A stretch of 44,179 nucleotides of DNA from Paludibacteraceae bacterium. GTDB lineage: Bacteria; Bacteroidota; Bacteroidia; Bacteroidales; Paludibacteraceae. The position numbers and the translations under genes are program-made. Of the stretch, positions 1 through 44,179 are shown piece after piece. The stretch covers positions 1 through 44,179 of the forward strand of contig JAGCWA010000027.1 of NCBI GenBank assembly GCA_017962085.1. Reading direction: 5' to 3'. The notes under the pieces were generated by a model. That model had not been told where the DNA came from and ran no database searches. It was given only the letters and a program-made list of their open reading frames with translations. Positions within the stretch are counted from its first letter, which is position 1; each line of letters begins with the position of its first letter.

Positions 1-3000
1 AACGTGCCCTCTGCATCGTATAGGTCGCTGTTGCTATCCCATGTGTAGCCGCTAGCTGTATGCTCTGCTCCGTCGTATGGTACGCTCACCTTGTTTCCGC
101 TGATCGTCACGATGACGTCGATTGGCTTGATCTCCAACTCGCCCTCCTTCTTCACCACATCATAATAGCAAGTAACATCCTCTGCGCCACGCATAATCTT
201 AGCGGAGGCTATCGTAGTCACCTCCGTACCCACATTGGTGATGGAAACCTCAGTGGCGGATGCCACCAACTCATCTCCTGCCATCAACGTACCCGTGGAA
301 GTATAATCCGTGGACACCGCCGACAACGGTGTGCCGTCATATGACTTCGAATCTGATTTCGGAGTAATTGTGATCGTCGTTTTTGCAGGAACGGTCACAT
401 TGATCTTAGTCGACTCATTTGCGTTACCGCACTTGTCCGTCACAACAACAGTGACTTCCGACGTAACCGCAATCACATCCCCTGCAGCTGGAGATTGTGT
501 AATAATCAAATCTTCCGTCGCCGTGCAATTATCTAAAGCCTGAGCCCTGACACTACTTGTCAAATCAGGCACTATATAGTTACATGCTGCGATATTCGCC
601 GTAGCTGGCACATCCGCAAATGTACCCGTCACCTCCGGTATCGTTTTATCCTCTATCGTCAACGTCTTCTCATCACTAGCCGTGCAACCATTACCATCCG
701 TAACGGTCAACTTCGCAGTGTAATTCTTTGTCTTCTCGAGAGAAGAAACGATGATGGCCGATACATTCGTTCCAGCCGCATCACCTGACCACGCATACAC
801 ATACGGAGTCTTTCCTCCTTGTACAGAGGAATTGAATGTATATGACGCACCTGGACAACCTGCCTGCGGTGCAGTTACCTCCACATCCAGGTCATTGGCT
901 GGGATAATCACATTGACTGTCGCAGTTTGAGTCAAACCACAACTACCTTTCACCGTTACCGTCACAGGTATGGTCTGCGATACATTTGTCTGAGTGTACT
1001 CGTCACCCACAGCTATGCTTTGGCTGACGAAGGTCAAATTTTCTCCACATCCATCAGTTGATTGACTCAACACTATGGTAGAAAGGTCTGGCATCGTATA
1101 AGTACAACCACCTGCTGCGGTAGCCGTCACATCTTCTATGGTTCCAATTGTTGGTTCATCGGCCTCTGTCCATGTATACGTCACCGACACAGAATCCGCC
1201 GTATTGCCGGAACCATCCGTATAGTGGGCAGTCCAGGTCTTCGTCACCTGACAGCCTGACGTGGTTTGTTTGGTAGTGATACTATCCACTGGAACGTTTC
1301 CTGTTCCCTCACAATTGTCGGAGTACGTGAATTTAGGATCTATAACGGTTGGGTTGCAACCCCAATCATGTCCATCAGGCTCGCTTGAAGCGTCGAGTGT
1401 TATCACCGGCTTCGTTCCATCCTCCACCCTGATCGTCTGCTCGCAGGTGGAGAACTCCGCACCGTCGATCATAACCGACCAAGAGAGTTTGTCACCATCT
1501 TTGGCGGCGAATGAGGAACCTGGGTATACTACTGTTTCTCCGCCATTCAACTTATACGAGAAGGTAGCGCCCTCGGTCACGTTATTCTCCTGCGGTGCGA
1601 CTGGCGTGTACTCTACGGTACAGCCGGTGGCATCCTCAGCTGTCTGCAACGTGGTGTCCGCACAGGAGAGGGTCACCTTCAAGATGCCTAAGTCCTCTGT
1701 GATGACATAGTTATTAGGGTTGACATCACCCCAGTTTATTTCATACGTGTTGACGCTCTCACCCACCTCAGTCTGACTACCCGTTGCTGTGGCAGTAACG
1801 GTAGACTCGTCTACATACTGATTGTTGATAAGGCCTTCAATCGTAACAGTTGATTCCGTCAATGCTTCTCCATCATACTCCTTCGTGGCACTGCTTGTGG
1901 TGATGGTTAATGGAGCTTTGCAAATGGTAAGCTCACCAGGACGAACCGCTAGCGACACATTATAGTTCGGATCATTCGGAAGTTGACTCTCCACTTCCGC
2001 CTCACTAATAGACATCGTGTAGGTACCCGCATCCGTCTCCGTCATGGAATATGCGGCAGCAATCGCTATCACCTCATCTCTATGTTGACTCTCATACACT
2101 GTGTTATTAATCCTGATTTCGGAACCATGGTTACGGAATCCAATCGTACGAGGAGAACCATCATAGCATGCGCCATCATTCCAACGATCCGCATCAAAGT
2201 TAATCAACACTTCCGCCGGAAGAATATTCAACGGGGCAGAAACATAATCGATCAAATAATATTCCTTGTCGCAATCCACGCCGTTGATTACAGCATTCTT
2301 CGGAGTGGTGAGCCCGTCTTCCCCCACATTGGTCACCTCACCGTCGAACTCAATACTGCTGAGGCTATGACCCAAACGCTCCTTCTCGAGTCCACTCACC
2401 TCGACATCCTCTACCCCATTGCTAGAGAGAGGACTGCCATCGTAGTTTTTCTCCTTGGCTTTTGCAGTGATGGTCAAAACCTTTTGGAACACAGCATCGA
2501 CATTCAATGTGGTAGGACCGTTCGGAGCATCCCAGAACACAAGGTTTCCACTCACCTGGTGGGTCTCTTCCGGCTCCGGATCCAATCCGTCATACACATA
2601 TGATGTCATGAATGTATAACCCGTAGGACGGGTACTGAACTCGTAGTTCGTGTTAGGCTGGATATATGCCCTCACTGGCTCCAATCCCGGGATTGGGTTA
2701 CCGCAGACATCCACACACCTGACATTAAAGGTGACACACTCGTAATCCCTATAATGGATAGTGAAGATATTGTTATCTCCATCCGAACCCAATTGGAAGA
2801 TCTTCGTCACCTCTTCAGGATAGTAGTCCTTGCCCAACTCCTCGGTCGATGCGCCATGGCTCGCCATCCATGCCTTGTCCACGTTCTTCGCAGAGACAGT
2901 GATGTATGACATATTACCATCCACTTCCTCCCATTCAGTCTCCTCGTGTACTTCCACGTTAGGATTTCCCTCCAGGACGAAACGCACCTTGTACTTGTTC

Positions 3001-6000
3001 GTGGTCGGTTTTAGGTTATAATAGAACTCTATCACATTGTTCGCCTTGTCATAATCAAGGGAAACAGTTTTTGCCGAAGCATCCGGAAGGTATCCCGCAA
3101 TGGTGATCGCCTCCTCTGTAATAACCTGTTGATACGAGAACACCTGGCTTCTGACATTCTTCTCCTCGAAAAGAGGCTCTCCACCAGGTCCACCCGACAG
3201 ATAACGCACCGTGTACTCAAGCGGTATGATGTTCCAATGCGCATAGAGGGTGATGTCGGAAGTCACCTGCTCCGTACCAATGACATAACGACGGCCACCC
3301 GTAGGAGCAGTGTACCATCCATCAAAAACATAATGAGGTCGGTTAGGATTACCTGGGTCATTAACCTTGGAATTCTTATCCACCACATCCTCCGCAAATG
3401 GTTCGTCCGCACCCTCGTAATTCCATTCGAAACGAACTGTGTACTGAGGAGCAACCCACTTCGCATACAATGCGAGGTTTTCGGATGGCATGACACCAAA
3501 AATATATGGATCCACCAACTGTGATTGCGCATACCAACCACCCCATGTATAGTCTTCTTTCCCCGCAGGCTTTTCTGGCACATAATTATATTCGTTAGTG
3601 TTGATATTCGCACCAACCATCACATCCTCTTTTGTCTTCAGCACCGTACTTCCATCATAATAGACGATGTTTTTCTTTACACGGTCATAATAGAAACGGT
3701 AGGTGTAACCGCAATTCGTATAACTTTCCTCGTGTTCACCCTCGCGACAAATCCATGTATAAGTGTATGTCGTGCCATTGTAATTATAAGTGTAGTCCGT
3801 ATAAGCATACGTGTAGGTGTATTTAGGGGCACGATAATAGTATTTGTAATTGCCTGAAAACCAATACTGTCGTTCGCTTTTATAAGCTCTATACACAACT
3901 CCATCTATAGTGATAGTAGAATTATCGTTATAGTTATTCCTATGTGGATAGCCTTCATCCTCATAATAAAAATAATCATCTTGCGCACTACTTTTAAACT
4001 GCCAAGTATGACCGTCATAGGTTATAGTTCTTTCACTTTCATCCGGAGTTTGTTTCGCATGATCCGAAGTCGTATGCGTATGCTCCACAGGTGTGTTACC
4101 AACGTACTGATAAGTAACACCACCCACCTCGATTTCTCTATCGTTCACACTAGGTGTAGCGGAAGCATGACCAGAAGTATTATAATTTTGCGTCTGAGAT
4201 GTAGCGAACGAAAAAGTATAAATATGGCCTTCTCTTTCTATTGTCGGATTATTTGGAGCATTACTAACATGACCGCCATCGTCCGTATAGTTGCGAGCAT
4301 ATGTATACTCTGTTTTGGTGACAGTTATACATGCATTGTTAGCATTTCCCTGACAACCTGACGGAGTACCATCATGTATCGTATAACCATCAAATTCTTT
4401 GGCACTTAGACCATTAGAATTAATACCTAATTCTGTGTAATTAGATTCTACTTTATATGTACCATCAGGTTGCTGGAAATAATACTCCACATTACGATTA
4501 TAAGAACTTCCATACGCCCATTGAGCAGTCCAAGTCACCACATTACTTGCATTAGCTTTTTCCAAATATTCGTAATCTATAGTTCGTAACTTTGTAACCT
4601 GACTCCACGAATGGCCATCATTCCAACCTGAGAAAGAACGACCGTTCCTGTATATCTCATTCGACGAAGATGGCCAAAATGTAGAGGCATCCATTCCCAG
4701 AACTATATCAGTAACAACATAACCACTACCTGTATATGTGGAACCATTCATCTTAACAGTTCCCTGATTCGCATTAAAAACGAATGTATATCTTTTCAGC
4801 TTATACCTTACCGTCAACACAGAACTACCATCCGCCTTCACATTAATAGACTCGTTCCAAGAATTGTCCCTTTCATATCCATTGATGTTATTCGTCAAAG
4901 CAGGGGCAGTCGACGAACTTACAGAACTATTAACAATTGCAGAAGCCGACTGAGAACGGTCATAGACCCACTCTGTAGTGTTTGTCGCATTGTCATACTT
5001 CTCCCGCATATAGACGACAGTGTAGTTCACCGTCTTTCCTGTCCACTTCGCATAAAGATTCACATCGCTGTTCAACGACACACTATTCCCCACAGGCTCT
5101 GTTAATTCCACATCCGTATACCATCCTGCGAAATCATAACCCGTACGCGTAGGATTAGCAGGGAAGGAAGATTTGGCAATTGAGGTACCATATAACCCAC
5201 TCATCGGAGAGACAGAAGAACCTCCGTTCGTGTTGAAAATCAACTGGAACGTTTTCCTTGTATATTTCACTTCAATCTCCTGCCCAGATGCTCTATTAAT
5301 CAAAGTCGGATTAGTACTCTCAAGGTTGGCATACGGGAACGTCTTCACATCGGCCGTAACGGTAGACCCAAGGACGCCATGCACATTATCCACTCGGTCA
5401 ATCTCCGTATAGCCGTTTCCGCTCAAATTCTTCAACTTATAAACGTAAGAATAGGTGGCGGTATATGGAACATACTTGACCCGTTTGGTCAACGTCTTCT
5501 TCCCATCGACAACGGTAGCAGCGTCAAGGTCAGCCGACGTGATGGAGACGCTCTGCAGCTCCGGATAGAATATGTCTTCGGAAGCGTCAACACCAGGGCA
5601 TGCCAACGCCGCATCCGAAACAGATGTCTGCGACGGTGAAGTGATCACGAAGGGTTGTCCATCCCTTACCTTCTTGCCATCAATAAGGTAAATCGCCTGG
5701 TCGAAGACTTTTGCCCCTCCAGGACATTCCTCGTACCAATACTCCATTGTAACCCAATAGAGATTGATGTCCTCGAAAACCGCATGGACAACCATATTAC
5801 GGTTCACTTCGGTATTTTCGTCCACTGCTTGCTCAGCTTCGTCCACCCATCCCGCAAAAGTTTTCCCTTCGCAGAAAGGTTCGTACGGCAAGAACTGGAA
5901 GGTCTCTCCAGGATGACGCCACATCACTGTTTGATTTTCATGGAGAGTACCATCACACGTGTACTGGAACCTCACTGACAACCACTCCTGTGCGAAGGCT

Positions 6001-6077
6001 GTGCTTCCGAAGAATGAGGAGACAATGAGCGAAAGGAATACCAACCAGCGCATAACGCCTACCCGTTTCCTTTTCAT
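1..6077 (-). CDS. Giant secreted multi-repeat surface protein, partial (C-terminus off window)
   Basis: The minus frame stays open from an ATG at 6077 to the left edge in the stretches I translated, giving about 2025 residues without a stop. In-frame ATGs also lie at 6110 and 6053; I prefer 6077 because it gives a compact signal peptide (MKRKRVGVMRWLVFL..., cleavage near residue 29 at AFA-Q). Domains in order: Flg_new/InlB-type repeats ending in AKW or AHW with GYDFAGWYT-like cores (about residues 272-346, 790-875 and 885-950); a 36-37-residue tandem repeat (about 610-735); a Tyr/Thr-alternating tract (about 740-775); a MucBP-like segment; YDG/MBG-like modules with KNYDGSPL, KEYDGEAL and KSYDGTPL motifs; and HYR/PKD-like modules with TDKCGN-type cores. 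It is probably cell-surface or secreted and adhesive. A sorting domain would lie outside the window. Function is inferred from architecture only. Confidence 0.85.
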   Translation of the reverse strand, partial: MKRKRVGVMRWLVFLSLIVSSFFGSTAFAQEWLSVRFQYTCDGTLHENQTVMWRHPGETFQFLPYEPFCEGKTFAGWVDEAEQAVDENTEVNRNMVVHAVFEDINLYWVTMEYWYEECPGGAKVFDQAIYLIDGKKVRDGQPFVITSPSQTSVSDAALACPGVDASEDIFYPELQSVSITSADLDAATVVDGKKTLTKRVKYVPYTATYSYVYKLKNLSGNGYTEIDRVDNVHGVLGSTVTADVKTFPYANLESTNPTLINRASGQEIEVKYTRKTFQLIFNTNGGSSVSPMSGLYGTSIAKSSFPANPTRTGYDFAGWYTDVELTEPVGNSVSLNSDVNLYAKWTGKTVNYTVVYMREKYDNATNTTEWVYDRSQSASAIVNSSVSSSTAPALTNNINGYERDNSWNESINVKADGSSVLTVRYKLKRYTFVFNANQGTVKMNGSTYTGSGYVVTDIVLGMDASTFWPSSSNEIYRNGRSFSGWNDGHSWSQVTKLRTIDYEYLEKANASNVVTWTAQWAYGSSYNRNVEYYFQQPDGTYKVESNYTELGINSNGLSAKEFDGYTIHDGTPSGCQGNANNACITVTKTEYTYARNYTDDGGHVSNAPNNPTIEREGHIYTFSFATSQTQNYNTSGHASATPSVNDREIEVGGVTYQYVGNTPVEHTHTTSDHAKQTPDESERTITYDGHTWQFKSSAQDDYFYYEDEGYPHRNNYNDNSTITIDGVVYRAYKSERQYWFSGNYKYYYRAPKYTYTYAYTDYTYNYNGTTYTYTWICREGEHEESYTNCGYTYRFYYDRVKKNIVYYDGSTVLKTKEDVMVGANINTNEYNYVPEKPAGKEDYTWGGWYAQSQLVDPYIFGVMPSENLALYAKWVAPQYTVRFEWNYEGADEPFAEDVVDKNSKVNDPGNPNRPHYVFDGWYTAPTGGRRYVIGTEQVTSDITLYAHWNIIPLEYTVRYLSGGPGGEPLFEEKNVRSQVFSYQQVITEEAITIAGYLPDASAKTVSLDYDKANNVIEFYYNLKPTTNKYKVRFVLEGNPNVEVHEETEWEEVDGNMSYITVSAKNVDKAWMASHGASTEELGKDYYPEEVTKIFQLGSDGDNNIFTIHYRDYECVTFNVRCVDVCGNPIPGLEPVRAYIQPNTNYEFSTRPTGYTFMTSYVYDGLDPEPEETHQVSGNLVFWDAPNGPTTLNVDAVFQKVLTITAKAKEKNYDGSPLSSNGVEDVEVSGLEKERLGHSLSSIEFDGEVTNVGEDGLTTPKNAVINGVDCDKEYYLIDYVSAPLNILPAEVLINFDADRWNDGACYDGSPRTIGFRNHGSEIRINNTVYESQHRDEVIAIAAAYSMTETDAGTYTMSISEAEVESQLPNDPNYNVSLAVRPGELTICKAPLTITTSSATKEYDGEALTESTVTIEGLINNQYVDESTVTATATGSQTEVGESVNTYEINWGDVNPNNYVITEDLGILKVTLSCADTTLQTAEDATGCTVEYTPVAPQENNVTEGATFSYKLNGGETVVYPGSSFAAKDGDKLSWSVMIDGAEFSTCEQTIRVEDGTKPVITLDASSEPDGHDWGCNPTVIDPKFTYSDNCEGTGNVPVDSITTKQTTSGCQVTKTWTAHYTDGSGNTADSVSVTYTWTEADEPTIGTIEDVTATAAGGCTYTMPDLSTIVLSQSTDGCGENLTFVSQSIAVGDEYTQTNVSQTIPVTVTVKGSCGLTQTATVNVIIPANDLDVEVTAPQAGCPGASYTFNSSVQGGKTPYVYAWSGDAAGTNVSAIIVSSLEKTKNYTAKLTVTDGNGCTASDEKTLTIEDKTIPEVTGTFADVPATANIAACNYIVPDLTSSVRAQALDNCTATEDLIITQSPAAGDVIAVTSEVTVVVTDKCGNANESTKINVTVPAKTTITITPKSDSKSYDGTPLSAVSTDYTSTGTLMAGDELVASATEVSITNVGTEVTTIASAKIMRGAEDVTCYYDVVKKEGELEIKPIDVIVTISGNKVSVPYDGAEHTASGYTWDSNSDLYDAEGT
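3870..4290 (-). repeat. 36-37-residue tandem protein repeat inside the left giant gene
   Basis: Four successive units begin near 4247, 4139, 4031 and 3920 (spacings about 108, 108 and 111 bases). Each starts with a strand-like motif of the form xxIxxxGxxY/W: PTIEREGHIY, REIEVGGVTY, RTITYDGHTW and STITIDGVVY. Two units carry a mid-unit HASATP or HAKQTP, and a weaker copy (GGHVSNAP) precedes them. I do not recognise this repeat as a named family. It lies in an AT-richer stretch of the gene. Confidence 0.7.
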
Positions 6078-6273
6078 CACAGAACTAAGAATACCATATA
6101 TCGTTTCCATAACGGTAAAAATTTACGTACAACAAAATAACGAGAACATAGCACCTCGCAAAGGTGGCATACTACAAGGAGAAAATACCTTTCATTTGCA
6201 CTCATAATACCCTATTTGTCTGTAATACAATACTTTGCGTCATAAGTCTAGTTCTCCGAGATAATACTCGTTG

Positions 6274-6281
6274 CAAAGTTA
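6274..6281 (-). promoter_or_regulatory. Predicted -7 box for the left giant gene
   Basis: On the minus strand this reads TAACTTTG, a full match to the Bacteroidota -7 consensus TAnnTTTG. It would place the start of transcription near 6267, giving a leader of about 190 nt. No clear -33 TTG was seen. Confidence 0.5.
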
Positions 6282-6479
6282 AGTATTTTTAGGCATAAAA
6301 AATGGAGGAATATCAAAAAAATCACACTATTTAACAAATCGCAAACAATAAGAAGAATTACGTCGTGGCGCAACACTTCACGCGTGACGATGGTACAGAC
6401 AAATGCTCTGAGAGGAAAAAAGAATTGACAAACATTAACTCAAGGCCTTCCCTTGGCTTAACGACAGGTAGCGCCACAC

Positions 6480-6515
6480 AAAAAAATCGGGGATGCGCAT
6501 ACGCACACCCCCGAT
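6480..6515 (-). terminator. Rho-independent terminator after the GH5-CBM6 gene
   Basis: On the minus strand an ATCGGGG.../...CCCCGAT stem with an inner TGCG/CGCA pairing is followed directly by a run of seven T. It lies 25 bases past the stop codon. Confidence 0.8.
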
Positions 6516-6540
6516 ATGTATACTCCTTAACGGAGATTGA

Positions 6541-8658
6541 TTACTTTACAATGATCTTAGCGAACTTGCTGCCCTCAGCGGAAGCAACCTCTACATTGTA
6601 GACGCCAGCCGGCAAGTTAACTGAAAGCTTAGAAGAACCCTCGATAGATGCGCTGTAAACCTCAGCACCAACCAAGCTGAAGATCTTCACATTTGCCTGA
6701 CCCTCTGCAGATACGTTGATGACACCATCCTCGATTACTGAAGGGAAGACAACAGCCTCTTCATTGTTCACGATCTTGCCAACAGAAGTGACAATCTCCT
6801 CTGGATAGCCCTCGCCATTCCATGGCTTCTCATAGGTGAAGCGGAGACCGCCAAGACCCTGGTGACCATAAGGGAAGGACAACTTCACAACATGTGTACC
6901 AGCCTCCTTGAACAAGATACCGTCATAAGTTCTTTCAGCACCGAAGTCAGGATCACCCGTGTAGCACCATACCTTATCGTTTTCATCCTGAGGAGTTACT
7001 CCATTTACAGGAGCATCTACATAAGGGGCGAATTGAGTAGCCTCCATTTCTACCTCTTGTGTCTCAGTGGACTTCTTCAAGTCAACCATGAAAACCTGAG
7101 AAGCGTGGTCCTTCAAAGTGAGGGCGAAACCACCCGCACCAGTTGCCGTACATTTTCCAGTCTTGTCATCACATTTCATGTTACCGATACCACCCAATTT
7201 ATCGCCTGCGCAAACAGCCATTTGGATGCTATAGTAACCTGGATCCGCAACCTCGAATGTATAGAGCAACCACTCACCAGCACAAACCCAACCTAAGTTG
7301 TAGAGAGAACCCCACTTGCCCTCGATGCAAGCACCTGTCACATCGACGCACTCGTCAGTACGGAAGTCGCACCAGTCACGACCTGCATAACACTTCAAAA
7401 CCTCACGTTCCTTCTTAGTGTTCTTGTTCTCACAAGTAAGTGTCTCTTTCTCGTCATATTCAGTTGCGGTTGCCTCGGTATAACCCTCCTCATCCGTATT
7501 GTTGGCATCGTAGTAAGTCATACCAGAACCACTTGCCCATTGACCAACCTCTTTATCCGGATTATCATCATAGAAACCAAGGTTCAAAATCTCATCCTCA
7601 CTGTCTTTGCTAAGTTCGAAGCAAGCACCGTAACATGCAGTTACAACTGGCTCCAACTTACCACCCAACATGCTTTGGATGAATTCTCCAGAAGGTGAAA
7701 GAGGACCATTACATCTCTCCTTAAATGTAGAAGAACCCTCCTCCTTCATACCATACGACCAGTTCATCCAGCTGACGATCTGACCGCAACCTTCCAAACC
7801 TTGGCAGTGTCTCAAGAATGTAGTAGCGAAAGAAGTGTTGACATCATTGTATGAGTGCTTCTTCTCTGGCTGTGCGGAACTTACACCCCACTCAGACACG
7901 AAGATAGGCACCTTAGTGGAAGCTGGCAAGAACTCAGAGCTCTCCAAACCTACGTGTGCAGGCTCGTTAGCATACAAGTGGAATGCATACATCACACCAG
8001 CCTTGTCTGTCTTAATCAAGTTGCCAGTACTTGCCACCTGAGAATAGATGTATTGGTCCCAGTTAGGAGTACCAACGATGATGATAGGCTTGTTCTGGTC
8101 GATGCTTGTGATCGTGTTGATGATCTCCTCAGCATAGCTCTTGATCTCACCCCATCCACATCCGCTTGGCTCATTACAGATCTCATAGATGATATGTTTG
8201 TACTTATTCTTGTCCACCTCGTTCGCAACCATGGAGAAGAAGCTCTTCGCCTCACTCTTCTTTCTATTAGGGTTACCACCTGTTCCATCATCGGCAGCCT
8301 CCAAGATGTGCCAGTCGATGATACAATACATACCCTTGTCATTTGTCCACTTCATCCAGTTCTTGATGCCATTGTCATCAATTGAACCGAAATTGGAAAG
8401 ATAACGGGCAATACGCACACAGTTGGCACCCGCACCCTTCATAGACTCCAAATCGTTCGCTGACTGCAAACAGTTCTCGTTGTAGAAACCGAACGAACTC
8501 CAACCCTTCAATTGGATTGGCTCACCCTTCTCACTGGAGAGTTGGATACCCACCAACTTCAATCGACCCCATTCTTCGATGTAGTTGGTACCAGCATCAG
8601 CCGCACACTCATGTAGCCATGCGAAAGCGGCAATCAATAGGAATAAAACTTTCTTCAT
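6541..8658 (-). CDS. Secreted GH5 endoglucanase with CBM6-like module and T9SS sorting domain
   Basis: This 705-residue protein probably hydrolyses beta-1,4-glucan at the cell surface. The signal peptide is about residues 1-21. The GH5 barrel spans about 25-345, with IYEICNEPSG holding the acid/base Glu163 and IFVSEWGVS holding the nucleophile Glu256; the conserved HLY and NWSY elements are present. Residues about 350-610 resemble a CBM6 beta-sandwich (GSGMTYYDANN, LGWVCAGEWLLYTF, GLGGLRF), but with an unusual Cys-rich insertion of roughly 65 residues between the first two of these elements. The last ~70 residues are a type A T9SS sorting domain (LPAGVYNVEV... ending AKIIVK). It belongs to the same GH5 branch as the double enzyme at 37030 (shared EWGRL and CVRIAR motifs), not that of the 21714, 24373 and 30225 genes. 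Exact substrate (cellulose, glucomannan or mixed-linkage glucan) cannot be read from sequence. Confidence 0.9.
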   Translation of the reverse strand: MKKVLFLLIAAFAWLHECAADAGTNYIEEWGRLKLVGIQLSSEKGEPIQLKGWSSFGFYNENCLQSANDLESMKGAGANCVRIARYLSNFGSIDDNGIKNWMKWTNDKGMYCIIDWHILEAADDGTGGNPNRKKSEAKSFFSMVANEVDKNKYKHIIYEICNEPSGCGWGEIKSYAEEIINTITSIDQNKPIIIVGTPNWDQYIYSQVASTGNLIKTDKAGVMYAFHLYANEPAHVGLESSEFLPASTKVPIFVSEWGVSSAQPEKKHSYNDVNTSFATTFLRHCQGLEGCGQIVSWMNWSYGMKEEGSSTFKERCNGPLSPSGEFIQSMLGGKLEPVVTACYGACFELSKDSEDEILNLGFYDDNPDKEVGQWASGSGMTYYDANNTDEEGYTEATATEYDEKETLTCENKNTKKEREVLKCYAGRDWCDFRTDECVDVTGACIEGKWGSLYNLGWVCAGEWLLYTFEVADPGYYSIQMAVCAGDKLGGIGNMKCDDKTGKCTATGAGGFALTLKDHASQVFMVDLKKSTETQEVEMEATQFAPYVDAPVNGVTPQDENDKVWCYTGDPDFGAERTYDGILFKEAGTHVVKLSFPYGHQGLGGLRFTYEKPWNGEGYPEEIVTSVGKIVNNEEAVVFPSVIEDGVINVSAEGQANVKIFSLVGAEVYSASIEGSSKLSVNLPAGVYNVEVASAEGSKFAKIIVK

Positions 8659-8711
8659 TTTTCTGATACAATTAATTAAACATAAAATAATCTGCGTCTA
8701 AACTCAGCGCA

Positions 8712-8719
8712 CAAATTTA
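8712..8719 (-). promoter_or_regulatory. Predicted -7 box for the GH5-CBM6 gene
   Basis: The minus strand reads TAAATTTG, matching TAnnTTTG, 53 bases upstream of the start codon. Confidence 0.5.
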
Positions 8720-8875
8720 GTAAAAGAATCTGAATGACGAAATGAAATTTGTTAAAAATGAATATGAGGAGGATTATGCACCCCAACCACACCTATAATA
8801 TAACCAGTAAATTATGGCATCATTAGGCCTATAGAACGGGCCGTCCGACCCCTTCAAACATCGGAGCGGCACCTC

Positions 8876-8973
8876 AAAAAAAACAGACTTCGGGATAGTC
8901 CCCCGAAGATATCTACGGAGCTTCTTGGGTCAGCTTCCTTACGCTCCAAGCGGGAAACCCCGCTGAGGGAAAG
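8876..8973 (-). ncRNA. Candidate ~100-nt small RNA with intrinsic terminator
   Basis: Three successive hairpins can form in a minus-strand transcript from about 8973: AGCGGG-GTTT-CCCGCT (8964-8949), a GGAGC/GCTCC stem (8947-8917), and CTTCGGG/CCCGAAG (8908-8888), the last followed by TCTG and a run of eight T, as in a rho-independent terminator. Just upstream lies TATTCTTTG, close to the -7 consensus but with one extra base. No reading frame is apparent. The local GC content is higher than in the flanking spacer. I could not assign a family; it lacks the SRP RNA GGAA/AGCAG core. A structured leader or degraded element is the main alternative. Confidence 0.45.
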
Positions 8974-9053
8974 ATCGCGCAAAGAATATCACATCGGTCC
9001 GTTTTGGGAAAATATTTTTAACTCTGAATTTTCATCTCTTAACGCTTAATTTA

Positions 9054-9061
9054 TATCTTTG
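9054..9061 (+). promoter_or_regulatory. Predicted -7 box for dnaN
   Basis: TATCTTTG matches TAnnTTTG and lies 36 bases before the dnaN start codon. It faces away from the candidate small RNA. Confidence 0.55.
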
Positions 9062-9097
9062 CGAATAATAAATTGATTTAACAAAATACATATTAAT

Positions 9098-10222
9098 ATG
9101 AAATTCACTGTTTCAAGTTCAGTCTTATCGGCTCATCTCCAAACGATTAGTCGTGTTATTAATCCTAAAAGCCCATTGCCTATCCTGGACAAGTTCCTCT
9201 TCACACTGGAAGGAAAACGCCTCACACTGACGGCGGCCGACATGGAATCCATGATGCAGACTTACATCGACTTGGATGAAGCCGAAGGGGCAGGCTCCGT
9301 CGCCTTAGGCTCCAAACTACTCCTGGATACATTGAAGGAGTTCGGCGACATGCCTTTGTCGTTCAATGTGGAGGAGGGAACGCTTGCCACCACCTTCCGC
9401 TCAGATTCAGGTGTCTACAATCTGGTGGCGGAGGATGGCGCCGAATACCCTAAGATGCGCACGCTCGCGGATACCTCCAACACGCTCACAATCTCTACGG
9501 ATACGCTGAACACGGGTTTGAACAGTACGGTCTTTGCCACTGCGGACGATGAGAACCGCCCTGCGATGAATGGTATATTCTTCGACATCACCATGAACGA
9601 TGTCACCTTCGTGGGCTCCGACGCCCAGAAACTCTCTTGCCTGCGTACCATCTCGGCCCGTGGCGAGAGCGATTGCAGCTTCATCCTGCCGAAGAAGCCG
9701 ACGAACCTCCTGCGCGCCATCCTCTCTAAGGTGGGCGGAAACTTGGAGATCAAGTTCGACAGCAAAAACGCTGTGTTCAACTTCGACAATTACGTGATGG
9801 TTTGCCGTCTCCAAGAAGGCAAATATCCAAACTATAACTCTGTGATCCCTCAAAACAACCCTTATAAGGTGACGGTGGACCGCGTCTCTTTGATGAACTC
9901 ATTGCGCCGTATCTCCATCTTCTCCAACCAGGCGTTGAACCTCGTCAAGGTGGAGCTCTTCCCGAACAAGATGACTATCTCGGCTCAGGACATAGACTTC
10001 TCCATCTCGGCTACCGAAGACCTCGTTTGCAGCTACGACGGCGAACCGATGAGGATCGGCTTCAAGTCTTCCTTGTTGATCGAAATCCTCTCTAACCTCT
10101 CCTGCAACGAAGTGGTCATCGAATTGGCTGATCCTTCTAAGGCGGGTCTGGTCGTTCCTTTGGAGCAGAACGAGAACGAGGAGGTGCGCATGCTCATCAT
10201 GCCTTTGATGTTGAACGATTAA
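9098..10222 (+). CDS. dnaN: DNA polymerase III subunit beta (sliding clamp)
   Basis: The 374-residue product is the usual length for a bacterial beta clamp, a ring-forming processivity factor that encircles DNA and tethers polymerase III. The N-terminus MKFTVSSSVLSAHLQTISRV and the NPKSPLPILDKFLF segment are typical, as is the C-terminal LIMPLMLND that ends the third clamp fold. The start is an ATG preceded by an A/T-rich stretch. It heads a replication and repair block with a proofreading-type exonuclease, a methyltransferase and mutY, but a terminator-like hairpin separates it from the next gene. The surrounding carbohydrate genes therefore sit in core chromosome. Confidence 0.98.
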   Translation: MKFTVSSSVLSAHLQTISRVINPKSPLPILDKFLFTLEGKRLTLTAADMESMMQTYIDLDEAEGAGSVALGSKLLLDTLKEFGDMPLSFNVEEGTLATTFRSDSGVYNLVAEDGAEYPKMRTLADTSNTLTISTDTLNTGLNSTVFATADDENRPAMNGIFFDITMNDVTFVGSDAQKLSCLRTISARGESDCSFILPKKPTNLLRAILSKVGGNLEIKFDSKNAVFNFDNYVMVCRLQEGKYPNYNSVIPQNNPYKVTVDRVSLMNSLRRISIFSNQALNLVKVELFPNKMTISAQDIDFSISATEDLVCSYDGEPMRIGFKSSLLIEILSNLSCNEVVIELADPSKAGLVVPLEQNENEEVRMLIMPLMLND

Positions 10223-10249
10223 CCTAAGGGTGTTCATACTCTTATAAGC

Positions 10250-10285
10250 AGAGATGTGCCCTCCGGTGCATCTCTCTTTTCATTT
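10250..10285 (+). terminator. Terminator after dnaN
   Basis: An AGAGATG/CATCTCT stem with a 12-nt loop is followed by CTTTTCATTTTTT. It lies 28 bases after the dnaN stop and 15 before the next start, so some readthrough into the exonuclease gene is possible. Confidence 0.65.
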
Positions 10286-10299
10286 TTTACAATATACAC

Positions 10300-11085
10300 A
10301 TGGAACTGAATTTAAAGAAACCTATTGTTTTTTTTGACCTGGAGACTACGGGTCTGAATATCGCCAAGGATAGGATCATCGAAATATCCGCTATCAAAAT
10401 CATGCCTAACGGTGACCAGGAGGTCAAGACCCGCCGTCTGAAGCCTGTCGACGAAATGGGCAACCAAATTCCTTTGCCTAAGGAGGTCTCAGACCTGACC
10501 CACATACAAGACGCTGACCTGGCTGACAAGCCTACCTTCAAGCAGATCGCCAGATCCTTGGCCGACTGGCTGAGGGGCTGTGATTTGGGCGGCTATAACT
10601 CTAACCGCTTCGACGTTCCTCTCTTGGCGGAGGAGTTCCTCCGTGCCGACGTGGACATTGACCTGCGTAAGAGCAAGTTCGTAGACGCTCAGGTCATCTT
10701 CAACAAGAAGGAACAACGCACGCTGACCGCCGCCTACCGCTTCTACTGCGACAAGGACCTGGAGGGCGCGCACGGTGCTGAGGCGGACATCACCGCCACC
10801 TACGAGGTGCTCAAGGCGCAGCTCGACCGCTACCCGGACTTGCAGAACGACATAGACTTCCTGTCTGAATACTCCGCCCATAACAATAACGTCGATTTCG
10901 CGGGACGTTTCATCTACAACGAGAAGGGGGAGGAGATCATCAACTTCGGCAAGCATAAGGGCAAAAAGGTGGCCGAGGTCCTGCTCATCGAGCCTAGCTA
11001 CTACAACTGGATCATGCAGGGGGATTTCACGCTGGATACGAAGCGTGTCCTGACCAACCTGAAGTTGAAATACGGAATCCGCTAA
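10300..11085 (+). CDS. DEDDh-family 3'-5' exonuclease (DnaQ-like)
   Basis: This 261-residue protein has an epsilon-type exonuclease fold in its N-terminal ~175 residues. Exo I is visible as FFDLETTG (Asp13, Glu15), and Exo III as HGAEAD with His158 and Asp163, which makes it a DEDDh nuclease that removes 3' nucleotides in a metal-dependent way. The C-terminal part (INFGKHKGKKVAEV...) resembles the small DUF3820-type domain often fused to such exonucleases in Bacteroidota. Its position beside dnaN fits a proofreading or repair role, although polymerase proofreading may also be done elsewhere. It is followed after 3 bases by the methyltransferase gene, so the next genes are probably co-transcribed. 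Confidence 0.92.
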   Translation: MELNLKKPIVFFDLETTGLNIAKDRIIEISAIKIMPNGDQEVKTRRLKPVDEMGNQIPLPKEVSDLTHIQDADLADKPTFKQIARSLADWLRGCDLGGYNSNRFDVPLLAEEFLRADVDIDLRKSKFVDAQVIFNKKEQRTLTAAYRFYCDKDLEGAHGAEADITATYEVLKAQLDRYPDLQNDIDFLSEYSAHNNNVDFAGRFIYNEKGEEIINFGKHKGKKVAEVLLIEPSYYNWIMQGDFTLDTKRVLTNLKLKYGIR

Positions 11086-11088
11086 CTG

Positions 11089-11799
11089 ATGTCGAATCCC
11101 TACTTCCGGTTCAAACAATTCACGGTATTCCAAGACCGCTGTGCGATGAAGGTGGGCACCGATGGTGTGCTGCTGGGCGCATGGTGTGACGTGGAGGAAG
11201 CCTCCTCCGTGCTGGACATCGGTGCGGGTACGGGCTTGGTCTCCTTGATGGTCGCGCAACGCTCGTACGCCGAGGTCGTGGGCGTTGAACTGGATGATGA
11301 GGCAACCGCGCAGGCGGTGGAGAACGTGGAGCGCTCTCCGTGGAGGAATAGGGTCTCCATCGTATGCTCCGCTATTCAGGCGTACGCCTCCTCGTCGGGT
11401 CGTCGTTTCGACCGGGTGGTGAGCAATCCTCCTTACTTCGTGGACTCGCAGAAATCGCCCGTGGCAGGGCGCTCAATGGCCCGTCATGCGGATGTGTTGC
11501 CGTATGATGATTTGGTCTCCGCCGTGGTCGCCCTGATGGCGCCGGAGGGGCGTTTCTCGGTGATCATCCCCACGCTGGACTACCCTCGCTTGGAGGGAAT
11601 CGCCTTGGAGAAAGGTCTCCACTGCGTGCGCCGCACGGATGTACATTCCACGCCAATGTCGCCTTCGAAGCGTGTCTTGGCGGAGTTCTCCTTCCTGGAG
11701 CGTGCGTGCGTGTGTGATAGGCTGGTGTTGGAGCGTGAGGATCATACCCGTTCCGAAGCCTATAGCCACCTCACCTCTGAATTTTACTTAGATAAATGA
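11089..11799 (+). CDS. trmN6: tRNA1(Val) (adenine37-N6)-methyltransferase-like protein
   Basis: The 236-residue product is a class I SAM-dependent methyltransferase. The N-terminus (FRFKQFTVFQDRCAMKVGTD) matches the YfiC/TrmN6 type, LDIGAGTGLVSLM is the SAM-binding glycine loop, and SNPPYF (Asn113-Tyr116) is the catalytic NPPY motif of N6-adenine methyltransferases. The likely reaction is methylation of A37 in tRNA1(Val). It is tightly packed between the exonuclease (3-base gap) and mutY (1-base gap), which indicates an operon. A related RNA or DNA adenine methyltransferase role cannot be excluded. Confidence 0.9.
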   Translation: MSNPYFRFKQFTVFQDRCAMKVGTDGVLLGAWCDVEEASSVLDIGAGTGLVSLMVAQRSYAEVVGVELDDEATAQAVENVERSPWRNRVSIVCSAIQAYASSSGRRFDRVVSNPPYFVDSQKSPVAGRSMARHADVLPYDDLVSAVVALMAPEGRFSVIIPTLDYPRLEGIALEKGLHCVRRTDVHSTPMSPSKRVLAEFSFLERACVCDRLVLEREDHTRSEAYSHLTSEFYLDK

Positions 11800-11800
11800 T

Positions 11801-12841
11801 ATGGACTTCTCCCAAGAACTGATAAGCTGGTACCAGCGGAATGGCCGTGATTTGCCGTGGAGGCAAACCCGCGATCCTTATCGTATATGGGTCTCCGAAA
11901 TCATCTTGCAACAGACCCGTGTGGTGCAAGGCATGGCTTACTACCTGCGCTTTATGGAGCGCTTCCCGGATGTGGCTTCCTTGGCCTCCGCCTCGGAGGA
12001 TGAGGTGCTGAAGATGTGGCAGGGATTGGGTTACTACAGCCGTGCCCGCAATATGCGTGAGGCCGCCCGTCAGGTGGTGGAACGGTTCGGCGGTGTCTTC
12101 CCGAAAGAGTACGCGGATGTGCGCTCGCTGAAGGGGGTTGGCGACTATACGGCCGCCGCGATCTGTTCATTCGCCTATGACCTACCCTACCCTGCGGTGG
12201 ATGGCAACGCCTATCGCTTGCTGTCACGCTTCTTCCGTGTGGAGGAGCCTATCGACACGCCGCAAGGCAAGCGCGTCTTCACGCAGCTCTCGATGGAGGT
12301 GATGGACCAGCGTCGCCCGGCTTTGTACAACCAAGCCGTGATGGACTTGGGAGCGACGATCTGCCTGCCCGCCTCCCCGAATTGTGAAGCCTGTCCGCTG
12401 AAGGAGGGGTGCGCCTTGGGGGGTATGCCTGAGGCGGTGGAGTACCCGAAGAAGGGGAAGAAGATCATCGCGCGTGACCGTTATTTTGTCTACTTGGCGG
12501 TGGAGGATGGCACGAAGACCTACTTGCGCCGCAGGGAAGGAAAGGATATATGGAACGGGTTGTATGAATACCCGATGGTGGAGCTCCCCGCACCTCTCTC
12601 CGAGCATATGGATAATGATTGGATGAAGCCTTTGGAGCAGGATTTCTCGGACTTGCATGTCATTGGCGGACCCGTGATGAAGAAGCACGTGTTGACCCAC
12701 CAAAACATCCATGCCGCCTTCTTCCATGCGGAGGGGCGTTTCTTGCGCAGGAAGGAGTCCGCGTACATCGAGGTGGAGAAGGATCGATTGGGGGAGTATG
12801 CGGTTTCCAGACTGATGGAGAAGTTCCTATTGTCGGAATGA
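11801..12841 (+). CDS. mutY: A/G-specific adenine glycosylase
   Basis: This 346-residue base-excision repair enzyme removes adenine mispaired with 8-oxoguanine. The HhH-GPD domain is clear (DLPWRQTRDPYRIWVSEIIL, then LQQTRV; LKGVGDYTAAAI; the VDGNAYRLLSR segment). A [4Fe-4S] cluster motif C-x6-C-x2-C-x5-C is present at Cys188, Cys195, Cys198 and Cys204. The C-terminal ~120 residues form the NUDIX-like domain that recognises 8-oxoguanine. It starts one base after the methyltransferase stop and ends the repair operon; the next gene has its own promoter directly behind the mutY stop codon. Confidence 0.97.
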   Translation: MDFSQELISWYQRNGRDLPWRQTRDPYRIWVSEIILQQTRVVQGMAYYLRFMERFPDVASLASASEDEVLKMWQGLGYYSRARNMREAARQVVERFGGVFPKEYADVRSLKGVGDYTAAAICSFAYDLPYPAVDGNAYRLLSRFFRVEEPIDTPQGKRVFTQLSMEVMDQRRPALYNQAVMDLGATICLPASPNCEACPLKEGCALGGMPEAVEYPKKGKKIIARDRYFVYLAVEDGTKTYLRRREGKDIWNGLYEYPMVELPAPLSEHMDNDWMKPLEQDFSDLHVIGGPVMKKHVLTHQNIHAAFFHAEGRFLRRKESAYIEVEKDRLGEYAVSRLMEKFLLSE

Positions 12842-12842
12842 T

Positions 12843-12850
12843 TATATTTG
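12843..12850 (+). promoter_or_regulatory. Predicted -7 box for the YD-repeat gene
   Basis: TATATTTG matches TAnnTTTG and begins one base after the mutY stop codon, giving a leader of about 30 nt for the following gene. Confidence 0.5.
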
Positions 12851-12887
12851 TGCTATCATATTGTAACAAACTAATATTATATATCTT

Positions 12888-14390
12888 ATGGCTAAAGAAG
12901 TGTTCCTGACGCTGGCGTTGGTAATGTTTCCTTCCCTATTTATCATGGCAGGGGATGATATGTTTGGTGAATTATGGCGAATCACGGGACTCTCTGAATC
13001 ATTGAAGGGGAAGAACAATGATGTGGAAAGATTCCAATATCACGGAAATGTGCGGAGCGTTAATGTGTATGGGGTAAAAAAAACAGAGGATGGGAAGATT
13101 GTGAAAGGTGACTTACTGTGTACTCGGATATTTGACAAGCAGAAACGGATCATTGAATATAGGAAAGGGGATTATAAGTTTACATTTAGGTATGATTCTC
13201 TAGGCCGTTGCGTGGAAAAGAAGGAATTCAAATATGAGAAGATGAAATACCATAGGATACGGTGCTATAATGCCCAGGGCAATCTTTTGACGGACAGAAA
13301 TTTCAAAGAAGGGAACCTATATGAAGAGAGAAGAAACATATATGATGAAGCCAACAGACTGGTTTGCTCTACTGAGATCTACGATGGGGAGTTATCCAAA
13401 GTGCTGCACATAACATACGATAAGAAGGGGAATATGGTGGACTCCTCGGAATACGTCAAAGAAAGGGATTCTATGGTGCTTGATGCCTATACCCGAAAAG
13501 AATATGACGGCGAAGGGAAACTTCTGAGCATGGAGAAGAAACATACATACCGCACTACCCGTGAGGTCTATTCCTACGATGAAGCGGGACGCTTGGAGAA
13601 GATGAGTCGCAAGTTAATAGACGACTATAAACCTCATTGTTTAACTTTCCACTATGGGAAGGATGGCCGGTTGTGCAGTATGGATTCCATCCGATGTAGT
13701 ACCCAAGGCATCTGTGACCGGACAATTATGACCGCTTATTATGATTCCTTGGGTCGGAGAGTCTCCAAACATTTCCTGCTTTATGAATCAGCGGATTCTA
13801 TGGTTTATGATGCGAAGGGAAGGGTGGTGAAGATGATTGAGGACTACAATCCCAAAACGGGTCATGTTGGTCATTTGACCAATATTTTATACGACCAGGA
13901 AGGGAATGTGGTGGAGAGACATACGCAATATGGAGAGGAATGGGAAAAAAATATTTCCAAGTACAAAAATGGTTATGAAACAGAACAAATCTCCTATGTG
14001 GGGAAAGAAAAGAAATATAGGAAACGGACTAGCATGAAGGATGTGACAGTCGGCGTGGAAGGTTCGGATGCTACATGGACGACAACAATGCCCATTTACG
14101 AGTATGTGGATAAGCCATGGGCGGAAAACAGAATCGTGAAAAAATATGACAAGAGGGGAAACATGACCTATATGGCTTCCTATGAAGAGGGGGAACGCAT
14201 CACCCATTCAGTCGCCACATATCAGGGTCGCAATAGACCGTTAACATGTGTTTCGTACTATAAAGGGGAGGTTACTTCGTCATCTGTTTACAAAACGGAC
14301 TCGCACGGCAACGTGTTGGAGGAGTATATCCATGGGGTAAATGGTTTGGATACTGGTATCATAAGAGAGTTTGAATATTATGACGAATAA
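12888..14390 (+). CDS. Exported YD/RHS-like repeat protein of unknown function
   Basis: The 500-residue product has an N-terminal signal peptide (hydrophobic residues about 6-20, then AGDD) and is probably periplasmic or surface-exposed. From about residue 80 to the end it carries ten or so YD-type repeats of 20-30 residues: FRYDSLGRCVEK, YDEANRLVC, YDKKGNMVD, YDGEGKLLS, YDEAGRLEK, YGKDGRLCS, YDSLGRRVS, YDAKGRVVK, YDQEGNVVE and YDKRGNMTY. In RHS proteins such repeats wind into a beta-sheet shell, but here there is no RHS core motif and no C-terminal toxin domain. The gene is visibly more AT-rich than the repair operon before it. It has its own promoter and a terminator shared with the convergent giant gene. 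Role unknown. Confidence 0.8.
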   Translation: MAKEVFLTLALVMFPSLFIMAGDDMFGELWRITGLSESLKGKNNDVERFQYHGNVRSVNVYGVKKTEDGKIVKGDLLCTRIFDKQKRIIEYRKGDYKFTFRYDSLGRCVEKKEFKYEKMKYHRIRCYNAQGNLLTDRNFKEGNLYEERRNIYDEANRLVCSTEIYDGELSKVLHITYDKKGNMVDSSEYVKERDSMVLDAYTRKEYDGEGKLLSMEKKHTYRTTREVYSYDEAGRLEKMSRKLIDDYKPHCLTFHYGKDGRLCSMDSIRCSTQGICDRTIMTAYYDSLGRRVSKHFLLYESADSMVYDAKGRVVKMIEDYNPKTGHVGHLTNILYDQEGNVVERHTQYGEEWEKNISKYKNGYETEQISYVGKEKKYRKRTSMKDVTVGVEGSDATWTTTMPIYEYVDKPWAENRIVKKYDKRGNMTYMASYEEGERITHSVATYQGRNRPLTCVSYYKGEVTSSSVYKTDSHGNVLEEYIHGVNGLDTGIIREFEYYDE

Positions 14391-14397
14391 ATAAAAT

Positions 14398-14442
14398 GTT
14401 TGGGGGTGCTGCGGATCCATGAATCGCACAACACCCCCAAAC
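14398..14442. terminator. Bidirectional terminator between convergent genes
   Basis: A perfect 11-bp GTTTGGGGGTG/CACCCCCAAAC stem lies in the gap between the YD-repeat gene and the giant Ig-like gene. The T-rich tail (ATTTTATTTATT) is on the minus-strand side, so it best serves the giant gene. Confidence 0.7.
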
Positions 14443-14467
14443 CATTCTAGGCATAGGCCTTTATCTT

Positions 14468-17400
14468 CTATCTTCTCATCAACGTGAAATGACCTGAATA
14501 GATTCTACCGATCTCCTCGATATCGATCATATACCAATAGTCTGTCGACGGAAGAGGTTGTCCATTAAATGTTCCATCCCACCCGTCTGATTTATGTCCA
14601 AGATACTGGGACACAAGTTTACCATAACGGTCAAAGATGCTGACGACAGAGTTAGGATAAGTCTCAGCTAAGTTACCGATAACCCAACGGTCTTGGATTC
14701 CATCTCCATTAGGCGTGAAATATGGAGGAATGGAGATCTCAGGAGGATCCACCTGGAAACGGAAAGATGACCCACATCCGTTCTCATCCACCACATTTAT
14801 GACGTGCGTCGAGAAGGTCAAGTCCTTGATCAACGTATTGGTCGTGGTACGGCTATCGTCATCATCCACCCAATAGGTGAACACACCCGTTCCTCTATTA
14901 GGCTCCATTGTGATCTGACGGTCTCGTATGCCTACGGAATCCATGCTTAGAATTACCGGATAGGTGGTCACCACCACCTTTATTTCGTCGGAAACGGCGC
15001 ACACGCCTCGTGTCATGTCGACCTTATAGGTGGAGGTCGCGGCCGGACTCACATCGGTTGTGGCAGAGGAGGCAACAGGCTCTCCATTCAAAGACCACGA
15101 ATAGGTGGAAGCCGCATACGACTCGGCAGAGAGGGAGGTACTTCTCCCTTCGCAGATAGACGTCACACCGGTCAGGTCACCCTTCAGCGCCTCATCCACC
15201 TTGACGCTCACTTGGTAGGTACGCTCGCAACCGGAGTTGCTAGCGGTCACACTGTACGTGTAGGTGGACTGGTGTCCTTCGCCTGGCCTAAAGGTTGGTT
15301 GAACCGTCACACGTTCGCTATTGGTCGCTGTCAAAATGGTAGGATCCGCCTGCCACTCGAGGGACGTACCGCTCGGTTGGATATCGGTGATGACCAACTC
15401 CGTCTCCTCTCCCTCGCAGATCGTTGGCGCGTCTGGCAAGGTGACGCTGATGGCCGCTGTCACATTCAGTTGGCCTATGTCGGTGATGGAGACGCAACCT
15501 TTTCGGTTCGCCTCTGCCGTGTAGAATCCGCTGTTCTCCGCCACTGCCCCATTGATTGTGTAGGTCGATGACGTCTCCCCGTCGATGGCCACATTGTCTT
15601 TCTTCCATGTGAGGGTATAGTCTAATCCACCTGCAGGCGTGACCGTCAGCGAGGAGGTGAACTTGTCTCCCTCGCACAATCCCAACGATGGTGTCGTGTT
15701 CGTCAAGGCGATTTGCGCGTCGGTCAGTTTGAAGGTCAAGCTGGTAGGACATCCGTTCGTGTAGGCCAAAGTGTAAACACCCGCCTCCGACACGGTGAAC
15801 GGACTGGCGGAAGAGGTCGCTCCGGAAGGAGTCGTCAGCACATAATCACCATCTCCGTCGTATGCTGGAGTGACTGTGACATCACCGCCGCAGTAATAAT
15901 ATTCCTCCGATGTCAGCGAGTTCGTATATACCCTCGTCGGCACCTCCGTGTTCGTCGGGTCTGCTATCGTCAACGTTCCGACAACCGGTCCCTGACCTAA
16001 CACAACCTCCAACAACAATGTCTCGCTACAGGTTCCTGCCGTTACCGCCAAGGAGTATGAGTAATGATCTCCGTAGTTGCCTCCGGTGAATCGTCTGGTC
16101 TCGAAGTCGGCCGCATTGCCTTTGTCTCCTCCATCGCCCTCCCATGCGTATGTGACGGTCGACGCGTTTGTCTGCACCTCGGAGGTGAACTTAGCGGACA
16201 TCTCCGGACAAGTGGTGACATTATCCGCCAAGACATGTAAGGTGTCGATCGTAACATCAACAGCCTCAACCTTTGATTTACAAAGCTCGCCTGAATTCAC
16301 CTTCGCATTATACGCATACTGGACACCATAGCTTCCCGATTCCGACACCAAGGAGTTTACCAAAGGTGTGGTACCGTTCGCATCCGTGAAATAATCTTTG
16401 TTGTAAATCATGCCTGGCACATCGTTCGTCAGAGTGACTGCGGTCGCCAAGTTCACTTCCGTCTCACAGACAGCAGCAGGGGTGGATACCGACAATATTG
16501 GTGTCGGGTAGACAATCACCTTGATCTCCTGCGCAGGGCTGACAGCGCCTGTGTTGTCGTCTCTCTGGGCCACATAGTATGTCGTGGTCGTCACCCCTCC
16601 CGCAGGAGAAGTCGTGGCATTTCCTTGCAATGGGTAAGTGTCCGCTTCCGTGCCTGGGTCGGTCGTCGAGCTCGGTTGGGTCGTTCCGTACCAAATCAGC
16701 GTATAATCGGCTTCCGTCTTATTGCCTTGAGGGTTTCTCTTCGCCGTCAGGTCAGCCAATGCCTCGCCTTCGCAGTATAGCACGTTCGCCACGATCGGAG
16801 GGAAGGCGTCACTGATGGTCACCGTGATGGTTGAAGCTTCACTCTTGCAGTTCGTCGCATTGTCCACACGATATACACTATACATGATCTTCTTCGTGCC
16901 ACCGTTCAGGCTGTTCACATCGAACTCAGGCTTCGGTGCGGTTGGTTGGAAGTCTGTCGAACCTTCCAAGGCGTAGTAGTAGGTATAACCGGACTCCTCC
17001 ACCCAATTCTTCGTGGTGATGGCGGCAAATGTCTTGTTGTCGCTACCCACCTCAGCTGCGATGTACGAAACCGTGGCATCGCCTGGAACAGGAGTATAGT
17101 TGACCGTCACATCCAACGATGTCTCCTTGCTTTCACACTCCACCCCACTCGACAGTTTGTAGTATTGCTTAGCCGTATAGGTATAGGTGGTTGTGGAGTT
17201 GACCGTTGTGTTAGGCGTGAATGTCGCGTCAGTAGTTGTGCCATCGGACCATACCAAGCGCTCCGCCATTAAGAAATTGCCTTCGTCTTTCGTCAGGGTG
17301 GTCGGCAATGGAGAGGCGATGTCTCCCACGCAATAGTCCGAGATAGGGTCGAACTTCGGCGCTGGCACCTCATACACGGTCACCTTGATCGGCATGCGGG

Positions 17401-20400
17401 AGCTCTCGTTGCTTGCGCTGGCAGCGTCACGTTGCGACACGTAGTAGGTCGTCTCGCCTGCGGTGGCGGTCGAAACGGTAGGCGGTGTGGTGGAGCCTGT
17501 TCCTCCCGTCTGCGCGTCATACCAGAGCAGTTCGTACGTTTTATTAGGGTCCATCTGATTGATCTTAGCGTTCTCCGTCAAGGCGGCAGGGTTTTCATTC
17601 AAGCAATAAACCGTATCCGACACGAAAGGAGCAGGTGCGCCCAAGATCATCACCGTCAGTTTCGTCAGTCCGCTTTGGCAGGTCGAACCGTCCGGATTGG
17701 TGACTTGTTGGAATACCCAATAATAGTAAGTCTCATCTTTTGTGGAAGCCAAATCCTCCGCAGTAGGTGTAGGGGTAGTCGGGGAAGCCCCGGCGGTTGA
17801 GGAAGGCTCCGTATCGTCTTTGAACTGGCCCAACCACATGATCGTGCCATCAGCCGCTTTGCCCGTCACGGCATCCGACTTGCGCGTCAATATATCGGTG
17901 ATCGCTTCCGTCTTCAGGTATTGCACGGTGGTGGTGGTCAGCTTGGCCGGGCTCTCATAGAAGTCAGCTGTGATGCTTCCCGTAGCGCTGGCGCAATAGC
18001 CCGTAGCCTCAGCCGTCACTGTAAGGGCGCCCGCTTCCGCCGCCGTTGTGATGCCGTATGTCGCCACGGTTTGTCCGTTGCTCCACTTCACCGTCGCTGA
18101 TGACGGGTCAGTCGTCACACTCAAGGTCGTCTTGTCACAGACAGGGTCCGCGGCAGGGGTAACCATTGCTGTAGGCTTGGCGTTAAAGGTGATGTGGGAG
18201 GTGTCCGAACAATTTTCCCCGCTCGTCACCTTGTAGTAGTAGGTGTATGGAGTTAGACTACCCGCCAAGGAGGAGAGGTTGGGTTCCGCGGCGGATTGCA
18301 TATTTTTATCCGTGTACCAATCAATGGTTAGGCTTGCGTCCGCAGGTTTCGGCAATGCAGGAATTGCGGTCGCTTCCGGTGATTGTTTAGTCGGATCGGC
18401 CACCGATGCGCAGAAATCAGCCACTGTTCCGTCCAGATCGACGGCAGGGATTTGATTCACTGTGACGGTATATTCGTTCACATCCGAACGACAACCTGTT
18501 GTCTTATCCTTCACGACATAGTAGAATATATTCTCCCCAGCAGGCACTGCCAAGACTGCCGGTTCATTGGTTTTCTGTGAGGTGTCAACACTGGTGTACC
18601 AAATAATGTCATGGTTGGCGATCTCCTTCGAAGGCTCTGCGCTGAGGGTTCCTTCGCAGAATGGGTCAGGGTCGTTCAGCGTTTCGTCAGGCTTTCCGTT
18701 CGCGATGACATGGATACTATCCCACACCCAACAACTCTTTCCGTCGTCGCCAGGGAATTCGATGTCCTTCACCAGCAGGTAGTACCAATCGGCGTCTTCC
18801 CACGTCACATTGTAGGAGGAAGTCTCATCGCCAGCCGTGTAGCCGGCGCCAGGAATACCTGCGGCTGTTTTGGAACCCTTGTGCCAAGAGGCCACATACT
18901 TGCGAGGCTCGTCGTCCGGACCGACCGTAATACCCATGACGGAAGGATCCGTCGGGGCGAATTTCTTAGTGGTCAGTTTAGCAATTTCGCCCGGACAGAG
19001 TTGCACCTCCTTCACGGACGCGTTAGTTTTCACCACAGTGGCAGGGTCGGCCGAGATGATCTCAGCCTCCTTCACCTTTTCGCAGGCGGTGCAGTTCAAA
19101 CCCGCAATGACCGGAATAGTGGAGATGGAGATCTTACGGCAAGGCGTGAATGCCGAAGTTGTCTTCCATGACTTATCTGCCATCAAATCGGAGTATTCGC
19201 CTACGACCACGCGGAAGTAGATACGTTTCTCATGCTTAGGATCATCGATCTTGGAGAAGATATCATCCCAATAATCTTCCACCGACACGTCAAATTTATC
19301 TGTTTCAACCACCTCTTCCGTATGGAGAGTCGTCCATTGGATAGGGTTTGTCTCACTTTCGGAGGAAGGCTCTTGGAAAGTATATTGATAGACGTAGCCC
19401 ACCTTCTTGGTTGGGTCGATTTGCCCATCTGAATATAAATAAAATTTCTTTATCGCATCAGAGGTTATGGAGGTAAGGGTTAACACATCCTCCGTACATA
19501 GGTCGAGGATATCCTTGCCCGTGCTTACCGAAGACTCCATGTTCACGTCAGGAGGGGTACAGACTTGGAAAATGATATTGTCAATACCATAATCGCGAGT
19601 TGGTCCATAAATAGGTTGTCCATCTTCTTGGTATCCGTAGTGCCGTACTTTTAATTTCACGGAGACTTCACTTTTCCCTTCTACATCCTCTGCACTAATT
19701 TTAAATGGTTTGCCGGCATGTTTCCATCCATCTTGTCCATCCTTAAAGTATTTGAAGTCTCTTTCCAGAACATTTCCATTATATTCCAAAAGCACTTCAA
19801 CAGATCCTGGATTTGGACCAATGGACGCAAAATCCGCACCAAAATAGATGTCTTTTCCTGTGCAAATATGGTCGATGTCTATTTCGAAAAAATCATCTTG
19901 GGATCCATCATCAAATAAATCGAACTGAAGCATACCTCCTGTTTCTGTGCCAGAATTATCAAACATCACGCCTTCCCCGTATGCACCAAATTTGGAAATT
20001 GCATACACCCCATGACCATACATTTCGTATGCTGTGTCCGTTCTCTGCCCCAGATTAGCATCACAAAGAACAGTTCCCAGTAAAGGAATTTTCAATGTGG
20101 CACCATTGGATTCGAGATAGTATGCTTTTACATAAGGAATTCTCGGAGGTCCATCATGCGACTGTGCCTCGTGAGTTTGACGGGATGGGATATTCTCTGT
20201 ATGTTTGATTCCATATCTGTCAGTCCATACATACGTGTTATCTGTTGGAAAATCACCAAAGTCGTCGTAATACAAATTTGTCATCGCCATGGGAGCTCCA
20301 CTGGTGTCTTTGCAACAATCTCCTGCCTTTATTTCCAATGCGGGTGATGACACAGGACTACATCCGGGAATTGTCACCTCGCAAGTTATCTTATGATTCG

Positions 20401-21445
20401 TTCCTGTACTTCCTGGAATAAAATTAAAATTAGGGTCTGTTGACTCTTGTCCAGAGGGAGATTCTTTCCATAAATATGTTGACCCCTCCGGATAGGTTTG
20501 TTTGGTGAACACACGCAGAGGTTGTTCTGGACAAGGGTTTCCTGTATATGCGGCTGAAGGCTGGAATTCTCCAGTCACTTTTATATCATCAATGCCAATA
20601 GGTATTTGGAAACAGTCAATTGCGCGGTAAAAATAGAATGTGATTTTCCCTGATTCAGGGACTGTTGTCTTGTGGGTGACGGTTGTGGACTTCCCGTAAT
20701 CAACAATTTTTGTCGTGGCTTTAGTCAAGCTCGCTTCATTAAGTGCGTTATTATAACTTGTATTGAATGTCGCACCATCATTGTTCGACACGACTCCAAT
20801 ATTTAGATTGTTACCGTCGCCTATTTTGTTGCCTTCATAGGTGTATTTTGTGATATATTTATTCATCGAGGTCACTTGTTGGACGTTTACAAGATGGTCG
20901 AAGTAGGTGGGATCCAACAAGTTATATGCGGTGAAGGACAACTCGACAGAAGAGCCGGGAAGCAATCCACTTACGGTATAAGAAACGAATGGGCAATGAT
21001 GCGCAGATCCTAAATTGACATACATATTGTTAGACGTCTCGTTCGCCTTGCAAAAGGAATGGATGAGTTTTGGCTGTGCCGTGACGATGGAGTATCCATA
21101 TTGTGCTTTACTTCCATTTGCCTGAAGGTCGTTTCGAAGGAAGATGGCATTTACTTTTGTCATATCATTGCTGCTCTCGCTATAGAAAGAACCGCCTATT
21201 CCTTTCATCTTTGCATACTCAGGTCCAATAAACATGTCCGTCTTGCACAGCTTATCCCAGTCCAAATTAGCATCATACCATCCATTTTCGTCCGATGTCA
21301 TGATCGGGCAACAGAGCTCTTTGTTCGTGTCAAAATCCGTGCCGGCCACAACGCATTGGGCGTTCATAGTGGTCATGCCACTCGCAAAAAGCAGGACCAT
21401 TCCTGTCAGAAACCGTCTCATTATATGTTTCATGTTATACCCCAT
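14468..21445 (-). CDS. Giant multi-Ig adhesin-like protein with gliding-motility (T9SS type B) C-terminus
   Basis: The 2325-residue product begins with a signal peptide (about residues 1-30, ending TMNAQ). Starts at 21445 and 21433 are both possible; 21445 has the A-rich upstream context. Residues about 31-295 and 376-655 look like two large beta-sandwich modules with paired cysteines, separated by an Ig-like module. Residues about 800-2230 are a chain of Ig-like modules that begin with a YCEG/FCEG-type Cys and contain WY- or Y-YV-rich strands. The last ~87 residues (PPYFTPNGDGIQDRW; DRYGKLV; DGTFNGQPLPSTDYWYMIDI) match the gliding-motility-associated, type B T9SS sorting domain. It is therefore likely exported and anchored or released at the cell surface. 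Adhesion to substrate is an inference. The first ~670 codons are visibly AT-richer than the rest. Confidence 0.9.
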   Translation of the reverse strand: MGYNMKHIMRRFLTGMVLLFASGMTTMNAQCVVAGTDFDTNKELCCPIMTSDENGWYDANLDWDKLCKTDMFIGPEYAKMKGIGGSFYSESSNDMTKVNAIFLRNDLQANGSKAQYGYSIVTAQPKLIHSFCKANETSNNMYVNLGSAHHCPFVSYTVSGLLPGSSVELSFTAYNLLDPTYFDHLVNVQQVTSMNKYITKYTYEGNKIGDGNNLNIGVVSNNDGATFNTSYNNALNEASLTKATTKIVDYGKSTTVTHKTTVPESGKITFYFYRAIDCFQIPIGIDDIKVTGEFQPSAAYTGNPCPEQPLRVFTKQTYPEGSTYLWKESPSGQESTDPNFNFIPGSTGTNHKITCEVTIPGCSPVSSPALEIKAGDCCKDTSGAPMAMTNLYYDDFGDFPTDNTYVWTDRYGIKHTENIPSRQTHEAQSHDGPPRIPYVKAYYLESNGATLKIPLLGTVLCDANLGQRTDTAYEMYGHGVYAISKFGAYGEGVMFDNSGTETGGMLQFDLFDDGSQDDFFEIDIDHICTGKDIYFGADFASIGPNPGSVEVLLEYNGNVLERDFKYFKDGQDGWKHAGKPFKISAEDVEGKSEVSVKLKVRHYGYQEDGQPIYGPTRDYGIDNIIFQVCTPPDVNMESSVSTGKDILDLCTEDVLTLTSITSDAIKKFYLYSDGQIDPTKKVGYVYQYTFQEPSSESETNPIQWTTLHTEEVVETDKFDVSVEDYWDDIFSKIDDPKHEKRIYFRVVVGEYSDLMADKSWKTTSAFTPCRKISISTIPVIAGLNCTACEKVKEAEIISADPATVVKTNASVKEVQLCPGEIAKLTTKKFAPTDPSVMGITVGPDDEPRKYVASWHKGSKTAAGIPGAGYTAGDETSSYNVTWEDADWYYLLVKDIEFPGDDGKSCWVWDSIHVIANGKPDETLNDPDPFCEGTLSAEPSKEIANHDIIWYTSVDTSQKTNEPAVLAVPAGENIFYYVVKDKTTGCRSDVNEYTVTVNQIPAVDLDGTVADFCASVADPTKQSPEATAIPALPKPADASLTIDWYTDKNMQSAAEPNLSSLAGSLTPYTYYYKVTSGENCSDTSHITFNAKPTAMVTPAADPVCDKTTLSVTTDPSSATVKWSNGQTVATYGITTAAEAGALTVTAEATGYCASATGSITADFYESPAKLTTTTVQYLKTEAITDILTRKSDAVTGKAADGTIMWLGQFKDDTEPSSTAGASPTTPTPTAEDLASTKDETYYYWVFQQVTNPDGSTCQSGLTKLTVMILGAPAPFVSDTVYCLNENPAALTENAKINQMDPNKTYELLWYDAQTGGTGSTTPPTVSTATAGETTYYVSQRDAASASNESSRMPIKVTVYEVPAPKFDPISDYCVGDIASPLPTTLTKDEGNFLMAERLVWSDGTTTDATFTPNTTVNSTTTYTYTAKQYYKLSSGVECESKETSLDVTVNYTPVPGDATVSYIAAEVGSDNKTFAAITTKNWVEESGYTYYYALEGSTDFQPTAPKPEFDVNSLNGGTKKIMYSVYRVDNATNCKSEASTITVTISDAFPPIVANVLYCEGEALADLTAKRNPQGNKTEADYTLIWYGTTQPSSTTDPGTEADTYPLQGNATTSPAGGVTTTTYYVAQRDDNTGAVSPAQEIKVIVYPTPILSVSTPAAVCETEVNLATAVTLTNDVPGMIYNKDYFTDANGTTPLVNSLVSESGSYGVQYAYNAKVNSGELCKSKVEAVDVTIDTLHVLADNVTTCPEMSAKFTSEVQTNASTVTYAWEGDGGDKGNAADFETRRFTGGNYGDHYSYSLAVTAGTCSETLLLEVVLGQGPVVGTLTIADPTNTEVPTRVYTNSLTSEEYYYCGGDVTVTPAYDGDGDYVLTTPSGATSSASPFTVSEAGVYTLAYTNGCPTSLTFKLTDAQIALTNTTPSLGLCEGDKFTSSLTVTPAGGLDYTLTWKKDNVAIDGETSSTYTINGAVAENSGFYTAEANRKGCVSITDIGQLNVTAAISVTLPDAPTICEGEETELVITDIQPSGTSLEWQADPTILTATNSERVTVQPTFRPGEGHQSTYTYSVTASNSGCERTYQVSVKVDEALKGDLTGVTSICEGRSTSLSAESYAASTYSWSLNGEPVASSATTDVSPAATSTYKVDMTRGVCAVSDEIKVVVTTYPVILSMDSVGIRDRQITMEPNRGTGVFTYWVDDDDSRTTTNTLIKDLTFSTHVINVVDENGCGSSFRFQVDPPEISIPPYFTPNGDGIQDRWVIGNLAETYPNSVVSIFDRYGKLVSQYLGHKSDGWDGTFNGQPLPSTDYWYMIDIEEIGRIYSGHFTLMRR

Positions 21446-21578
21446 TATTTATTCTCTATTAATATGTTTTTCATTCTGTTTCAGATCCATTTCACATCTG
21501 TAGCAAGTCCAATTCTCCTATAGGAAACATCTCAGCCTCGACGTAAATGTACCATACTAATTCGTCGAAATGGTTCTG

Positions 21579-21586
21579 CAAAACTA
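21579..21586 (-). promoter_or_regulatory. Predicted -7 box for the giant Ig-like gene
   Basis: The minus strand reads TAGTTTTG, matching TAnnTTTG, about 134 bases upstream of the start. It lies divergent to the GH5 promoter at 21650. Confidence 0.45.
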
Positions 21587-21649
21587 TCTTAATTTTTCAT
21601 TCACCCCACATCTTTCCTGCAAAAAAATGCATATTCCAGGGATTTATAC

Positions 21650-21657
21650 TACTTTTG
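21650..21657 (+). promoter_or_regulatory. Predicted -7 box for the first GH5 gene of the pair
   Basis: TACTTTTG matches TAnnTTTG, 57 bases before the chosen ATG. Confidence 0.5.
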
Positions 21658-21713
21658 CGAAATAAAACAATGTATTTTTAGTGTTAATAAGTATAAATGT
21701 TACGAGAAAAGTT

Positions 21714-24056
21714 ATGAAAAAGATTTTAAAAAAGTTATTCATGCTCACGGCGATGTTTTGCTTCGCTGGCGCATCGACGTATGCCGATGGGTATGACTTA
21801 AGTGAAGAAGAGATGGAGAATCAAGTATCCCCTGCGCCCGAATCGGCCCGCACCTACCCGGAGGGCTCCGCGGTCTATTACAATGGATTGCTCACGCTGA
21901 AGGGCAACCAGCTGGTGAACGAGTGCGGGAAACCAGTCCAACTGAGAGGCATGAGTTCCCACGGTCTGGCATGGTTTCCTAGATGTTACACGCAGGAGTC
22001 GTTGACCGCATTGGTGAATGATTGGCACATAGACATATTCCGCCTAGCCATCTACACGCATGAGTGGGGCGGATATTGCGGAGAGCAGTGGAAGTCCAAA
22101 AGTGACTACAACACGTACATCGACGAGTTGGTGGACATCTGCGGCAATTTGGGTATCTACTGCATCATCGATTGGCACATCCTGAACCAAGGCAGCGGCG
22201 ACCCGAACACCACATTGGACGATGCCATCCCCTTCTGGGACTATATGTCCGCCAAGCACAAGAACGACAAACATGTCTTGTATGAGATATGCAACGAGCC
22301 AAACGGGTTCGATGTGAAATGGTCGGATGTCAAACAATATGCGGAGGAGGTCATTCCTGTGATCAGAAAGAACGACCCCGACAAAATCATCATCTGCGGA
22401 ACCCCTACTTGGAGCCAGGATGTGGACATCGCCGCACAAAACCCTTTGGATTTCAGCAACGTAATGTACACACTCCACTTCTACTCCGGCACCCACACCC
22501 AATACCTGAGGGATAAGGCGCAAAAGGCGCTCGACAAGGGTTTGGCGATTTTCGTGACAGAGTTCGGCACAACGCAGTCAAGCGGAGATGGAGGCGTCTA
22601 CATCAGCGAGTGCAACACTTGGATGGACTGGATGGATGAGCGCAAGATCAGCTGGGTGAACTGGAGCTTCGCCGACAAGTCAGAATCCTCCTCGGCTTTA
22701 TCGCCAGGCGCATCCAACCAAGGGAACTGGAACATGGTTTCCGAATCAGGACAATACATCAAACGGTTGTTAAGCCAGCCGAAGGGCTTCGAGCCATGCA
22801 ACGGCGACTCGCTCACCACTCCTGAATATGTGGAGAACGTGAACCCGATGGCTGCCATAAAATACCCGAAGGGCTCCCCTGTCTACCACAACGGCAAACT
22901 TCACGTGCAGAACGGACGCCTGACCAACGAGTGCGACTTTGACGTCCAACTGCGAGGCCTAAGCTCGGACAACCTGTCCGTCTACTCGACATGCTACACG
23001 TCAAACTCCCTCAACGCTATGCTCAACGATTGGAACGCCAGCCTGTTCCGCATCTCCGTCCACACGAACGGCGAAGACGGATACTGCGTGAACGGATCCG
23101 ACCAAGGAATCTCCATGTATAACTATAACGACAAGGTGGATAACCTAGTTCGCCTCTGTGGCACCAAAGGTATCTACTGCGTGGTTAACTGGCACCTGAC
23201 CGGAAAGGGTGACCCGAACGCCAACATGAAGGAGGCCACCATATTCTGGCGTCACATGGCACAACGATACAAGAACTACAGTCATGTGCTCTTCGAGATA
23301 TGCGACAACACCAACGGCGTGGATTGGAGCTCGATAAAGAGCTACGCCGATTCCATGATCTCCCTGATCCGACAATTCGACAAAGAGAAGATCATCATCT
23401 GCGGAACCCCTTCGTCAGACCGCGAATGGGAAGCCGTGGCGGCCAATCCGTTGGCAGGCGACAACATCATGTACACGATGCACTTCGCCGCTGGCTCGGA
23501 CGGTCAGACCTTGCGTGAGAAAGCCAATGCGACCATCCTCAAGGGCTTGCCGTTGTTCGTCACCGAATTTAGCCTCTCCTCGACAAACGGAGGTTCCATC
23601 AACACCACCGAAGGGGAAACGTGGATCGACTGGATGAAGTCACGCAGCCTTAGCTGGACATACGCAAACTTCGCCGACGGCACACAGACAAACTCCGCCT
23701 TGAACAATGGAGCATGCGGCAGCAGAGACTGGACCTCCGTATCCGCTTCAGGCGAGTTCGTCAAAGCCCAATTATCGACGCCAAACAACTTCCACTCTTG
23801 CGTCGACGGTGTGGAGGATATCCTTCTCGACAGACAAATCGTGAAGCTCTACCCGAACCCGGCGAAGGACGAGTTCAACGTTTCCGCACCAGAGGGGATG
23901 AAACTGACGAAGGTGCAACTCTTCGACCTCACAGGACGCTTCCTGCTCGAATCCGAGAAGGAGGTGGTGAACATCTCCGGCTTGGAGCGCGGGGTCTACT
24001 GTGTGAAGGTCTTCCTCTCCGACGGAGTGGCTGTAACACAGATCGTGAAGGAATAG
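21714..24056 (+). CDS. Secreted GH5 cellulase with a second, degenerate GH5 domain and T9SS tail
   Basis: I chose ATG 21714 (MKKILKKLFML..., signal peptide to about residue 26) over the in-frame GTG at 21681; the product is 780 residues. Domain 1 (about 47-355) is a complete GH5, probably subfamily 2: LYEICNEPNG with acid/base Glu195, HFYSG, FVTEFGTT with nucleophile Glu283, and WVNWSFADKSESSSALSPGA. Domain 2 (about 385-692) is clearly homologous throughout, but NEP has become DNT (Asp531-Asn532-Thr533), HFY has become HFA, and the conserved NW of NWSF has become YA; the nucleophile position Glu618 and the Arg and His of the barrel remain. It is therefore probably not a retaining glycosidase and may bind substrate. 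The last ~75 residues are a type A T9SS sorting domain (LYPNPAKDEF; LTGRFLLES; LERGVYCVKV). Its closest relative in the window is the next gene. Confidence 0.92.
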   Translation: MKKILKKLFMLTAMFCFAGASTYADGYDLSEEEMENQVSPAPESARTYPEGSAVYYNGLLTLKGNQLVNECGKPVQLRGMSSHGLAWFPRCYTQESLTALVNDWHIDIFRLAIYTHEWGGYCGEQWKSKSDYNTYIDELVDICGNLGIYCIIDWHILNQGSGDPNTTLDDAIPFWDYMSAKHKNDKHVLYEICNEPNGFDVKWSDVKQYAEEVIPVIRKNDPDKIIICGTPTWSQDVDIAAQNPLDFSNVMYTLHFYSGTHTQYLRDKAQKALDKGLAIFVTEFGTTQSSGDGGVYISECNTWMDWMDERKISWVNWSFADKSESSSALSPGASNQGNWNMVSESGQYIKRLLSQPKGFEPCNGDSLTTPEYVENVNPMAAIKYPKGSPVYHNGKLHVQNGRLTNECDFDVQLRGLSSDNLSVYSTCYTSNSLNAMLNDWNASLFRISVHTNGEDGYCVNGSDQGISMYNYNDKVDNLVRLCGTKGIYCVVNWHLTGKGDPNANMKEATIFWRHMAQRYKNYSHVLFEICDNTNGVDWSSIKSYADSMISLIRQFDKEKIIICGTPSSDREWEAVAANPLAGDNIMYTMHFAAGSDGQTLREKANATILKGLPLFVTEFSLSSTNGGSINTTEGETWIDWMKSRSLSWTYANFADGTQTNSALNNGACGSRDWTSVSASGEFVKAQLSTPNNFHSCVDGVEDILLDRQIVKLYPNPAKDEFNVSAPEGMKLTKVQLFDLTGRFLLESEKEVVNISGLERGVYCVKVFLSDGVAVTQIVKE

Positions 24057-24130
24057 CACGCGTGAATGACCGGTCCTAAATAACCGTCACCCGTTTTTCT
24101 CGGTTTTAGTGGACAAATAATAAATTTTCA

Positions 24131-24171
24131 GAAGGATGTCGTAGGAATAGCCCTGCGACATCCTTCTTTTT
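24131..24171 (+). terminator. Terminator after the GH5/pseudo-GH5 gene
   Basis: A perfect 11-bp GAAGGATGTCG/CGACATCCTTC stem is followed by TTTTT. The remaining ~200 bases before the next gene hold its promoter and leader. Confidence 0.85.
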
Positions 24172-24261
24172 GCGAGGTTTCGCCTTAACGGAGCATGTCG
24201 CCTGCAACTCCGCGACCAGATGTTAAATCATGGATTGTTTTTGGAGGAAGAAAAACTTTTA

Positions 24262-24269
24262 TATATTTG
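24262..24269 (+). promoter_or_regulatory. Predicted -7 box for the second GH5 gene of the pair
   Basis: TATATTTG matches TAnnTTTG, leaving a leader of about 95 nt. Confidence 0.5.
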
Positions 24270-24285
24270 CGCCCGAATAACCGCA

Positions 24286-24313
24286 TGTCGGATGTGCTTT
24301 TTTAGCATCGACA
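24286..24313 (+). promoter_or_regulatory. Leader hairpin upstream of GH5 gene
   Basis: TGTCG(G)ATG can pair with CATCGACA across an 11-nt U-rich loop, about 10 nt into the predicted transcript. Function, if any, is unknown; it may simply stabilise the 5' end. Confidence 0.3.
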
Positions 24314-24372
24314 GGTTTGAGCACTATTATGTAATTTGTCATTAATGAGTATTTATTTAAAGTGTAAGTGTT

Positions 24373-25731
24373 ATGAAAGCAAAAATGTTTACTAGCATGA
24401 TTATGCTTACGGCAATGACTTTCCTTGCCGACACGTCTGCTTTTGCGGGCGGGTATAATCGAAATGAAGAAGGAATGGAACATCAAGTATCCCCTGCGCC
24501 CACCTCGGCCCGCTCCTATCCCGTGGGCTCTCCGGTCTATTACAATGGCAAGCTCTCCGTACAGGGCACCCAAATGGTGAACGAGTGCGGAAGACCCGTA
24601 CAACTGAAAGGAATGAGTTCCCACGGTTTGGCCTGGTTCCCTCAATGCTACACGGAGGAGTCATTGACCGTATTGGTGAACGATTGGCACATAGACATAT
24701 TCCGCTTGGCCATCTACACACATGAGAAAGGAGGCTACTGCAAGACAGACGGTACGCAGTGGAAGAGCAAGGATGAGTACAACGCATACATCGACGAGTT
24801 GGTGGATATCTGCGGGAAATTAGGCATCTACTGCATCATCGACTGGCATATCCTGCAGGAAGGAAGCGGGAACCCGAAAAACACGTTGGATGACGCTATC
24901 CCTTTCTGGGACTATATGTCAGCGAAGCACAAGGACGACAAGCACGTTTTGTACGAGATATGCAACGAGCCGAACGGATTCATGGTGAGATGGTCCGACG
25001 TTAAGGAGTATGCGGATAAGGTGATTCCTGTGATTCGCGCGAACGACCCGGACAAGATTGTCATCTGTGGCACCCCGATGTGGAGCCAGGATGTGGACTT
25101 GGCGTCCCAGAATCCATTGTCGTATAACAATGTGATGTACACGCTCCATTTCTACTCCGGAGACCACTTCCAAAGCTTGCGCGATAAGGCGCAAACGGCG
25201 CTCAACAATGGTGCGGCGATCTTTGTGACGGAATTCGGCACGACCAAGGCTTCCGGAGACGGAGGAGTCTTCCTCGACGAGTGTAACAGGTGGATGGATT
25301 GGATGAACGAACGCAAAATCAGTTGGGTGAACTGGAGCTTCTCCGACAAAGCGGAATCATCCGCCGCCTTATCGCCGGGCGCATCCATGAGCAAAAACTG
25401 GAACATGGTTTCCGAGTCCGGACAATACATCAAGCAGATGTTGAGCCAACCAAAGAACTTCGAGCCTTGCGAAGGCATTAATGGAGTGGAAGATAATCTG
25501 CTCGAGAAACAGCCTATCACCCTCTATCCGAACCCAACGAAGGACGAGTTCAGTGTCTACGTGCCAGAGGGAATGCACTTGACAAAAGTGCAACTCTTCG
25601 ACCTCACAGGGCGTTTCCTGCTCGAATCCGACAAAGAGGTGGTGAACATCTCCGGCTTGGAACGAGGCGTCTACGGCGTGAAGGTAATCTTCACGGAGGG
25701 AGTTACAATGTCAGAAGTCATGAAAGAATAA
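24373..25731 (+). CDS. Secreted GH5 endoglucanase with T9SS sorting domain
   Basis: The 452-residue product has a signal peptide (about 1-26, ending AFAGG), one complete GH5 domain (about 46-355) and a type A T9SS tail (about 375-452). The acid/base is Glu199 in LYEICNEPNG and the nucleophile Glu287 in FVTEFGTT; HFYSG and WVNWSFSDKAESSAALSPGA are intact, which is characteristic of subfamily GH5_2 endoglucanases. It is highly similar over its whole length to domain 1 plus the tail of the preceding gene, so the pair arose by duplication, with domain 2 either gained by the upstream copy or lost here. The enzyme likely cuts internal beta-1,4-glucosidic bonds at the cell surface. Confidence 0.93.
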   Translation: MKAKMFTSMIMLTAMTFLADTSAFAGGYNRNEEGMEHQVSPAPTSARSYPVGSPVYYNGKLSVQGTQMVNECGRPVQLKGMSSHGLAWFPQCYTEESLTVLVNDWHIDIFRLAIYTHEKGGYCKTDGTQWKSKDEYNAYIDELVDICGKLGIYCIIDWHILQEGSGNPKNTLDDAIPFWDYMSAKHKDDKHVLYEICNEPNGFMVRWSDVKEYADKVIPVIRANDPDKIVICGTPMWSQDVDLASQNPLSYNNVMYTLHFYSGDHFQSLRDKAQTALNNGAAIFVTEFGTTKASGDGGVFLDECNRWMDWMNERKISWVNWSFSDKAESSAALSPGASMSKNWNMVSESGQYIKQMLSQPKNFEPCEGINGVEDNLLEKQPITLYPNPTKDEFSVYVPEGMHLTKVQLFDLTGRFLLESDKEVVNISGLERGVYGVKVIFTEGVTMSEVMKE

Positions 25732-25763
25732 CGTAAAAGGCTATAATACAATCCAATATACAA

Positions 25764-25802
25764 GAAGGCGAGCCTATCCAAAACGGTAGACCCGCCTTCT
25801 TC
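25764..25802 (+). terminator. Probable terminator after GH5 gene
   Basis: A GAAGGCG/CGCCTTC stem with further inner pairing (AGCCTA with TAGACC, imperfect) is followed by TTCTTC, a weak T-tract. Confidence 0.5.
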
Positions 25803-25927
25803 ATCACAGCAAAACATCCCGCCATCCAAAGGTCATTCAATCGTTGCCCTAACCGCAAAAAAGGCCTGTTAAATGAAAAAACCGCACCACTAAACACCAA
25901 TCATTTTTGTTTAATTGAAAAAAAAAT

Positions 25928-25935
25928 TATTTTTG
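25928..25935 (+). promoter_or_regulatory. Predicted promoter for the small exported protein
   Basis: TATTTTTG matches TAnnTTTG, and a TTTG at 25906-25909 lies 18 bases upstream, near the spacing expected for the -33 element. The leader would be very short, under 20 nt. Confidence 0.55.
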
Positions 25936-25958
25936 TACGATTTTTCATTTTGACATCT

Positions 25959-26423
25959 ATGAAGTGTAGAATTTTTAAACAGATCGTATGCGTATCCGTA
26001 CTGGCTATGTGTTGTGCCTCTCCGGCCATCTCAAAATCGAAGTCAGTCCCTTTCTCTTACGAGGAGAGTAGTAATTCAAATACGATGGAACCAGCGAATG
26101 GCATCATCATGAACCCCCTCATCGCCGACTTGGAGATGATCGGGAACGAAAAGGTGACATACAAGGAGACCTTCAGCGTCAAGATGGATGAGGATGCGAA
26201 AGAGAAGATACAGAGATATAAAGATATAGCATTGGCCCATGCGGAGAAGGAGTACAAGGCCGACGTCATGATAGGTGTACGTTATGAAGTACATGCCTCC
26301 GAGACGGAGATCGAAGTGATTGTGACCGGCTACCCCGCATACTACAAGAACTTCCGCAATGCCACGAAAAAAGACCGTTGGATGCTGAAACTCTATAGGG
26401 GACAACAGGGCATGGAGCCTTAA
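25959..26423 (+). CDS. Small exported protein of unknown function
   Basis: I chose ATG 25959 over an in-frame TTG at 25950; the product is 154 residues. It has an N-terminal hydrophobic signal (KQIVCVSVLAMCCASPAIS), with a Cys-Cys that could act as an atypical lipoprotein site. The C-terminal half contains an Ala/Glu/Lys helix followed by ADVMIGVRYEVHA and VTGYPAYYKNFR. I recall this kind of ADV...YEV...GYPA-Y-NF pattern from small Bacteroidota exported proteins without assigned function. It sits between cellulase genes and 66 bases before an outer-membrane barrel gene, so it may serve the same locus. No activity can be inferred. Confidence 0.75.
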   Translation: MKCRIFKQIVCVSVLAMCCASPAISKSKSVPFSYEESSNSNTMEPANGIIMNPLIADLEMIGNEKVTYKETFSVKMDEDAKEKIQRYKDIALAHAEKEYKADVMIGVRYEVHASETEIEVIVTGYPAYYKNFRNATKKDRWMLKLYRGQQGMEP

Positions 26424-26489
26424 GCAAAGGCTTCATAAACAATACCATAATATACACTTTTGTAAAATACACTTAAATCAAAAAAATAG

Positions 26490-27386
26490 ATGAAGAAACA
26501 GATTATTACGATGTTGACGCTGATGATGGCATTTGCGTCGGCATCTTTTGCAGAGGACGAATCGTCTGAATTAGAAGCACCAGTCATGGATGATAGCGTG
26601 GAAGCTACAGTGGATTCAGCAGCCGCTACTGTGAATTCAGCAGTCAAAACGACAAATTCAGTTGCCACGACACTGGAATCGGAGACTGAAGAGGTGGTGG
26701 ATTCTGTCGCCGCAGATACGGCAGACCCGTATGTCCCATACAGCGAGGGACTTTTCTTCCGTCCTGAGGTAGGAGGCGGAAAACTGGTGTTCAGTAACCG
26801 TGTGGACACGAAAGCGAATTACGACATCACCGTAGGCGTGAACATGGGCTATCAATTCAACGCCAACCTTTCCATCGGTTGGGGTGTCTCCTTCTACTAT
26901 TCCAGCATGACGCTCGAGAACTTCGAAGAACGCACAGCATGGAACCCTACAACAAGGGAGGAATACGAAGATAAAGTCTATAGACTGCCTTTCTACGTAT
27001 CCGGTCGTTGGAAATTCACCCTGCACAAGCTGACTCCGTTCATAGACGGAAGATTCGGTTATGCAGTGGGTCTGAACAGATACACCTTCAAGGAGGATCA
27101 ATCCGACCCGGGCATCACCACAGAGAACAACGGTCTCTTCCTCGAATTCGGGGCAGGCGTGCAGTGCAAGAATTTCTCCGTGGCTGTTGTGCTCGACAGA
27201 TTGGCTTGTAAGGACTTCGACCCTGAGTACCGTGAATTGGCAGGATGGCCAGGCATCAACAGCAACTACCATGATGTCTACATCGGACTGAAACTCGGAT
27301 ACGACTTCACGTTCAAGAGCACCGACAAGGAAGAAGAAGAGGTGGAAGAGGAAAATGTGTTCGATTCTTCCGCAAAAAAACAATAG
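26490..27386 (+). CDS. Outer-membrane beta-barrel protein
   Basis: This 298-residue protein has a signal peptide (MKKQIITMLTLMMAFASASFA). A Ser/Thr/Ala/Val/Asp-rich low-complexity linker follows (about residues 22-80). From about 85 to 280 there are alternating amphipathic strands typical of an 8-10-stranded barrel: GLFFRPEVGGGKLVF, ITVGVNMGYQF, IGWGVSFYYSS, LPFYVSGRWKF, TPFIDGRFGYAVG, LFLEFGAGVQC and VYIGLKLGYDFTF. The tail is Glu-rich. It resembles the OMP_b-brl families. With no SusC in the window, a role in oligosaccharide passage or envelope structure is possible but unproven. It may be co-transcribed with the small protein upstream, since I see only a poor -7 match between them. Confidence 0.82.
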   Translation: MKKQIITMLTLMMAFASASFAEDESSELEAPVMDDSVEATVDSAAATVNSAVKTTNSVATTLESETEEVVDSVAADTADPYVPYSEGLFFRPEVGGGKLVFSNRVDTKANYDITVGVNMGYQFNANLSIGWGVSFYYSSMTLENFEERTAWNPTTREEYEDKVYRLPFYVSGRWKFTLHKLTPFIDGRFGYAVGLNRYTFKEDQSDPGITTENNGLFLEFGAGVQCKNFSVAVVLDRLACKDFDPEYRELAGWPGINSNYHDVYIGLKLGYDFTFKSTDKEEEEVEEENVFDSSAKKQ

Positions 27387-27426
27387 TCCGGGAAACTATC
27401 CCCGAACCACAATACTAATTGAGAGA

Positions 27427-27459
27427 CAAGGAGGGAACAGCACCGTTTCCTCCTTGTTC
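27427..27459 (+). terminator. Terminator-like hairpin after the barrel gene
   Basis: A 12-bp stem with one wobble pair (CAAGGAGGGAAC with GTTTCCTCCTTG) closes a 6-nt loop. The following T-tract is weak (TTCGCTCATTT). Confidence 0.5.
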
Positions 27460-27590
27460 GCTCATTTGCCACCTCGGTCTCCACGCTCTTCCACACCCCA
27501 TGCCAGCAAGAACGGGCAGGGATATCAAAATGGTGGAAAAGCCGTGGAAAAATCCTTTTTTGAAAGTGTTGTATAAATCAAATATTGTAG

Positions 27591-27598
27591 TATATTTG
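27591..27598 (+). promoter_or_regulatory. Predicted -7 box for cellobiose phosphorylase
   Basis: TATATTTG matches TAnnTTTG, 57 bases upstream of the GH94 start codon. Confidence 0.55.
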
Positions 27599-27655
27599 TA
27601 CGATGTATGTAGATACTCCTTTTGAGAAAATAAATTTTAAATAAAAAGAAAGAAT

Positions 27656-30148
27656 ATGAATTTTGGACATTTTGACGATGCGAACCGTGAGTTTGTCATC
27701 ACCAATCCCGCGACTCCATTCCCTTGGATCAATTATTTGGGAAACGAAGATTTCTTCGGTTTGATTTCGAACACTGCGGGTGGTTATAGTTTCTACAAGG
27801 ACGCTAAGTTCCGCCGTATCACTCGTTACCGTTACAACGGTGTGCCTATGGACAATGGCGGACGTTATTTCTATATCAACGATAATGGCACCGTATGGAA
27901 CCCGGGATGGAAACCATGCAAGACTCCGCTCGACGCTTACGAGTGCCGCCACGGTTTGAACTACACCCGCATCACGGGCGCCAAGAACGGCATCGAGGCT
28001 TCTGTCCTCTTCTTCGTTCCTTTGAAGACTTGGGCTGAGGTGCAGAAAGTCACTTTGAAGAACACCACTACATACACCAAGAAGATCAAACTCTTCTCTT
28101 TCGCTGAATGGTGTCTTTGGAACGCCGCTACCGATATGGAGAACTTCCAACGTAACTGGTCTACCGGTGAGGTGGAGATCGATGGTAGCGTGATCTATCA
28201 CAAAACAGAATACAAGGAGCGTCGCGACCACTACGCATACTACGCGTTGACCAACGCTAAGATCGATGGTTACGACACGGACCGTGAGTCTTTCATCGGA
28301 CTCTATAACGAATTCGCTGATCCTCAGTGTGTAATGGCCGGCAAGCCAGGCAACTCGCTCGCACACGGATGGTCTCCGATCGCTTCCCACTACGTGGAGG
28401 TTGAGTTGAAGCCAGGAGAGAGCAAGGATTACATCTTCGTTCTCGGTTATGTGGAGAACGCTCGTGAGGAGAAATTCTCCCAGGAGGATATCGCCCGCAA
28501 GAAGAACGGTACGCTCATCTCTTCCCAGGATTCCGATGTTACTTTAGTGAACAAAAAGAAGGCTCTCGCCACCATCAACCGTTTCGCGACTGTTGAGGCT
28601 GTGGATGCCGCTTTCAACGAGTTGGCAGCCATGTGGGACGAGCTTCTCGACAAATATGTTGTGAAGTCTGACGACGACAAGTTGAACCGTATGGTGAACA
28701 TATGGAGCCAATACCAATGTATGATCACCTTCAACTTCTCCCGTTCGGCATCCTTCTTCGAGAGCGGTATCGGACGTGGTATGGGATTCCGCGATTCCAA
28801 CCAAGACTTGGTCGGCTTCGTGCACCAGATTCCTTCCCGTGCCCGCGAGCGTATCATCGACATCGCCTCCACACAATTCCCTGACGGTGGTTGCTACCAT
28901 CAGTATCAGCCATTGACGAAGCGCGGTAACAATGACATCGGCGGTGGATTCAACGATGACCCATGCTGGTTGATCTTCGGTACGGTGGCTTACGTGAAGG
29001 AGTCCGGCGACTTCTCCATCTTGAAGGAGCCTGTTCCATTCGATAACAAACCTGGTACGGAAGTGTCTCTCTTCGAGCACCTTAAGATTTCCTTCAACCA
29101 CGTTGTCAACAACCTCGGTCCTCACATGTTGCCATTGATTGGCCGTGCTGACTGGAACGACTGCTTGAACTTGAACTGCTTCTCTTGGGATCCTAACGAG
29201 TCCTTCCAGACGACGGAGAACAAGACGGAGGGTAGCAAGGCTGAGTCTTTGATGATCGCTGGTCTCTTCGTTGTAACCGGTAAGGATTACGTTGAACTCT
29301 GTAAGCAAATCGGCGAGACCGCTGAGGCTGAGCGTGCGCAGAAGTGCATCGACTCGATGGTTGAGGCTGTCAAGAAGCATGGTTGGGACGGTGAGTGGTA
29401 TCTCCGCGCATACGACTTCGACGGAAACAAGATCGGTTCCCACGAGTGTGAGGAGGGTAAGATCTTCATCGAGAGCCAAGGTTTCTGTACGATGGCAGGT
29501 ATCGGTTTGGAAGAGGGTATGGTTGACAAGGCCATCGACTCTTGTAGAAAATATTTGGATTGCGAGCATGGTATGGTTCTTAACAACCCTGCCTACACGA
29601 AATATCATGTCGAGATGGGTGAGATCAGTTCATATCCTGCAGGATACAAGGAGAATGCGGGTATCTTCTGCCACAACAACCCATGGGTGATCATCGGTGA
29701 GACGGTTGCCGGACGTGGTAACGACGCTTGGGAGCTCTTCCGCAAGATCGCTCCAATGTACTTGAAGGATCAAGCGCTTCATAAAGTGGAGCCTTACGTG
29801 AACTGCCAGATGGTGGCCGGTAAGGACGCCGCTAAACCAGGTGAGGGTAAGAACTCATGGTTGACGGGTACAGCCGCTTGGATGTGGTTGACGGTTAGCC
29901 AATACTTGTTGGGTATCAAGCCTTCTTACGTCGGATTGGAGATTAACCCATGTCTCCCAGCCGATTTGAAGTGCTATTCAGTGAACCGTAAGTTCCGCGA
30001 TGCGGACTACAGCATCAAGGTGGTCAATCCGACAGGCGTTCAGAAGGGCGTCAAGAAGTTGATCGTGAATGGCAAAGAGATCGCCGGCAACATCGTTCCT
30101 ATGCAGCCTAAGGGCAGCAAGAATGTTGTTGAGGTTATTATGGGATAA
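27656..30148 (+). CDS. Cellobiose phosphorylase (GH94)
   Basis: The 830-residue protein phosphorolyses cellobiose to glucose 1-phosphate and glucose, saving one ATP per disaccharide. The N-terminus [20 protein letters not shown] and the [16 protein letters not shown] segment match GH94 cellobiose phosphorylases, as does the length. The catalytic region contains [17 protein letters not shown], in which the general acid Asp lies in the DWND motif (residues 499-502). Further family features are [12 protein letters not shown] and the GTAAWMW segment. It has no signal peptide, so it acts in the cytoplasm on imported cellobiose. The GH5, GH3 and GPH genes downstream complete a cello-oligosaccharide pathway. 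Laminaribiose or cellodextrin specificity is less likely, but assays would be needed. Confidence 0.93.
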
Positions 30149-30159
30149 CACAACTTTCA

Positions 30160-30202
30160 GCAAGGCAAGCCACTCAATCCGAGTGGCTTCCCTGCTTTTC
30201 TT
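30160..30202 (+). terminator. Hairpin between GH94 and GH5 lipoprotein genes
   Basis: A perfect 9-bp AAGCCACTC/GAGTGGCTT stem with a 5-nt loop, flanked by GCAAGG/CCCTGC, is followed by TTTTCTTTCT. It probably ends or attenuates transcription from the GH94 promoter. Confidence 0.65.
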
Positions 30203-30224
30203 TCTAACATAAATTTTTCGATAA

Positions 30225-31454
30225 ATGAAGAGATTGTTTTTGGGTGCGCTGATGGCTCTCGCCATGCTGGTTTCGTGCGGCGGCGGAGACAATAACGCCA
30301 AACAAAAGAAGAATGTTTCCCCTTATCCGGTGAATTCACCGGTGGCTAAGCATGGAAGACTGCAGGTCAAGGATTTACAACTTTGCGACAAAGATGGTAA
30401 TCCTGTCCAATTGGCTGGTATGAGTACGATGGGATGGCAATGGTGCGGCGACTGCTACACCAAGGAGTCCATCAAGACAATGGTCGAGGAGTGGGGCATC
30501 AGTGTGCTTCGCTTAGCGATGTACGTCGAAGAGGGTGGTTATAACACCAATCCGATCGGTTTCCAACAGAAGATGTGTGAGATGATTGACATCTGTGGCG
30601 AACTCGGTATCTACTGTATCGTCGACTGGCATATCCTGACACCGGGCAACCCGTTGGATTCCAAATATGGCGGCGCCAAGGAATTCTTCAGCTTCATATC
30701 GAAGAAATATGCTGGCAAAGAGCATTTGATCTATGAGATTTGTAATGAGCCGAATAACTGCTTGGAGAAGGGTGACCCGATCCATCCTTGGGTTTGCACC
30801 AAGGAGACCAACGTCACTTGGGACATGATCGCCGACTATGCCGACGACATCATCCCAGCTATCCAGGAGGGTTACGACTCGATAGGCGTCACTCATCCTG
30901 TCGTCATTGTGGGTACTCCACAGTGGGATCAGCTGGTGGACGCTTGTCTGAAGGAGGGTATGTATCAAGGAAACGGCAAGGACCTCTGCGATTCGTTGCC
31001 TGCCCGCGACGCTCGTCTGAAACACGACAACGTCATGTACGCCTTCCACTTCTATGCGAAAGAGCATAATGAAGGCTTCGAGAAAGACGGAAAGCCTGAT
31101 TATTACAATATGTACGCCTATATGTATGATGTTTTGGGCAAACTGCCAGTCTTCTGCTCAGAGTTCGGTCTCTGCGAGGCGAACGGAAACGGCGAGTTGG
31201 ACTTCGACCGTACCGACAAGTGGTTGCTCATGCTGAGCGGCAACAACGCAGGTAACCAGAAGGTTAGCTTCTGCAACTGGAGTTTCTCCGACAACGAGCG
31301 TTCCTCTTCCGCACTTAAACCTGGCGCATGTGCCAGAGAGGCATGGGACGATGTCACCCCATCGGGCGACTACATCAAGCGTGTCCTCTCCGTTGTGAAC
31401 AAGGGCGGAGCGGACTCTACTGTTTTGAAGCAGTCTAATTTGTATACGAAGTAA
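30225..31454 (+). CDS. GH5 glucanase lipoprotein
   Basis: This 409-residue enzyme has a lipoprotein signal: LVSC at Cys18 followed by GGGDNN. It is anchored in the envelope instead of using a T9SS tail. The GH5 domain fills about residues 38-395, with LIYEICNEPNN (acid/base Glu175), FHFYAK, VFCSEFGL (nucleophile Glu313) and CNWSFSDNERSSSALKPGA, all consistent with subfamily GH5_2. Compared with the secreted paralogues it has a ~25-residue insertion after the NEP motif (PIHPWVCTKETN...) and a longer loop before HFYAK. It lies between cellobiose phosphorylase and GH3, so it may trim cellodextrins in the periplasm or at the outer membrane. Confidence 0.92.
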   Translation: MKRLFLGALMALAMLVSCGGGDNNAKQKKNVSPYPVNSPVAKHGRLQVKDLQLCDKDGNPVQLAGMSTMGWQWCGDCYTKESIKTMVEEWGISVLRLAMYVEEGGYNTNPIGFQQKMCEMIDICGELGIYCIVDWHILTPGNPLDSKYGGAKEFFSFISKKYAGKEHLIYEICNEPNNCLEKGDPIHPWVCTKETNVTWDMIADYADDIIPAIQEGYDSIGVTHPVVIVGTPQWDQLVDACLKEGMYQGNGKDLCDSLPARDARLKHDNVMYAFHFYAKEHNEGFEKDGKPDYYNMYAYMYDVLGKLPVFCSEFGLCEANGNGELDFDRTDKWLLMLSGNNAGNQKVSFCNWSFSDNERSSSALKPGACAREAWDDVTPSGDYIKRVLSVVNKGGADSTVLKQSNLYTK

Positions 31455-31457
31455 CAT

Positions 31458-31495
31458 GGAACGCATCCCCTCTATGGGGGTGCTTCCTTTTTTTT
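31458..31495 (+). terminator. Terminator after the GH5 lipoprotein gene
   Basis: An imperfect GGAA(C)GCA(T)CCCC / GGGG(G)TGC(T)TCC stem is followed by eight T. The next start codon follows after 25 bases, so readthrough or a weak internal promoter must supply the GH3 gene. Confidence 0.75.
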
Positions 31496-31520
31496 AACTA
31501 TAACGGATTTTACAAGAGGT

Positions 31521-33299
31521 ATGAGAGTCGGAATGATAAAAGGCCTGTTCGTAATGGCTTTGGGCGCATTGACGTTTACGCAGTGCGATTCCCCGAAAGA
31601 GAATACTAAAAAAACTGTTGTTCAAGAGAACGTGGGTTATAAATTCGCCGCGATTGACACCTCTTGGAAAAATCTTTCCGTCCGTGAGAAAATCGGACAG
31701 ACCATGATGGTGGTCTCCCAATACTACGATCAGAAAAAGATCGGTAACGGAGACATGAAGGCCTTCATGGAGAAATACCCTATCGGCGGTTTCTTCATCG
31801 CCCGCTGGTATTTCGACAACTACCAGAAACAATACAACACCTCTTCGGAGAACCTGATCGCGGCTGCGATGAAGGATTACTACGCCGCCGCCAAGTATCC
31901 GTTGTTCTTCAGCGAGGACTTCGAGCGTGGCTTGGGCGAGACCTATCCGAAGTACACCCACATGCCGGCTGAGATGTCACTCGGTGCGGCGAATAGCCCA
32001 GCTTTGGCCTACGACTTCGGCAAGGCGATCGCCTCCGAGGCGAAGGAGATGGGCTTCAACTGGTTGCTGCACCCTGTGTGCGACCTGAACATGAACCCTC
32101 TGCAGGAGTTGGTCATCGAACGTTCCGTATCCGACGACGTGGAGAAGGCGATTCCGATCCTCAAGAAACAAATGGAGGGAATCCACGAGCAGAACGTCAT
32201 CTCTACCGTAAAGCACTTCCCGGGCGATGGTGTCACCATGCGCAACCAGCATATCGTGACGACCGCCAACACCCTCTCTGAGGATGAGTGGAAAGCAACC
32301 TTCGGCAAGCTCTTCGGCGAGATGATCGACGATGGCGCCGCCTCCATCATGGTGGGACATATCCAATTGCCTTTCTACCAGCAGGAAAAAATCAACGGGC
32401 AATTGCCTCCTGCAACCCTTTCCAAGGAATTGATGGTAGACCTGTTGAAGAATAAGATGAAATACAATGGCGTGGTGATCACCGATGCGCTCAACATGGG
32501 TGGTTGCGCAGGCTACTACAAGAATGAGCTGGAGGTATCCGTTCAATGCTTCGTGGCGGGTGCGGATATCGTCCTTTGGCCTTCCTTAGCTTATATGGAC
32601 ACGATCGAGGCGAGAATCAACAGGGGAGAGATCCCGATGTCCCGTCTGGACGACGCTGTCAGCCGTGTATGGGCATTGCGTGAGCGTTTCGGCCTGTTGG
32701 AGAAAGTTTCCCCAGACTCCATCTGTACTCCGATGAGCGAGGAGACAAAGACTCTCGTGAAAGAGACGGGCACCAAGCTGGCTGAGTCCGCCATCACATT
32801 GGAGGAGGACCGCAACAGCGATATTCCTTTGAAGCCGGACATGACCAAGAAACTGTTGATCGTGCCTGTAGGCTACTGCTTGGACGAGGGCAAGTTCAGC
32901 GTCACGAAACAAGAGTTCGAAAAGCGTGGATTCGATGTGACGATGATGGTTAACCCTCACTTCTACGATTGGGGCTACCGCATCGATTCGTTGGATTACT
33001 ACGACAAGATCATCGTCTGCTTCGAGAACCGTTACTTCGCGCCATTGGGCACACCGTTCTTCAAGGACAAGGAGTCGTTCGGCGTATGGACGGTCAACAT
33101 GACGGATCCGAAGAAGCGTATCGCCATCTCTTACAGCAATCCGTTCCTGAACGATTGCTACGAGGGAGTCGCACCGTTGAAGGTCAATGCCTACAGCATC
33201 GACGCCTTCACACAGACGGCGGTGGTGAAAGCTTTGTGCGGCGAGATACCTTTCACAGCACAGTCACCGGTGAAATTGAATCCTGACGCACTTAAATAA
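31521..33299 (+). CDS. GH3 family glycosidase, NagZ-like N-domain (probable beta-glucosidase role)
   Basis: The 592-residue protein has an export signal ending in FTQC (Cys22), a poor but possible lipobox. The GH3 barrel (about 45-390) includes KHFPGDG at Lys231-Gly237 and the nucleophile Asp322 in VVITDALNMGG. The His of the NagZ-type acid/base loop is kept (His244), but the Asp two residues before it in NagZ is Asn242 here. The C-terminal ~190 residues form a second alpha/beta domain (KLLIVPVGYCLDEG...). From its place after GH94 and GH5 and before a sugar transporter, it most likely splits cello-oligosaccharides, although the NagZ-type fold more often handles N-acetylglucosaminides. A phosphorylase activity is a further possibility. 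It ends 27 bases before the transporter's ATG. Confidence 0.85.
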   Translation: MRVGMIKGLFVMALGALTFTQCDSPKENTKKTVVQENVGYKFAAIDTSWKNLSVREKIGQTMMVVSQYYDQKKIGNGDMKAFMEKYPIGGFFIARWYFDNYQKQYNTSSENLIAAAMKDYYAAAKYPLFFSEDFERGLGETYPKYTHMPAEMSLGAANSPALAYDFGKAIASEAKEMGFNWLLHPVCDLNMNPLQELVIERSVSDDVEKAIPILKKQMEGIHEQNVISTVKHFPGDGVTMRNQHIVTTANTLSEDEWKATFGKLFGEMIDDGAASIMVGHIQLPFYQQEKINGQLPPATLSKELMVDLLKNKMKYNGVVITDALNMGGCAGYYKNELEVSVQCFVAGADIVLWPSLAYMDTIEARINRGEIPMSRLDDAVSRVWALRERFGLLEKVSPDSICTPMSEETKTLVKETGTKLAESAITLEEDRNSDIPLKPDMTKKLLIVPVGYCLDEGKFSVTKQEFEKRGFDVTMMVNPHFYDWGYRIDSLDYYDKIIVCFENRYFAPLGTPFFKDKESFGVWTVNMTDPKKRIAISYSNPFLNDCYEGVAPLKVNAYSIDAFTQTAVVKALCGEIPFTAQSPVKLNPDALK

Positions 33300-33326
33300 T
33301 TGAAAATCAATAAAAATTTTAATACA

Positions 33327-34802
33327 ATGGAAAACAATCAGAGATTATCTATTTTAGAGAAACTCTCCTACGGAGCGGGAGATTTGGCATGTAACCTCTT
33401 CTGGGGTTTGATATGCATGGCCACAGCGTTTTACACAGACTACTTCGGCATCGCTCCGGCGGTAGTGGGTACCATGGTCTTGGTAGTATCTTGTATCGAC
33501 ATCGCGTTCGACGTGATCATCGGTGCGATCGCAGACCGTCACAACACACGTTGGGGACGTTTCCGTCCTTGGATCCTCTTCGGTGTGGTTCCATTCTGTG
33601 TCATCGGTTTCTTTACTTTCTACACGCCTGAGTTCAACGAAACAGGCAAGGTCATCTACGCATACGCAACCTTCTTGCTCTGCCGTTTGATGTACTCCGT
33701 AGTGAATGTGCCTTATGGTGCGTTGATGGGTGTCATCTCTCCAGATCCAGACGAGAGAACCTCCGTTTCCGCTTTCCGTAACATCGGTGCGCAGATCGGT
33801 TGCTTGTGCAGCTACGGTATGGTCTTCACGTTGGTTCGTTTCATCCAAGACCACCTGCAGTGCAGCGGACAGGCGGCGTTCTCCTGGACAGCCTTCATCT
33901 ATGCGATCGCGGCGTTTGTCATGTTGATGTGCACCTTCTTCTTCACCAGGGAGCGTGTCGAGCCGGTGAAGCAAGAGACCAGCAAGCTTTCAGACGATGT
34001 GAAGGACTTGTGCAAGAACAAACCATGGATCATGTTGTCCATCGCGGGTATCGCCATGTTGTTCTTCGTGTTCGTGCACAATGGTTTGATCCCTTACTAT
34101 GCTAAGTACTGCTTGGCCGACTATAATATTGTGGACGGGAAAGAGGTCTTCACCGTATCGGGTACTTTGTTCGGCATTAAGTTGACATGGGAGTTGGTTT
34201 CCACGCTGTTGTTGGCTTCCGGCTCTGTCTTCACGATCATTGGTACGATGTTGATCCAGACCGTTGTGAAGAAGTTCGGTAAGAAACCTACATGGATCGC
34301 ATGCTTCACATTGGCATCCCTTCTTTCCCTCTCCTTCCTCGTTTTGGACAGAAGCAATATCGGTACGATTATCATCCTGAACATCATCTTCACATTGGCG
34401 ATCGGTCCTTCCGGCTACATCATGTGGAGTATGTATGCTGACGTGGCAGACAATGCTGAGGTGGAGACGGGACGTCGCGCAACCGGTTTGATCTACTCTT
34501 CCGCCACGATGGCGCAGAAGTTGGGACAAGCATTGGCGAACTCAATTCCAGCATACGCCTTGGCAGCCATCGGTTTCGTGGCAAACACCCAGTTGAGCCC
34601 TGAGACCATAGAATCCCTGAAGTCCTATTTCTCACTGTTGCCGTTGGTAGGTTCCGTAATCGGTATCTTGGCATTGGTATTCTATAAGATCGACGAGGAG
34701 ACCATTCGTCGCAACTCAGCGATCCTTGAGGCGAAGAGAGCCGAGGAGAAAGACAAACAGGGAAACAGCCAAAGCATCGAAAAGGTTGAGGAAGGCAATT
34801 AA
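33327..34802 (+). CDS. GPH-family sugar:cation symporter (probable cellobiose transporter)
   Basis: The start is ATG 33327 (MENNQRLSILEKLSYGAGD), not the in-frame TTG at 33300, giving 491 residues. The N-terminal SYGAGDLACNLFWG and the GAIADRHNTRWGRFRPWILFG segment are hallmarks of the glycoside-pentoside-hexuronide branch of the major facilitator superfamily. About twelve hydrophobic helices can be counted, and DVADNAEVETGRRATGLIYS in the second half is also typical. It should import sugar with H+ or Na+ across the inner membrane. Following GH3 and GH94 in the same direction, its likely cargo is cellobiose or short cellodextrins. The C-terminus is a charged tail. Confidence 0.92.
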   Translation: MENNQRLSILEKLSYGAGDLACNLFWGLICMATAFYTDYFGIAPAVVGTMVLVVSCIDIAFDVIIGAIADRHNTRWGRFRPWILFGVVPFCVIGFFTFYTPEFNETGKVIYAYATFLLCRLMYSVVNVPYGALMGVISPDPDERTSVSAFRNIGAQIGCLCSYGMVFTLVRFIQDHLQCSGQAAFSWTAFIYAIAAFVMLMCTFFFTRERVEPVKQETSKLSDDVKDLCKNKPWIMLSIAGIAMLFFVFVHNGLIPYYAKYCLADYNIVDGKEVFTVSGTLFGIKLTWELVSTLLLASGSVFTIIGTMLIQTVVKKFGKKPTWIACFTLASLLSLSFLVLDRSNIGTIIILNIIFTLAIGPSGYIMWSMYADVADNAEVETGRRATGLIYSSATMAQKLGQALANSIPAYALAAIGFVANTQLSPETIESLKSYFSLLPLVGSVIGILALVFYKIDEETIRRNSAILEAKRAEEKDKQGNSQSIEKVEEGN

Positions 34803-34827
34803 TCTTCCTATCAACAAATCATAGGCG

Positions 34828-34865
34828 GAGGGGAACTGGGCGACCATGTTCCCCTCTCTTTTTTG
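34828..34865 (+). terminator. Terminator at the end of the GH94-GH5-GH3-GPH cluster
   Basis: A perfect 9-bp GAGGGGAAC/GTTCCCCTC stem is followed by TCTTTTTT. Confidence 0.85.
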
Positions 34866-34960
34866 CCACATAAATGCAGGCTGACACAACGTTTCCATAA
34901 AAATATTATTTTTATGTGTATTTTTTATGCATAATTATTTTTTAATACAAAAAAATTGGT

Positions 34961-34968
34961 TACATTTG
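34961..34968 (+). promoter_or_regulatory. Predicted -7 box for ssb
   Basis: TACATTTG matches TAnnTTTG, 51 bases before the ssb start, within a very AT-rich stretch. Confidence 0.55.
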
Positions 34969-35019
34969 CAAGTGAATGTATTAACACAAAGTTTAACGAA
35001 GTAACAAAAATTTAAATCT

Positions 35020-35466
35020 ATGTCTGTTAACAAAGTGATTTTAATCGGAAATGTGGGGAAAGACCCCGAAGTACGCTACGTGGATAAGGACGTGGCGGTA
35101 GCCAACTTCACCTTAGCCACCACGGAAAGAGGCTACACGACCGCCTCCGGGCAAACGGTACCGGAAAGGACGGAGTGGCACAACATCGTCGCATGGAGAG
35201 GATTAGCCAAGCTGGCGGAGAATTATATCAGGAAAGGCACATCCATCTACGTGGAGGGAAAAATCAGGACCCGCTCATGGGTGGACGAAAAGAACGGGAG
35301 CGTGACCCGATACACCACTGAAATTTTTGCCGACGAAATACAATTGTTAGGCAAAAAGCCAGAGGGAGGTGTCGCACCTCTCGCCGCCACACCGTCCGCG
35401 GCCAACACGGCAGTGGAGACTCCCCCACCTCCAACAGAGGGTGGCAAGGACGATTTCCCGTTCTAG
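35020..35466 (+). CDS. ssb: Single-stranded DNA-binding protein
   Basis: The 148-residue protein has the SSB OB-fold over about residues 1-110 (MSVNKVILIGNVGKDPEVRY, ERTEWHNIVAWRGLAKLAE, YVEGKIRTRSW). A Pro/Ala-rich flexible linker follows, and the acidic tip DDFPF is the partner-binding tail of SSB proteins. It coats single-stranded DNA during replication and repair. It is monocistronic here, with its own promoter and a strong terminator, and is unrelated in function to the neighbouring sugar genes. Confidence 0.97.
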   Translation: MSVNKVILIGNVGKDPEVRYVDKDVAVANFTLATTERGYTTASGQTVPERTEWHNIVAWRGLAKLAENYIRKGTSIYVEGKIRTRSWVDEKNGSVTRYTTEIFADEIQLLGKKPEGGVAPLAATPSAANTAVETPPPPTEGGKDDFPF

Positions 35467-35541
35467 GAGTAGCCACAGATATCTTTTATTGGAAAGAACA
35501 AATTAGGTAGATGTATTTATTTGACCATAGTGTTATTTATG

Positions 35542-35575
35542 AAGAAGTTGCGCGTGATGCGTAACTTCTTTTTTT
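35542..35575 (+). terminator. Terminator after ssb
   Basis: A 12-bp stem (AAGAAGTTGCGC with GCGTAACTTCTT, one wobble) closes a 5-nt loop and runs into TTTTTTT. Confidence 0.85.
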
Positions 35576-35639
35576 CACTTCGTACCGCCACGATTCACTC
35601 TTTACACGAAGCAAAGGATGATTAGCAACACTGCTTCCC

Positions 35640-35806
35640 CAGCATAATAAATCGTAAAACACTAAATAGTAAATGATAAATCGTTAATTAGTAAGCAGTA
35701 AATCGTTAAATAAAAAATACAACACCAGCTCTTTTGCTGCAAATGAAACCGCCGTGTCACACCTCAATAATTCTTAACTCTTAATTCTTCATTCTTAATT
35801 CTTTTT
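35640..35806. repeat. AT-rich degenerate short repeats upstream of the aldolase
   Basis: Two low-complexity blocks lie in the 389-bp gap between ssb and the aldolase. The first (about 35647-35720) repeats variants of GTAAATCGTTAA. The second (about 35770-35802) repeats TTCTTAAYTC/TTCTTAATTC. No coding capacity was seen. Confidence 0.55.
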
Positions 35807-35808
35807 TT

Positions 35809-35816
35809 TATCTTTG
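35809..35816 (+). promoter_or_regulatory. Predicted -7 box for the aldolase
   Basis: TATCTTTG matches TAnnTTTG, 40 bases before the aldolase ATG. Confidence 0.55.
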
Positions 35817-35855
35817 TGCTCGCGAAAAATTTTTAATTTTCTAAATATAAATAGA

Positions 35856-36857
35856 ATGGTTAATTACAAAGATCTTGGCTTGGTAAACACGAAGGATATG
35901 TTTGCCAAAGCAGTAAAGGGAGGTTATGCAGTCCCTGCATTCAACTTCAACAACATGGAGCAATTGCAAGCCATCATCATGGCAGCAGCAGAAACTAAGT
36001 CTCCTGTAATCCTCCAAGTATCCAAAGGCGCACGTAACTACGCAAACCAAACTTTGCTTCGTTACATGGCAGAGGGTGCTGTAGAGTACGCAAAGGAGTT
36101 GGGCTGGGCTAAGCCACAGATTTGCCTCCACTTGGATCACGGTGACTCTTTCGAGCTTTGCAAGAGCTGCGTGGACATGGGCTTCTCTTCAGTCATGATC
36201 GACGGTTCTTCTCTTCCTTACGACGAGAACGTAGCCTTGACGAAGAAGGTATGTGAGTACGCTCACCAACACGATGTTACCGTAGAGGGCGAGTTGGGTG
36301 TCTTGGCAGGTGTTGAGGACGAGGTTCAAGCTGAGGAGTCTCACTACACCAAACCAGAAGAGGTGATCGACTTCACTTCTAAGACTGGTGTTGATTCATT
36401 GGCTATCTCAATCGGTACTTCCCACGGTGCTTACAAGTTCAAACCAGAGCAGTGCACCCGCGACCCTAAGACTGGCAAGTTGGTTCCTCCTCCGTTGGCA
36501 TTCGACGTATTGGCAGAGATCGAGAAGAAACTCCCTGGATTCCCTATCGTACTCCACGGTTCTTCTTCCGTACCACAAGACGAGGTTGACACGATCAACA
36601 AGTTCGGCGGTAAGTTGCCAGACGCTGTAGGTATCCCTGAGGAGCAATTGCGTAAAGCTGCTAAGTCAGCCGTTTGCAAAATCAACATCGACTCTGACTC
36701 TCGTTTGGCTATGACGGCTGCTATCCGTCAAACCTTCGCTGAGAAGCCAGGTGAGTTCGACCCTCGTAAGTACCTCGGTCCTGCTCGTGACAACATGAAG
36801 AAGATGTACATGCACAAGATCATCAACGTGCTTGGATCTAACGGAAAGGCTGAATAA
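35856..36857 (+). CDS. fba: Class II fructose-bisphosphate aldolase
   Basis: The ATG at 35856 (MVNYKDLGLVNTKDMFAKAV) is preferred over an in-frame upstream ATG at 35814, because the latter would precede the predicted transcription start and adds an untypical extension; the product is 333 residues. It is a zinc-dependent aldolase that interconverts fructose 1,6-bisphosphate with glyceraldehyde 3-phosphate and dihydroxyacetone phosphate. YAVPAFNFNNMEQ, LHLDHGDS (Asp94, His95), VEGELGVLAG and LHGSSSVP are the metal- and substrate-binding segments of the class II family. Codon choice is strongly biased, as expected for a highly expressed glycolytic gene. It would serve glycolysis of sugars released by the neighbouring cellulases, but is a housekeeping gene. 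Confidence 0.96.
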   Translation: MVNYKDLGLVNTKDMFAKAVKGGYAVPAFNFNNMEQLQAIIMAAAETKSPVILQVSKGARNYANQTLLRYMAEGAVEYAKELGWAKPQICLHLDHGDSFELCKSCVDMGFSSVMIDGSSLPYDENVALTKKVCEYAHQHDVTVEGELGVLAGVEDEVQAEESHYTKPEEVIDFTSKTGVDSLAISIGTSHGAYKFKPEQCTRDPKTGKLVPPPLAFDVLAEIEKKLPGFPIVLHGSSSVPQDEVDTINKFGGKLPDAVGIPEEQLRKAAKSAVCKINIDSDSRLAMTAAIRQTFAEKPGEFDPRKYLGPARDNMKKMYMHKIINVLGSNGKAE

Positions 36858-36877
36858 GATTCTTTCCCTTATCACCC

Positions 36878-36907
36878 AAAAGGCTACCCTAACCGGTAGC
36901 CTTTTTT
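36878..36907 (+). terminator. Terminator after the aldolase gene
   Basis: AAAAGGCTACC pairs with GGTAGCCTTTT across a 6-nt loop, and the T-run continues for two more bases. Confidence 0.85.
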
Positions 36908-36939
36908 GCTTTCCCTTAACTATGTTGCGAAAAAATAAT

Positions 36940-36958
36940 TATATTTGCCCTATATTTG
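36940..36958 (+). promoter_or_regulatory. Two tandem -7 boxes upstream of the double-GH5 gene
   Basis: TATATTTG occurs at 36940-36947 and again at 36951-36958, each a full match to TAnnTTTG. Start sites would be near 36954 and 36965. A TTG at 36925-36927 could act as a -33 element for the second. Confidence 0.5.
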
Positions 36959-36970
36959 CTAACTACTCAA

Positions 36971-37018
36971 CAGGCTAACGGGTTCTGCCTGACAATTGGG
37001 GTAAACAAAAAAGAACCC
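36971..37018 (+). promoter_or_regulatory. Candidate H-type RNA pseudoknot in the leader of the double-GH5 gene
   Basis: Stem 1 is CAGGC (36971-36975) with GCCTG (36987-36991). Stem 2 is GGGTTCT (36980-36986), in the loop of stem 1, with AGAACCC (37012-37018). Both are perfect, the stems abut with no gap, loop 1 is 4 nt and loop 3 is 20 nt and A-rich at its 3' end, so the geometry is feasible. The structure begins close to the predicted transcript 5' end and stops 11 nt before the start codon, so it could affect translation initiation. Ligand or function unknown. Confidence 0.45.
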
Positions 37019-37029
37019 ACCCTACGCTT

Positions 37030-39330
37030 ATGAACATGAAACACTTACTCTTCCCTCTATTAGTGATTGTCGCTTGTTTTCAAGCACATGCGGGCAATAA
37101 CGCCAACAGTACGAACTACATACAAGAATGGGGACGACTGCAATTGATCCCTTACGAAGTGGATCTAGGACAACATCAACGTTCAAGCTGGGGAGGAGAA
37201 CCTGATTACACGAGCAAACAACTCTGTGACCAGGATGGATTCCCTATCCAACTGAAAGGATTCTCGGCATTCGGCCAAGATCATGGGAACTGTCTGAAAT
37301 CCAAAGAGGACCTCGTCAATTTACGTGAAATGGGCGTGAACTGCATACGCATCGCACGTCTCATCTCCGGAGAGGGGAAAATCAGCGACGAACAGGTTAA
37401 ACAATGGATGGCATGGACCAACGAGACCGGCCTATACTGCATCGTCGACTGGCACTTCATGAATGAACTCAACGAGAAAAATGAGGACAGCGGAGACCCG
37501 AACGACTATATCGAAGAGGCCTCGGCATTCTTCCGTATGGTGGCGCAGGAAGTAGCCGACAAACAATACAAACACATCCTTTACGAGGTATGCAACGAGC
37601 CTTCCGGAGTGGAGTGGGAAACCATCAAGAGCTATGCAGAGACGATCATCGACATCATCACCAGCATCGACACCAACAAGCCAATCATCATCGTCGGCAC
37701 ACCTGACTGGTGCCAGAAAACCTATCAGGTGGCAAGCTCGCAAAACCTCATCGAGACAGACAAGGCAGGAATCATGTACTCCTTCCACTACTTCGCGGGA
37801 GAACCTGCGCACCAGAATCTCATGTTCTCAGAATTAGATGCCGCCACGATGGCAATCCCTATCATCGTGACCGAATGGAACCTTGGGAAAGTGCAAGAAT
37901 CAGGAGAGACCGAAGGGGACAACTCAATCAGCACCGAACAAGGAGCCAAATTCCTGCAAAAATGCGCCGTAAATAACACGGGAAAACAACTCGTCAGCTG
38001 GATCTACAACTCCTACGGATATGGAGGAAACGGAGCCGCCATGTTCAAAGACGAATGTGGCGGAGATTTGTCAGCGGCCGGAAGATTCATCAGCGAACAT
38101 ATCGGTACGATAAACTACAAGGATGGTCCAAGACAGAACTACCACGTGAAGAACTGGGGTCGACTGAATATCGTGTGGTCCCAACTCTCCGATGAAAACG
38201 GCAAACCTATCCAACTGAAAGGATTCACCGCATTCAGCCCTGGCTACGAGAACTGCCTGAACACCAAGGAAGACCTGGACAATCTGCGGGAAACGGGTGT
38301 GAACTGCGTACGTATCGCACGACACATCTCAGGAGAAGGGAAAATCAGCGACGAACAAATCAAGCAGTGGATGGAATGGACCTACGAGGCAGGACTCTAC
38401 TGCATCATCGACTGGCACTTCATGAGTGAACTCAACGAGAAGAACGAGGGCAGCGGAGATCCGAACGACTATATCGAGGAAGCCTCGGAGTTCTTCCAAA
38501 TGGTGGCGCAGGAAGTGGCCGACAAGCAATACAAGCATATCCTCTACGAAATATGCAACGAGCCTTCCGGAGTGGATTGGGGAACCATCAAGAGTTATGC
38601 CAAGACAATCGCCAACATCATCACCGACATCGACACCAATAGGCCCATCATCATCGTCGGCACACCTAACTGGTGCCAAAGAGTTAACTCTGAGGTGGAC
38701 GCAACCGACAACAATGTCATCTCGGGGAAGGCGGGAATCATGTATGCCTTCCATTTCTACGCAGGTGAGACCGCCCACATAGCTCTTGAAAACTCAGAAT
38801 TTCTCCCAGCCACGAAAAGAGTTCCTGTCATCGTGACAGAATGGAACGCAGGGAATCTTCCTGACCCAGACAATGGCTCCGAATCCACCTTAAACACCCA
38901 ATCCGCCCAAACATTCCTGAACCACTGTCAAGGAACGGATGGCAGCAGTGAAATAATCAGTTGGATATACAACTCCTACGGGTACGGAGGAGACGGAGGA
39001 TCCATATTCAAAGAGAAATGTGGCGGGGATTTGACAATCACAGGAAAATTCATCTGCAATGTATTCGGAGGATGCTATGAGGAGACGGACATAACAGCTG
39101 TTCAAGGCGAACCGACGATCGTCTATCCAACCATCGTGGAGAAGGGCCGTTTCAATGTCTCCACAACAGACAAGGCAACTGTGCAGATTTACAACGTGAC
39201 AGGATCCTTGGTACAATCCGAGGAGATAAACGGTTCATCCGAAATCTCCACCCGCCTTGCGCCGGGCCTCTACAACGTGAGAGTCATCCAAGAAGATGAT
39301 GCCCAAACGACTAAAATCATCATAAGATAA
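37030..39330 (+). CDS. Secreted double-domain GH5 enzyme with T9SS sorting domain
   Basis: The 766-residue product has a signal peptide (MNMKHLLFPLLVIVACFQAHA), two GH5 domains (about 24-360 and 365-690) and a type A T9SS tail (LAPGLYNVRV... ending KIIIR). Acid/base residues are Glu190 and Glu511 (CNEPSG), nucleophiles Glu282 and Glu604 (VTEWN), so both domains keep the catalytic pair. Domains align without gaps over long stretches at an offset of 963 bases (321 codons), evidence of internal duplication. Two conserved aromatic positions differ: NWSY of the related GH5 at 6541 is YNSY in both domains, and HFY is HYF in domain 1. These could change substrate preference. It lacks a recognisable CBM. 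A structured leader and two promoters precede it. Confidence 0.92.
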   Translation: MNMKHLLFPLLVIVACFQAHAGNNANSTNYIQEWGRLQLIPYEVDLGQHQRSSWGGEPDYTSKQLCDQDGFPIQLKGFSAFGQDHGNCLKSKEDLVNLREMGVNCIRIARLISGEGKISDEQVKQWMAWTNETGLYCIVDWHFMNELNEKNEDSGDPNDYIEEASAFFRMVAQEVADKQYKHILYEVCNEPSGVEWETIKSYAETIIDIITSIDTNKPIIIVGTPDWCQKTYQVASSQNLIETDKAGIMYSFHYFAGEPAHQNLMFSELDAATMAIPIIVTEWNLGKVQESGETEGDNSISTEQGAKFLQKCAVNNTGKQLVSWIYNSYGYGGNGAAMFKDECGGDLSAAGRFISEHIGTINYKDGPRQNYHVKNWGRLNIVWSQLSDENGKPIQLKGFTAFSPGYENCLNTKEDLDNLRETGVNCVRIARHISGEGKISDEQIKQWMEWTYEAGLYCIIDWHFMSELNEKNEGSGDPNDYIEEASEFFQMVAQEVADKQYKHILYEICNEPSGVDWGTIKSYAKTIANIITDIDTNRPIIIVGTPNWCQRVNSEVDATDNNVISGKAGIMYAFHFYAGETAHIALENSEFLPATKRVPVIVTEWNAGNLPDPDNGSESTLNTQSAQTFLNHCQGTDGSSEIISWIYNSYGYGGDGGSIFKEKCGGDLTITGKFICNVFGGCYEETDITAVQGEPTIVYPTIVEKGRFNVSTTDKATVQIYNVTGSLVQSEEINGSSEISTRLAPGLYNVRVIQEDDAQTTKIIIR

Positions 39331-39422
39331 ATAACATAAATTCACGCTAGCCCATCCACGAAATATGTAATTTCTTTTGTAACTTCGCGGTCTAATTCAA
39401 GGAAAGGCCTAAAAAGTTGAGA

Positions 39423-40154
39423 ATGAACGAAAAGAAAAGAAATTTTGTGGATGGGCTACGCGATGGATTTCCTATTGGAATGGGCTATTTCGCCGTGGCA
39501 TTCTCCTTAGGATTCATCGCCAGAAAAGCGGGGTTGACCCCCATAGAGGGCTATCTCGCCAGCGTCCTCAACCACGCCTCGGCGGGCGAATACGGTCTTT
39601 ACACCTCTATCACGGAACTGGCCACATACGCCGAAGTGGCGCTCATCACCTTCATCGCCAATGCGCGCTACCTGCTGATGAGTTGCTCCCTCAGCCAACG
39701 ATTCGACCCTAACGCACCATTCTTCCACAGACTGCTCGTGGGCTTCGGCATCACGGACGAGATATTCGGCGTCTCCATCGCACGTCCCGGCCACCTCTCC
39801 CCCGAACATTTCTACGGCGCCATGATCATGTCCATCCCGCTATGGGGACTGGGCAATTTCCTTGGCATCTGGCTGGGCAACCTGCTGCCGGGGCACATCA
39901 CCAGCGCACTCTCGGTGGCCCTCTACGGCATGTTCATCGCTATCATCATACCACCTGCGAAGAAGGAGAAGGTCATCTCCGCGGCAGTCTTCGCAAGCTT
40001 CCTGCTCAGTTTCGGGGCTTCGCAAACGCCTTACATCAAGGATTTGTCGGCAGGCACACGCACCATCATACTGACCGTCATCATATCAACCGTGGCGGCC
40101 CTCGTGAAACCAGTGAAAGACAATGAAATCAATCAAATGGAGGGAAAGGAATGA
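39423..40154 (+). CDS. azlC: AzlC-family branched-chain amino acid exporter, large subunit
   Basis: I chose ATG 39423 (MNEKKRNFVDGLRDGFPIGMGYF) over an in-frame TTG at 39417; the product is 243 residues. GFPIGMGYFAVAFSLGFIARKAG and the NARYLLMSCSLSQR segment are typical of AzlC. Several hydrophobic helices are present. With AzlD it forms an inner-membrane permease that exports branched-chain or related amino acids. The azlD start codon overlaps its stop by 4 bases (ATGA), so the two are translationally coupled. The nearest promoter candidate is TAACTTCG at 39380-39387, one mismatch from the -7 consensus. Confidence 0.93.
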   Translation: MNEKKRNFVDGLRDGFPIGMGYFAVAFSLGFIARKAGLTPIEGYLASVLNHASAGEYGLYTSITELATYAEVALITFIANARYLLMSCSLSQRFDPNAPFFHRLLVGFGITDEIFGVSIARPGHLSPEHFYGAMIMSIPLWGLGNFLGIWLGNLLPGHITSALSVALYGMFIAIIIPPAKKEKVISAAVFASFLLSFGASQTPYIKDLSAGTRTIILTVIISTVAALVKPVKDNEINQMEGKE

Positions 40155-40462
40155 CACATAACGCGATCATATATATCCTTGTAGCCGCCCTGGTCTCCTA
40201 CATCATCAGGGTGTTGCCTCTGACCCTGATACGGAAGCCTATCACCAACCAATTCGTCAGATCATTCCTCTACTACGTGCCCTACGTGACCCTCTCGGTC
40301 ATGACCTTCCCGGCCATCATCGAAGCGACGCAATGCCCCATAGCGGGACTGGCCGCACTGCTGACCAGCATAGCGGCGGCGTTACTCGGAGCAGGGTTGT
40401 TTCCTGTGGCATGCGTCAGCTGCCTGACCGTGCTCGTCTCAGAATTTCTATTGGGATGCTAA
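40151..40462 (+). CDS. azlD: AzlD-family branched-chain amino acid transport protein, small subunit
   Basis: The 103-residue protein is nearly all membrane-spanning (three to four helices) and has the AzlD pattern: an early SYIIRVLPLTLIRKPI segment, then SFLYYVPYVTLSVMTFPAII. It works with AzlC, whose stop codon its start overlaps. A terminator directly follows the stop codon. Confidence 0.93.
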   Translation: MTHNAIIYILVAALVSYIIRVLPLTLIRKPITNQFVRSFLYYVPYVTLSVMTFPAIIEATQCPIAGLAALLTSIAAALLGAGLFPVACVSCLTVLVSEFLLGC

Positions 40463-40498
40463 CCCTTCCCTAACGTTCCCGCCAGAGAAGGGTTTTTC
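40461..40498 (+). terminator. Terminator after azlD
   Basis: AACCCTTC pairs with GAAGGGTT across an 18-nt loop and is followed by TTT. The stem begins at the last base positions of the azlD stop codon. Confidence 0.65.
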
Positions 40499-40516
40499 CT
40501 ATCAAACTATACCAGA

Positions 40517-41776
40517 CTATTTCATCCACTTCTTGCAGCACTCCCTCGCCTCGGCGATGATGCGCTCCTCGTCCTTCACCTTGCGGTCCTTCATGACGAT
40601 CTTACCATCGCAGATGAGCGTGTTGAAAGCCTCGTTGCTGGAAGCGTTCACCAAGTTGGAGTTGAAGTTGTAGCAAGGCACGAAACGCTCGTTGTCCAAG
40701 TCGATCAGCAAGGCGTCCGCCACCTTCCCGACCTTGATCTCTCCACCATTGATGCCAAAGGCCTCCGCACCGTTCTTGGTCGCCCAATCCACCGCCATAT
40801 CCACAGGGAGGATCTCCGGACCGTAGTTGCACTTCGCGATCATGGAGGCGCACTTCACCTCCTCGCGCATGTCCAAGTTGTTATTGGACGAGCAACCATC
40901 CGTACCGATGGTCACACGGCAGCCCGAATCGATCACCATCTTCGTCCGGAAGAAGCCGGAGGAGAGTTTCATATTGGATATAGGGTTATGGGCGATTGTC
41001 ACGCCCCGCTCCTTCATGATGGCAAGCTCCTCCGCATCCACATGCACGACATGGGCGGCGATGCAGTCCGGTCCCAAGACGCCCAACTTATCCAACCAAC
41101 GGACAGGCGACAGACCATGCTCCTTCACGCAGTCATGCACCTCCTTCTTCGTCTCTGAGAGATGGAAATGGCAGAAGGCATGGTGCTTACGCACCGCCTC
41201 CACCGCACGGAGCCAAAGCTTCTCGCCGACCGTATAAACAGCGTGCGGCGCAAGCGACATCAGGATACGGGAAGAACGCCCCACATACTTCTCAAACACG
41301 TCGAAGGAGGCCTCGATACGCTCCTCGCCTATGTTGTCGATCAGCGTGACGCCCATGCAACCACGAATCCCCATGCGGTCCAATACCTTCCAGGTCTCCT
41401 CCGTGTTCCAATACATATCATTGAAAAAGACCGTACCCGACTTGATCATCTCCAGCACGGCCAACTCGCTACCGATGCGGATATCGTCCGCCGTCATCTT
41501 CGCCTCGAACGGCCAGATGTGCTCATTGAGCCACGTGAAGAGCTCCATGTCGTCGGCATAGCCGCGCAGGAGCGTCATGGCCGCATGCGTGTGCATATTG
41601 TAGAACGGAGGCACGATCGCCATGTTCTTCATCAGGTCCGAATGGAAAATCTCATCCCCGGGTTCCGGCTTGACATCCTTGCCGACGCCCGTGAACACAC
41701 CATGCTCCATCCTCACATTGACATACTCGCCATTCAACAATACATGGCCGATGTATAACGCCTTACTATCACTCAT
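40517..41776 (-). CDS. mtaD: Amidohydrolase, probable 5'-methylthioadenosine/S-adenosylhomocysteine deaminase
   Basis: ATG 41776 (MSDSKALYIGHVLLNG) is the likely start, giving 419 residues; an upstream in-frame ATG at 41812 would add 12 residues. It belongs to the metal-dependent amidohydrolase superfamily: HTH at His62-His64, CHFHLSE, HVVHVD and IGTDGCSSNNNLDM carry the metal and catalytic residues. The pattern of MHTHAAMTLLRG and WLNEHIWPFE is that of the MTA/SAH deaminase and TrzA/AtzB branch. The likely reaction is deamination of S-adenosylhomocysteine or methylthioadenosine, but other adenosine-like or guanine-like substrates are possible. It is transcribed from a promoter divergent to the DUF4139 gene. 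Confidence 0.88.
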   Translation of the reverse strand: MSDSKALYIGHVLLNGEYVNVRMEHGVFTGVGKDVKPEPGDEIFHSDLMKNMAIVPPFYNMHTHAAMTLLRGYADDMELFTWLNEHIWPFEAKMTADDIRIGSELAVLEMIKSGTVFFNDMYWNTEETWKVLDRMGIRGCMGVTLIDNIGEERIEASFDVFEKYVGRSSRILMSLAPHAVYTVGEKLWLRAVEAVRKHHAFCHFHLSETKKEVHDCVKEHGLSPVRWLDKLGVLGPDCIAAHVVHVDAEELAIMKERGVTIAHNPISNMKLSSGFFRTKMVIDSGCRVTIGTDGCSSNNNLDMREEVKCASMIAKCNYGPEILPVDMAVDWATKNGAEAFGINGGEIKVGKVADALLIDLDNERFVPCYNFNSNLVNASSNEAFNTLICDGKIVMKDRKVKDEERIIAEARECCKKWMK

Positions 41777-41881
41777 AATCATTCTCTGTTTTGTTATACC
41801 TACATTAAACAACTCACCCTAGAACCCCATGTCCTAAAGGGATAATCCCAAATTAATAATTTTAAATGATATTTTATGCAA

Positions 41882-41918
41882 CAAAGTTAAAAAAATATAA
41901 GGCAATTTTTTAACTTTG
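41882..41918. promoter_or_regulatory. Divergent promoters embedded in an inverted repeat
   Basis: CAAAGTTAAAAAA at 41882-41894 is mirrored by TTTTTTAACTTTG at 41906-41918. Each arm ends in a -7 box TAACTTTG, facing left for the deaminase gene and right for the DUF4139 gene. The two promoters therefore overlap and could share a regulator or compete for polymerase. Confidence 0.55.
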
Positions 41919-41922
41919 CCAT

Positions 41923-41963
41923 GCTATGGTGGAACGAAGGTGAGAAACGCCTGGAACCATAGC
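41923..41963 (+). promoter_or_regulatory. 5'-terminal leader hairpin of the DUF4139 gene
   Basis: GCTATGGT (41923-41930) pairs perfectly with ACCATAGC (41956-41963), and an inner AGGTG-AGAAA-CGCCT stem-loop lies within. The hairpin begins about where transcription from the box at 41911 should start, and ends 29 nt before the start codon. Confidence 0.45.
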
Positions 41964-41992
41964 CGAAACTTCTGCAGAAATATTATGAAAAT

Positions 41993-43960
41993 ATGAACAT
42001 GAATATGAAGTACTACAAGACATTTAAGCTAATGCTACTATCTTTGTTGGCATTACCGATGAGCAGCTGGGCCACTGAGAAAGACCTACAGATGGACATA
42101 GACCAAGTGACAATCTACCGTTCGGGAGCCGAAGTGGAACGTTCTTCCGTAGTCAGCCTGCCTGCCGGCATCACCGAGTTGAGAATCAGATCGCTCTCCC
42201 CTTCCATCGATCCGAAGAGCATCCTAGTGAAGATGGCGAACGAGAACGCGACCTTGATCTCCGTCACCCATGAGCTGGACTTCGCCAACCAGAAGAAGAT
42301 ATTGGAGGAGACCGCCAAGATACAGAAGATCACCGACGCCCTGAAGGACTCCATCGCACAGACCAACAGTTTGCTGGAAGTGTACGCCTCCGAAAAGGAG
42401 ATGATGAAATCCAATAAAAGCATCAAGGGCGTTGAGGGAATCACCGCGGACGACCTCTCGAAGATCACCACCTTCTACCACAAGAAGATGACAGAGATCG
42501 AGAACGAGCAAAATAAACTGAAGAAGAAAAAGAAAGAGTTCACCAACCAATACATCTCATTGACTCAGAAGCAGATAGCTCTCAACCTGACCGCCAACGA
42601 GTCTTCCTTCACCATCAAAGCCATGGTGCAGACGGACAAGGCTACCGAAACAAAAGTCAGACTGACCTACTACGTGACGGAGGCAGGCTGGAACCCTGTA
42701 TACGAGGCGCGCATCACGGACAACAAGCATCCTATGCAACTCACCTACGCCGCCAACGTGAGACAGAACGTGCACGAGGATTGGAGCAACGTGGCGATCC
42801 GCATCTCCACGGAAGATCCTTTGGAGGATAACGTCTCCCCTTCCATCACCAGCGACAAACTGAACTTCGGCAACAGCGCCCAATACGTGGCGAAAGCACA
42901 AGCGAAGATCAAACCTCGCACAAAGACCGTCAAGGGTATCGTATCCAACTTCATGCAACCGCTCCCTTACGTCTGCATCGTGGCCACAGGAACGAACCTC
43001 TACGCCATCACAGACCAAAACGGTTTCTACGAGATCAACGTGCCTGAGAACTGCCAACTGGAGTACTCCCACCTCGGATACACCACCCAGAACGTGCAAG
43101 TCAGCCCTAACACAGGCGACGTGATCAACATCAACTTGAACGAATCCGCCGAGCTGAAACAAAACGACCTCAACGAGGTACTGAACAATAACGCAGGAAA
43201 CAACCAAGAACAGAGCGTCGCCTCAAACGTATCCGGCAGCATGGACAACACCGAAAAGAAGGTCAACAACCTCGCACACAAGGAATTACGCCCTGCACAC
43301 CTCACGGAAGGCGACATGGAGTCCGAGGAGATTGTTCCAGGTTGGCTCAACTTGGCTCCTTTCACGGTCTCCATCCCTAACAAATACACGATTCCATCCA
43401 ACAACATCCCGACCCTTATCCGTATCAACAGCTACACGATCGACGTTGACTACGAATATGTGGTATTGCCTAAATTGGAAAAGAAGGCTTATATCTCCGC
43501 CTTCATCCCTGGCTGGACAAAATACAAATTGTTGGACGGACCGGTTTACATCTTCTGGAACAACGAGTTCAAGGGACAAAGTTACCTCTCCACCAACGCC
43601 ATGAAGAACTATGTGGAACTCTCCATCGGTGCGGACAAGGGTATCACCGTCAACCGTGAAATCGTGCAATCCAACTCTTCCAAACAAGTGCTGATCTCCA
43701 GCAGCAAGGCTACCCGCACCTGGAAGATCACCCTCAACAACACGAAGGACACGCCAGTGAACATCGCGGTGAAAGACCAATATCCGCTCTCCAACGACGA
43801 GGATATCACGGTGGATCTCCTGCAGAGCCAAGGCGCTTCGGTGGACAAGAGCACGGGTATCCTCACATGGCGGACTACCCTCCAGCCTGGCGAAGAGAAG
43901 AAATTCGAATTCACGTACAGAGTCAAATACCCAGTGGGCAAGTCCCTGTACTTGGAATAA
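41993..43960 (+). CDS. Exported DUF4139 (mucoidy inhibitor A-like) protein with carboxypeptidase-regulatory-like insert
   Basis: This 655-residue protein has a signal peptide (about residues 1-27, ending SSWA). The DUF4140-type N-domain follows (VTIYRSGAEVERSSVVSLPA), then a coiled coil (about 90-200) with a Lys-rich run. The DUF4139 domain comprises TYYVTEAGWNPVYEARI, then the segment from WLNLAPFTVSIPNKY to the end (KFEFTYRVKYPVGK). It is interrupted at about residues 305-385 by a carboxypeptidase-regulatory-like beta-sandwich (VKGIVSNFMQPLPYVCIVA; ITDQNGFYEINVP; YSHLGYTTQNVQV) and an Asn/Gln/Ser-rich linker. Such proteins are probably periplasmic or envelope-bound, and their molecular role is not established. 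The terminator at 43992 suggests it is monocistronic. Confidence 0.88.
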   Translation: MNMNMKYYKTFKLMLLSLLALPMSSWATEKDLQMDIDQVTIYRSGAEVERSSVVSLPAGITELRIRSLSPSIDPKSILVKMANENATLISVTHELDFANQKKILEETAKIQKITDALKDSIAQTNSLLEVYASEKEMMKSNKSIKGVEGITADDLSKITTFYHKKMTEIENEQNKLKKKKKEFTNQYISLTQKQIALNLTANESSFTIKAMVQTDKATETKVRLTYYVTEAGWNPVYEARITDNKHPMQLTYAANVRQNVHEDWSNVAIRISTEDPLEDNVSPSITSDKLNFGNSAQYVAKAQAKIKPRTKTVKGIVSNFMQPLPYVCIVATGTNLYAITDQNGFYEINVPENCQLEYSHLGYTTQNVQVSPNTGDVININLNESAELKQNDLNEVLNNNAGNNQEQSVASNVSGSMDNTEKKVNNLAHKELRPAHLTEGDMESEEIVPGWLNLAPFTVSIPNKYTIPSNNIPTLIRINSYTIDVDYEYVVLPKLEKKAYISAFIPGWTKYKLLDGPVYIFWNNEFKGQSYLSTNAMKNYVELSIGADKGITVNREIVQSNSSKQVLISSSKATRTWKITLNNTKDTPVNIAVKDQYPLSNDEDITVDLLQSQGASVDKSTGILTWRTTLQPGEEKKFEFTYRVKYPVGKSLYLE

Positions 43961-43991
43961 TGGCCTTGTCAGGTCAACCATACACCAAATC

Positions 43992-44024
43992 TGTAGAGGC
44001 TCGGACTCCGTGCCTCTACATTTT
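43992..44024 (+). terminator. Terminator after the DUF4139 gene
   Basis: TGTAGAGGC pairs with GCCTCTACA across an 11-nt loop and is followed by TTTT. Confidence 0.75.
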
Positions 44025-44132
44025 GGTTTAAAGTGAGTTAGTCATTAACATTCACCCATTCAACTGATAATCAAAAGATAATACAATGGGTTGGGAAATT
44101 TAAAGGAACCCATTCGAACAATAACAGCGGAA

Positions 44133-44179
44133 ATGCAAAGAACAGAAATATCCACATTGGGCGAGTTCGGACTCATCAA
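44133..44179 (+). CDS. thiL: Probable thiamine-monophosphate kinase, 5' end only
   Basis: The last 47 bases encode MQRTEISTLGEFGLI, the characteristic N-terminus of Bacteroidota ThiL (RTEISxLGEFGLI). ThiL phosphorylates thiamine monophosphate to the diphosphate. Only 15 codons are in the window, so this rests on a short but distinctive match. An ATG at 44085 just upstream hits a stop after four codons and is not a start. Confidence 0.7.
   Translation, partial: MQRTEISTLGEFGLI

Follow-up and report, generated by a model that had tools for sequence, protein, structure and literature searches.

A second GH5 domain with a degenerate active site is kept by purifying selection in a tandem cellulase of rumen Paludibacteraceae and is probably a non-hydrolytic accessory module

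The window, by which we mean the whole 44,179-nucleotide stretch of Paludibacteraceae DNA that was analyzed (contig JAGCWA010000027.1), carries a cellulase gene with two GH5 domains in tandem, followed by a second GH5 gene and the remainder of a cellulase cluster. The features are as follows.

21714..24056 (+), Cel5C-type gene of 780 aa: signal region, GH5 domain 1, linker, GH5-like domain 2 and T9SS C-terminal sorting domain
21855..22787 (+), GH5 domain 1, residues 48-358 (Pfam and alignment)
22788..22862 (+), interdomain linker of 25 residues, residues 359-383
22863..23789 (+), GH5-like domain 2 with a degenerate active site, residues 384-692 (Pfam and alignment)
23847..24023 (+), T9SS sorting domain PF18962, residues 712-769 (Pfam)
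24373..25731 (+), Cel5D-type neighbor with a single intact GH5, which shares about 80% identity with domain 1, and a T9SS tail
26490..34802 (+), remaining cellulase cluster, with the gene content reported in Naas 2018 (PMC5831590), made up of the next five entries
26490-27386 (+), weak beta-barrel match, below the Pfam cut-off
27656-30148 (+), GH94 (Pfam)
30225-31454 (+), GH5, Cel5B-like (Pfam)
31521-33299 (+), GH3 (Pfam)
33300-34802 (+), sugar transporter MFS_2 (Pfam)

The 780-aa frame of the Cel5C-type gene opens with the ATG at 21714 and contains no internal stops. Its two GH5 domains are 45.8% identical, and domain 2 alone gives a PF00150 hit that spans positions 5-268 of the 272 in the profile (E 2e-41). 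The first-pass annotation had started domain 2 at 22864, which is one base out of frame and gives 11 stops on translation; the in-frame extent is 22863-23789. Because the genome of the window encodes SprA_N (E 2.7e-163 in a profile search) and 55 sorting-tail matches at E ≤ 0.001, 41 of them above the Pfam cut-off, type IX export of the product is plausible.

A gene at 37030-39330 is a second tandem GH5-GH5-T9SS gene from another GH5 branch; both of its domains keep the Asn-Glu pair but carry Asn where the active-site Trp would stand, and in the first domain Phe takes the place of the Tyr. The gene at 6541-8658 (-) encodes a GH5 protein whose C-terminal extension is long and whose T9SS tail is weak, and it is possibly, as a guess, the counterpart of Cel5A in the published cluster described below. 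The product of 14468-21445 (-) is 2325 aa long; Ig-like domains and CHU_C domains of type IX secretion are its only Pfam matches at E ≤ 0.001.

The Cel5C-type gene at 21714-24056 is the counterpart in the window of Cel5C from 'Candidatus Paraporphyromonas polyenzymogenes', a member of a cellulase cluster that Naas 2018 (PMC5831590) describes with the same GH5-GH5-T9SS architecture and the same cluster gene content. The identity between its two domains is given there as 45%, close to our value, and the assignment to GH5 subfamily 2 is the one made for that orthologue in the same paper. Cel5D and Cel5C_N are 72% identical in the published cluster, somewhat less than the corresponding pair here. 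Domain 1 of the orthologue at locus L013 is identical to PDB chain 5wh8_A at 318 of 319 aligned residues, and this chain is very probably the Cel5C_N of Naas 2018, although the code 5WH8 is not printed in its main text. The second domains of the window and L013 are 70% identical. Domain 2 of the window matches 5wh8 over its full length (E 6.5e-92), along with 6gjf, 3pzt, 1h11 and other GH5_2-type endoglucanase structures; of the two that we aligned, 5wh8 and 6gjf retain an Asn-Glu pair that domain 2 lacks. Gene order differs at L013, where the Cel5D-type gene (3259 onwards) precedes Cel5C; in L009-L012, L014 and the window it is found downstream.

According to Naas 2018 (PMC5831590), the activity of Cel5C_C on carboxymethyl cellulose (CMC) was too weak for a specific activity to be determined, yet the authors still call it catalytically active. 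They treated the change in its active site as a suspected mutation and 'corrected' it; the 'corrected' Cel5C_C was also called catalytically active and cut cello-oligosaccharides with the rate and pattern of Cel5A, a slow enzyme, which means that the cleft can still accommodate a cello-oligosaccharide. Full-length Cel5C was less active on CMC than Cel5C_N alone, and domain 2 therefore brought no visible advantage there. The discussion mentions difficulty in expressing a protein 'with two active domains', and the binding method of that paper names Cel5A_C only.

Three motif changes had been noticed earlier in domain 2 (CNEPNG to CDNTNG, HFYSG to HFAAG and WVNWSF to WTYANF), and all of them are present in the sequence. 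The numbering of Asp531-Asn532-Thr533 and Glu618 also proved correct on translation and alignment. The altered and retained sites are listed below.

23304..23312 (+), Asp531-Asn532-Thr533, replacing Asn-Glu(acid/base)-Pro (codon and alignment comparison)
23418..23429 (+), new motif Asp569-Arg570-Glu571-Trp572, adjoining the lost Trp (Trp233 of domain 1), in 7/7 second domains
23487..23489 (+), Ala592, replacing the active-site Tyr; Ala, Ser or Thr among orthologues
23565..23567 (+), Glu618, the retained nucleophile position, in 7/7
23664..23666 (+), Ala651, replacing the active-site Trp, in 7/7

Among the eight residues that we take to be the classical GH5 set (BaCel5A numbering), the alignment bears out the earlier count of four altered in domain 2, namely the Asn, the acid/base Glu, the Tyr and the Trp. 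The Arg, both His residues and the nucleophile Glu are kept in all seven orthologous second domains, counting that of the window. An acid/base Glu preceded by Asn, and the Tyr and Trp of the -1 site, are marks of an active GH5 that all seven lack. Replacing Glu with Asn at the acid/base site requires at least two base changes, and the Asp-Asn codons are the same in kind across the seven. Beyond the catalytic residues, domain 2 has lost the aromatic positions that presumably form the subsites of a GH5 cleft (Trp87 of domain 1 is Val423, Tyr114 is His450 and Trp233 is Ser568), and these positions differ among its orthologues. The site of the Asp569-Trp572 motif reads Ser-Gln-Asp-Val in 35 of 35 intact domains. 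Domain 1 of the window keeps every one of the 12 active-site and subsite residues that were scored.

To place these changes among relatives, we drew on a scan of genome contigs in which 24 stretches matched the search pattern and 6 were confirmed as further loci (L009-L014) for the same protein. Each of the six has the GH5-GH5-T9SS architecture and an open frame of 784-788 aa; with the genomes of the genus included, the orthologous frames span 784-796 aa and contain no stop or frameshift. The comparison and the tree covered 51 GH5 domains (58 rows from the fetched loci minus seven partial duplicates), 9 of which are omitted from a 42-row alignment. Asp-Asn occurs in 7/7 orthologous second domains and in 0/44 of the other GH5 domains, all 44 of which have Asn-Glu. 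Two of the 44, from another gene of the window's genome (L008), have Asn at the Trp position, and one of these two has Phe at the Tyr. The carriers are seven species of one genus, or 7 of the 16 genomes of that genus. A protein search of 300 genomes of the family, drawn evenly from a larger group, scored above 500 bits in seven only, and the next score, 311 bits, is what intact domains reach. Among 393 genomes sampled from the order, a profile of domain 2 found a match at E ≤ 1e-60 only in the genome of the window itself. An rpoB match was found in 14 of the 16 genus genomes (carrier G159 and non-carrier G147 had none), and in the resulting tree the 6 carriers make up one side of a branch with 100/100 support. 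Because the carriers form one rpoB clade, the altered domain 2 has a single origin, and no loss is seen within the sampled clade.

The domain tree tells us about the tempo of this change. All seven second domains group together with 100/100 support, and the stem leading to them measures 1.36 changes per column, in contrast to branches of at most 0.25 within the clade and a stem of 0.14 for domain 1 plus Cel5D. The long stem and short inner branches therefore point to a burst of change followed by constraint. The fork that would tie domain 2 to one of the intact groups has support of 80/40, too little to tell from which of them it came. Median pairwise dN/dS over 21 pairs was 0.115 for domain 2 and 0.096 for the intact domain 1, by pairwise Nei-Gojobori estimates in which some dS values are saturated and recombination among species is visible. 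Domain 2 is thus under purifying selection, and the loss is ancient within the clade, involves multiple residues and has been maintained. The first-pass annotation had proposed a pseudo-enzyme that is retained by selection in fusion with an intact cellulase. This idea withstood a check for shared substitutions and for relaxed selection, since 7/7 orthologues carry the same substitutions at this low dN/dS and belong to a single species clade; the annotation's further suggestion of a carbohydrate-binding or scaffolding module is a candidate role, so that its interpretation is supported in part.

Recombination has left a trace of its own at this locus. The window copy and L009 share 86% of amino acids in domain 1 (dS 0.89) and are closer in domain 2 (93%, dS 0.37), and DNA identity between L009 and L011 falls to 67% near the end of domain 2 only. 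This mosaic pattern across L009-L014 and the window looks like recombination between species.

Where the changes fall relative to the old cleft was assessed on 102 columns in which no more than one of 35 intact domains deviates; all seven second domains keep 61 of these columns, and 41 are not so kept. Around 12 cleft positions, picked by the numbering of a Bacillus Cel5A, 21 of the columns within 2 residues are changed and 11 kept, compared with 20 changed and 50 kept elsewhere (OR 4.8, p 0.0005), and the enrichment persists when the 12 positions themselves are left out (OR 4.6, p 0.004). A control clade of 10 intact domains set against the other 25 had no such concentration (OR 0.9, p 1.0), whereas domain 2 in the same setting did (OR 2.5, p 0.02). 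Invariance follows the same line. The cleft of domain 1 is more invariant than the rest of the domain (48/51 versus 175/255, p 6e-5), but that of domain 2 is not (28/51 versus 147/255, OR 0.89, p 0.76); the excess in Cel5D is not significant (OR 2.0, p 0.22), so the contrast in cleft conservation rests on domain 1. Change is therefore concentrated at the old cleft, and constraint there has dropped to the level of the barrel as a whole. At 21 positions, including Asp531, Asn532, Ala651 and Asp569-Trp572, domain 2 has a new residue fixed in 7/7. These newly fixed residues were not significantly concentrated at the cleft with any of three window sizes around it (OR 1.3 to 2.4; p 0.60, 0.32 and 0.09).

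Our search of the literature for pseudo-GH5 domains, for which we claim no completeness, returned Naas 2018 and Aspeborg 2012 (PMC3526467) as relevant. The latter documents GH5 modules that lack the catalytic machinery as an established class, in which Rsi24C-GH5 of Clostridium thermocellum is the one characterized example; it has no acid/base residue, is inactive and binds crystalline cellulose. Rsi24C-GH5 is a distant GH5 that serves as a sensor on a membrane anti-sigma factor, whereas domain 2 is fused to a secreted, active cellulase. GH5_30, a Xanthomonas group derived from GH5_1 and a lipoprotein group near GH5_8 have lost the catalytic machinery and sit on long branches, as domain 2 does. 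These groups belong to other subfamilies, and the passage that describes them names none that emerges from GH5_2. Domain 2 has the traits by which such modules were recognized in Aspeborg 2012, a conserved lineage, a long branch and incomplete machinery, and purifying selection (median dN/dS 0.115 over 21 pairs) likewise fits a non-catalytic GH5 module.

Overall, domain 2, which corresponds to Cel5C_C in the window, is probably a former GH5 cellulase domain kept as a non-hydrolytic accessory module, and we have somewhat greater confidence in the more general statement that it is a pseudo-enzyme retained for a non-hydrolytic role. The natural domain would appear not to be meant for ordinary activity, and we infer that hydrolysis by domain 2 in vivo is absent or negligible. 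That the active-site change is a mutation, as the authors of Naas 2018 (PMC5831590) suspected, seems scarcely credible now that the same change appears in seven independently assembled genomes and involves a two-base Glu-to-Asn replacement, with low dN/dS and no stop or frameshift. We rejected simple decay and sequencing error on the same grounds, the agreement of those seven assemblies, the two base changes, the dN/dS of 0.115 and the open frames. The domain could instead still be an enzyme, slow or altered in specificity, that pairs its nucleophile with a relocated acid (e.g., Asp531, Asp569 or Glu571) or acts on substrates with good leaving groups, as plant myrosinase does. The nucleophile Glu, the Arg and both His residues are retained in 7/7, new invariant acidic residues adjoin the lost Trp, and some weak activity of Cel5C_C was reported (Naas 2018, PMC5831590). 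We nevertheless consider this improbable, because the acid/base residue, both aromatics at -1 (Tyr and Trp) and the aromatic subsites were lost together, the reported CMC activity was too low to measure, and trace activity of a purified protein can stem from contamination.

What a non-hydrolytic domain 2 does is a closer question. It may be a spacer or folding module, a barrel that holds domain 1 off the T9SS-anchored tail or aids export or stability, with its cleft free of ligand; we regard this as possible, if somewhat doubtful. The lost aromatics, which vary freely, and a constraint that is even across the barrel, the privilege of the cleft being gone, would favor it, as would the better performance of domain 1 alone as a CMCase (Naas 2018, PMC5831590). 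A cleft no more invariant than the rest, however, fits a spacer as well as a binder, and six cleft-lining positions that are invariant in 7/7 (the Arg, two His, Glu618, Asp531 and Asn532), together with the invariant Asp-Arg-Glu-Trp motif, are more than a spacer needs. These retained polar residues of the -1 site and the new motif would favor recognition through a rebuilt cleft face, and we tentatively lean toward recognition over a mere spacer, even though the lack of cleft concentration among the newly fixed residues told against it. On present sequence evidence, the loss of aromatic subsites argues against binding of plain cellulose through the ancestral cleft. We hold out a small chance that domain 2 has acquired something so far undescribed for GH5_2, either a new recognition site for a non-cellulose cell-wall ligand or a partner protein, or a slow reaction with a relocated acid.

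Under the preferred reading, a retained pseudo-enzyme that recognizes a ligand, a single clade of rumen Paludibacteraceae would descend from an ancestor that carried an active GH5 domain in tandem. A burst of change would have removed the acid/base Glu and its adjoining Asn, both aromatics at -1 (Tyr and Trp) and the aromatic subsites that stack against glucan. Purifying selection has since kept domain 2 joined, within a single secreted polypeptide, to domain 1, which is intact and highly active and would do the cutting while domain 2 acts as its non-hydrolytic partner. The target of domain 2 would most likely be either a protein partner or some cell-wall glycan that is not plain cellulose, recognized by way of loops rebuilt around the old cleft; there, the invariant Asp-Arg-Glu-Trp may take the place of the old Trp subsite.

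The novelty of the finding is modest because an orthologue of the gene, Cel5C, has already been published (Naas 2018, PMC5831590). What is new is that the loss affects multiple residues, arose once and has been maintained; that the change is shared across the clade and kept by selection is shown here and is not stated in that paper's account of Cel5C. A published puzzle, the near-inactive half of a very active rumen cellulase, thereby becomes an evolved and selectively kept pseudo-enzyme domain, and such an origin explains why so little was gained by changing the active site back. Annotators should also be cautious, since tandem GH5 domains do not equal two catalytic domains. If its role is found, domain 2 would show how dead catalytic domains are put to use in the multi-domain cellulases of uncultured rumen Bacteroidota.
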